64,000 bases of DNA from Aplectana chamaeleonis. Its lineage: Eukaryota > Nematoda > Chromadorea > Rhabditida > Cosmocercidae. Positions 1 to 64,000 of the stretch are shown here, piece by piece. A model generated the notes under the pieces. The model did not search any database. It was given only the letters and a program-made list of their open reading frames with translations, and was not told the origin of the DNA. The stretch lies in contig JAPDOI010000192.1 of NCBI GenBank assembly GCA_029168955.1, forward strand, positions 603,501 to 667,500. The letters are read 5' to 3'. The translations under genes and the position numbers were made by a program. The stretch's first letter is position 1; every line of letters begins with the position of its first letter.

Positions 1-72
1 CTAATTAATCGGCGCTCTCCACCGGCCAACGGTGAGGCACTGCGCCTATTGAGGTGTGCTCTAGAAGGCGAT

Positions 73-122
73 GGCGGGTTAGGGTGAAAAGTCCTCGAGA
101 GGACTTTTCGGCGTAACCCGCC
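73..122. repeat. imperfect 50-bp palindrome (hairpin)
   Basis: The outer arms GGCGGGTTA (73-81) and TAACCCGCC (114-122) flank perfect inner arms of 11 bp, GAAAAGTCCTC (86-96) and GAGGACTTTTC (99-109), around a 2-nt centre. Only the GGGT/GGCG steps between the arms are unpaired. It could be the end of a fold-back transposon or a small MITE remnant. No flanking duplication was identified. Confidence 0.7.
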
Positions 123-859
123 AACTCGGAGTTCTTCATGCATCATCATTGAAGCCGTGATTGTGCCAAGAACTGTCCGAATGCACGTCAACTCCCCAAC
201 GGCTGGCGCAAAATTCGTCATGCGTAGTGATGACGCAATCAATAGCCCAGTATTGCCATTCTTTGATTGATCAACGAAGACAAATCCAGCTGACTGTTTC
301 GCCCGTGATTGTCTATTTTACCTAGCTTTCGTGTTTTGCGTTCACGATTTCTCTCGTTATATGTTCTTTTTTTGGTTTGAAAAAGCATTGCAAATTTAAT
401 AGAACTGTCCGAGAAACCTCTCAAACGAATATCTGTTCCAGAATGCGCTGAAAGGCGGGTTTTAAAGTTCTTATTTCTTTGTTTTTGGGCTGTGTCTTTT
501 TGTTTCGTCTTTGCTTATCAACAGTTTACTAATCTCTTTTGTCGTGACCCTGTACCTTCTGTTTCCTTAGGTAGGCTTGAGAAAAAATACTAATAAATTC
601 AATCCAGTTTTAGAGCCGTGATATTCAATTTTCGAACATTCTCAAGTGTATGAAATGCGAATATCTCGCAGTCGAAAAATTGTCGAACACTAATACTGAA
701 CTATTCGATTTTTTTCTGATTTTTGTAAGAATTTTCCTAATATTAAACTGAATCCAATGCAGAACAATTATCCGTGTTTATTCATCTATCCGAAAGAATT
801 TAACATCGAATATTATTCGTTCAATTACTCTGAAGATTTCAGAAATGTTGCGAACACTA

Positions 860-900
860 ATTTCAACAACTTACCGAAGTCTTCCGTAAGTTGTTGAAAT
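860..900. repeat. 41-bp hairpin with 15-bp perfect arms
   Basis: ATTTCAACAACTTAC (860-874) is the exact reverse complement of GTAAGTTGTTGAAAT (886-900). The 11-nt centre holds a further GAAG/CTTC pairing. The word CGAACACTAAT just before it also occurs near 684. This is probably a tiny inverted-repeat element; a structured RNA cannot be excluded. Confidence 0.65.
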
Positions 901-3807
901 CGTGATCGTAAGTTGCGCAGCCTCATGCCCTAATGTGTTCTCAACATTTTCGGAACTGTTCTGTAACTCTCTAAAATATTTATTCCAACTATTAGTGTCT
1001 CGCCGCGATCGACTGATCGCGAAGCGAACCCTCCGCCGCTGCCATGAGGTCGCGGCGCCGCGAAGTTCGCATTGCGACGACGGGCGATCGGGCGCGGGGC
1101 TACACCCGTGTGTTAGTTACTTGCATGTGCGTCTATGTATTGGTAGCGGTTAAAACCGATCATAGGAGCATAAAAGTGTTGTAACCTGACTGAACCACCA
1201 CCCAAGGTGAGCACAGTGAGCACTTAATGCAGAAATAACTGCGGTTTTTGATAAAAAAAGTTTTTTCTTCTCTGTTCAGGCTGTTTAGGCAAGGCGTAAT
1301 ATAATATTCGGTTTCTAACACTGAACCAGGCTCTTTATTGCTTCCCGTGAAACTTTTTATTTTTAGAAGTTTGCATTTGAATAAATAGTGCGATAGCAGT
1401 AGTGAATAATTATATCTGTCGATACTCGTCTCCTTTAGAATCGCCTAATCTACCTCTAATGAAAGAACATTCGGCTTCTATTAGCACTAGATGATGACAC
1501 CCACAAGGACTCACTGGATTCTTTCAATAGAGCAAATATAGCAATTTTTTTCACAAACTTTGATTCTTAAAATTTTTTCTTTGTGCGATAAATTTGAGAC
1601 GCCAATTTTGCTAGTTGAAAAGTTAAAACAAACTACTAATCAGCAATATTTATTTTGCAAAGTATTGATTTTGTTTTCAAAAACTGAAAAAAAAACTTAG
1701 AATCGGTTGTTTGATACAGTAATAAATAATTGTGAAGATGAAGATGCGGAATGACCGCGTCAGGCGAAAGCTAACCGTTTGAGCCAAGTAAGTCAAGTAA
1801 ATAAATAATTAGTGATATAAACAGGTTCAAAAAGGGAAATGCTCGTATTACTCAGCTACATATGAAGTTAGTGCTTCAAAAAGAAGCAATTTCACGCGAA
1901 GAAAACTCGTTTTTCTTGCAAAAATAGAAAGATTTTTATTCATTTTCGGCACCATGATCAGGACGAAGAGAAGGTCGTAGAAAACTTCTCGAAACCTTTT
2001 TACAAAGCATGAAAGCTCAAAATATCGCCCGAAAACTTCTTTGTTAAACAAAATAGCCATAAGGTACAAGAAACGTATTGTAGTAACTCTAATCTTTATG
2101 CCAAATCTTTTTTGATAAGGATATTCAGATTGTCTATCTAATTTAAAACAATATTATCAGTTAATAACTACATCATAAGTATAATATAATATCATCAGTT
2201 GGAAACCCACCAAATAATTTTTCAATAGAGCTCTTGGTGTTATTCTTTTCAAAGTTGTTAGACATTCGCACGGATTATCGACCCAGATGTGCTAGATTAT
2301 CAATCCCAAATCCGTTTTTGGGTGGCCATAACACTCTGGGAGCGCATTTTTAGAGTCTCATTGATGATCTCAGCTAGCCCCAATCTGAAAATTGTGCCCA
2401 GAAATTGAGTCATTTTGAGAGAGCACGATGTCTCAGGTACTTAGCAAGGGTTCCAGAAGGGATTCTTATTTAGCTTTCTTTTTTTGTCCTGGGTTTCTTT
2501 CATTTTTTCACGTTCACCTGAACGGAAGAAGCTAAACGGAATGTTGCATACATAATGTGGCCACAAGTCCAACGAGGCAGTCCAATATGATTGTATTGCT
2601 AATAATTTTGTGTATTCGAGATTTCTGTTAATCAAATGCCACAAAGCCGTCAAAACCTGACTTCTGAACACGCTGTTTTCTTTTTTTTACTCGCGCTTGC
2701 TACCTCGTCTCGAAATTAACGCAAACAATAACAGGTTTCAAACAAGAAATTTGATAAGCAGTAAAGAAAAACAATTTGAGAAAGGATGTGTAACGCCCGA
2801 GCATAGTGAAGAGTGGAAAACGATGAAACTGATCAATCAAGGAAGAGGTTGCAAAAGCCTCTCAGTTAGTTGTTCCTGCAAATATTTGTCACGCTTCCGA
2901 CGTCTACTAGGTTGCCTGCCGATTAGCGCTATTTGTAACTAACGAAAACTATACTGCAAGTTTCTTCACGCCCATAAGGCCCATCGAAACATGATTTTAG
3001 CATTCTAACCTGCTCGTAACATTATCGAAAACTTCAGAGTACTCGGCTCGGTCCCATGTCTAGTATTTACTCTCCTTGTGTTTGCATAGCTGATGCTAGC
3101 AACCACAAAAAGCAGGTAGTACCAGCATTTTTGTCCGCGAAATGTTTATTTTTCATGTTCACCTTGAGAGTGAGTTTATTTCTTCCAGGCTACTTTTCTA
3201 ATAAAATTTTTTCCCTAAACGATTTTCAAATTGGGTAAAATGTGGTTATTGCGGAAGTGAAAACGACAAGTTGAGTGTTTTCTCTGTCCGTTTTTCTTTT
3301 ATAGCCTGAGAAAACAAATGCTACAGGGCAAAGACAAAAGTGAATGGTAAGGTTGTCATGAACGCAGACAAAAAAACAATCAGATCTAGACTTCCACAAT
3401 AGAGATTTCAAATTTCACCTTTTTACAAATTCTGGAAAAGCTATCCCTCTGCCCAATTTTTCGGCCAATTCTACCTCATATCGTAGCACTCCATATATCT
3501 GAAGACATCGCCAAGGAAGGTGGAGAACTCAGAACGTGAAAGCTAGACAAAGAAAGAACAAACAGAGAAAAAACTATCAGCTGAACGGATTGGTCAATGA
3601 AAGCATGGATATAATAACTGAAAAGAAAGTGTGACTTTGATCAAATGTATGCCAAACACATCGTGAACACGAGAAGAAAGGGTGCGCGCTAAGCAAAAAC
3701 TGATTTCCACTCTCATCATTGTTAAGGCTACTGTTTATCTAACAAGTGTTGATGAGTATGAAACACTGTTCAAGAAGGTTGGAGAGCATATTAGCAGCCT
3801 TTCTCTA

Positions 3808-3884
3808 AGTGGTTTGGTGGTGTAACGCAATGTAGCGCTGCTGTCACCAGCGCGGTCAGTGGTTCGAATCCGCGAACATCCGCT
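3808..3884 (+). tRNA. tRNA-Asp(GTC)-like sequence, probably a tRNA-derived repeat or pseudo-tRNA
   Basis: An A-box-like segment (TGGTGTAACGC, from 3819) and a near-consensus B box GGTTCGAATCC (3861-3871) lie at tRNA spacing. A 5-bp anticodon stem CGCTG/CAGCG encloses the 7-nt loop CTGTCAC, which is typical of tRNA-Asp with anticodon GTC at 3843-3845. AGTGG (3808-3812) can pair with CCGCT (3880-3884), one G-T pair included. A run of five T (3884-3888) gives a Pol III-type stop. The acceptor and T-arm junction is imperfect, with about three extra bases, so a functional tRNA is doubtful. A tRNA-derived SINE or pseudo-tRNA fits better. It resembles the tRNA-like domain of the satellite at 18.8-25.1 kb. 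Confidence 0.45.
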
Positions 3885-4154
3885 TTTTCACTTGCATGTG
3901 GAAAAGTTAAAGACGTGAATCATCTGTGGCACGGTATGATAAGCACAGCTTGGTGCAGAGCGATGTACCGCTGCTCATGTACCAGGGCTCGCGGGTTCTC
4001 ATCCGAGGGATTTCTAGTTTTGCGAACAAATATGTATGTGGCGGTTCCCAGTTCAACTTAGAGTTACACCGATGTCTCAAGTTAGAATTTCTCATCGTTA
4101 TCGTGACATTATCACAATTCTTAACTCGGAGTTCTGGGTAGTTTACTACCACCC

Positions 4155-5310
4155 CAGCAATTTCTTGCGCCATTTGAACAGATTCTTTTTGCTCGTTTTC
4201 TCCGGTACAGACACATTTCGCCGTTCGATACATATTTTTAACAACCGCCCTTTTTGTTTGTGAGGGGTGTGCTGATTGGTAATGAACAATTATGTTTTTG
4301 TTATTTGGTTTGCGATACCATTTTGTGGCGAAATTGCCCCCCGAAAATTTTATTTGGACATTTAGGAAAGGAAGCCAGTCTACCACCGGTTTTTCCCGGG
4401 TAAATTTAACATTTTCCGACTGATTGTTGATAAGTTCAAAACACTGGTCCATTTCCTCGTGGGTGGGGCAGACAACAAAGCAGTCGTCTATGTACCTACA
4501 GTATAGCATTGGGAGCCGTGCCAGCACCGGAGATTCGATTTGACCCATAAATGCTATGGCAAGCGTGGGAGCTAGGCGCTGTCCCATGGCCAGCCCTCTG
4601 ACCTGACTAAAGTATTGTCCTGACCATCTGAAAATGTTGCATTTAAGGCACTCATGGAGAAGTGTCATAAGCTGCGCAATCGTTAACCCGAACATGTTAA
4701 TGGAGCCTTGGTGTTGGGTAAGAAGCTCGAAAACGGCCTCCATAGCATGGTCATTGCTGACATTGGTGTAGAGGGCGGTGGCGTCAAAAGACTCCATTAT
4801 GCACGGGTTTGCGGGTTGAATGCTGCGGAGATGGTCAAGGAATGCGCGGGTGTTTGGGAGGTGGGCCGGGATGTGGTCTAGCAGTTGTTTTGAAATGTTG
4901 TTGATGAACCAGGCAATACGATCAGTGGGACCACCCAAGCAGCTGATGATGGGCCTGACATTTATGGAAATGGGGCTGATGGTGGCCAGATCCTCCTCCG
5001 CTGAGAACTTGTGAGTCTTTACGAGAAGGTACAAAACAGGGCAAAATGGGGAGTCAATTTTAAGGCGAGTGATGAGAGACGGGCTCAAATCTGCTGATTT
5101 TCCAACTTTAATCCACTACCTGTTGAGTCTACGATACTGTGCTTGAAATTCTCTGGCAGTGGAGGGACGGTAAAGAGAGATATCCTGCAGGTGTTGCTCC
5201 GTTATAGCCTTGTCCAGCTGGTTAGGGATTATGACGAATTCCCCTCCTTTATCGCTGACGGAAAGGCGTTTAGCCTTAGACTCCACCAACTCCCAAATCT
5301 TCCCAACAGC
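4155..5310 (-). pseudogene. Penelope-like element, reverse transcriptase fragment (minus copy)
   Basis: Read on the minus strand from 5310, this encodes the fingers and palm of a Penelope-like reverse transcriptase. The fingers word SDKGGEFVIIP comes first. It is followed by the motif A region ESFDATALYTNV (about 4759-4797), the motif B region GLAMGQRLAPTLAIAF, and the catalytic YIDD of motif C (codons 4483-4494). One in-frame TAG (5116-5118) interrupts it. Otherwise the frame stays open from 5310 through the RT homology. Homology to the plus copy stops at about 4155, just after the word EIA. The open frame running on to 3907 is unrelated sequence. The thumb-to-endonuclease part and the 5' end are missing. 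At 5308-5310 it abuts the plus copy in head-to-head orientation. It is a dead fragment. Confidence 0.88.
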
Positions 5311-5313
5311 TTC

Positions 5314-5889
5314 TTACCCAACACCAAGGCTCCATTAACATGTTCGGGTTAACATTGCGCAGCTTATGACACTTCTCCATGAGTGCCTTAAATGCAACAT
5401 TTTCAGATGGTCAGGACAATACTTTAGTCAGGTCAGAGGGCTGGCCATGGGACAGCGCCTAGCTCCCACGCTTGCCATAGCATTTATGGGTCAAATCGAA
5501 TCTCCGGTGCTGGCACGGCTCCCAATGCTATACTGTAGGTACATAGACGACTGCTTTGTTGTCTGCCCCACCCAGGAGGAAATGGACCAGTGTTTTGAAC
5601 TTGTCAACAATCAGTCGGAAAATGTAAAATTTACCCGGGGAAACCGGTGGTAGACTGGCTTCCTTTCCTAAATGTCCAAATAAAATTTTCGGGGGGCATT
5701 TTCGCCACAAAATGGTATCGCAAACCAAGTAACAAAAACATAATTGTTCATTACCAATCAGCACATCCCTCACAAACAAAAAGGGCGGTTGTTAAAATCA
5801 TGTATCGAACGGCGAAATGTGTCTGTACCGGAGAAAACGAGCAAAAAGAATCTGTTCGAATGGCGCAAGAAATTGCTGCTCTTAACTAA
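5314..5889 (+). pseudogene. broken PLE reverse transcriptase, plus copy
   Basis: The palm region covers GLAMGQRLAPTLAIAF, YIDDCFVVCP (YIDD at 5540-5551) and FLNVQIKFSGG. It is split into three frames by single-base deletions near 5353 and 5641, and ends at TAA 5887-5889. The amino acids are nearly the same as in the minus copy: EEMDQCFEL is shared, and the differences are few substitutions such as H/Q and I/V. Both therefore derive from the same recent PLE family. The fingers domain and motif A are absent. Confidence 0.85.
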
Positions 5890-5901
5890 TATCCCCCCAG
5901 T

Positions 5902-6513
5902 ATGGTTCTGCGCAGATCCAGAGGCTCAGCCGCACGCCGCGAAGAGCAGGAATCTGCAGTTGATGGCAAAAATCCCATAAAAATGCCCTTCATTTCGGAT
6001 GAAGTGAGAAAATCTCTGCGAAAATGCCTACGCAAAGCCGGTCTGGAAAGCTCTGTCGCCATTGCTGACATCCCTCCAAATAACATCAAAAACCGCCTCA
6101 TCCGAAACCATCTATATGACCGCATTTGCACAACTCCCAATTGTGTGGTCTGCCCAACTGGTAGAGAGGGAGATTGCACTGCATGCGGTGTGGTCTACAG
6201 GATCTCGTGCCAGCTTTACGGCAAGCAATATATTGGTGAGACTTTGCGGCCGCTCTGGGTTAGAATCAAAGAGCACTTAGACGGCAAGGATAAGCTGCGG
6301 GTATCAACAGATCTGGGGTGTCACCGTGTTAACGCCCACAACGGCGATAATTACCATGTCGAGGTCGAGATAATTGCGCGGGAAACCTATACCCCTGCCA
6401 GAAAAACCCTGGAGGCATTTTGGATCCAGGCGAGCGACCCAAAAATCAATCGGAAGGGGGAGTGCCTATATAAAGCTGGAAAGCTCAAGCCCTACCTCAG
6501 ACTCGCATTCTAA
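5902..6513 (+). CDS. GIY-YIG endonuclease domain of the Penelope-like element (partial polyprotein)
   Basis: A 203-codon open frame encodes the C-terminal part of the PLE polyprotein. A basic linker (VLRRSRGSAARR) is followed by a Cys cluster of C-x4-C-x2-C-x7-C-x2-C form. The GIY-YIG nuclease comes next: GVVY (6187-6198), YIG (6229-6237), an Arg-rich helix with RIKEH, a Glu in the LEAFWI segment, and an Asn-containing INRKGE near the end. These are the positions expected for the Tyr, Arg, Glu and Asn active-site residues of the family, which nicks target DNA for target-primed reverse transcription. The ATG at 5902 is probably not a native start. It lies 13 nt after an in-frame TAA that interrupts the same frame as the upstream RT piece. 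The domain looks intact, but it is stranded from a working RT. Confidence 0.85.
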   Translation: MVLRRSRGSAARREEQESAVDGKNPIKMPFISDEVRKSLRKCLRKAGLESSVAIADIPPNNIKNRLIRNHLYDRICTTPNCVVCPTGREGDCTACGVVYRISCQLYGKQYIGETLRPLWVRIKEHLDGKDKLRVSTDLGCHRVNAHNGDNYHVEVEIIARETYTPARKTLEAFWIQASDPKINRKGECLYKAGKLKPYLRLAF

Positions 6514-6717
6514 TGTCGAGAGGTAGCGGTTTCGATCTGTGCTCCGCCATCCGCCAACCGTTCTATGCTGCTGGTCCTCTAGCGAGTTTCCTGGCAAGGT
6601 GCGGTAACTTCCTAGTTTCTCTATTGATGACCACGTTTTGAAAGAATCTCTCTAGAATTTTAGTAAGGTTTAGTCGACATTTGGCCGAATAAGCACATTT
6701 CTGATTTGTTCCTTTCA

Positions 6718-6757
6718 GGCTCTGAAGACGGCGATCCCGCCGAAACGTGCGTAAGCC
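6718..6757 (+). ncRNA. hammerhead-ribozyme-like motif at the PLE 3' end (type I topology)
   Basis: GGCT (6718-6721) can pair with AGCC (6754-6757) as stem I. CTGAAGA (6722-6728) matches the CUGANGA core. GGCG/CGCC (6730-6733 and 6738-6741) form stem II with a 4-nt loop, and GAAA (6742-6745) matches the second core strand. ACG/CGT (6745-6752) forms a minimal stem III, followed by a GTA cleavage triplet with the cut predicted after A6753. One extra C (6729) lies between core and stem II, and stem III has only a 2-nt loop, so activity is uncertain. PLE terminal repeats are known to carry minimal hammerheads (established). The same bases can also be read as a last exon after TTTCAG, encoding ALKTAIPPKRA then stop. 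Confidence 0.6.
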
Positions 6758-6763
6758 AATAAA
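6758..6763 (+). promoter_or_regulatory. AATAAA polyadenylation-type signal of the PLE
   Basis: AATAAA lies immediately downstream of the ribozyme-like motif, 245 nt after the stop codon of the endonuclease frame and 25 nt before the next transposon. It is a plausible transcript end for the plus PLE copy. Confidence 0.5.
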
Positions 6764-6787
6764 GCATCAACCAACCTCGTGGTCCAG

Positions 6788-7281
6788 TTAAAGGCAGTGT
6801 TCACGATGAAAAAAGTTTTCGAAATTCCACTAGGATTGGGTAGTGGAGGGACAGTCTGTAACGTTAACGTCGAGAGAACGCATGAAAACGAGCCAGGAAG
6901 AGCCCCAAAAGAGCCCGAAGTTGCAACTTCGAGCGCATTGAAAACCCCAAAAACGCATCACACGCCCACCGACGTGAACAAATGAATGCTCGAGATCGTG
7001 AGATGAGCTATGATTTTCAATCATTAGCCCCGTTCTTCCCTTCATTCTCAGCTTCTCTCTTTACTCAGGTCAGCTCGCATAGATCGGCTGCAAAAGACGG
7101 AAGTTACAAGCCTCGAACAACTCGTCCACCATGTTTTCATAGCTCAATCTTTGAGGGACCATAACTCCGTTCCCAGAAGGTCTTGTTGGATTTCAGAGAC
7201 ATCATTGGAATCAGCATGGGGCCGTTTTGAAGATAGGTGGGAGAACAGAAAAACGATTTTCATCGTGAACACTGCCTTTAA
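6788..7281 (+). mobile_element. nonautonomous DNA transposon, family A copy 1
   Basis: TTAA then AGGCAGTGTTCACGATGAAA on the left (from 6788) is mirrored by TTTCATCGTGAACACTGCCT then TTAA on the right (ending 7281). The target duplication is TTAA. The interior shares recognisable stretches with copies at 7802-8269 and, inverted, 14883-15376: AACTCGTCCACC, CATAACTCCGTT and CATCATTGGAATCAGCAT. It has no transposase. TTAA targets are typical of piggyBac-type integration, but the AGGCA terminus does not settle the superfamily. Confidence 0.82.
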
Positions 7282-7801
7282 ACAAAACAACTACTACTGA
7301 GTTTTGAAGATGTTCGTATCAGTTTTGAAGGTGTTCGATTTTAAAGATGCAAGGCAATGTAACTTCAAAATCCTATGCTTTGGTACGCCCGCTATTTTCA
7401 GAAGAAGAAATATTCAAAAAATTGAGTTTTAGAGTCAAGAATTCGGTGATATAAATTATAATCGATCCCAATTTCTCAAGTGAGTTCAAGAGAAACTCCC
7501 AATTTCTGGATAAGGTCTCAGCTAGAATTCTCGACAAATACTGCGAATCCCGAAATTTTCGACAACTTCTATCCACTTTTTGAACAACTTCTCGATTCTT
7601 GACCAATTCTGGACAACTAGTTTTACCTGATTTGGTCGAAAGTAAAGATGGACCTCGATCACAAATTCAGCGCTCTAGGATTACGCCTAGGAAAATTGTA
7701 AAAAAATCTATCTCGTGGATATTTTTGATTCCTTCCGCATTTTCAATTCGGGAATCGGAAGCTCAAAAACCATCAAAAATCGGAATTCCGTTTACTCCTG
7801 G
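7282..7801. other. spacer between two family A transposons; no gene seen
   Basis: This is AT-rich sequence with no recognised domain, TIR or RNA. The short open frames on either strand carry no motifs. Confidence 0.6.
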
Positions 7802-8269
7802 TTAAAGGCAGTGTTCACGAAGAAAAAGTTCCCCCTTTTTGGCTAAAACGTAAGCTTTGGGTCCCTTTAAGAAGATCAAGAACGGAAGTGCGACGAAAAA
7901 CGGCCGGTAAGTGGGTGAAAATCTCGTGGGCCAGCCGACCCATTGGGCCAGTCCGCCCACGTCCTATAACAGCTCCCCTGAATTTGTGGTTAAATGAGCG
8001 GTGGTTTCCTTTCAAAAGCCCAGTTCATCCCTTCATTCTCAACGTCTCTCTTTACTCAGGTCGGCTCGCTCATATCGGCTGCAAAAAACGGGAGTTACAA
8101 GCCTCGGACAACTCGTCCACAACTTTCCCTTGCTGAATTTCGAGGGGCCATAACTCCGTTTCCAGGGGTCTTGTACTATTCCAGGGACATCATTCGAATC
8201 AGCATGTGACCGTCTTCAAGATAAGCGGAAAAACAGAAAAACGACTTTTATCGTGAACACTGCCTTTAA
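7802..8269 (+). mobile_element. nonautonomous DNA transposon, family A copy 2
   Basis: TTAA plus AGGCAGTGTTCACGA begins at 7802, and TCGTGAACACTGCCT plus TTAA ends at 8269. The interior is homologous to copy 1 in the same order (GGCTGCAAAA, AACTCGTCCAC, CATAACTCCGTTTCC), with substitutions throughout, so the two copies are not recent duplicates. It has no coding capacity. Confidence 0.82.
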
Positions 8270-8436
8270 GAAGCTGCTAAGAGCATACTCGAATTCCACG
8301 TGCAAAGTGGTTCCAGAAAAGTACATTTCATCCGGAATGAACAGGCTAACTTAAAGTAGTTCCCTTGTAAGAAGCGTTTCTAAAGCAGTGGCTCGGTTCT
8401 ACTCAATATTTTGCGATTGATAATCAAGCACTTCTC

Positions 8437-8900
8437 TTGAAGGCACAGTACACCCTCAGATATGAATTTTGAGATTTTCATGGAATTGTGTAGAAGACCC
8501 CCCCTATACAACACGTGCCAAATGCGAGATCTCAGTTCCTCCAAATAGGCGAGATATTAGCGACCACCACAGGCCCGACCCCCAAACAGATTTTCGAACT
8601 CGATAGCGGCTCGATGGATGGATGAATTCCAACAAGTCGTCGTTCTTCAGTCCATTAGCGGACTGTCTCCTTATCCTGGCTTTCTCTAACGCAACGATTG
8701 CGAATGAAGAGAAGTACAGTCCTGAGACAACTCGTCCACCATTTTTTCACCCTTGAAATCTAGGCGTCTTTGAAGAGCCATAACTCTGTTCAAAGGGGGT
8801 TTCGGACGATTTCAGAGATACCACTGTGATCAGCGTGTGACACTCCCCAAGATAAGCATGAAATCTGAAAAATAATTTTTTGGGTGTCCTGTGCCTTTGA
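8437..8900 (+). mobile_element. nonautonomous DNA transposon, family B copy 1
   Basis: The left end AGGCACAGTACACCCTCAGA and the right end GGGTGTCCTGTGCCT form the inverted termini. They are flanked on both sides by TTGA rather than TTAA (8437-8440 and 8897-8900). The interior shares AACTCGTCCACC and GAGCCATAACTCTGTTC with copies at 8925-9420 and 15373-15864. It is more distantly similar to family A. Confidence 0.8.
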
Positions 8901-8924
8901 ATATTCAAACCATGCGCTAATGTA

Positions 8925-9420
8925 TTAAAGACACCGGACACCCGGGATTAATTTTCAGATTTCATGCTTTACTTGGAGAGAGTCACACGCTGATCGCAGT
9001 GATATCTCTGGAATCGTCCAAGACCCCCGTTGAGCAGAGTTATGGCTCTTCAAAGATGACTGTATTCTGAGGGTGAAAAATTTTTGGACGAGTTGTCTCA
9101 GGCCTGTATTTCTCTTCATTCGAAATCGTTGCGTGAGAGAAATCCAGGATAAGGAAACAGTCCGGAAATGGACTGAAGAACGACGACTTGTTGGAATTCA
9201 TCCATCCATCGAGCAGCTATCGAGTTCGAAAATCTGTTTGGGGGTCGTTCCTGTGGTGGTGAGCGAAGGAGGGTGGTCTCACGCCTGTGGTGGTCGCTTA
9301 TATCTCGCTTATTTGAAGGAATTGAGATCTCGCATTCGCCAGGTGTTATACAGGAGGGGTCTTCTACACAATTAAATGAAAATCTCAAAATTCATATCTG
9401 AGGGTGTACTGTGCCTTTAA
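8925..9420 (-). mobile_element. nonautonomous DNA transposon, family B copy 2 (inverted)
   Basis: This is the reverse complement of family B. It starts at TTAA 8925-8928 with the right-end sequence (GGACACCC, then TTTCAGATTTCATGCTT) and ends with TGAGGGTGTACTGTGCCT and TTAA at 9417-9420. It faces copy 1 tail to tail across a 24-bp spacer, so the pair forms a large imperfect inverted repeat. Confidence 0.82.
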
Positions 9421-11821
9421 GGTCTTCAATGAAATTTGTAGTTTCGATAAATCCACTTTGTTTATAACAGGTTTTTCTTTTGGAAAAAAAGATTGGTCAT
9501 TGATCAGGAAGCAAGCTCGGGAGGTTTCGCGTAGTACGAACCTTTTTTCCAGCGTCATATATCTGAACAAATCCACTGGTGTTACGTTGAATTAAGGACG
9601 GTTTTTCTCTACCATATGTGGGGAGAAGGGTAGGGGCGCTCACTTGATATTCTAGCAAACGTTGAAACCTGGGAATTTCCATAGTTTCTAATAGAGATGT
9701 GAAACGTTCTCCGTTTACATCCCATTACCTGTGCGATATAAGAAAAGAGGTATATACAGGAAACAAGCAACACTGTCGGCTGAGCCATTGTGTAGTGATT
9801 GCTTATCCCGACTATCTCATTGCAAGCAGTGGTTTTCATGCAACGAGCATTGATAGTATTGGTGCATTCCTGAGCTTCATAGTTGTAACTTCACTAGAAT
9901 ATTTTCAAGAAGCTCTTCTCTTGAAACGTTTTATTGCAACGAGCATTGTTCAAGGGATCAGAAAACACGTCATAACTTTTGAACCAGACTAGGTTTCGTC
10001 TTCAAACTTTCTGAAGAGTTTAGATTTCAGCATTTTCAGATGATTTCAAAGCCCCACGGATCACATTTGTTCAATATCCTCATAATCCAGCGTTCCGACT
10101 TTTTTCCTTTTTTGGTTGTTTTTGATCTACCCATGAGGACTGAGTGAAATTTTAGAATCTTAAATTGTTTCGTTTTGTCTCCCCTACAACCCTCGACAGA
10201 TCGTTTTTTGAAACTTCTTTTTGTGTTCAGAGTGATCCGTTGTGAGGCGGCGCGCCTCAGCGACACCACCGGCCAGCGAGGTTTCGATCGCAGCCCCGTC
10301 CATTCACTGGGCTGAATTCTACAGGAAGCTTTACGGTTGACACGAAACGCACTGATACTTTGGGTTCCTTAGACCTACGTCGCACATGCCTCGCAGAGCC
10401 TGTGGCTGCTCTCAGCGGCAGGTTTGCTCTTGGCCAATTTCGAATTTGGACCAATCATAGACCTGTCGCTTAGGGCAACGACAGGCTTTGCGACGCAATA
10501 ATACTGTAGGTCTTACTGCGCATTGGCGCAATTCTAAAACAGGCTAAAAAAGGGTTTGAAAAGCAATCCTAGATGGGTGAGAAAATTTTTTTTCAGGTCG
10601 GAAATTTCGAAAAAGTGTCCTCCATATATTAAAACAAGCGTGTGAGGGGAGCTAGATGCGGATGCTGGAATATGTGAAGTTTCGAGTATGATTTCATTGA
10701 ATTGATTCCAAACCGAGCTATGGGGGTCAAAGGTGTTATGGTCTCACTTTGATCCGAAAGCGCTACCGGACCACCGGGACCAGCCCGGTAAATCGCGGAT
10801 GTTTCCGTTTCAAAATTCTTCTGGCTAAATTTTTTGATGGTTGGCAGATCATGGAACGTATTTATTGAGCTTGGAATGGTGAGGCCCCAAAGTTTCATAA
10901 AAGTCAAATTGAGAGAAGTCCCAAGTCGGTCTGAAATCAGTGTCTGACTAAACACTCGGAAACGCGGGAACCTAATATACACTGGATCCGAATCAAAAAA
11001 TTTCGGATACTCGGATTTCGGATAACTCAAAAATCGAAGGTCTTGGATATCCGACTGAAATGGATAGAGTCAAAATAACAACATTGGACACATTGGACAA
11101 TCCGAGTCATTCGGATAGAGAGGCTAAACGGATATTCGAATCTCGGATCAATCCGAAAATTACGTTTTTTTTCGGTGATCCGGAATTTGGATCATTCGGG
11201 TTTTGACCTTTTCTCGGTGAGTCGGAATCCGAATATCCGAGTCGGATATCCGGTCGGATACAAGTGGGTATAATGCACTCTGGCGAAGATTTTCAAGAAA
11301 AAAAAAGGTCTTCTACCGTACCATGATCGAACAATTCATTGATAATCATCTTTATATCGAAATATTTGCAAACCGATTCTATTTTTAAAAATGTGTTAAT
11401 CAATTTCGTAAACACTTGTGAATTCCTCTCTGAACCTCTTCGAACAGGGTGAACGCGTTCGGTCAATACACATGGTGTTTGGGAGACAATCGTACCCTCA
11501 ATGAGAACTTGCAAGAACAAATCAGACGAAGAGGATCAATGCCATATGCGCAAAATCTACGCTGACGATGCGTTGAAATGCGCCGGAAATTTCACACTGT
11601 GCGCCAATTGTATGTCTGTAGTGTCTCATGCAAACTGGGGCGTCGGTAACAGGTTGATGCGCTCACCATGAGCACCGCTGGCCAACGCGCCGATATTTGG
11701 CAGGGCCGCTAGCTATGGTCTGGTGAAGCTGTTGTACAGCTAGCGTTTTCGCGCTCTAGATAAAAGGAAAGTATACGACGCATTTTCAGGCATGCTTCAA
11801 ATGATAAGATGCGAGGCAGCC
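9421..11821. other. unassigned intergenic DNA; no gene recognised
   Basis: No protein family is recognisable. A 133-codon minus-strand frame (10629-11030) has no known motif and lies in repeat-like sequence. Short inverted repeats occur, such as CCTGTCG/CGACAGG at about 10462-10485 and TAGACCTAC/GTAGGTCT at about 10370-10517. Degenerate short words of the ATCCGA/TCGGAT type cluster at about 10980-11260 and make weak palindromes. Confidence 0.55.
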
Positions 11822-11843
11822 GGTTCAATTACTCAGGTTTGGG
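11822..11843 (+). other. 22-nt match to nematode SL1 spliced leader with following GGTA
   Basis: Eighteen of 22 positions match the SL1 leader as I recall it, and all four differences are transitions. The next bases (GGTA) reproduce the SL RNA splice-donor context. No Sm-binding site (AATTTTTGG-like) or SL RNA stem-loop is visible in the following 100 nt, which are GC-rich. It could be a degraded SL RNA pseudogene, an SL tag left by a retrocopied mRNA, or chance. It is not a functional SL gene as far as I can see. Confidence 0.35.
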
Positions 11844-11896
11844 GTATAGGCCCCTCCCTGCATCTGGAGGCCCTGCCCATCCGGTGGCTGCCCCAG

Positions 11897-11968
11897 CCGC
11901 GGCGCGTGTCAGTGTGCTGACCGCGACGCGTGTTGGTGTGCCGACCGCGACGCCTGTCGGTGTAAAGT
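11897..11968. repeat. three tandem copies of a 24-bp GC-rich repeat
   Basis: The units start at 11897, 11921 and 11945, each a variant of CCGCGACGCGTGTTGGTGTG plus four bases. The surrounding DNA is not GC-rich to this degree. No coding context is recognised. Confidence 0.8.
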
Positions 11969-12294
11969 AGTTCCTGAGCTAGATGAAACAGTCCTGCAGG
12001 ATGTGAACCACTGCTAAATACACGAAATGTCACCAGCCCGACAACAAGGTAAACAGGGGGCAATGGGCAGGTCTCCGGCGGAAGATGTGCGCGATTTGAG
12101 TTGTCAGTCAACAACTCAAAGGGCTACAGTAGAACGAAATCCGCATGGCTACAGTAGAATGAAATATCGAGTCGTGACATCAGATACACTTTTTTGAGTA
12201 ACAGCATATCAGCCGAATCTACCGATATCCGACTCATTATCCGATGCGAATCATGATATATTTCGGATATTCGGTATCCGAATATTTGTCCGAC
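11969..12294. other. unassigned DNA between simple repeats
   Basis: There is no gene here. A short duplicated word (GGCTACAGTAGAAYGAAAT) occurs twice at about 12121-12166, and TCCGA/CGGAT-type words begin near 12215. Confidence 0.5.
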
Positions 12295-12500
12295 TCATAG
12301 AACATTTCGGTGATTCAGATTTTGGATCAAACGGATTTTGGGTTTTTTTTTCGGTAAATCGGATTTTGGATCACTCGGATTTTGACGTTTTTTCAGTGAT
12401 TCGGACTTTGGATCATTCGGATTTTGACGCTTTTTTTTCGGGGAATCGGATTTTGAGTCATGAAAATTTCGGTTCATTCGGATGGATATCCGAAAATGAG
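12295..12500. repeat. degenerate tandem repeat of about 47 bp
   Basis: Three to four imperfect units each contain TCGGATTTTGGATCA, CGGATTTTGACG and a T-run. The region starts about 50 bp beyond the 3' end of the last visible amidase exon and lies in its downstream intron or flank. Confidence 0.65.
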
Positions 12501-12551
12501 TGAGTCGGATCCAATGTATAGTACCTAACAAGAAACGTTGAGAACTCTCAC

Positions 12552-12637
12552 GTGATGTCATAGTGTCCAATGATATTGTATTGGTCAATGGACCAGCGAA
12601 ACTTCAGCAAAGCGACTAGCTCCTTGACGGCTTCCAT
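12552..12637 (-). CDS. amidase exon c (GHxD motif)
   Basis: After a 69-nt intron (12638-12706, GTTTGT to GGTACAG) the 86-nt exon encodes MEAVKELVALLKFRW, SIDQYN and IIGHYDI plus two bases. This is the C-terminal helix and the second zinc-His motif. The donor GTGAGAG starts at 12551. Without splicing the frame stops at TGA two bases on, before the expected KxDPG ligand, so either another exon lies to the left or the gene is truncated. Confidence 0.78.
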
Positions 12638-15600
12638 CTGTACCAATCAATGGAACATCAACATTCGAAGGAACAGAGCTCTCATGAGGATCTGTCAGGA
12701 ACAAACCTGTTTGTTAGGGAAGGGGACAGCACCTGTGTTCACAATCTCGATTCCAACGCTGTTACTGTTCACATCGTTTATGTTGCGCCAACCACCAGTG
12801 CCAGCATGCCATGCACGATGATAATCAGCAACTTGTTGGTAAACGGTGCCATTCAGGGCTACTGCAACGGAACACAATAGTTCAACACTTCAAGGCACAG
12901 TCCAACCTTAGAGGTAATTTCTGATATTATGGTCCGGTCGCCGTTCATGGGGGACGTCCGGTTGTATCGCCGCGGCCTGACCCCGTCGCGACGCGGCGTC
13001 GCACGGCTAGGTCGCGGACGAGTTACCCTCCGCGATACGAGATTTGAATCTTAAAGGACGTGCAGACCCTGTTTACTGCAATATTATTCTTGACACGTTA
13101 ATCTGAGAGATATTCACTGTTATTATAGTCTTCGTCTACGTTTCTAACTGATATTCACTATTATTCTAGTCTTCGTCTACGTTTCCGTCCAAGCCGTGCT
13201 TTTCTAGACATTTTTCGATTAAATTCGCGTTCTCTAAAACGCGTAATTTATCGCAGAAAGTTGGAAAAAGGCCTGTGCTCTTTCACCTTCAGGTTTAGCA
13301 GCAGTTTAAGAACCAGCTAGAGTTCGTAATAGTTTCTTAAATTTTCGAAAGAGAAATAAATCGAACATTGGTTAATTCTTCCAAATGTTACGTTTTGTGG
13401 ATATCCGTGAATAATTATTGATAATAGTGATGCTCCAAATTCCCTATTTTTCCAATTATTTCGAAATTGAATTTCGTAATTAACTTGAGTTTCTTTTTTT
13501 TGTCCCAGCTAAAAAAGGCGGAAAAGGGCGTTGATTAAGGTGATTTTGTGGTCGGAACCCACTGAAATTTTAAACACTGTATGTAGACAATAAATCATTT
13601 TCAATAACAATTGATGATTAAAGCATGCGACTTTGTGCGAAAATTCAACCTAAATCAAGATATTTTATACATAATCATAAAAACTTTGATGGAAGCGGGT
13701 GGAAGACTCTTTTTGCGTAAGATGTAGCTGTTTTCAGTACAAAAACCTAAGTTCTCTACTACGACTGCAATTATAAGCCACAACTTGGGTGGGTTTTTCA
13801 AAAAATCGTCCCTCCACTACATATGTTCAAAATCTCCTTCAAAGATTTTAAAAATTCTCAAAATTATGGGGTTTTTCAGGAAAAAACCATCTCTCCACTA
13901 CGTCAAAATTTTCCCCGAGTTTAAAAATTCTCACTGCCCCAACTTTCCCTGATGGTGAAATTTTCGAATCGATGGTCGGTTTTCTTTCTTGAAAAATTAT
14001 ACATCCACTATGCCCAAATTTTCTCCGATGGCAACCATCTTCAATTTAGGGTTGATTTAAAGAAAATTGTAAACGTAATCAAAACGTGTCGCAATCTGGA
14101 TGTTTTTTTTTCGAAAACTCGTCCCTCCACTATGCACAAATTTTCGCTGATTTTAAAGATTGTCACGATTTAGGTGGGTTTTTCGAAATCAAACTTCAGG
14201 GAATCGGACGCGTCATTTCTCTGCTGTTGTTGTAGTAATGCACTGGCGTGGGTTCACTTGCTACTCGACACGCCAAGGGTACTGTAGATTTCGTATCGCT
14301 GCGCCCTTTCACCGCGCGGCGATACAACCGGACCCCACCCGCCGTCCATCTCAATTCGCTCAAATAAGCGAGAAAAAGCTAGGAAAAAGTTGACCACGCC
14401 CCTTTGAAAAAAATGAGTAACGCCCGCTGGCAGGTTTCCGACCTCAATACGGAAGAGACGCGCGAATGATTTTATTCGAAATCTATGTTCTTCCATTTGT
14501 TTTCGTCCTGGCTTTACAGGCCATAAAACGGCCAATGTCTCACCGTCGACTGCGTACCACGCGCTGCGCGACCGCACGCACGTCGGAAGCGAACGAGTTT
14601 TGGCCGCCGCGCGACGAGTTTTGGCCGCCGCGCGGCGAAAAACGAAAACTCGATTCTGAGGTTGGACTGTGCCTTTGAAGGCAGTGTTCACGATTTTCTT
14701 ACCCGAGGTTTCCACTCAAAACAATGCGTTGGACACCAAGTGTTACCAAATTGACGAAGAAACGGCAAGAAACACAATGTATCGTCTTATTTTAGTGACA
14801 CTATTCTCTACCCTGAACTAGTTGTCTTGTTCGATGAACATTTTCACGATGGTTGAAACCGTTCAAAAAAGGGGGCTAATCATTAAAGGCACTGCTCGCG
14901 ATGAAAATCGCTTTTCTGTTTTTTTTTGCGTATCTTGAAACCGGTCCCATTCTGATTCCACTGATGCTTCTGGAATCGTACAAGACCTTCTGGGAATGGA
15001 GTTATGGCCCCTCGAAAATTGAGCTAGGGAAGTATGGTGGACGAGTTGTCCGAGGCTTGTAACTTCCGTCTCTTGCAGCCAATGTATGCGAGCTGAACTG
15101 AGTAATGAGAGAAGTTGAGAATAAAGGGAAGAACGGGGTTCTGATCGGAAACCATCGCTCAACTCACAATTTCGAGGGTTCCTTTGCTCACGTCTAGGGG
15201 CGGAAAGGGGCCGGACTTGCCCACAGCGGCGGTGTTTCCCCACTTTTCTAAGCCGTTTTGCGGCTCCTGGGTAGCTTTTTTCCCGTTTTTTCGACGCTGT
15301 TCTGCTTCTGAGTGCCACGAGAAGCGTTTGTCATGGAAAATTCGAGGATGAAGTTTATCGCGAACAGTGCCTTTAAAGGCACAGTACACCCTCAGATATG
15401 AATTATGAGATTTTCATGAATTTATGTAGAAGACCCCTCCTGTATATCACGTGTAAAATGCGAGATCTCAATTCCTTCAAATAAGCGAGATATAAGCGAC
15501 CACCACAGGCCCGACCCCCTTCGCTCACCACCACAGGCCCGACCCCCTGACAGATTTTCGGACTCGATAGCGGATCGATAGATGGATGAATTTCAATAAT

Positions 15601-17261
15601 TCGTCGTTCTTCAGTCCATCGCTGGGCTATCTAGTTATCCTGACCCGCTTTCGCGCAACGATTGCGAACGGAGAGAATTACAGGCCTGAGACAATTCGTC
15701 CACTAAATTTTCACCCTCCAAACCTAGGCATATTTGAAGAGCCATAACTCTGTTCAAAGAGGGTCTTGGAGGACTTCGGAGATACCACTGTGATCAGCGT
15801 GTGACTCTCTCCAAGATAAGCATAAAATCTGAATATTAATTTTTTGGGTGTCCTGTGCCTTTAATGGAAGACTAATTTGGGCCAAACACTATTAGTTAGG
15901 GTCCAACGGAAAGAACGAAACAACACAAAAAAGAGAATTGCCAAAGACGGGTCCACAAAAGATTCCATTGTCACAACAAACAGTTCCACTGAGAGTAAAG
16001 AAGTGGGGTGAGAGTATAGATTTTCGGGCCCTTCTAAAGCATTTTTCTCGGTTTCTTCGTCATTTAAGTTCTACTCGGTGGCCAAACAATCGATTTAGCG
16101 ATTAATCTCAAAATCGAAGATTATCGTGAACACTGCCTTTAAGGCCGGGATCATACTTCTAGCGGCGAGCGACGCGGCGCAATGTTTAAAATCCATATCG
16201 ACCAAAAATCGATATGCCTAATGTGCACTGTCCCCGTCGCTGGTCGCGCGAAGTATGATCCCGGCCTAAGAGACCGCGCGCTCCACGGCCATTCAATTCG
16301 GTGAGTTTTTAAACTAAATTTTTGTTGTAAGCGACTGTATTAAAATGACTTTAAGAGACCGCGCGCTCCACGGCCAATCAATTCGGTGAGTTTTTAAACT
16401 GAATTTTTGTTGTAAGCGACTGTGTTAAAATAACTTTAAGAGACCGCGCGCTCCACGGCCAATCAATTCGGTGAGTTTTTAAACTGAATTTTCGTTGTAA
16501 GCGACTGTGTTAAAATGAGATATATGGCGCTTATTATCTGCATACCAGCTGTGGAAGTTGTATGAAGCATGGATATAAAAGCAACAAAAAGAAGCAACTT
16601 GAAGTAAAACGAAACAAATCGAGTTCTTCGCGTGGGTGCGCAGTGTGGACACGCGGTCCATTAAGTGTTGAAGCATCGTCCATTCAGCACGCTGTTATCT
16701 ATTTCTTCGAAGATCACGAGTGGGTGTTTCTTTTTAGAAAACGAAGATGACGGGAGAGCTTCTCAGAAGTCTCGATTAAAAAGAGAAAAACCAGGGTTAT
16801 GTACAAGTAGTTGAGAATGTGCTTGAATCCACGCAATATCGCGATGTTTTGAAAAGTTCTGGCAACTGATTCCATCAGTATGAGATCGCGGCAGACATCT
16901 TGTGATAGTCGGCGGGTGGAATTTGGGGCATTTAGGCATCTTATATCCCCGAAACAATATTTGTTCGACGCACCAAACTTTACAACAGGGCAAAGCTTAG
17001 CCCAGGTTGAAGCATGAAAAGAAAAAATGATATTGCGCGCGCAATGGCTTCAATCAATTTTTCCATTTATCAACGCACTGCATACTCACCAATGTACTGC
17101 ACGGAGAGACTTCTGTTGTTGAGCACCTGGATGGTGTCATCGGCAGTTGCCGTGACCGTATGATGGAGAAGGATAATGAACGGCATCGTACACGTTGTGC
17201 CGTAATTCGATGTGGTGTTTGTGATGTCAATCAATGTGAAACTGCTTTGATGCGTTTGATA
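12552..17261 (-). CDS. N-acetylmuramoyl-L-alanine amidase (Amidase_2 family), partial, 3 exons seen
   Basis: Minus-strand exons 17090-17261, 12707-12861 and 12552-12637 join in phase to one Amidase_2 (AmpD/PGRP-like) domain. This is a zinc hydrolase that cuts the bond between N-acetylmuramic acid and L-alanine in bacterial peptidoglycan. Visible landmarks, in order, are FIILLHHT (first zinc His), LNGTVYQQV, YHRAWHAGTGGW, NSNSVGIEIVNTG, and IIGHYDI (second zinc His). The expected third ligand, the Asp of a KxDPG motif, would lie in a further exon that I could not find at 10.0-12.55 kb. The start and any secretion signal are also not identified. Intron phases agree (phase 1 then phase 0), both introns are GT-AG, and no stop interrupts the three exons, so selection probably kept the frame. 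C. elegans has no PGRP, which suggests a bacterial origin of the gene (inference). The first intron is 4,228 nt and full of transposons. Confidence 0.82.
12707..12861 (-). CDS. amidase exon b (central part of domain)
   Basis: The 155-nt exon begins after TTCCGTTGCAG and completes a Val codon with exon a. It encodes ALNGTVYQQV, ADYHRAWHAGTGGW and NSVGIEIVNTG, the central sheet and substrate groove of Amidase_2. It ends in phase 0 before donor GTTTGT (12706). Reading through the donor meets TGA three codons later, which supports the splice. Confidence 0.88.
12889..14679. mobile_element. DNA transposon C (1.8 kb, nonautonomous) inside the amidase intron
   Basis: AGGCACAGTCCAACCTTAGA on the left (from 12893) is mirrored by TCTGAGGTTGGACTGTGCCT on the right (to 14675). 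The four-base flanks are TTCA on the left and TTGA on the right, TTAA-like. A 19-bp subterminal inverted repeat (GTCCGGTTGTATCGCCGCG at 12956-12974, complement at 14315-14333) supports one unit or a nested one. No transposase is recognised. The right TTGA is shared with the next element, family A copy 3. Confidence 0.7.
13800..14180. repeat. degenerate internal repeats of element C
   Basis: Four spaced blocks at about 13808, 13890, 14000 and 14113 share the word CTCCACTA followed by a CAAAATTTTC-like stretch and a TTTTTC-rich lead. Spacing varies from about 80 to 115 bp. This looks like an old tandem array inside the transposon. Confidence 0.55.
14883..15376 (-). mobile_element. nonautonomous DNA transposon, family A copy 4 (nested, inverted)
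   Basis: TTAA plus AGGCACTGCTCGCGATGAAA (from 14883) and TTATCGCGAACAGTGCCT plus TTAA (15373-15376) form the ends. The interior is the reverse complement of copies 1 and 2 (GGAATGGAGTTATGGCCCC, GGTGGACGAGTTGTCCGAGG). It sits inside copy 3. Confidence 0.8.
15373..15864 (+). mobile_element. nonautonomous DNA transposon, family B copy 3
   Basis: The ends are AGGCACAGTACACCCTCAGA and GGGTGTCCTGTGCCT. The left TTAA (15373-15376) is shared with family A copy 4, and the right TTAA is at 15861-15864. The interior matches family B copy 1 in the same orientation, with a 27-bp partial internal duplication (ACCACAGGCCCGACCCC twice, at about 15502 and 15531). Confidence 0.82.
16143..16266. mobile_element. 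124-bp MITE, PIF/Harbinger-like
   Basis: The terminal inverted repeats GGCCGGGATCATACTTC and GAAGTATGATCCCGGCC are perfect over 17 bp and flanked by TAA on both sides (16140-16142 and 16267-16269). A 3-bp TAA/TTA duplication and a GG-starting TIR fit PIF/Harbinger. The interior holds CATATCG/CGATATG. It inserted at the very edge of family A copy 3. Confidence 0.78.
16268..16521. repeat. three tandem copies of an 85-bp repeat
   Basis: Units start at 16268, 16353 and 16438 with AAGAGACCGCGCGCTCCACG and include CAATTCGGTGAGTTTTTAAA and GTTGTAAGCGACTGT. Copies differ at only a few positions. The array begins directly at the right flank of the MITE. Confidence 0.85.
17090..17261 (-). CDS. amidase exon a (N-terminal part of domain)
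   Basis: The acceptor CTTCCTTGCAG precedes the first exon base at 17261, and the donor GTGAGTATG begins at 17089. The 172-nt exon starts in phase 0 and ends after one base of a codon. It encodes about 57 residues, including TMPFIILLHHTVTATADDT with the first zinc-binding His and LNNRSLSVQYI, where the family has an S-x-H-Y strand. The same frame is open upstream to an ATG near 17325, but that extension does not look like a signal peptide. A further upstream exon is likelier. Confidence 0.82.
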
Positions 17262-17800
17262 CTGCAAGGAAGATTTCAATAAATAACTTATGTTTGTGCA
17301 GCCCGCAGAGGATGCGGATACCATAACTAACAATCAGTTCAATTCTAATAATAGAAATTATTGTAACGACAAAGGGTTCAGGTGTAATATCGGCTTTACT
17401 GCGCACTCAGATGCTTAAAATTCAGGGTCATGCTAAGACTTTCTTTGCAAACTGAAATACTTTTTTCTATTCTTATATTGTGATTTTTGCTGATTTCTCT
17501 AATTCATTTTGGTCGCACCGAACGACCCTCTGAAAGAAGTTCGAGAGGAACATTCTTGAGTGTTTTTGTTTTGTGGTCTCGACTTACTGAGCTGCGTCAC
17601 ATACTAAAGTTCATCTAACAGCGCTCGCTTGAATATTTTTTTCCTTTTTCTTCTGTGTACGTATAGAGAAGGGTGATTTTTGGTGTTTGAACTGATATCG
17701 GAATCTACTGAACCCAGTCGCCGTTTGAGTATATACATGGAGAGTTCGAGCGATATAGCGCGCCCAACTATTTCGCGAAAGTATCTTATTTATTGCATAA
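17262..17800. other. upstream flank or intron of the amidase; no gene seen
   Basis: This is AT-rich DNA between amidase exon a and the LINE. I could not place an upstream exon or promoter with confidence. Confidence 0.5.
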
Positions 17801-18812
17801 AGGTGTCGTCGTCAGGCACACTACGGCCTCTAGTCCGTAGTCTTAGGTCCTGTACCTAGGGAGTCATGGAGCCTTTGGCCACAAGCCACAATTTCGCCAC
17901 CCTGAATTGCCGGTCATTGTCGAGTGATATACAACAATACGCGCCGTCCAAACTTCCGAGTATTTCCATGCACCGCTTGCTGCTTTGCAGAAATCTCGGC
18001 TCAAGGATAGACCCGTTATCAACATCGGAGAGCGCACCATATACTGTGGCAAAGCTGATGATAGGAGAGTGCGATAGCTGTAAGGAAGGACTACAATAAT
18101 ACGACCGAGGAATTCGGCTCAACGTCGTGTAGGAAAGCATTTGTACGATTGCAGGATCACAGAGGGTTGAATCTGTGGATAGTGAGTGCCCATGTGCGCA
18201 CCGAAACCGCCGAAGACAATTCCAAGAATCAAGAGGAATCATCGCCGCCATCAGCTTACGTGGCAGGGACCAACCTAGCTATCTCCAGAAGAGCAGCGGA
18301 AGCGGAAGATGACAACCTTGAAACCACAGCTTGACTATGTTCTGACGAGAAGTATTCCAGTATCGGACAATCGAAGGTCTAAAGCTGTGTGGGATGTCGC
18401 ATTCGATTCGGATCACCGTCTATGTAGTTCTGTTGAGCTTCACCGCGAAGATTAATAAGAAGAAACCCTGCAACGGGTAAACTTTTGTTAGGTGCATCCA
18501 GAACGCTCCGAAAGAGGCACTCCCGGTTGAGGCACAGCCCATGTAGAAGTTCGCCTCCGTCTCAGAAAAAGCAACATCTACTTACAGCAGAGTGTATGCT
18601 CTCCGGACTCCAGAAAAATCCTGGAGCAGAAGCGTCTAAGGAGGAAGTTGCGTTGGCAGCTTCATGGAGACCTCGAACGAGAATGAGAATGAGTAGAGCT
18701 AAGGAGTGTGAGAAGGCTTGAGAGGAGAAGAATCCGAGGAAAGCCTACACGTTGTTGCGACCGTATAGCGGGAAGATGAAGAGATGTTCTCCTGTCCTGA
18801 ACACTACCAATG
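17800..18812 (+). pseudogene. decayed LINE (RTE-like) AP-endonuclease domain
   Basis: A 5'-UTR-like lead is followed by an ATG at 17866 and FATLNCRSLSS, the start of an APE-type endonuclease of a nematode LINE that is often annotated as craniofacial-development-protein-2-like. Frames then shift. Pieces in order are DRPV, LWIVSAH with TETAEDNSK, NHRRHQLTWQGPT, LKPQLDYVLTRSIPVSDN, KAVWDVAFDSDHR (the catalytic SDH region) and KMKRCSPVLNTTNG at the end. Several frameshifts and in-frame stops, plus an apparent internal deletion after TETAEDNSK, make it inactive. The reverse transcriptase is absent because the satellite array begins exactly after the TTNG codons. Confidence 0.82.
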
Positions 18813-21800
18813 GATTTTTGGATGGTTTTGCCGTAACTGCAGTTCAACGTCGCAGTGCACGTTATAATGTATGTTTACACAAGGTGCTGAGTTGAGTCGC
18901 AAAACGCTTGGCTTCCGGGCGAGATTGAACCAGCATATTCCCTTTCCGGGGAGCGCCTTATGCACTGCACCACCGTAGCCCCAGCGCCGCTCCTCACTCA
19001 ACTGCTCGGTAAATCTTCACCAGAAGCAATCATCCTTTCACCCGCATAACGTGGATGGAAACAGGAATACCGTCAGAGACTATCTAACAGTCGTAGACCT
19101 GTCAAGATGATGCCTTAGTTAAGTCTTACGATTTTGGATGGTTTTGCCGTAACCGTGGTTCAACGTCGCAGTGCACACGTTATAGTATGTTTACACAAGG
19201 TGCTGGAGTTGATCGCAAAACGCTTGGCTCGGGCGAGATTGAACCAGCATATTCTCTTTCCGGGGAGCGCCTTATCGCACTGCACCACCGTAGCCCCAGC
19301 GCCGCTCTCACTCAACTGCTCGGTAAATCTTCACCGAAGCAATCATCCTTTCACCCGCATAACGGGATGAAATGCAGGAATACCGTCAGAGACTATCTAA
19401 CAGTCGTAGACTCTGTCAAGATGATGCCTTAGTTAAGTCTTACACGATTTTTTGGATGGTTTTGCCGTAACTGCAGTTCAACGTCACGTGCAGTGCACGT
19501 TATAGTATGTTTACACAAGGTGCTGAGTTGATCGCAAAACGCTTGGCTCCGGGCGAGATTGAACCAGCATATTCTCTTTCCAGGGGAGCGCCTTATCGCA
19601 CTGCACCACGCGTAGCCCCAGCGCCGCTCTCACTCAACTGCTCGGTAAATCTTCATCGAAGCAATCATCCTTTCACCGCATAATGCGGGATGAAACAGGA
19701 ATACCGTCGAGACTATCTAACAGTCGTAGACCTGTCAAGATGATGCCTTAGTTAAGTCTTACACGATTTTTGGATGGTTTTGCCGTAACTGCAGTTCAAC
19801 GTCGCAGTGCACGTTATAGTATGTTTACACAAGGTGCTGAGTTGATCGCAAAACGCTGGCTCCGGGCGAGATTGAACCAGCATATTTCCCTTTCCGGGGA
19901 GCGCCTTATCGCACTGCACCACCGTAGCCCCAGCGCCGCTCCTCACTCAACTGCTCGGTAAATCTTCACCGAAGCAATCATCCTTTACTCACCCGCAGTT
20001 AACGGGATGAAACAGGAATACCGTCAGAGACTATCTAACAGTCGCTAGACCTGTCAAGATGATGCCTTAGATTAAAGTCTTACACGATTTTTGGATGGTT
20101 TGCCCGTAACTGCAGTTCAACGTCGCAGTGCACGTTATAGTATGTTTACACAAGGTGCTGAGTTGATCGCAAAAGGCGGCTCGGGCGAGATTGAATCCAG
20201 CATATTCCCTTTCCAGGGAGCGCCTTATCGCACTGCACCACCGTAGCCTCCCAGCGCCGCTCTCGACTCAACTGCTCAGTAAATCTTCACCAGAAGCAAT
20301 CATCCTTTCACCCGCATAACGGGATGAAACAGGAATACCGTCAGAGACTATCTAACAGTCGGCAGACCTGTCAAGATGATGCCTTAGTTAAGTCTTACAC
20401 GATTTTTGGATGGTTTTTGCGCGTACAACTGCAGTTCAACGTCGCAGTGCACGTTATAGTATGTTTACAAGGTGCTAGTTGATCGCAAAACGCTTGGCTC
20501 CGGGCGAGATTGAACCAGCATATTCCTTTCCAGGGAGCGCCTTATCGCACTGCACCACCGTAGCCCCAGCGCCGCTCTCACTCAACTGCTCGGTAAATCT
20601 TCACCGGGAAGCAATCATCTTCACCTACATAACGGATGATGAAACAGGAATACCGTCAGAGACTATCCCTAACAGCTCATGGGCCTGTCAAGATGATGCC
20701 TTAGTTAAGTCTTACGATTTTTGGATGGTTTTTTGCCGTAACTGCAGTTCAACGTCGCAGTGCACGTTATAGTATGGTTTACACAAGGTGCTGAGTTGAT
20801 CATGAGTCGATGCAACTTGTCCGGGCGAAGTTGAACAAGCATATTGTTCCACTTTCCGGGGCATATCGCACTGCACCCACCGTAGCCCCAGCGCCGCTCT
20901 CACTCAACTGCTCAGTGTAAGTACTTACACAACAGGATGAACAAGAATGTAATAGACTATCTAACAGTCGTAGACCACATAAAGTGATCCACCTTGGTGA
21001 AATCTACGATTTTTGGATGGTTTTGCCGTAACTGCAGTTCAACGTCGCAGTGCACGTTTATAGTATGTTTTACACAAAGGTGCTGAGTTAGTCGCAAAAC
21101 GGCTCAGCTCCGGGCGAGATTGAACCAGCATATTCGCTTTCGGGGAGCGCCTTATCGCACTGCACCACCGTAGCCCCAGCTTGCCGCTCTCCACTCAACT
21201 GCTCGGTAAATCTTCACCGAAGCAATCATCCTTTCACCCGCATAACGGGATGAAACAGGAATACCGTCAGAACTATCTAACAGTCGTAGACCTGTCAAGA
21301 TGATGCCTTAGTTAAGTCTTACACGATTTTGGATGGTTTTGCCGTAACTGCAGTTCAACGTCGCAGTGCACGTTATAGTATGTTTACACAAGGTGCTGAG
21401 TTGATCGCAAAACGCTTGGCTCCGGGCGAGATTGAACCAGCATATTCCCGCGCCGGGGAGCGCCTTATCGCACTGCACCACCGTAGCCCCAGCGCCGCTC
21501 CTCACTCAACTGCTCGGTAAATCTTCACCGAAGCAATCATCCTTTCACCGCGCATAACGGGATGAAACAGGAATACCGTCAGAGACTATCTAACAGTCGT
21601 AGACCTGTCAAGATGATGCCTTAGTTAAGTGCTTACACGATTTTTGGATGGGTTTGCCGTAACTGCAGTTCAACGTCGCAGTGCACGTTATAGTATGTTT
21701 ACACAAGGTGCTGAGTTGATCGCAAACAACGCTTGGCTCCGGGCGAGATTGAACCAGCATATTCCCTTTCCGAGAGCGCCTTATCGCACTGCACCACCGT

Positions 21801-21965
21801 AGCCCCAGCACCGCTCTCACTCAACTGCTCGGTAAATCTTCACCGAAGCAATCATCCTTTCACACCCGCATAACGGGATGAAACAGGAATACCGTCAGAG
21901 ACCTATCTAACAGTCCGTAGACCTGTCAAGATGATGCCTTAGTTAAGTCTTACGACGATTTTCTA
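18813..21965 (+). repeat. 317-bp satellite array, forward arm (about 10 copies)
   Basis: Monomers start with TTTTTGGATGGTTTTGCCG at about 18814, 19131, 19451, 19769, 20090, 20405, 20720, 21012, 21328 and 21646; one copy is about 25 bp short. Landmarks in each are AACTGCAGTTCAACGTCGCA, GTTTACACAAGGTGCTGAG, a tRNA-like block on the minus strand, CGAAGCAATCATCCTTTCAC, and GACCTGTCAAGATGATGCC. Differences are mostly scattered one- or two-base indels, as expected from either old decay or unpolished long reads. Confidence 0.92.
21418..21488 (-). repeat. tRNA-like domain within the satellite monomer (representative copy)
   Basis: On the minus strand GGCTACG (21488-21482) pairs with CGGAGCC at the other end in six of seven positions. 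TGGTGCAGTGCG (A-box-like) is followed by a D-arm pairing GTGC with GCGC, and GGTTCAATCTC resembles a B box with a T-arm of four pairs. The anticodon arm is degraded. The satellite monomer therefore probably arose from a tRNA-derived SINE. The same block recurs in every monomer and, on the plus strand, in the inverted arm (for example about 24974-25050). Confidence 0.6.
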
Positions 21966-21993
21966 GTTAAGTTAGAGTCTTGCACGACTTACA

Positions 21994-22042
21994 CGAGCAA
22001 TCATCCTTTCACCCGTTATGCGGGTGAAAGGATGATTGCTCG
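21994..22042. repeat. perfect 22-bp palindrome at the satellite orientation switch
   Basis: CGAGCAATCATCCTTTCACC plus two bases (21994-22015) is exactly reverse-complemented at 22021-22042 around a 5-nt loop TTATG. Left of it the satellite runs forward and right of it reversed. A short scrambled piece (about 21955-21993) precedes it. Confidence 0.9.
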
Positions 22043-25000
22043 GTGTAAGATTTACCGAGCAGTTGGTAGGAGGCGGCTGGAATTTGCGGTGGTGCAGTGC
22101 GATGGGTAAACCTGGAGAAAGGTGTGCTGGTTCAATCGCCAGGCGTTTTGCGACCGTCAACTCAGCACCTTATTAATGTGCTAAACATGCACTGCGATGA
22201 TTGAACTGCGACTGTGCAGCAAGAACCGATCCAAAATCGTGAGACAACTAAGGCATCATCTTAACGGGTACGACTGATGAGATAGTCTCTGACGTATTCC
22301 TGTTTCATCCGTTATGCAGGTGAAAGAAGTGATTGCTTACAGTGAATTTACCGAGCAGTGACGGAAGGAGCGGCATGAACCCACGATGATTGCGGTGCGA
22401 TAAGGCCCCAGGAAGAGGAACTAATGCTGGTTCCAATCATCCCGGAAGTAAGCGTTTTGCGTCCAATCGGCGCCTTTAATCTAAACTATGCATAACGTAC
22501 GCTGCGACGTTAACCGCAGCCGATCAAAAGTCACATCGTGTAGCACCCAACTGGGTCTACGACTGTTGGGCATCATCTTCCTGACCGTATTCCGTTGTAG
22601 TCATGCCAGGATGATTGCTTCGGTGAATTTACCAGGCGGTGTGGTGAGCGGCAGCTGAAGATTACGATGCGATGGTGCTCCCAGAGAGTATTAATGCTGG
22701 TTCCGGTAAAGCCAGATACGCGTCAATCGGCGCGCTATTAACAGCGCAATCTGCTATGGCTATAACGTGCGCTTGCGGCTTTATTGAACGCTGCGGTGCG
22801 GCAAAAGAACCCATCCAAAATCGTGTAGGAGTAACCCAACTGGCACATCATCTTGACAGTCTACGACTGTTAGATAGTCTCTGACGTATTCCTGTTTCAT
22901 CCGTTATGCGAGGTGAAAGTGATTGCTTCGGTGAATTTACCAGGCGGATGATGAGCAGCATTGAGACCCTGATATTGCGATAGGACTTCTGGAAGAATAT
23001 CTAATCGCCCCGGAATAGCGTTTGGCCTCGCGAGCTATTAAATGGAAGCTATGCTATGGCGTGCGCTGCGACGATTGAATACGGTACGTAAAGCAACCGT
23101 ATACGTGCCGATCGTGGCTGGTGCGGCAAGATAGTTCATGGCTAAGTGCTGGGTCTTTACGACATTAGACCGTAGTCTCTGACCTTGATATTCCTGTTTC
23201 ATCCGTTATGCAGTGAGGATGTTTGCTTCGTGAGATTTGGCGAGTGGTAGAGCGGCATGAAGACTACGTGAGTTATGAGTGATAAGAGAACCTGGAAGTA
23301 ATGCTGGTTCAATCAGACGTTTGCGTCAGCTGGCAGCCTGTCATAGGCATGCTATGGCGATGCTTGCTGCGGTGTTGGAGCTGCGTTACTGGCAAGAACC
23401 ATCAGAGTCGTAGTATTGAACAATAGACATCATAACTTGACAGTCTGCGACTGTTGAGATAGTCATGACGGTATTCCTGTTTCATCCGTTAATGCGAGTG
23501 GATTGTTGCTCTGGTGAGATTTGCGGCGGTTGGTGGAGCGGCGCGCAGACTGTGGTGCAGTGCGATGCGCTCCTGAAGGAATATGCTGAGTTCAATACAA
23601 GCCCGCGCGGGCGTTTTGCGACCGGCTCGGCGCATATAACAGGCATCACATGGCGTGCGCTGCGTTGAACTGCGGTTACGGCAAAGCCGTCCGTCGTGTA
23701 GACCTTCGGTATCATCTTGAACCGGAGTCACCACGACTGTAAGATGTCTGACGGTATTCCTGTTTCATCCGTTGAGTGGAAAAGTGTTGCTCAAATTTAC
23801 CGAGCGGTGAGTGGAAGAGCGGCGCTAATTACGATTGGTCTTAGTCGCGATGTCCTGAGAGAGAAGATTAATAACGGACGTCAGAAGATAGGCGTCGTTT
23901 GCACGCTGTGACATAGCATTGCGCTGCGACGTTGGAGCTGCCTGGTTGCGGCGAAGGCCATCCAGATCGTGTAGACCTGGCTGGGCATTCAAGATCAAAG
24001 CTGATGAGTCTGCGATGTGGAGTCTCTGACTGATATTCCTGTTTCATCCGTTATGCGAGTGAAAGGATGATTTAGCTTCGGTGAGAATTTACCGAGCGGT
24101 GGTGAGCGGCAGCTGGAAGGTGATTGGTGCGGTGCTGATAGAGGCATTTTCCTGGAAGAGGCTATTAACTGGTTCAATCTCGCCCGGAATACGCGTCGGC
24201 CTCACGTGCGCTGCGACGTGCGGTGCGGCAAACAATCCGAAAATCGTGTAAAGGCGTCATCTTGTTTAGTCTGTTAGATAGTCTCTGACGTCAAATCCTG
24301 CTTTCGTGAATTTACCGAGCAGTTGAGGCGCTGGCGGTAGTACGGTAGGCGGAAGCCAAGCATTTTGCGATCTTTTACTAATGTAAATAACGTGCAGCTG
24401 CGACGTTAGACCTGGTTGTAAAGGCATGTAACTATGGCATTGTCGCTGACGTGAAGATCTACGACTGTTACGGCGTTAATTTTCAATTAAATCAGAAATC
24501 GTGTAGACACTGGCTAGATATAATCTTACGACTTAGTCTGCGACTGTTGAGATAGTCTCTGACCTTGGTATTCTGTTTCATCCCGTTATGCAGGGTGAAA
24601 GGATGATTGCTTCGGTGAAGATTTACCGAGCAGTTGAGTGAGAACTTGCTGGAAGGCTACGGTGGTGCAGTGCGATAAGGCGCTCCCGGAAGGGGGAATA
24701 TGCTGGTTCAATCTCGCCCGGAGCCAAGCGGTTGCGATCAACTCAGCACCCCTTTGTGTGGCTGCATCTATAACGTGCACTGCGACGTTGAACTGCAGTT
24801 ACGGCAAAACCATCCAAAAATCGTGTGAGACTTAACTGAGGCATCATCTTGACAGGTCTACGACTGTTGGAGTGATACTCTGACATTGTTTATGAAACTG
24901 TCCCGTTATGCGGGTGAAAGGATGATTACTTCGGTGAAGATTTACCGAGCGGTTAGTGAGAGGCGGCGCTGGGGCTACGGTGGTGCAGTGCGATAAGGCG

Positions 25001-25088
25001 CTCCCCCGGAAAGAGAGATATGCTGGTTCAATCTCGCCCGGAGCCAGAGCGTTTTGCGATCAACTCAGCACCTTGTGTAAACATACTG
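22021..25088 (-). repeat. 317-bp satellite array, inverted arm (degraded)
   Basis: The same monomer runs in reverse orientation to about 25085, again roughly ten copies. The last 500 bp (24.58-25.08 kb) and the first 150 bp are close to consensus. The middle (about 22.3-24.5 kb) is heavily broken by indels, and only words such as ATTCCTGTTTCATCCGTTATG and AATTTACCGAGC remain easy to follow. The forward arm does not show this level of decay. Confidence 0.85.
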
Positions 25089-25125
25089 CCAATGGATTGC
25101 AGTATTTGATGCGACGCTGCCAACA

Positions 25126-25874
25126 TGTGCAGGACATCAGTAGGAGTGTACGGGACATCATGAAGCTTGTGCAGGACCCCAGTAAAGGGACGAGCAGGAC
25201 GTCATCGAATGTGTGTACGACCTTAGTAAAAGTGTGCAGGACATCATAGAACGTGTGCAGTACCCTTTAGGGGTGCGCAGTACCTTAAGTAAGGAGTGTG
25301 CAGGACATCATGGAACCTGTGCAGACCCCAGTAAGAGTGTGCAGGACGTCGTAGAATGTGTGCAGGACCTCAGTAATAGTATGCAGGACCTCAGTAGGAG
25401 AGTGAAGAGGACATCATGGGACCTGTGCAGGACCCCAGTAGAGGTGTGCAGAGCGTCGTAGAATGTGTGCGGTACCTCCCGGTAGAAGTGTGTGCAGGAC
25501 ATCAAGGAACTTGTGCTGGACCCCAGTAAGGGATGAGCAGGACGTCATGGAATGTGTACAGGACCTGAGTAAAAGTGTGCAGGACATCATGGAACGTGTG
25601 CAGGACCCACTAGGGGTGTGCAGGACATCATGGAATGTGTGCAGGACCTTAGTAAGAGTATGTGCAGAACGTCGTAGAATGTGTGCAGGACCTCCCAGTA
25701 GGAGTGTGCAGGACATCAAAGGAAGTAGTGCTGGACCCCAGTAGGAGGTGTGCAGGACGTCGCAGAATGTGTGTGCAGGACCTCAGTAGGTGTGTGCAGA
25801 ACATCCAAGTAACTTGTGCAGGACCCCAGTAAGGGTGTGCAGGACGTCGTAGAATGTGTGCAGGACCTCAGTAA
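25126..25874 (+). repeat. 21-bp minisatellite, first segment before the mariner
   Basis: Units of the form TGCAGGACCTCAGTAGGAGTG and TGCAGGACATCATGGAACGTG begin about 40 bp after the satellite ends. The 25089-25125 join is neither repeat. Single-base insertions are frequent here, as in other parts near array edges. Confidence 0.92.
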
Positions 25875-26031
25875 TATTAGAAGTTTTTGTTGTTATTGAT
25901 ATTTTGTAAAAAATAAAATTATTTTTATATAACCGATTTTATGTTATAATGCTCACTGTATTATCAGCTTTCTATTGATATATAACTTGCTTCACGTACC
26001 TTATAAAAAAAGTATTATTTAGTTTCAGAAT

Positions 26032-26980
26032 ATGTCCCAACTTTTGTGCCGGAAAAACGCCATTTGCGGGAAGCTCTCCTTTCCTTTTCATCTCAAGAAA
26101 GCCACTGACGCGCACCAAATGCTTGCCCAAGCTTACGGGGATGCTGCTCCATCCATAAGAACCTGCCAGAGAATGGTTTCAGCGTTTCAAATCGGAGTGA
26201 TTTTTGGCGTTAAGGACAAAGATCGACCAGGACAGCCATAAAAGTTCGAAGACGAAGAACTTCCAGGCTTTGTTAGATCAAGATTTCGGCTCAAACACGC
26301 AAGAACAGCTCGCGGCATCTCTCGGCGTCACCCAAAAAGCAATTTCTATTCGATTAGAAGGCAATGGGAAGATTCAAAAAGGAAGGAAAATAGGATCCCC
26401 TATGAGCTCTCAGAACGCAACAAGAAGCAGAGAAAAACAACTTCACAAATCTTGTTGGACCGATTCCCAAAGTCTTTTTTACACCGCATCATAACTGGCG
26501 ATGAAAAGTGGGTTATTACTACGACAATCCGAAGCGAAAAATCGTAGGTTAGTCCTGGTGAAACAACAACTTCGACCGCAAAACCAAACATCCTGGGAAG
26601 AAAGAGTCTTACTGTGTGCGCTATGGGTGCAGGATCAACGCGGTATACTGTACTATGAACTTCTTCAACCTGGCGAAACAGTTACTGCGAATCGCTATCA
26701 GCATCAACTAGCGTTGCGGCATGAAATCGAAGCAAGAGAGACCAGAATAGGGCGAGTCGACACGAAAAAGCCATATTGCTTCATGATAACGCTCGACCTC
26801 ATGTTGCTCGAACGGTAAAGGATACGCTAAAAAGAGTTCAAATGGGAAGTCTTACCGCACCCGCCGTACTCTCCAGACATCGCCCGTCGGATTATCACCT
26901 TTTTCCGGTCAATGGCGCATGGTCTGGCGAACAGCGCTTTCAAGATCGTCAAGATGTCAAAAAATGGCTCGATGAATGGG
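26032..26980 (+). pseudogene. mariner transposase, frameshifted
   Basis: The N-terminal helix-turn-helix region (FHLKKATDAHQMLAQAYGDA, then SIRTCQRMVSAF) is followed by a second HTH (LASLGV-like) and the DD34D catalytic core. The core residues are GDEKW (Asp codon 26500-26502), HDNARPHVA (26785-26787) and PSDYHLF (26890-26892). The second and third Asp are exactly 105 nt apart, the D34D spacing. Stops and frameshifts occur near 26240, 26495, 26510 and 26700-26810, and the C-terminus after KKWLDEW is lost. It cannot encode a working transposase. Confidence 0.9.
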
Positions 26981-26981
26981 T

Positions 26982-27071
26982 GAGGCCAGTAGGAGTGTGC
27001 AGAAAATCATGGAACAAGTGCAGGACCTCAGTATGTGCAGGACATCTGGGAAATGTGTGCAGGACCTTAGT
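26982..27071 (+). repeat. minisatellite patch inside the mariner
   Basis: About 90 bp of 21-bp units (AGTAGGAGTGTGCAGAAAATC, with GTGCAGGACCTCAGTATG) lie between the transposase core and the mariner 3' end, where about 40 C-terminal codons would be expected. Mariner-like 3' sequence and the terminal CCTAA resume after it. Confidence 0.75.
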
Positions 27072-30000
27072 AATGACGGAAATTATTTTGAATAGAATTT
27101 TTGCAGTATGTCCAGTTTTTCAGGACCTAGTGTAAAAAGCGTAAAGTAAGGAAATTGCAGGGCTAGACCTAATAGTATGCAGGACCTCAGTAGGAGAGTG
27201 CAGGACATCATGGGACCTGTGCAGGACCCCAGTAGGAGTGTGCAGGACATCATGGGACCTGTGCAGGACCCCAGTAAGGGGGTGTGCAGGACGTCCATGG
27301 AATGTGTACAGGACCTGAGTAAAGTGTGCAGGACAACATGAAACGTGTGCAGGATTTCAGAAGAGGTGTGCAGGACATCATGGAACGTGTGCAGGATCCC
27401 ATTTGAGGTGTGCAGGACATCATGGAACGTGCTCAGAACCCCAGTAGGGATGAGCAGGACGTCATGGAATGTGTACAGGAACTCAGTAAAAGTGTGCAGG
27501 ACATCATGGAATGTGTGCAGGACCCTAGTAGGGATGAGCAGGACTTCATAAAATGTGTACAGGACCTCAGTGGAAGTGTGCAGGACATCATGAAGCTTGT
27601 GCAGGACCCCAGTAGGGATGAGCAGGACGTCATCGAATGTGTGTAGGACCTTAGTAAAAGTGTGCAGTAAATCATAGAACGTGTGCAGTACCCCTTTAGG
27701 GTGCGCAGTACCTTAGTAGAGTGTGCAGGACATCATGGAACCTGTGCAGGACCCCAGTAGAGGTGTGCAGGACGTCATAGAATGTGTGCAGGACCTCAGT
27801 AGGAGTGTGCAGGACATCATGGAATGTGTGCAGGACCTCAGTAGGAGTGTGAAGGACATCATGGGACCTGTGCAGGACCCCAGTAGAGGTGTGCAGGACC
27901 TGGTACAATGTGTGCAGGACCTCAGTAATAGTATGCAGGACCTCAGTAGGAGTGTGCAGGACATCAAGGAACCTGTGCTGGACCCCAGTAGGGATGAGCA
28001 GGACGTCATGGAATGTGTACAGGACCTGAGTAAAAGTGTGCAGGACATCATGGAACGTGTGCAGGACCCCACTAGGGTGTGCAGGACATCATGGAATGTG
28101 TGCAGGACCTTAGTAAGAGTATGTGCAGAACGTCGTAGAATGTGTGCAGGACCTCAGTAGGAGTGTGCAGGACATCAAGGAAGTAGTGCTGGACCCCAGT
28201 AGGGGTGTGCAGGACGTCGCAGAATGTGTGCAGGACCTCAGTAGGTGTGTGCAGAACATCAAGTAACTTGTGCAGGACCCCAGTAAGGGTGTGCAGGACG
28301 TCGTAGAATGTGTGCAGGACCTCAGTAATAGTATGCAGGACCTCAGTAGGAGAGTGCAGGACATCATGGGACCTGTGCAGGACCCCAGTAGGAGTGTGCA
28401 GGACATCATGGGACCTGTGCAGGACCCCAGTAGGGGTGTGCAGGACGTCATGGAATGTGTACAGGACCTGAGTAAAAGTGTGCAGGACAACATGAAACGT
28501 GTGCAGGATTTCAGAAGAGGTGTGAAGGACATCATGGAATGTGTGTAGGATCCCAATAGAGGTGTGCAGGACATCATGGAACGTGCGCAGAACCCCAGTA
28601 GGGATGAGCAGGACGTCATGGAATGTGTACAGGACCTGAGTAAAAGTGTGCAGGACATCATGGAACGTGTGCAGGACCCCACTAGGGTTGTGCAGGACAT
28701 CATGGAATGTGTGCAGGACCTTAGTAAGGGTATGTGCAGAACGTCGTAGAATGTGTGCAGGACCTCAGTAGGAGTGTGCAGGACATCAAGGAACTTGTGC
28801 AGGACCCCAGTAAGGGTGTGCAGGACGTCGTAGAATGTGTGCAGGACCTCAGTAATAGTATGCAGGACCTCAGTAGGAGAGTGCAGGATATCATGGGACC
28901 TGTGCAGGACCCCAGTAGGGGTGTGCAGGATATCATGGGACCTGTGCAGGACCCCAGTAGGGGTGTGCAGGACGTCGTTGAATGTGTGCAGGACCTCAGT
29001 AGGAGTGTGCAGGACATCATGGAACGTGTGCAGGACCTCAGTGGGAGTGTGCAGGACATCATGAAACGTGTGCAGGATTCCAGTAGTGGTGTGCAGGACA
29101 TCATGGAATGTGTGTAGGATCCCAATAGAGGTGTGCAGGACATCAGGGAACTTGTGCAGGACCCCACTAGGGTTGTGCAGGACGTCATGGAATGTGTACA
29201 GGACCTGAGTAAAAGTGTGCAGGACATCATGGAACGTGTGCAGGACCCCACTAGGGTTGTGCAGGACATCATGGAATGTGTGCAGGACCTTAGTAAGAGT
29301 ATGTGCAGAACGTCGTAGAATGTGTGCAGGACCTCAGTAGGAGTGTGCAGGACATCAAGGAACTTGTGCAGGACCCCAGTAAGGGTGTGCAGGACGTCGT
29401 AGAATATGTGCAGGACCTCAGTAATAGTGTGCAGAACCTCAGTAGGAGTGTGCAGGACATCATGGAATGTGTGCAGGACCTCAGTAGGAGTGTGCAGGAC
29501 ATCAAGGAAGTAGTGCTGGACCCCAGTAGGGGTGTGCAGGACGTCGTTGAATGTGTGCAGGACCTCAGTAGGAGTGTGCAGGACATCATGGAACGTGTGC
29601 AGGACCTTAGTAGGAGTGTGCAGGACATAATGGAACCTGTGCAGACCCCAGTAGGGGTGTGCAGGACGTCGTAGAATGTGTGCAGGACCTCAGTAATAGT
29701 ATGCAGGACCTCAGTAATAGTATGCAGGACCTCAGTAGGAGAGTGAAGGACATCATGGGACCTGTGCAGGACCCCAGTAGGGGTGTGCAGGACATCATGG
29801 AATGTGTGCAGGACCTTAGTAAGAGTATGTGCAGAACGTCGTAGAATGTGTGCAGGACCTCAGTAGGAGTGTGCAGGACATCAAGGAAGTAGTGCTGGAC
29901 CCCAGTAGGGGTGTGCAGGACGTCGCAGAATGTGTGCAGGACCTCAGTAGGTGTGTGCAGAACATCAAGTAACTTGTGCAGGACCCCAGTAAGGGTGTGC

Positions 30001-31617
30001 AGGACGTCGTAGAATGTGTGCAGGACCTCAGTAATAGCATGCAGGACCTCAGTAGGAGAGTGCAGGACATCATAGGACCTGTGCAGGACCCCAGTAGGAG
30101 TGTGCAGGACATTATAAGACCTGTGAAGGACCCCAGTAGGGGTGGGCAGGACGTCGTTGAATGTGTGCAGGACCTCAGTAGGAGTGTGCAGGACATCATG
30201 GAACGTGTGCAGGATTTCAGAAGAGGTGTGAAGGACATCATGGAATGTGTGTAGGATCCCAATAGAGGTGTGCAGGACGTCATGGAATGTGTACAGGACC
30301 TGAGTAAAAGTGTGCAGGACATCATGGAACGTGTGCAGGACCCCACTAGGGTTGTGCAGGACATCACGGAATGTGTGCAGGACCTCAGTAATAGTATGCA
30401 GGACCTCAGTAGGAGAGTGCAGGATATCATGGGACCTGTGCAGGACCCCAGTAGGGGTGTGCAGGACGTCGTTGAATGTGTGCAGGACCTCAGTAGGAGT
30501 GTGCAGGACATCATGGAACGTGTGCAGGACCTCAGTGGAAGTGTGCAGGACATCATGAAACGTGTGCAGGATTCCAGTAGTGGTGTGCAGGACATCATGG
30601 AATGTGTGTAGGATCCCAATAGAGGTGTGCAGGACATCATAGAACGTGCGCAGAACCCCAGTAGGGATGAGCAGGACGTCATGGAATGTCTACAGGACCT
30701 GAGTAAAAGTGTGCAGGACATCATGGAACGTGTGCAGGACCCTACTAGGGGTGTGTAGGACATCATGGAATGTGTGCAGGACCTTAGTAAGAGTATGTGC
30801 AGAACGTCGTAGAATGTGTGCAGGACCTCAGTAGGAGTGTGCAGGACATCAAGGAACTTGTGCAGGACCCCAGTAAGGGTGTGCAGGACGTCATAGAATG
30901 TGTGCAGGACCTCAGTAATAGTATGCAGGACCTCAGTAGGAGAGTGCAGGACATCATGGGACCTGTGCAGGACCCCAGTAGGAGTGTGCAGGACATTATG
31001 GGACCTGTGCAGGACCCCAGTAGGGGTGTGCAGGACGTCGTAGAATGTGTGCAGGACCTCATGGAACGTGTGCAGGACCTTAGTAGGAGTATGCAGCACA
31101 TCATGGAACCTGTGCAGGACCCCAGTAGGGGTGTGCAGGACGTCGTAGAATGTGTGCAGGACCTCAGTAATAGTATGCAGGACCTCAGTAGGAGAGTGAA
31201 GGACATCATGGGACCTGTGCAGGACCCCAGTAGGGGTGTGCAGAACGTCGTAGAATGTGTGCAGGACCTCAGTAGAAGTGTGCAGGACATCAAGGAACTT
31301 GTGCTGGACCCCAGTAGGGATGAGCAGGACGTCATGGAATGTGTACAGGACCTGAGTAAAAGTGTGCAGGAGATCATGGAACGTGTGCAGGACCCCACTA
31401 GGGGTGTGCAGGACATCATGGAATGTGTGCAGGACCTTAGTAAGAGTATGTGCAGAACGTCGTAGAATGTGTGCAGGACCTCAGTAGGAGTGTGCAGGAC
31501 ATCAAGGAAGTAGTGCTGGACCCCAGTAGGGGTGTGCAGGACGTCGCAGAATGTGTGCAGGACCTCAGTAGGTGTGTGCAGAACATCAAGTAACTTGTGT
31601 AGGATCCCAATTGAGGG

Positions 31618-34600
31618 GTGCAGGACATCATGGAACGAGCTCAGAACCCCAGTAGGGATGAGCAGGACGTCATGGAATATGTACAGGACCTTAGTAAAAG
31701 TGTGCAGAACATCATGGAACGTGTGCAGGGCCCTAGTAGGGATGAGCAGGACTTCATGGAATGTGTGCAGGACATCAGTAGGAGTGTGCAGGACATCATG
31801 AAGCTTGTGCAGGACCCCAGTAGGGACGAGCAGGACGTCACCGAATGTGTGTACGACCTTAGTAAAAGTGTGCAGGACATCATAGAACGTGTGCAGTACC
31901 CCTTTAGGGGTGCGCAGTACCTTAGTAGGAGTGTGCAGGACATTAAGAAACGCGTGCAGGACCCCTGTAAGGGTGAGCAGCACGTCATGTAATGTGTGCA
32001 GGACCCCAGTAGGGGTGTGCAGGACGTCGTAGAATTTGTGCAGGACCTCAGTAGGAGTGTGCAGGACATCATGGGACCTGTGCAGGACCCCAGTAGGGGT
32101 GTGCAGGACGTCGCAGAATGTGCGCAAGACCTCAGTAAGAGTGTGCAGGACATCAGGGAACTTGTCCAGGACCCCAGTAGGAGTGTGCAGGACGTGGTAG
32201 AATGCGTGCAGGACCTCAGTAGGAGTGTGCAGAAAATCATGGAACGTGTGCAGGACCTCAGTGGGAGTGTGCAGGACATGATGGAACGTGTGCAGGACCT
32301 TAGTAGGAGAGGGCAGGACATCATGGGACCTGTACAGGACCCCAGTAGGGGTGTGCAGAACGTCGTAGAATATGTGCAGGACCTCAGTAGGAGTGTGCAG
32401 GACATCATGGGACCTGTGCAGGACCCCAGTAGGGGTGTGCAGGACGTCGCAGAATGTGTGCAAGACCTCAGTAAGAGTGTGCAGGACATCAGGGAACTTG
32501 TGCAGGACCCCACTAGGGTTGTGCAGGACATCATGGAATGTGTGCAGGACCTTAGTAAGAGTATGTGCAGAACGTCGTAGAATGTGTGCAGGACCTCAGT
32601 AGGAGTGTGCAGGACATCAAGGAACTTGTGCAGGACCCCAGTAAGGGTGTGCAGGACGTCGTAGAATATGTGCAGGACCTCAGTAGGAGTGTGCAGGACA
32701 TCATGGAACGTGCGCAGAACCCCAGTAGGGATGAGCAGGACGTCATGGAATGTGTACAGGACCTGAGTAAAAGTGTGCAGGACATCATGGAACGTGTGCA
32801 GGACCCCACTAGGGTTGTGCAGGACATCATGGAATGTGTGCAGGACCTTAGTAAGAGTATGTGCAGAACGTCGTAGAATGTGTGCAGGACCTCAGTAGGA
32901 GTGTGCAGGACATCAAGGAACTTGTGCAGGACCCCAGTAAGGGTGTGCAGGACGTCGTAGAATGTGTGCAGGACCTCAGTAATAGTATGCAGGACCTCAG
33001 TAGGAGAGTGCAGGATATCATGGGACCTGTGCAGGACCCCAATAGGAGTGTGCAGGACATTATAGGACCTGTGAAGGACCCCAGTAGGGGTGTGCAGGAC
33101 GTCGTTGAATGTGTGCAGGACCTCAGTAGGAGTGTGCAGGACATCATGGAACGTGTGCAGGACCTCAGTAGGAGAGTGCAGGACATCATGGGACCTGTGC
33201 AGGACCCCAGTAGGGGTGTGCAGAACGTCGTAGAATGTGTGCAGGACCTCAGAAGAAGTGTGCAGGACATCAAGGAACTTGTGCTGGACCCCAGTAGGGA
33301 TGAGCAGGACTTCATGATATGTGTGCAGGACCTCAGTAAGAGTGTGCAGGACATCAGGGAACTTGTGCAGGACCCCAGTAGGAGTGTGCAGGACGTGGTA
33401 GAATGCGTGCAGGACCTCAGTAGGAGTGTGCAGAAAATCATGGAACGTGTGCAGGACCTCAGTGGGAGTGTGCAGGACATCATGGAACGTGTGCAGGATC
33501 CCAATAGAGGTGTGCAGGACATCATGGAACGTGTGTAGGATCCCAATTGAGGGGTGCAGGACATCATGGAACGAGCTCAGAACCCCAGTAGGGATGAGCA
33601 GGACGTCATGGAATATGTACAGGACCTTAGTAAAAGTGTGCAGGACATCATGGAACGTGTGCAGGACCCTAGTAGGGATGAGCAGGACTTCATGGAATGT
33701 GTGCAGGACATCAGTAGGAGTGTGCAGGACATCATGAAGCTTGTGCAGGACCCCAGTAGGGACGAGCAGGACGTCATCGAATGTGTGTACGACCTTAGTA
33801 AAAGTGTGCAGGACATCATAGAACGTGTGCAGTACCCCTTTAGGGGTGCGCAGTACCTTAGTAGGAGTGTGCAGGACATTAAGAAACGTGTGCAGGACCC
33901 CTGTAAGGGTGAGCAGCACGTCATGTAATGTGTGCAGGACCCCAGTAGGGGTGTGCAGGACGTCGTAGAATTTGTGCAGGACCTCAGTAGGAGTGTGCAG
34001 GACATCATGGGACCTGTGCAGGACCCCCGTAGGGGTGTGCAGGACGTCGCAGAATGTGTGCAAGACCTCAGTAAGAGTGTGCAGGACATCAGGGAACTTG
34101 TCCAGGACCCCAGTAGGAGTGTGCAGGACGTGGTAGAATGCGTGCAGGACCTCAGTAGGAGTGTGCAGAAAATCATGGAACGTGTGCAGGACCTCAGTGG
34201 GAGTGTGCAGGACATGATGGAACGTGTGCAGGACCTTAGTAGGAGAGGGCAGGACATCATGGGACCTGTACAGGACCCCAGTAGGGGTGTGCAGAACGTC
34301 GTAGAATATGTGCAGGACCTCAGTAGGAGTGTGCAGGACATCATGGGACCTGTGCAGGACCCCAGTAGGGGTGTGCAGGGCGTCGCAGAATGTGTGCAAG
34401 ACCTCAGTAAGAGTGTGCAGGACATCAGGGAACTTGTCCAGGACCCCAGTAGGGTTGTGCAGGACATTATGGAATGTGTGCAGGACCTTAGTAAGAGTAT
34501 GTGCAGAACGTCGTAGAATGTGTGCAGGACCTCAGTAGGAGTGTGCAGGACATCAAGGAACTTGTGCAGGACACCCAGTAAGGGTGTGCAGGACGTCGTA

Positions 34601-35490
34601 GAATATGTGCAGGACCTCAGTAGGAGTGTGCAGGACATCATGGAACGTGCGCAGAACCCCAGTAGGGATGAGCAGGACGTCATGGAATGTGTACAGGACC
34701 TGAGTAAAAGTGTGCAGGACATCATGGAATGTGTGCAGTATCCCTCTAGGGGTGCGCAGTACCTTAGTAGGAGTGTGCAGGACATTAAGAAACGTGTGCA
34801 GGACCTCAGTAGGAGTGTGCAGAAAATCATGGAACGTGTGCAGGACCTCAGTAGGAGTGTGCAGGACATCATGGAACGTGCGCAGAACCCCAGTAGGGAT
34901 GAGCAGGACGTCATGGAATGTGTACAGGACCTGAGTAAAAGTGTGCAGGACATCATAGAACGTGTGCAGTATCCCTTTAGGGGTGCGCAGTACCTTAGTA
35001 GGAGTGTGCAGGACATTAAGAAACGTGTGCAGGACCTCAGTAGGAGTGTGCAGAAAATCATGGAACGTGTGCAGGACCTCAGTGGGAGTGTGCAGGACAT
35101 GATGGAACGTGTGCAGGACCTTAGTAGGAGAGGGCAGGACATCATGGGACCTGTGCAGGACCCCAGTAGGGGTGTGCAGGGCGTCGCAGAATGTGTGCAA
35201 GACCTCAGTAAGAGTGTGCAGGACATCAGGGAACTTGTCCAGGACCCCAGTAGGGTTGTGCAGGACATCATGGAATGTGTGCAGGACCTTAGTAAGAGTA
35301 TGTGCAGAACGTCGTAGAATGTGTGCAGGACCTCAGTAGGAGTGTGCAGGACATCAAGGAACTTGTGCAGGACCCCAGTAAGGGTGTGCAGGACGTCGTA
35401 GAATGTGTGCAGGACCTCAGTAATAGTATGCAGGACCTCAGTAGGAGAGTGCAGGATATCATGGGACCTGTGCAGGACCCCAGTAGGAGT
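31618..35490 (+). repeat. higher-order repeat, period about 1,936 bp
   Basis: The rare monomer series with CCCTTTAGGGGTGCGCAG and GTAAGGGTGAGCAGCACG at about 31618-31992 recurs in the same order at 33554-33928, an offset of 1,936 bp. Flanking blocks with GGTGTGCAGAACGTCGTAG repeat in step. This indicates duplication of a block of about 92 monomers. Confidence 0.8.
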
Positions 35491-37720
35491 GTGCAGGACA
35501 TTATGGGACCTGTGAAGGACCCCAGTAGGGGTGTGCAGGACGTCGTTGAATGTGTGCAGGACCTCAGTAGGAGTGTGCAGGACATCATGGAACGTGTGCA
35601 GGACCTCAGTAGGAGAGTGCAGGACATCATGGGACCTGTGCAGGACCCCAGTAGGGGTGTGCAGAACGTCGTAGAATGTGTGCAGGACCTCAGAAGAAGT
35701 GTGCAGGACATCAAGGAACTTGTGCTGGACCCCAGTAGGGGTGTGCAGGACGCCGCAGAATGTGTGCAGGACCTCAGTAAGAGTGTGCAGGACATCAGGG
35801 AACTTGTCCAGGACCCCAGTAGGAGTGTGTAGGACGTGGTAGAATGCGTGCAGGACCTCAGTAGGAGTGTCCAGAAAATCATGGAACGTGTGCAGGACCT
35901 CAGTGGGAGTGTGCAGGACATCATGGAACGTGTGCAGGATCCCAATAGAGGTGTGCAGGACATCATGGAACGTGTGTAGGATCCCAATTGAGGGGTGCAG
36001 GACATCATGAAACGAGCTCAGAACCCCAGTAGGGATGAGCAGGACGTCATGGAATATGTACAGGACCTTAGTAAAAGTGTGCAGGACATCATGGAACGTG
36101 TGCAGGACCCTAGTAGGGATGAGCAGGACGTCATGGAATGTGTACAGGACCTGAGTAAAAGTGTGCAGGACATCATAGAACGTGTGCAGTATCCCTTTAG
36201 GGGTGCGCAGTACCTTAGTAGGAGTGTGCAGGACATTAAGAAACGTGTGCAGGACCTCAGTAGGAGTGTGCAGAAAATCATGGAATGTGTGCAGGACCTC
36301 AGTGGGAGTGTGCAGGACATGATGGAACGTGTGCAGGACCTTAGTAGGAGAGGGCAGGACATCATGGGACCTGTGCAGGACCCCAGTAGGGGTGTGCAGG
36401 GCGTCGCAGAATGTGTGCAAGACCTCAGTAAGAGTGTGCAGGACATCAGGGAACTTGTCCAGGACCCCAGTAGGGTTGTGCAGGACATCATGGAATGTGT
36501 GCAGGACCTTAGTAAGAGTATGTGCAGAACGTCGTAGAATGTGTGCAGGACCTCAGTAGGAGTGTGCAGGACATCAAGGAACTTGTGCAGGACCCCAGTA
36601 AGGGTGTGCAGGACGTCGTAGAATGTGTGCAGGACCTCAGTAATAGTATGCAGGACCTCAGTAGGAGAGTGCAGGATATCATGGGACCTGTGCAGGACCC
36701 CAGTAGGAGTGTGCAGGACATTATGGGACCTGTGAAGGACCCCAGTAGGGGTGTGCAGGACGTCGTTGAATGTGTGCAGGACCTCAGTAGGAGTGTGCAG
36801 GACATCATGGAACGTGTGCAGGACCTCAGTAGGAGAGTGCAGGACATCATGGGACCTGTGCAGGACCCCAGTAGGGGTGTGCAGAACGTCGTAGAATGTG
36901 TGCAGGACCTCAGAAGAAGTGTGCAGGACATCAAGGAACTTGTGCTGGACCCCAGTAGGGGTGTGCAGGACGCCGCAGAATGTGTGCAGGACCTCAGTAA
37001 GAGTGTGCAGGACATCAGGGAACTTGTCCAGGACCCCAGTAGGAGTGTGCAGGACGTGGTAGAATGCGTGCAGGACCTCAGTAGGAGTGTGCAGAAAATC
37101 ATGGAACGTGTGCAGGACCTCAGTGGGAGTGTGCAGGACATCATGGAACGTGTGCAGGATCCCAATAGAGGTGTGCAGGACATCATGGAACGTGTGTAGG
37201 ATCCCAATTGAGGGGTGCAGGACATCATGAAACGAGCTCAGAACCCCAGTAGGGATGAGCAGGACGTCATGGAATATGTACAGGACCTTAGTAAAAGTGT
37301 GCAGGACATCATGGAACGTGTGCAGGACCCTAGTAGGGATGAGCAGGACTTCATGGAATGTGTGCAGGACATCAGTAGGAGTGTGCAGGACATCATGAAG
37401 CTTGTGCAGGACCCCAGTAGGGATGAGCAGGACGTCATCGAATGTGTGTACGACCTTAGTAAAAGTGTGCAGGACATCATAGATCGTGTGCAGTACCCCT
37501 TTAGGGGTGCGCAGTACCTTTGTAGGAGTGTGCAGGACATTAAGAAACGTGTGCAGGACCCCTGTAAGGGTGAGCAGCACGTCATGTAATGTGTGCAGGA
37601 CCCCAGTAGGGGTGTGCAGGACGTCGTAGAATTTGTGCAGGACCTCAGTAGGAGTGTGCAGGACATCATGGGACCTGTGCAGGAACCCCAGTAGGGGTGT
37701 GCAGGACGTCGCAGAATGTG
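35281..37720 (+). repeat. higher-order repeat, period 1,220 bp
   Basis: The block starting GCAGGACCTTAGTAAGAGTA at 35281 recurs at 36501 with almost identical monomer order, including the rare GACGCCGCAGAATGTG and GTGAAGGACCCCAG variants. Few point differences make it one of the youngest duplications in the array. Confidence 0.85.
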
Positions 37721-38148
37721 TGCAAGACCTCAGTAGGAGTGTGCAGAAAATCATGGAACGTGTGCAGGACCTCAGTGGGAGTGTGCAGGACATGATGGAA
37801 CGTGTGCAGGACCTTAGTAGGAGAGGGCAGGACATCATGGGACCTGTACAGGACCCCAGTAGGGGTGTGCAGAACGTCGAAGAATATGTGCAGGACCTCA
37901 GTAGGAGTGTGCACGACATCATGGGACCTGTGCAGGACCCCAGTAGGGGTGTGCAGGGCGTCGCAGAATGTGTGCAAGACCTCAGTAAGAGTGTGCAGGA
38001 CATCAGGGAACTTGTCCATGACCCCAGTAGGAGTGTGCAGGACGTGGTAGAATGCGTGCAGGACCTCAGTAGGAGTGTGCAGAAAATCATGGAACGTGTG
38101 CAGGACCTCAGTGGGAGTGTGCAGGACATGATGGAACGTGTGCAGGAC

Positions 38149-41100
38149 CTTAGTAGGAGAAGGCAGGACATCATGGGACCTATACAGAACCCCAGTTGGG
38201 ATTAGCAGGACGTCATTGAATGTGCGTACGACCTTAGTAAAAGTGTGCAGGACATCATAGAACGTGTGCAGTACCCCACTAGGGGTGCGCAGGACCTTAG
38301 TAGGAGTGTGCAGGACATTATGAAAAGTGTGCAGGACTCCTGTAAGGGTGTGCAGGACGTCGTAGAATGTGTGCAGGACCTCAGTAGTAGTGTGCAGGAC
38401 CTCGGTAGGAGAGTGCAGTACATCATGGGACCTGTACAGGACTCCAGTAGAGGGGTGCAGGACGTCGTAGAATGCGTGCAGGACCTCAGTAGGAGTGTGC
38501 AGAAAATCATGGAATGTGTGCAGGACCTCAGTGGGAGTGTGCAGGACATCATGGAACGTGTGCAGGATTCCAGTAGAGGTGTGCAGGACATCATGGAATG
38601 TGTGCAGGACCTCAGTAGGAGTGTGCAGAAAATCATGGAACGTGTGCAGGACCTCAGTGGGAGCGTGCAGGACATCATGGAACGTGTGCAGGAATCCAGT
38701 AGAGGTGTGAAGGACATCATGGAACGTGTGCAGGACCCCACTAGGGGTGTGCAGGACATCATGGAATGTGTGCAGGACCTTAGTAGGAGTATGTGCAGAG
38801 CGTCGCAGAATATGTGCAGGACCTCAGTAGGAGTGTGCAGGACATCATGGAACGTGTGCAGGATTCCAGTAGAGGTGTGCAGGACATCATGGAATGTGTG
38901 TAGGATCCCAATAGAGGTGTGCAGGACATCATGGAACGTGCTTCAGAACCCCAGTAGGGATGGGCAGGACGTCATGGAATGTGTACAGGACCTCAGTAAA
39001 GGTGTGCAGGACATCATGGAACGTGTGCAGGACCCCACTAGGGGTGTGCAGGAAATCATGGAATGTGTGCAGGACCTTAGTAGGAGTATGTGCAGAACGT
39101 CGTAGAATGTGTGCAGGACCTCAGTAGGAGTGTGCGGGACATCAAGGAACTTGTGCAGGACCCCAGTAGGAGTGTGCAGGACGTCGTAGAATATGTGCAG
39201 GACCTCAGTAGGAGTGTGCAGGACATCATGGGACCTGTGCAGGACCCCAGTAGGGGTGTGCAGGACGTCGCAGAATGTGTGCAAGACCTCAGTAAGAGTG
39301 TGAAGGACATCAGGGAACTTGTCTAGGACCCCAGTAGAGGTGTGCAGGACATCATGGAATGTGTGCAGGACCTCAGTAGGAGTGTGCAGAAAATCATGGA
39401 ACGTGTGCAGGACCTCAGTGGGAGTGTGCAGGACATCATGGAACATGTGCAGGATTCCAGTAGAGGTGTGCAGGACATCATGGAATGTGTGCAGGACCTC
39501 AGTAGGAGTGTGCAGAAAATCATGGAACGTGTGCAGGACCTCAGTGGGAGTGTGCAGGACATCATGGAACGTGTGCAGGATTCCAGTAGAGGTGTGCAGG
39601 ACATCATGGAACGTGTGCAGGACCCCACTAGGGGTGTGCAGGACATTATGGAATGTGTGCAGGACCTTAGTAGGAGTATGTGCAGAGCGTCGTAGAATAT
39701 GTGCAGGACCTCAGTAGGAGTGTGCAGGACATCATGGGACCTGTGCAGGACCTTAGTAGGAGAGGGCAGGACATCATGATACCTGTACAGGACCCCAGTA
39801 GGGGTGTGCAGAACGTCGTAGAATATGTGCAGGACCTCAGTAGGAGTGTGCAGGACATCATGTGACCTGTGCAGGACCCCAGTAGGGGTGTGCAGGGCGT
39901 CGCAGAATGTGTGCAAGACCTCAGTAAGAGTGTGCAGGACATCAGGGAACTTGTCCAGGACCCCAGTAGGAGTGTGCAGGACGTGGTAGAATGCGTGCAG
40001 GACCTCAGTAGGAGTGTGCAGAAAATCATGGAACGTGTGCAGGACCTCAGTGGGAGTGTGCAGGACATGATGGAACGTGTGCAGGACCTTAGTAGGAGAA
40101 GGCAGGACATCATGGGACCTATACAGAACCCCAGTTGGGATTAGCAGGACGTCATTGAATGTGCGTACGACCTTAGTAAAAGTGTGCAGGACATCATAGA
40201 ACGTGTGCAGTATCCCACTAGGGGTGCGCAGGATCTTAGTAGGAGTGTGCAGGACATTATGAAAAGTGTGCAGGACTCCTGTAAGGGTGTGCAGGACGTC
40301 GTAGAATGTGTGCAGGACCTCAGTAGTAGTGTGCAGGACCTCGGTAGGAGAGTGCGGGACATCATGGGACCTGTACAGGACCCCAGTAGAGGTGTGCAGG
40401 ACGTCGTAGAATGCGTGCAGGACCTCAGTAGGAGTGTGCAGAAAATCATGGAACGTGTGCAGGACCTCAGTGGGAGTGTGCAGGACATCATGGAACGTGT
40501 GCAGGATTCCAGTAGAAGTGTGCAGGGCATCATGGAATGTGTGCAGGACCTCAGTAGGAGTGTGCAGAAAATCATGGAACGTGTGCAGGACCTCAGTGGG
40601 AGTGTGCAGGACATCATGGAACGTGTGCAGGAATCCAGTAGAGGTGTGAAGGACATCATGGAACGTGTGCAGGACCCCACTAGGGGTGTGCAGGACATCA
40701 TGGAATGTGTGCAGGACCTTAGTAGGAGTATGTGCAGAGCGTCGCAGAATATGTGCAGGACCTCAGTAGGAGTGTGCAGGACATCATGGAACGTGTGCAG
40801 GATTCCAGTAGAGGTGTGCAGGACATCATGGAATGTGTGTAGGATCCCAATAGAGGTGTGCAGGACATCATGGAACGTGCTTCAGAACCCCAGTAGGGAT
40901 TCTGAACGGGACTCGTGTGCAGGAGTATGTGCAGAACGTCATGGAATGTGTACAGGACCTCAGTAAAAGTGTGCAGGACATCATGGAACGTGTGCAGGAC
41001 CCCACTAGGGGTGTGCAGGAAATCATGGAATGTGTGCAGGACCTTAGTAGGAGTATGTGCAGAACGTCGTAGAATGTGTGCAGGACCTCAGTAGGAGTGT

Positions 41101-42100
41101 GCGGGACATCAAGGAACTTGTGCAGGACCCCAGTAGGAGTGTGCAGGACGTCGTAGAATATGTGCAGGACCTCAGTAGGAGTGTGCAGGACATCATGGGA
41201 CCTGTGCAGGACCCCAGTAGGGGTGTGCAGGACGTCGCAGAATGTGTGCAAGACCTCAGTAAGAGTGTGAAGGACATCAGGGAACTTGTCTAGGACCCCA
41301 GTAGAGGTGTGCAGGACATCATGGAATGTGTGCAGGACCTCAGTAGGAGTGTGCAGAAAATCATGGAACGTGTGCAGGACCTCAGTGGGAGTGTGCAGGA
41401 CATCATGGAACGTGTGCAGGATTCCAGTAGAGGTGTGCAGGACATCATGGAATGTGTGCAGGACCTCAGTAGGAGTGTGCAGAAAATCATGGAACGTGTG
41501 CAGGACCTCAGTGGGAGTGTGCAGGACATCATGGAATGTGTGCAGGAGCTTAGTAGGACTATGTGCAGAACGTCGTAGAATATGTGCAGGACCTCAGTGG
41601 GAGTGTGCAGGACATCATGGAACGTGTGCAGGATTTCAGTAGAGGTGTGCAGGACATCATGGAATGTGTGTAGGACCTTAGTAGGAGTGTGCAGAAAATC
41701 ATGGAACGTGTGCAGGACCCCACCAGGGGTGTGCAGGACATCATGGAATGTGTGCAGGACCTTAGTAGGAGTATGTGCAGAACGTCGTAGAATGTGTGCA
41801 GGACCTCAGTAGGAGTGTGCAGGACATCATGGAACGTGTGCAGGATTCCAGTAGAGGTGTGCAGGACATCATGGAATGTGTGTAGGATCCCAATAGAGGT
41901 GTGCAGGACATCATGGAACGTGCTTCAGAACCCCAGTAGGGATGGGCAGGACGTCATGGAATGTGTACAGGATCTCAGTAAAAGTGTGCAGGACATCATG
42001 GAACGTGTGCAGGACCCCACTAGGGGTGTGCAGGAAATCATGGAATGTGTGCAGGACCTTAGTAGGAGTATGTGCAGAACGTCGTAGAATGTGTGCAGGA
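38149..42100 (+). repeat. higher-order repeat, period about 1,939-1,967 bp
   Basis: The variant series with GGAGAAGGCAGGACATC, CCAGTTGGGATTAGCAGG and CATTATGAAAAGTGTGCAGG at 38149 recurs at 40088 (offset 1,939). Further on, GTGTGCGGGACATCAAGG blocks are offset by 1,967 bp. The extra 28 bp is a small insertion containing ATTCTGAACGGGACTCG at about 40899. Confidence 0.8.
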
Positions 42101-44540
42101 CCTCAGTAGGAGTGTGCGGGACATCAAGGAACTTGTGCAGGACCCCAGTAGGAGTGTGCAGGACGTCGTAGAATGTGTGCAAGACCTCAGTAAGAGTGTG
42201 AAGGACATCAGGGAACTTGTCTAGGACCCCAGTAGGAGTGTGCAGGACGTGATAGAATGCGTGCAGGACCTCAGTAGGAGTGTGCAGAAAATCATGGAAC
42301 GTGTGCAGGACCTCAGTGGGAGTGTGCAAGGCATGATGGAACGTGTACAGGATTCTAGTAGAGGTGTGCAGGACATCATGGAACGTGTGCAGGACCTCAG
42401 TGGGAGTGTGCAGGACATCATGGAACGTGTGCAGGATTCCAGTAGAGGTGTGCAGGACATCATGGAATGTGTGCAGGACCTCAGTAGGAGTGTGCAGAAA
42501 ATCATGGAACGTGTGCAGGACCTTAGTAAGAGTATGTGCAGAACGTCGTAGAATGTGTGCAGGACCTCAGTAGGAGTGTGCGGGACATCAAGGAACTTGT
42601 GCAGGACCCCAGTAGGAGTGTACAGGACGTCGTAGAATGTGTGCAAGACCTCAGTAAGAGTTTGAAGGACATCAGGGAACTTGTCTAGGACCCCAGTAGG
42701 AGTGTGCAGGACGTGGTAGAATGTGTGCAGGACCTCAGTAAGAGTGTGCAGGACATCATGGAACTTGTGCAGGACCTCAGTAAAAGTGTGCAAGACGTCA
42801 TGGAATGTGTGGAGGACCTCAGTAGGAGTGTGCAGAAAATCATGGAACGTGTGCGGGACCTCAGTAGGAGTGTGCAGGACATCATGGAACGTGTGCAGGA
42901 TCCCAATAGAGGTGTGCAGGACATCATGGAACGTGTGCAGGACCCTAGTAGGGGTGTGCAGAAAATCATGGAACGTGTGCAGGACCTCAGTAGGAGTGTG
43001 CAGGACATCATGGAATGTGTGCAGGACCTTAGTAGGACTATGTGCAGAACGTCGTAGAATATGTGCAGGACCTCAGTGGGAGTGTGCAGGACATCATGGA
43101 ACGTGTGCAGGATTTCAGTAGAGGTGTGCAGGACATCATGGAATGTGTGTAGGACCTTAGTAGGAGTGTGCAGAAAATCATGGAACGTGTGCAGGACCCC
43201 ACCAGGGGTGTGCAGGACATCATGGAATGTGTGCAGGACCTTAGTAGGAGTATGTGCAGAACGTCGTAGAATGTGTGCAGGACCTCAGTAGGAGTGTGCA
43301 GGACATCATGGAACGTGTGCAGGATTCCAGTAGAGGTGTGCAGGACATCATGGAATGTGTGTAGGATCCCAATAGAGGTGTGCAGGACATCATGGAACGT
43401 GCTTCAGAACCCCAGTAGGGATGGGCAGGACGTCATGGAATGTGTACAGGATCTCAGTAAAAGTGTGCAGGACATCATGGAACGTGTGCAGGACCCCACT
43501 AGGGGTGTGCAGGAAGTCATGGAATGTGTGCAGGACCTTAGTAGGAGTATGTGCAGAACGTCGTAGAATGTGTGCAGGACCTCAGTAGGAGTGTGCGGGA
43601 CATCAAGGAACTTGTGCAGGACCCCAGTAGGAGTGTGCAGGACGTCGTAGAATGTGTGCAAGACCTCAGTAAGAGTGTGAAGGACATCAGGGAACTTGTC
43701 TAGGACCCCAGTAGGAGTGTGCAGGACGTGATAGAATGCGTGCAGGACCTCAGTAGGAGTGTGCAGAAAATCATGGAACGTGTGCAGGACCTCAGTGGGA
43801 GTGTGCAAGGCATGATGGAACGTGTACAGGATTCTAGTAGAGGTGTGCAGAGCATCATGGAACGTGTGCAGGACCTCAGTGGGAGTGTGCAGGACATCAT
43901 GGAACGTGTGCAGGATTCCAGTAGAGGTGTGCAGGACATCATGGAATGTGTGCAGGACCTCAGTAGGAGTGTGCAGAAAATCATGGAACGTGTGCAGGAC
44001 CTTAGTAAGAGTATGTGCAGAACGTCGTAGAATGTGTGCAGGACCTCAGTAGGAGTGTGCGGGACATCAAGGAACTTGTGCAGGACCCCAGTAGGAGTGT
44101 ACAGGACGTCGTAGAATGTGTGCAAGACCTCAGTAAGAGTTTGAAGGACATCAGGGAACTTGTCTAGGACCCCAGTAGGAGTGTGCAGGACGTGGTAGAA
44201 TGCGTGCAGGACCTCAGTAGGAGTGTGCAGAAAATCATGGAACGTGTGCAGGACCTCAGTGGGAGTGTGCAGGACATGATGGAACGTGTGCAGGATTCTA
44301 GTAGAGGTGTGCAGAGCATCATGGAATGTGTGCAGGATCCCAATAGAGGTGTGCAGGACATCATGGAACGTGCTTCAGAACCCCAGTAGGGATGAGCAGG
44401 ACGTCATGGAACGTGTGCAGGACCTCAGAGAGAGTGTGCAGGACAAGATGGAACGTGTGCAGGATCCCAACAGAGGTGTGCAGGACATCATGGAACGTGC
44501 TCAGAACCCCAGCAGGAATGAGCAGGACATCATGGAATGT
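41582..44540 (+). repeat. higher-order repeat, period 1,479 bp
   Basis: The series around ATCATGGAACGTGCTTCAG, CACCAGGGGTGTGCAGG and GTGCAAGGCATGATGG at 41582-43060 recurs at 43061-44540 with very few differences. Confidence 0.82.
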
Positions 44541-45946
44541 GTACAGGACCTCAGTAAAAGTGTGCAGGACATCATGGAACGTGTGCAGGACCCTAGTAGG
44601 GATGAGCAGGACGTCATTGAATGTGTGTACGACCTTAGTAAGAGTGTGCAGGACATCATAGAACGTGTGCAGTACCCCACTAGGGGTGCGCAGGACCTTA
44701 GTAGGAGTGTGCAGGACATTATGAAAAGTGTGCAGGACTCCTGTAAGGGTGTGCAGGACGTCGTAGAATGTGTGCAGGACCTCAGTAGGAGGAAGTGTGC
44801 AGTACATCATGGGACCTGTACAGGACTCCAGTAGAGGGGTGCAGGACGTCGTAGAATGCGTGCAGGACCTCAGTAGGAGTGTGCAGAAAATCATGGAACT
44901 TGTGCAGGACCTCAGTGGGAGTGTGCAGGACATCATGGAACGTGTGCAGGATTCCAGTAGAGGTGTGCAGGACATCATGGAATGTGTGCAGGACCTCAGT
45001 AGGAGTGTGCAGAAAATCATGGAACGTGTGCAGGACCTCAGTGGGAGTGTGCAGGACATCATGGAACGTGTGCAGGATTTCAGTAGAGGTATGCAGGACA
45101 TCATGGAACGTGTGCAGGACCCCACTACGGGTGTGCAGGACATCATGGAATGTGTGCAGGACCTTAGTAGGACTATGTGCAGAACGTCGTAGAATATGCG
45201 CAGGACCTCAGTGGGAGTGTGCAGGACATCATGGAACGTGTGCAGGATTTCAGTAGAGGTGTGCAGGACATCATGGAATGTGTGTAGGATCCCAATAGAA
45301 GTGTCCAGGACATCATGGAACGTGCTTCAGAACCCCAGTAAGGATGAGCAGGACGTCATGGAATGTGTACAGGACCTCAGTAAAAGTGTGCAGGACATCA
45401 TGGAACGTGTGCAGGACCCCACTAGGGGTGTGCAGGACATCATGGAATGTGTGCAGGATCCCAGTAGTGGTCCGCAGGATGTCATGGAGCGTGCGCTGGA
45501 TCTCAGTAGGAGTGTGTAGGACGTCATGGAGCGTGTGCAGGACGAGTGTGCAGGACATCATGAAATCTGTGCAGAACCCCAGTAGGGGTGTGCAGGACGT
45601 CGTAGAATGTGTGCAGGACCTCAGTAGTAGTGTGCAGGACCTCAGTAGGAGAGTGCAGGACATCATGGGACCTGTACAGGACCCCAGTAGGGGTGTGCAG
45701 AACGTCGTAGAATGTGTGCAGGACCTCAGTAAGAGTGTGCAGGACATCAGGGAACTTGTGCAGGACCCCAGTAGGAGTGTGCAGGACGTGGTAGAATGCG
45801 TGCAGGACCTCAGTAGGAGTGTGCAGAAAATCATGGAACGTGTGCAGGACCTCAGTGGGAGTGTGCAGGACATCATGGAACGTGTGCAGGATCCCAATAG
45901 AGGTGTGCAGGACATCATGGAACGTGTGTAGGATCCCAATTGAGGT

Positions 45947-48900
45947 GTGCAGGACATCATGGAACGTGCTCAGAACCCCAGTAGGGATGAGCAGGACGTC
46001 ATGGAATGTGTACAGGACCTCAGCAGGGGTGCGCAGGACGCCGTAGAATGTGTGCAGGACCTCAGTAGGAGTGTGCATGACATCATGGAACGTGTGCAGG
46101 ACCTTAGTAGGAGTGCGCAAGACATTATGGGACCTGTGCAGAACCCCAGTAGGGGTGTGCAGGACGTCGTAGAATGTGTGCAGGACATCAAGTAACTTGT
46201 GCAGGACCCCAGTAAGGGTGTGCAGGACGTCGTAGAATATGTGCAGGACCTCAGTATTAGTGTGCAGGACATTATGGGACCTGTGCAGGACCCCAGTAGG
46301 GGTTTGCAGGACGTCGTAGAATTTGTGCAGGACCTCAGTAGGAGTGTGCAGGACATCATGGAACGTGTGCAGGACCTTAGTAGGAGTGTGTAGGACATCA
46401 TGGAACCTGTGCAGAACCCCAGTAGGGGTGTGCTGGACGTCGTAGAATGTGTGCAGGATCTCAGTAGTAATGTGCAGGACCTCGGTAGGAGAGTGCAGGA
46501 CATCATGGGACCTGTACAGGACCTCAGTAGGAGTGTGCAGAAAATCATGGAACGTGTGCAGGACCTCAGTGGGAGTGTGCAGAACATCATGGAACGTGTG
46601 CAGGATCCCAATAGAGGTGTGCAGGGCATCACGGAACGTGTGTAGGATCCCAATTGAGGTGTGCAGGACTTCATGGAATGTGTGCAGGACATCAGTAGGA
46701 GTGTGCAGGACATCATGAAGCTTGTGCAGGACCCCAGTAGGGATGAGCAGGACGTCATCGAATGTGTGTAGGACCTTAGTAAAAGTGTGCAGTACATCAT
46801 AGAACGTGTGCAGTACCCCACTAGGGGTGTGCAGGACATCATGGAATGTGTGCAGGACCTTAGTAGGAGTGTGCAGGACATCATGGAGCGTGTGCAGGAC
46901 CCCAGTTGGGAGGAGCAGGACGTCATTGAATGTGTGTACGACCTTAGTAAAAGTGTGCAGGACATCATAGAACGTGTGCAGTACCCCACTAGGGGTGTGC
47001 AGGACCTTAGTAGGAGTGTGCAGGACATTATGAAACGTGTGCAGGACCCCTGTAAGGGTGAGCAGCACGTCATGGAATGTGTGCAGGACCTCAGTAGGGG
47101 TGCGCAGGACGCCGTAGAATGTGTGCAGGACCTCAGTAGAAGTGTGCAGGACGTCGTGGAATGTGTGCAGGACCTCAGTAGGGGTGCGCACGACGTCGTA
47201 GAATGTGTGCAGGACATCAAGTAACTTGTGCAGGACCCCAGTAAGGGTGTGCAGGACGTCGTATAATATGTGCAGGACCTCAGTATTAGTGTGCACGACA
47301 TTATGGGACCTGTGCAGGACCCCAGTAGGGGTGTGCAGTACATCATAGAACGTGTGCGGTACCCCACTAGGGGTGTGCAGGACATCATGGAATGTGTGCA
47401 GGACCTTAGTAGGAGTGTGAAGGACATCATAGAACGTGTGCAGTACCCCACTAGGGGTGTACAGGACCTTAGTAGGAGTGTGCAGGACATTATGAAACGT
47501 GTGCAGGACCCCTGTAAGGGTGAGCAGCACGTCATGGAATGTGTGCAGGACCTCAGTAGGGGTGCGGAGGACGCCGTAGAATGTGTGCAGGACCTCAGTA
47601 GAGGTGTGCAGGACGTCGTGGAATGTGTGCAGGACCTCAGTAGGAGTGTGCATGACATCATGGAATGTGTGCAGGACCTTAGTAGGAGTGCGCAAGACGT
47701 CATGGGACGTGTACAGGACCTTAGTAGGAGTGTGTAGGACATCATGGAACCTGTGCAGAACCCCAGTAGGGGTGTGCAGGACGTCGTAGAATGTGTGCAG
47801 AATCTCAGTAGTAATGTGCAGGACCTCGGTAGGAGAGTGCAGGACATCATGGGACCTGTACAGGACCCCAGTAGGGGTGTGCAGAACGTCGTAGAATGTG
47901 TGCAGGATCTCAGTAAGAAAGTGCAGGACATCAGGGAACTTGTGCAGGACTCTAGTAGGAGTGTGCAGGACGTGGTTTAATGCGTGCAGGACCTCAGTAG
48001 GAGTGTGCAGAAAATCATGGAACGTGTGCAGGACCTCAGTGGGAGTGTGCAGGACATCATGGAACGTGTGCAGGATCCCAGTAGGGATGAGAAGGACGTC
48101 ATGGAACGTGTGCAGGATCCCAATAGAGGTGTGCAGGACATCATGGAACGTGTGTAGGATCCCAATTGAGGTGTGCAGGACATCATGGAACGTGCTCAGA
48201 ACCCCAGTAGGGATGAGCAGGACGTCATGGAATGTGTACAGGACCTCAGTAGGGGTGCGCAGGACGCCGTAGAATGTGTGCAGGACCTCAGTAGGAGTGT
48301 GCATGACATCATGGAACGTGTGCAGGACCTTAGTAGGAATTTGCAAGACATCATGGGACCTTTGCAGGACCCCAGTAGGGGTGTGCAGGACGTCGTAGAA
48401 TGTGTGCAGGACATCAAGTAACTTGTGCAGGACCCCAGTAAGGGTGTGCAGGACGTCGTAGAATATGTGCAGGACCTCAGTACTAGTGTGCAGGACATTA
48501 TGGGACCTGTGCAGGACCCCAGTAGGGGTTTGCAGGACGTCGTAGAATTTGTGCAGGACCTCAGTAGGAGTGTGCAGGACATCATGGAACGTGTGCAGGA
48601 CCTTAGTAGGAGTGTGCAGGACATCATGAAACCTGTGCAGAACCCCAGTAGGGGTGTGCAGGACGTCGTAGAATGTGTGCAGGACCTCAGTAGTAGTGTG
48701 CAGGACCTCAGTAGGAGAGTGCAGGACATCATGGGACCCGTACAGGACCTCAGTAGGAGTGTGCAGAAAATCATGGAACGTGTGCAGGACCTCTGTAGGA
48801 GTGTGCAGGACATCATGGAACGTGTGCAGGATCCCGACAGAGGTGCGCAGGGCATCATGGAAAGTGTATAGGATCCCAATTGAGGTGTGCAGGACTTCAT

Positions 48901-49010
48901 GGAATGTGTGCAGGACATCAGTAGGAGTGTGCAGGACATCATGAAGCTTGTGCAGGACCCCAGTAGGGATGAGCAGGACGTCATCAAATGTGTGTAGAAC
49001 CTTAGTAAAA
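45947..49010 (+). repeat. higher-order repeat, period about 2,226 bp
   Basis: The series AGGGGTGCGCAGGACGCCG, GTGTGCATGACATCATGG and CTCAGTATTAGTGTGCAGG at 45947 recurs at 48173 (offset 2,226), with CTAGTG replacing ATTAGTG in the second copy. It lies just before the orientation switch. Confidence 0.75.
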
Positions 49011-49019
49011 GTGTGCAGT

Positions 49020-49080
49020 ACATCATAGAACGTGTGCAGTACCCCACTAGGGGTGGGGTACTGCACACGTTCTATGATGT
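49020..49080. repeat. perfect 27-bp palindrome at the minisatellite orientation switch
   Basis: The 27 bp at 49020-49046 (including CATAGAACGTGTGCAGTACC) are exactly reverse-complemented at 49054-49080 around the 7-nt loop CTAGGGG. All monomers to the left read TGCAGGAC on the plus strand, and all to the right read GTCCTGCA. Confidence 0.93.
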
Positions 49081-52000
49081 CCTTCACACTCCTACTAAGG
49101 TCCTGCACACATTCCATGATGTCCTGCACACTAGTGAGGTACCGCACACGTTCTATGACGTCCTGCACACTACTGAGGTCCTGCACAGGTCCCATAATGT
49201 CCTGCACACTAATACTGGAGTCCTGCATATTATGCGACGTCCTGCACACCCTTGCTGGGGTCCTGCACAAGTTACTTGATGTCCTGCACACATTCTACTG
49301 ACGTCCTGCACACCCCTACTGGGGTCCTGCACACATTCCATGACGTCCTGCACACTTCTGCTGAGAGTCCTGCACACATTCTACGGCGTCCTGCGCACAC
49401 ATACTGGGGTCCTGCACACATTCATGACGTGCTGCTGCACATTCTACGACGTCCTGCTCATTCATAATGTCCTGCACACTCCTACTGATGTCCTGCACAC
49501 TCCTAGTGAGGTACTGCACACGTCCTATGGTGTCCTGCACACTCCCAATAACTGAGGTCGTACACACATTCAAAAGACGTCCTGCTCCTCCCAACTGGGG
49601 TCCTGCACAGGCAGTACTGGTCCTGCACACATCCTGCACTCTCCTAACGTTCTCCTGCACACTAAGGTCCTCACCATGATGACGTCCTGCACACCCCTAC
49701 TGGGGTCCTGCACACATTCCATGATGTCCTGCACACTCTACTGAGGTCCTGCACACGTTCCATGATGTCCTGCACACTTTACTGAGGTCCTGCACACATT
49801 CCATGACGTCCTGCTCATCCCTACTGGGGTTCTGCACACGTTCCATGATGTCTTGCACACTCCTGCTAAGGATCCTGCACACGTTCCATGATGTCCTGCA
49901 CACCTCAGTTGGGATCCTGCACACGTTCCATGATGTCCTGCACACTCCCACTGAGGTCCTGCACACGTTCCATGATTTTCTACACACTCCTACTGAGGTC
50001 CTGCACACATTCTACGACGTTCTGCACACCCCTACTGGGGTCCTGTACAGGTCCCATGATGTCCTAAACTCTCCTACTGAGGTCCTGCACATTACTACTG
50101 AGGTCCTGCACACATTCTACAACGTCCTGCACTCCCCTACTGGGGTTCTGCACAGGTTCCATGATTTCCTGCACACTCCTACTAAGGTCCTGCACACGTT
50201 CCATGATGTCCTGCACACTCCTACTGAGGTCCTGCACAATTTCTACGACGTCCTGCTCACCCCTACTGGGGTCCTGCACAGGTCCCATAATGTCCTGCAC
50301 ACTAATACTGAGGTCCTGCACTTATTCTACGACGTCCTGCACACCCATACTGGGGTACTGCACAAGTTACTTGATGTCCTGCACACGTTCTACTGCCTCT
50401 GCACACATTCTACGACGTTCCTGCACACCTCTACTAAGGTCCTGCACACGTTCCATGATGTCTTGCACACTCCTACTGAGGTCCTGCACAAATTCTACGG
50501 CGTCCTGCGCACCCCTACTGAGGTCCTGTACACATTCCATGACGTCCTGCTCATCCCTACTGGGATCCTGCACACGTTCCATGATGTCCTGCACACTCCT
50601 ACTAAGGTCCTGCACACTCCTAGTGGGGTACTGCACACGTTCTATGATGTCCTGCACACTTTTACTAAGGTCGTACACACATTCAATGATGTCCTGCACA
50701 CCTCAATTGGGATCCTACACACGTTCCATGATGTCCTGCACACTCCTACTGAGGTCCTGCACACATTCCATGATGTCCTGCACACCCCTAGTGGGGTACT
50801 GCACACGTTCTATGAGGTACTGCACACTTTTACTAAGGTTCTACACACATTCGATGACGTCCTGCTCATCCCTACTGGGGTCCTGCACAAGCTTCATGAT
50901 GTCCTGCACACTCCTACTGATGTCCTGCACACATTCCATGAAGTCCTGCACACCTCAATTGGGATCCTACACACGTTCCGTGATGCCCTGCACACCTCTA
51001 TTGGGATCCTGCACACGTTCCATGATGTTCTGCACACTCCCACTGAGATCCTGCACACGTTCCATGATGTCGTGCACACTCCTACTGAGGTCCTGCACAA
51101 ATTCTACGACGTCCTGCACTTTACACGTTCCATGGTCCTGCACACTTCTACTGAGATCCTGCACACGTTCTACGACGTCCTGCACACCCCTACTGGGGTC
51201 CTGCACAGGTTCCATGATGTCCTGCACACTCCTACTGAGGTCCTGCACGTTCCATGATGTCCTGCACACTCCTACTGAGGTCCTGCACAAATTCACGACG
51301 TCCTGCACACCCCTACTGGGAGTCCTGCACAGGTCCCATGATGTCCTGCACACTATTACTGAGGTCCTGCACACATTCTATGACGTTCTGCACACCCTTA
51401 CTGGGGTCCTGCACAAGTTACTTGATGTCCTGCACACATTCTACGACGTCCTGCACACCCCTACTGGGGTCCTGCACAGGTCCCATGATGTCCTGCGAAC
51501 TCCTACTAAGCTCCTGCACACTTTCCATCATGTCCTGTACACACCTACAGAGGTCCTGCACACATTCTACGGCATCCTGGACACCCCTACTGGGTTCCTG
51601 TACACATTCCATGACGTCCTGCTCATCCCTACTGGGGTTCTGCACACGTTCCATGATTTTCTGCACACCTCCTACAGGAGGTCCTGTACACATTCCATGA
51701 CGTCCTGCTCATCCCTACTGGGGTTCTGAGCACGTTCCATGGTGTCCTGCACACTCCCACTGAGGTCCTGCACACGTTCCATGATTTTCTGCACACTCCT
51801 ACTAAGGTCCTGCACGCATTCTACGACGTCCTGCACACTCCTACTGGGGTCCTGCACAAGTTCCCTGATGTCCTGCACACTCTTACTGAGGTCTTGCACA
51901 CATTCTGCGACGTCCTGCACATCCCTACTGAGGTCCTGCACGTTCCATGATGTCCTGCACACCTCTAGGTCCTGCACACATTCCCATGATGTCCTGCACA

Positions 52001-55000
52001 CCCCTACTGGGGTCCTGCACACGCTCCATGACGTCATGCACACTCCTACTGAGGTCCTGAACACAATCTGCGACGTCCTGCACACCCCTACTGGGGTTCT
52101 GCACAGGTCCCATGATGTACTGCACACTCCTACTGGGGTATTGCACAAGCTCCATGACGTCCTGCACATCCCTCTGAGGTCCTGCACAGGTCCCATGATG
52201 TACTGCACACTCCTACTGGGGTACTGCACACATTCCATGATGTCCTGCACACTCCTACTGGGGTCCTGCACACGTTCCATGATGTCCTGCACACTTTACT
52301 GAGGTCCTGCACATTCCATGACGTCCTGCACATCCCTACTGGGGTTCTGCACGTTCCATGATGTCCTGCACACTTCTACTGGGATCCTGCACACATTCCA
52401 TGATGTCCTGCACATCCCTACTGGGTCCTGCACACGTTCCATGATGTCCTGCACACTCCTACTGAGGTCCTGCACATATTCTACGACGTCCTGCACATAG
52501 TCCTACTAAGGTCCTGCACACATTCCATGATGTCCTGCACACTCCTACTGGAGTCCTGCACACACGTTCCATGATGTCCTGCACACCTCTACTGGGGTCC
52601 TGCACACGTTCCATGATGTCCTGCACACTCCCACTGGGGTCCTGCACACGTTCCATGATGTCCTGCACACTCTTACTGGAGTCCGGCACACGTTTCATGA
52701 CGTCCTGCACACCTCTACTGGGGTTCTGCACACGTTCCATGATGTCCTGCACACTCCCACTGAGGTCCTGCACACGTTCCATGATTTTCTGCACACCCCT
52801 ACTGAGGTCCTGCACAAATTCTACGACGTCCTGCACACCCCTACTGGGGTCCTGTACAGGTCCCATGATGTCCTGCACTCTCCTACTGAGGTCCTGCACA
52901 CTACTACTGAGGTCCTGCACAGATTCTACGACGTCCTGCACACCTCTACTGGGGTTCTGCACAGGTTTCATGATGTCCTGCACACTCTACTGAGATCTGC
53001 ATTCCATGACGTCCTGCCCATCCCTACTGGGGTCCAGCACATTCCATGATGTCCTGCACACCTCTATTGGGATCCTGCACACGTTCCATGATGTCTGCAT
53101 ACTGAGGTCATACCTTACTGAGTCCTGCACATTCTACATGACGTCCTGCACATCTCTAGTGGGTCCTGCACAGTTCCATGATGTCCTGCACACACTAGAG
53201 GTCCTGTACACATTCCATGATGTCCTGCTCACTCCTACTGGGGTCCTGCACACGTTCCATGATGTCCTGCACACTCCTACTGGGGCCCTGCACAAGTTCC
53301 CTGATGTCCTGCACACTCTTACTGAGGTCCTGCACACATTCTACGACGTTCTGCACACCCCTACTGGGGTTCTGAGCACGTTCCATGATGTCCTGCACAC
53401 CTCAGTTAGGATTCTGCACACGTTCCATGATGTCCTGCACACTCCCACTGAGGTCCTGCACACGTTCCATGATGTCCTACGCACTCCTACTGAGGTCCTG
53501 CACGTTCCGTTCCACTGATGTCCATGATGTCCTGCACACTCTACTGAGGTCCTGCACACATTCCATGATTTTCTGCACACTCCTACTAAGGTCTTGCACA
53601 CATTCCGTGACGTCCTGCACACCCCTACTAAGGTTGTGCACATGTTTCATGATGTTCTGCACACTCTTACTGAGGTCCTGCACACATTCTACGATGTCCT
53701 ACACACCCCTACTGGGGTCCTGCACAAGTTCCTTGATGCCCTGCACACTCCTACTGAGGTCCTGCACACATTCTACGACGTTCTGCACATACTCCTACTA
53801 AGGTCTTGCACACATTCCATGATGTCCTGCACACCCCTAGTGAGGTCCTGCACACGTTCCATGATGTCCTGCACACTTTTACTCAGGTCCTGCACACATT
53901 CCATGACGTCCTGCACATCCCTACTGGGGTTCTGCACAGGTTCCATGATGTCCTGCACACCCTTATTGGGGTCCTGCACACATTCCGTGATGTCCTCACA
54001 CCCCTAGTGGAATCCTGCACACGTTCCATGATGTCCAGCACACTCCTACTGAGGTCCTGCACACATTCTACGACGTCCTGCACAACCCTAGTGGGGTCCT
54101 GCACACGCTCCATGATGTCGTGCACACCCCTGCTGGGGTCCTGCACAATATTACTGAGGTCCTGCACACATCTACTGAGGTCCTGCACACTACTGAGGTC
54201 CTGCACACATTCCATGATGTCCTGCACACCTCTACTGGGGTCCTGCACACGTTCCTTGATGTCCTGCACACTCCTACTGAGGTCCTGCACACATTCTACG
54301 ACGTCCTGCACATACCCTACTAAGGTCCTGCACACATTCCATGATGTCCTGCACACTCCTAGTGGGGTCCTGCTCACGTTCCATGATGTCCTGCACTCTC
54401 CTACTCAGGTCCTGCATACTATTACTGAGGTCCTGCACACATTCTACGACGTCCTGCACACCCCTGCTGGGATCTTGCACACGTTCCATGATGTCCTGCA
54501 CACTCCTACTGAGGTCCTGCACACGTTCCATGATGTCCTGCACACTTTACTGAGGTCCTGCACACATTCCATGATGTCCTGCACACCCCTACTGGGGTCC
54601 TGCACACGTTCCATGATGTCCTGCACACACTTTTACTCAGGTCCTGCACACATTCCATGACGTCCTCCACAACCCTCCTGGGGTCCTGCACACGTTCCAT
54701 GATGTCCTGCACTCTCCTACTGAGGTCCTGCATACATTCTGCGACGTCCTGCACGCTCCAACTGGGGTCCTGTTTAGGTTCCATAATGTCCTGCACACTT
54801 CTACTGAGGTCATGCACACATTCCACGACGTCCTGCGCACCCCTACTGAGGTCCTGCATAGATCCATGATGTCCTGCACACTCCCTAAGGTGGTCCTGCA
54901 CAGGTCCTGCACACGTTCTATGATGTCCTGCACACTCCTACTGAGGTCCTGCACATATTCTATGACGTCCTGCTCACCTCTGCTGGGATCCTGCATACGG

Positions 55001-58000
55001 TCCAACATGCCCTGCGCACTTTTACTGAGGGCCTGCACACATTACATGACGTCCCGTTCCTCCCTACTGCGATCCTGCTTACGTTCCATGATGTCCTGCA
55101 CACTCCTACTGAGGTGCTGCACACGTTCCATGATGTCCTGCACACTTTTACTGAGGTCCTGCACGCATTCTGCGACGTCCTGCACACCCCTACTGGGGTC
55201 CTGCATAGATCCATGATGTCCTGCACACTCTTACTGAGGTCCTGCACACATTCTACGACGTCCTGCGCACCCCTACTAGGGTCCTGAACAGGTCCCATGA
55301 GGTCCTGCACTCCCCTACTGAGGTCCTGCACACATTCTACGACGTCCTGCACACTACTACTGATGTCCTGCACTTATTCCATGAAGTGCTGCACACCACT
55401 ATTGGGATCCTGCACACGTCCCATGATGTCCTGCACACTTTTACTGAGGTCCTGTACACATTCCATGACGTCCTGCACACCTCTACTGGGGTCCGGAGCA
55501 CGTCCCATGATGTTATGCACACTACTACTGGGGTCCTGCACACGTTTCATGATGTCCTGCACACTCCTACTAAGGTCCTGCACACATTCCATGGTGTCCT
55601 GCACACCACTATGGAGGTCCTGCACACGTCCCATGATGTCCTGCACACTCGTACTGAGGTCCTTCGCACATTCCATGATGTCCTGCACACCCCTACTGAG
55701 GTCCTGCACACATTCCATGATGTCCTGCACACTCCTACCGAGGTCCTGCACACATTTCATGATGTCCTGCACACCTCTACTGCGCTTCTGCACACGCCCC
55801 ATGATGTCCTGCACACTCCTACTCAAGTCCTGCACACATTCTGATGTCCTGCACACCTCCTACTGAGGTCCTGCACAGGTCCATGATGTCCTGCACACTC
55901 CTACTGAGGTCCTGCACACATTCTACGACGTTCTGCACATACTCTTACTGAGGTTCTGCACACGTTCCATGATATCCTGCACACTCCTACTCAAGTCCTG
56001 CACACATTCCATGATGTCCTGCACACCTTTACTGGAGTCCTGCACACGTTCCATGATGCCCTGCACACCCCTACTGGGGTGCTGCACACGTTCCATGATG
56101 TCCTGCACACTCCTACTCAGGTCCTGCACACGTTTCATGATGTCCTGCATACCCCTACTGGGGTCCTACACACGTTCAATGATGTCCTGAACACTTTTAC
56201 TCAGGTCCTGCACACATTCCATGACGTCCTGCACACCCCTACTGGGGTCCTGCACAGGTCCCATGATGTCCTGCACTCTCCTACTGAGGTCCTGCATACT
56301 ATTACTGAGGTCCTGCACACATTCTACGACGTCCTGCACACCCCTACTGGGGTTGTGCACAGGTCCCATGATGTCCTGCACACTCCTACAAAGGTCCTGC
56401 ACACGTTCTATGACGTCCTGCACACTCCTACTGAGGTCCTGCACATATTATACGATGTCCTGCACACCCCTATGGGGATGTGCACAGGTCCCATGATGTC
56501 CTGCACACTCCTACTAAGGTCCTGCACATTCTATTGACTGAGGTCCTGCACATTCTGATGTCCTGCACTCTCCTACTGGGGTCCTGCACAAGTTCCATGA
56601 TGTCCTGCACACTATTACTGAGGTCCTGCACACATTCTATGACGTCCTGCACACCTCTACTGGGGTCCTGCACACGTTCCATGATGTCCTGCACACTCCT
56701 ACTGAGGTCCTGCACAAATTCCATGTTGTTCTGCACACTCTTACTAAGGTCCTGCACACGTTCCATGATGTCCTGCACACTCCTAATGGGGTCCTGCACA
56801 CGTTCCGTGACGTCCTGCACACTTTTACTCAGGTCCTTTACACATTCCATGACGTCCTGCACACTCCTACTTAGGTCCTTCACACATTCCATGACGTCCT
56901 GCACACTCCTACTGAGGTCCTGCATACTTTCCATGACGTCCTGCAGACCCCTTCTGGGTTCCTGCACACATTCCATGATGTCCTGCACACCGCTACTGGG
57001 GTCCTGCAAACGTTCCATGATGTCCTGCACACTCCTACTAGGGTTCTGCACACATTCTACGACGTCCTGCACACCCCTACTAGAGCCCTGCTCAAGTTCT
57101 TTGATGTCCTGCACACTCATACTGAGGTCCTGCACAGGTCCCATGATGTCCTGCACTCTCCTACTGAGGTCCTGCATACCTATTACTGATGTCCTGCACA
57201 CATTCTACGACGTCCTGCACACCTTACTGGGGTCCTGCACAAGATCTCTTGATGTCCTGCACATTCCTGCTGAGGTCCTGCACTCATTCTACGACGTTCT
57301 GCACACCTTCACTTAGGTCCTGCACACATCCCACGACGTCCTGCACACCCTTACTGCGGCCCTGCACACGTTCCATGATGTCCTGCACACTAGTACTGAA
57401 GTCCTGCACACATTCCACGACGTCCTGCACACCCCTACTGGGGTCCTGCACACGTTCCATGATGTCCTGCACACTCCTACTGAGGTCCTGCACACATTCC
57501 ATGATGTCCTGCACACACTCCTACTGAGGTCCTGCACACCCCTACTGGGCTCCTGCACACGTTCCATGTCCTGCACACCCTTACTGGGGTCCTGCACAAG
57601 TTCCTTGATGCCGTGCGCACTCCTACTGAGGTCCTGCACACATTCTACGACGTCCTGCACACCCCTACTGGGGTCCTTCACAGGTCCCATAATGTCCTGC
57701 ACACTCCTACTGGGGTCCTGCACATTCCCATGATATCCTGCACTCTCCTACTGAGGTCCTGCATTCTTTTACTCAGGTCCTGCCCACCTTCTCCCACGTC
57801 CTGCACACCCTTACTGGGGTCCTGCACAAGTTCCTTGATGTCCTGCACACTCCTACTGAGGTCCTGCACACATTCTACGACGTTCTGCACATACTCTTAC
57901 TAAGGTCCTGCACACATTCCATGATGTCCTGCACACCCCTAGTGGGGTCCTGCTTACATTCCAAGATGTCCTGCGCACTTTTACTGAGGTTTTGCACACA

Positions 58001-61000
58001 TTACATGACGTCCTGCTCCTCCCTACTGGGGTCCTGCACACGTTCCATGATGTCCTACACACTCCCACTGAGATCCAGAACACATTACATAACGTCCTGC
58101 GTACCCCTACTGGGATCCTGCTTACGTTCCATGATGTCCTGCCCACTCCTACTGTAGTGCTGCATACACTCAACGACGTCCTGCCCACTCCTACTGAGAT
58201 CCTGCACACGTTTCATGATGTCCTGCACACCCCTACTGGGGTCCTGCACAGGTTCCATGATGTCCTGCACACTCCTACTGAGGTTCTGCGCACATTCTAC
58301 GACGTCCTGCACACCCCTACTGGGGTCCTGCACAGGTTCCATGATGTCCTGCACACTCCTACTGATGTCCTGCATACATTCCATGAAGTCCTGCACACTC
58401 CTACTGGGGTCCTGCACACTATTACTGGGGTCCTGCACATCATGTCATCCTGCACACTCCCTCCTAGGTCCTGCAGGTCCTGCACACATTCTACGACGTC
58501 CTGCACATCTCTATTGGGGTCCTGCACACATTCCATGATGTCCTGCACACCCCTACTGGGGTCCTGCACACGTTCCATGATGTCCTGCACACCTTTACTG
58601 AGGTCCTGCACACGTTTCATGATGTCCTGCACATCTCTACTGGGGTCCTGCACACGTTCCATGATGTCCTGCACACCCTACTGGGGTCCTGCACACATTC
58701 CATGACGTCCTGCTCATCCCTACTGGGGTTCTGCGCACGTTCCATGATGTCCTGCACACTCCTACTGAGGTCCTGCACATATTCTACGACGTCCTGCACA
58801 CCCCTACTGGGGTCCAGCACTACTTCCTTGATGTCCTGCACACTCCTACTGAGGTCCTGCACACATTCTACGACGTCCTGCACACCCTTACTGGGATCCT
58901 GCACACATTCCATGATGTCCTGCACAACCCTAGTGGGGTCCTGCACACGTTCCATGATGTCCTGCACACTTTTACTCAGGTCCTGTACACATTCCATGAC
59001 GTCCTGCTCATCCCTACTGGGGTTCTGCGCACGTTCCATGATGTCCTGCACACCTCTATTGGGATCCTACACACATTCCATGATGTCCTTCACACCTCTT
59101 CTGAAATCCTGCACACGTTTCATGATGTCCTGCACACTTTTACTCAGGTCCTGTACACATTCCATGACGTCCTGCACACCCCTACTGGGGTCCTGCACAG
59201 GTCCCATGATGTCCTGCACTCTCCTGCTGAGGTCCTGCATAATATTACTGAGGTCCTGCACACATTCTACGACGTCCTGCACACCCCTACTGGGGTCTGC
59301 ACAGGTTCCATGATGTCCTTCACACTCCCACTAAGGTCCTGCACACGTTCCATGATGTCCTGCACACCCCTACTGAGGTCCTGCACACATTCAACGACGT
59401 CCTGCACACCCCTACTGGGGTCCTTCACAGGTCCCATAATGTCCTGCACACTCCTACTGGGGTCCTGCACAGGTCCCATGATGTCCTGCACTCTCCTACT
59501 GAGGTCCTGCATACTATTACTGAGGTCCTGCACACATTCTACGACGTCCTGCACACCCTTACTGGGGTCCTGCACAAGTTACTTGATGTTCTGCACACAC
59601 CTACTGAGGTCCTGCACACATTCTGCGACGTTTTGCACACCCCTACTGGGGTCCAGCACTACTTCCTTGATGTCCTGCACACTCCTACTGAGGTCCTGCA
59701 CACATTCTACGACGTTCTGCACATACTCTTACTAAGGTCCTGCACACATTCCATGATGTCCTGCACACCCCTAGTGGGGTCCTGCACACGTTCCATGATG
59801 TCCTGCACACTTTTACTCAGGTCCTGTACACATTCCATGACGTCCTGCTCATCCCTACTGGGGTCCAGCACAAGTTCCTTGATGTCCTGCACACTTCTAC
59901 CGAGGTACTGCACACATTCTACGACGCTCTGCACACCTCTACTGGGGTCCTGCACAGGTCCCATGATGTCCTTCACTCTCCTACTGAGGTCCTGCATACT
60001 ATTACTGAGGTCCTGCACACATTCTACGACGTCCTGCACACCCCTACTGGGGTCTGCACAGGTTCCATGATGTCCTGCACACTCCTACTAAGGTACTGCG
60101 CACCCCTAAAGGGGTACTGCACACGTTCTATGATGTCCTGCACACTTTTACTAAGGTCGTACACACATTCGATGACGTCCTGCTCGTCCCTACTGGGGTC
60201 CTGCACAAGCTTCATGATGTCCTGCACACTCCTACTGATGTCCTGCACACATTCCATGAAGTCCTGCTCATCCCTACTAGGGTCCTGCACACGTTCCATG
60301 ATGTCCTGCACACTTTTACTAAGGTCCTGTACATATTCCATGACGTCCTGCTCATCCCTACTGGGGTTCTGAGCTCGTTCCATGATGTCCTGCACCCCTC
60401 AATTGGGATCCTACACACGTTCCATGATGTCCTGCACACCTCTATTGGGATCCTGCACACGTTCCACGATGTCCTGCACACTCCCACTGAGGTACTGCAC
60501 ACGTTCCATGATTTTCTGCACACTCCTACTGAGGTCCTGCACGCATTCTACCACGTCCTGCACACTCCTACTGGGGTCCTGGACAAGTTCCCTGATGTCC
60601 TGCACACTCTTACTGAGGTCCTGCACACATTCTGCGGCGTCCTGCACACCCCTACTGGGGTCCAGCACAAGTTCCTTGATGTCCTGCACACTTCTACTGA
60701 GGTCCTGCACACATTCTACGACGTTCTGCACACCCCTACTGGGGTCCTGCACAGGTCCCATGATGTCCTGCACTCTCCTACTGAGGTCCTGCACACGTTC
60801 CATGATGTCCTGCACACTCCTACTGAGGTCCTGCACACATTCAACGACGTCCTGCACACCCCTACTGGGGTCCTTCACAGGTCCCATAATGTCCTGCACA
60901 CTCCTACTGGGGTCCTGCACAGGTCCCATGATATCCTGCACTCTCCTACTGAGGTCCTGCATACTATTACTGAGGTCCTGCACACATTCTACGACGTCCT

Positions 61001-64000
61001 GCACACCCTTACTGGGGTCCTGCACAAGTTCCTTGATGTCCTGCACACTCCTACTGAGGTCCTGCACACATTCTACGACGTTCTGCACATACTCTTACTA
61101 AGGTCCTGCACACATTCCATAATGTCCTGCACAACCCTAGTGGGGTCCTGCACACGTTCCTTGATGTCCTGCACACTTTTACTCAGGTCCTGTACACATT
61201 CCATGACGTCCTGCTCATCCCTACTGGGGTTCTGCGCACGTTCCATGATGTCCTGCACACCTCTATTGGGATCCTACACACATTCCATGATGTCCTGCAC
61301 ACCTCTTCTGAAATCCTGCACACGTTTCATGATGTCCTGCACACTTTTACTCAGGTCCTGTACACATTCCATGACGTCCTGCACACCCCTACTGGGGTCC
61401 TGCACAGGTCCCATGATGTCCTGCACTCTCCTACTGAGGTCCTGCATACTATTACTGAGGTACTGCACACATTCTACGACGTCCTGCACACCCCTACTGG
61501 GGTCTGCACAGGTTCCATGATGTCCTTCACACTCCTACTAAGGTCCTGCACACGTTCTATGATGTCCTGCACACTCCTACTGATGTCCTGCACAAATTCT
61601 ACGACGTCCTGCACACCCCTACTGGGGTCCTGCACACATTACATGATGTCCTGCACACTCCTACTGGGGTCCTGCACAGGTCCCATGATGTCCTGCACTC
61701 TCCTACTGGAGGTCTTGCATACTATTACTGAGGTCCTGCACACATTCTACGACGTCCTGCCCACCCTTTACTGGGGGTCCTGCACAGGTCCCATGATGTC
61801 CTGCACACTCCTACTGAGGTCCTGCACACATTCCATACGACGTTCTGCACATACTCTTACTAAGGTCCTGCACACATTCTACGACGTCCTGCACACCCCT
61901 ACTGGGGTCCTGCACAAGTTCCATGATGTCCTGCACACTCCCACTGAGGTCCTGCACACATTCTGCGACGTCCTGCACACCCCTACTGGGGTCCTGCACA
62001 CGTTCCATGATGTCCTGCACACTCCTACTGAGGTCCTGCACACATTCTACGACGTCCTGCACACCCCTACTGGGGTCCTGCACAGGTTCCATGATGTCCT
62101 GCACAACCCAACTGGGGTCATACACACGTTCCATGATGTCCTGCACGCTCCTACTGAGGTCCTGCACACGTTTAGTGACATCCTGCACACCCCTACTGGG
62201 GTGTTGCACAGGTTCCATAATGTCCTGCACACTCCTACTGAGGTCCTGCACAGGTCCCATGATATCCTGCACTCTCCTACTGAGGTCCTGCATACTATTA
62301 CTGAGGTCCTGCACACATTACACGACGTCCTGCATACCCTTACTGGGGTCCTGCACAGGTTCCTCGATGTCTTGCACACTCCTTCTGAGGTCCTGCACAC
62401 ATTCTACGACGTTCTGCACATACTCTTACTAAGGTCCTGCACACATTCCATGATGTCCTGCACAACCCTAGTGGGGTCCTGCACACGTTCCATGATGTCC
62501 TGCACACTTTTACTCAGGTCCTGCACACATTCAACGACGTCCTGCCCACCCCTACCGGGGTCCTTCACAGGTTCCATAATGTCCTGCACACTACTGCTCA
62601 GGTCCTGCACACGTTCCATGGTGTCATGCACACTCCTACTGAGGTCCTGCACACGTTCCATGATGTCCTGCACACTCCTACTGAGGTCCTGTACATTCCA
62701 TGATGTCCTGCACACCCCTACTGGGGTCCTGCACATTCCATGATGTCCTGCACACTCCTACTGAGGTCCTGCACACATTCTACGACGTCCTGCACACCCC
62801 TACTGGGGTCCTGCACAGGTTCCATGATGTCCTGCACACTCCTACTGAGGTCCTGCACATTCTACGACGTTCTGCACACTCCTACTGGGGTCCTGCACAG
62901 GTCCCATGATGTCCTGCACACTCCTACTGATGTCCTGCACTCTCCTACTGGGGTCCTGCACACGTTCCTATGATGTCCTGCACACTCCTACTAAGGTCCT
63001 GCGCTCATTCTACAACGTCCTGCACACCCGTACTAAGGTTCTGCACACGTTACATGATGTCTTGCACACTCTTACTGAGGTCCTGCGCACAATCTACGAC
63101 GTCCTGCACAACCCAACAGGGGTCATACACACGTTCCATGATGTCCTGCACGCTCCTACTAAGGTTCTGCACACATTCTACGATGTCTTGCACACCCCTA
63201 CTGGGGTCCTGCACACATCCCATGATGTCCTGCACACCCTTACTGGGCTCCTGCACACGTTCAATGATGTCCTGCACACTCCTACCGAGGTCCTACACAC
63301 ATTCCATGATGCCCTGCATACCCATACTGGGGTCCTGCACACGTTCCATGATGTCCTGCACACTCCTACTGGGGTCCTGCACACCTTCCATGACGTCCCG
63401 CAGACCCCTAATGGGGTCCTGCACACGTTCCATGATGTCCTGCACACTCCTACTGAGGTCCTGCACACATTCCATGATGTCCTGCACACTCCTACCAAGG
63501 TCGTGCACACGTTCCATCATGTCGTGCACAATCCTACAGAGGTCCTGCACACATTCTATGACGTCCTGCACACTCCTACTGGGGTCCTGCATACGTTCCA
63601 TGATGTCCTGCACACTCCCTACTGAGGTCCTGCATACTATTACAGATACACATTCTACGACGTCCTGCACACCCCTACTGGGGTCCTGCACAGGTTCCAT
63701 GATGTCCTGCACACTCCTACTGAGGTCCTGCACACATTCTACGACGTCCTGCACACCCCTCTATTGAGGTCCTGCACACATTCCATGGTGTCCTGCACAC
63801 CACTATGGAGGTCCTGCACACGTCCCATGATGTCCTGCACACTCGTACTGAGGTCCTTCGCACATTCCATGATGTCCTGCACACCCCTACTGGGGTCCTG
63901 CACACGTTCCAATGATGTCCTGCACACCTCTGCTCGGGTCCTGCACACGTTCCATGATGTCCTGCACATTCCTACTGAGGCTCTGCACACGCTCCATGAT
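49054..64000 (-). repeat. 21-bp minisatellite, inverted arm (continues past the window)
   Basis: The same monomers and dimers occur in reverse orientation to the last base. The stretch 49.1-49.7 kb is rich in small indels. Other indel-rich spots are about 51.2, 52.0, 53.0-53.2, 54.1 and 61.7-61.8 kb. From the switch the monomer order copies the forward arm backwards, starting at about 47.46 kb. Later blocks (for example 60382-61101) match the 1,220-bp higher-order unit of 35.3-37.2 kb. No gene or transposon is seen inside. Confidence 0.95.

What the first reader, a model, noticed from the sequence alone, without database searches (positions are those of the whole stretch)
12552..17261. Spliced, bacterial-type peptidoglycan amidase gene in a nematode genome
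Three minus-strand exons join in phase to give an Amidase_2 domain with HHT, AWHAG, GIEIVNTG and GHYD motifs, and all splice sites are canonical. C. elegans lacks PGRPs (established), so an intron-bearing Amidase_2 gene points to ancient transfer from bacteria followed by intron gain. It could act in digestion of bacteria or defence. The third zinc ligand (KxDPG) and the N-terminus were not found, so functionality is open.
Basis: partly seen in the sequence, partly recalled or inferred. Interest (0 to 1): 0.78.

Follow-up and report, generated by a model that had tools for sequence, protein, structure and literature searches.

The report
Bacterial-type wall-cutting enzyme in worm
A roundworm chromosome carries an intron-split gene for a bacterial-type enzyme that cuts bacterial cell walls; related worms have it too, often fused to a membrane-binding saposin domain, so it looks like an old gene taken from bacteria and put to use against them.

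The parts
17090..17261 (-). Coding exon (first one found): YQTHQSSF...HHT...SVQYI; first zinc-ligand histidine
   Evidence: GT/AG, frame; tblastn of O. dentatum P0001 71% identity, E 3.5e-24
12862..17089 (-). Intron of about 4.2 kb
   Evidence: same position as the A. duodenale P0002 insertion
12707..12861 (-). Coding exon: VALNGTVYQQ...RAWHAG...GIEIVNTG; glutamate of GIEIVN
12552..12637 (-). Coding exon: MEAVKELV...IIGHYDI; second zinc-ligand histidine
1..12551 (-). Window part of the about 36 kb intron that leads to exon 4 (contig C1112:579991-579809, TPERKNDPNGYFSW..., third zinc-ligand aspartate) and exon 5 (C1112:579712-579529, ends TAA), both outside the window, which is C1112:603501-667500
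   Evidence: exon 4 E 6e-19 to the C-terminus of P0001

Best explanation
It is the nuclear gene of a nematode zinc amidase of the bacterial AmiD/AmpDh2 kind, most likely gained from a bacterium by an ancestor of Plectus and the rhabditids and later split by introns. The typical worm protein looks secreted (signal-like start, judged by eye): an N-terminal animal domain (saposin fold in strongyles and rhabditids, CUB in two Plectus proteins), the amidase, and an AmiD-type peptidoglycan-binding-like C-terminal domain. Most likely working: the saposin domain brings the enzyme to bacterial membranes or lipids (inferred), and the zinc amidase cuts the bond between N-acetylmuramic acid and L-alanine of the wall (inferred from complete ligands and fold), so bacteria in gut or surroundings are lysed for food or defence (inferred). 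The window's copy keeps the full active site but may have lost the saposin part and one helix of the C-terminal domain.
Confidence: 0.7

Rival explanations
1. The window's copy is a decaying pseudogene of a family that works in other worms: signal and saposin exons lost, C-terminal helix deleted, amidase frame still open because the loss is recent.
For: Saposin exons not found; 17-codon gap; 36 kb intron; about 60 kb satellite array upstream; end branch 0.37 against 0.07 and 0.17 in Ancylostoma.
Against: No stop or frameshift in 259 codons, splice sites canonical; 34 of 35 ungapped invariant columns kept; 5 kb of the searched stretch reads N and 433 kb of the contig beyond it was not read.
Confidence: 0.3
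2. Vertical PGRP-type gene of animals that merely looks bacterial.
For: Same Amidase_2 fold; AU test does not reject PGRPs at the worm stem (p 0.103).
Confidence: 0.07
3. Bacterial contamination or a very recent insertion.
For: Strong similarity to bacterial AmiD.
Against: Split into five exons on a 1.33 Mb contig; relatives in nine named strongyles and rhabditids and in Plectus.
Confidence: 0.01

Closest known systems
Aphid AmiD, acquired from a rickettsial bacterium (PMC2829048, abstract and passages read)
   Same: Bacterial AmiD-type amidase in an animal nuclear genome, with intron, three zinc ligands and C-terminal tail
   Different: Worm orthologues have saposin or CUB domains in front and occur in many nematodes; the aphid gene is upregulated in bacteriocytes. 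The aphid sequence was not in my trees, so independence of the two is assumed, not tested
E. coli AmiD and P. aeruginosa AmpDh2
   Same: Amidase plus C-terminal domain fold, zinc ligands
   Different: No saposin or CUB domain; unspliced; bacterial
Nematode nemapores/caenopores, saposin-domain antimicrobial peptides (PMC10506718, passages read)
   Same: Saposin fold, secreted, nematode
   Different: Made of saposin domains only; that survey excluded proteins with additional domains
Animal PGRPs
   Same: Amidase_2 fold
   Different: Distant in sequence rank and tree; no AmiD-type C-terminal domain (recalled)
Trepomonas peptidoglycan amidases (PMC4967989, passages read)
   Same: Bacterial amidases taken up by a eukaryote that eats bacteria
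   Different: Protist; sequences not compared here

Membership tests
AmiD/AmpDh2-type amidase | Amidase_2 domain | tested here: met
   E 2.5e-27
AmiD/AmpDh2-type amidase | Zinc ligands His, His, Asp | tested here: met
   H33, H134, D144 of the joined protein
AmiD/AmpDh2-type amidase | C-terminal AmiD-type domain after the amidase | tested here: inconclusive
   Met in the A. ceylanicum orthologue (to residue 369); in the window 17 codons are missing
AmiD/AmpDh2-type amidase | Cuts MurNAc-L-Ala | not testable with these tools
   No assay
Animal PGRP | Nested within PGRPs | tested here: not met
   four PGRPs together in 100% of 200 bootstrap trees, worm rows elsewhere; only four PGRPs were used
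Animal PGRP | Sister to PGRPs | tested here: inconclusive
   Not in the best tree, but AU p 0.103
Saposin-like proteins (orthologues) | Saposin fold | tested here: met
   with the caution on helical folds
Saposin-like proteins (orthologues) | Six cysteines in saposin spacing | tested here: inconclusive
   All six in P0013, four in strongylids; the reference spacing is recalled
Saposin-like proteins (window gene) | Saposin domain encoded upstream | tested here: inconclusive
   Not found in 277 kb upstream; 5 kb reads N; genome-wide protein search did not complete
Gene of bacterial origin | Nested in bacterial sequences with support | tested here: inconclusive
   Searches place it, with unnamed metagenome proteins, among AmiDs when rooted on PGRPs; those unnamed proteins may be eukaryotic; AU 0.103

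The most novel reading that the evidence does not exclude
Nematodes built their own two-headed antibacterial enzyme by putting a saposin (membrane) domain in front of a captured bacterial AmiD (wall) enzyme, once, before relative P0013 and the rhabditids split, while Plectus made a separate CUB fusion of the same captured gene; PGRP-free Caenorhabditis later lost it.
Probability: 0.45. Interest if true: 0.75.

Novelty: new variant of a known kind. Interest (0 to 1): 0.55.

Why it matters
Nematodes eat or live among bacteria, yet C. elegans, the model, has no PGRP. A conserved saposin-amidase family in hookworms, gut strongyles and free-living relatives gives a concrete, testable candidate for how they digest or fend off bacteria, and a likely case of a captured bacterial gene fused with animal domains.

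Tried and rejected
Saposin exons of the window gene: tblastn with four orthologue N-termini and a fuzzy motif scan over C1112:563501-897500, which is 334 kb, 277 kb of it upstream of the first exon found; a degenerate DNA motif over the genome (no positive control): nothing.

Donor: phages 15 records and plasmids 271 records for P0001, all under 60% identity; viral contigs none. With P0018, 206 of 369 genomes of one gammaproteobacterial class matched at 1e-20, best 1.7e-33, not read further; 1 of 398 genomes of the phylum passed 1e-36, and 21 of 174 of that genome's order. I read 20 of these 21; two are identical in the aligned columns to proteins named Alphaproteobacteria bacterium and Rickettsiales bacterium, and none of the 20 has the motif FNRxxxPE. 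The class of that genome with P0121: 0 of 385 at 1e-48, without positive control. A rickettsial donor stays a guess. Fragments P0126 and P0129 start their homology at the same residue with unrelated letters before it, as an intron border would, so the sister set may be eukaryotic.

Species: the small-subunit rRNA search did not complete. No Caenorhabditis protein is among the 120 best rows listed of 2075 and of 2671; unlisted rows were not seen. Literature: saposin + amidase domain + nematode + peptidoglycan, 0 papers; saposin + N-acetylmuramoyl-L-alanine amidase, 3, of which I read amidase passages of one, the other two seen as listing; amidase + Ancylostoma, 2, listing; nematode + amidase + transfer, 18, listing; further listings. 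PMC4413821 (one passage) mentions such amidases in nematode secreted-protein GO terms. PMC9116674 and PMC7056985: passages only. No structure of the window protein itself was predicted, as a spliced protein is not a plain translation.

Full report
What is there. Their product matches Amidase_2 at 6.7e-25 and NCBIfam AmpD only below its cut-off (58.9 bits against 143). Among solved structures AmpDh2, AmpDh3, AmiD and AmpD come well before any PGRP.

Completing the gene. A protein search with the joined exons found O. dentatum P0001 (67% identity) and A. duodenale P0002 (62%). Their C-termini located exon 4 at C1112:579991-579809 and, by reading on, exon 5 at 579712-579529. The phases fit and the joined protein has 259 residues and a stop. 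The third ligand lies in PERKNDPNG. The exon before 17261 was not found.

The family. Two profile searches gave 2075 and 2671 proteins at 1e-5, the best 120 of each listed. On top stand A. duodenale, A. ceylanicum, H. polygyrus, C. nassatus, N. americanus, O. dentatum, Auanema sp., M. spiculigera, P. sambesii and the unnamed metagenome proteins P0010, P0012, P0013, P0017, P0018 and (second list) P0121; D. pachys P0055 is in the first list. That makes six strongyles, three other rhabditids and Plectus. Sources call them N-acetylmuramoyl-L-alanine amidase, hypothetical or unnamed.

Origin. Tree 1 has 44 rows: window, 16 worm-type proteins (P0010, P0012 and P0013 are unnamed and labelled worm-type by me), 3 unnamed sister rows, 20 bacterial, 4 PGRPs; of 219 proteins held, A. 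duodenale P0002 and P0009, fragments and most bacterial rows were left out. Support: worm-type 100/97, worm-type plus sister rows 100/100, PGRPs 100/100. Tree 2 adds 20 rows from one order: 99/95 and 99/91. Holding worm rows and PGRPs together costs 5.1 log units, p 0.103, so that union is not rejected. I rest bacterial origin on tree, sequence ranks and C-terminal domain together. Gain before the Plectus-rhabditid split is inferred from the tree.

State of the window copy. Exon 5 reads GDYDQ-FKQE where orthologues have 17 more residues including AFNRHF. The saposin exon was not seen in the 277 kb read upstream, of which about 60 kb is one satellite and 5 kb reads N (gap or withheld). Yet the amidase is intact and 34 of 35 ungapped invariant columns hold. 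Both a slimmed working enzyme and early decay remain open.

Literature. Aphid AmiD of rickettsial origin (PMC2829048) is the closest described case; PGRP absence in C. elegans is stated in PMC7308585; nemapores are in PMC10506718 (passages read). My nine paper searches showed no description of a saposin-amidase fusion in the open-licence library; most subscription journals were not covered.

Noticed in passing
about 25100-64000, continuing upstream on contig C1112 to between 85 and 90 kb in window numbering: A minisatellite of about 60 kb (unit about 21/42 bp, TGCAGGACCTCAGTAG...) that switches strand near 49050; the best reverse-complement matches of the two arms are 79-82%, so a head-to-head array rather than a copied palindrome.
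   Followed up: partly
18813-21962: Tandem repeat of 313-321 bp, about ten copies.
   Followed up: no
3907-6513: Reverse transcriptase piece on the minus strand (RVT_1 E 1.3e-11) and a GIY-YIG domain on the plus strand (E 6.4e-6), as in Penelope-like elements (the name is recalled).
   Followed up: partly
26725-27135: Short open frame with ILLHDNARPHVA, which resembles mariner transposases (recalled; no Pfam match at 0.01).
   Followed up: partly
P0126 and P0129: Two metagenome fragments like the sister set begin homology at the same residue (YRYGIK) with unrelated letters before it, as if at an intron border.
   Followed up: partly
P0014, P0016 (Plectus sambesii): The same kind of amidase joined to a CUB domain instead of a saposin domain.
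   Followed up: no
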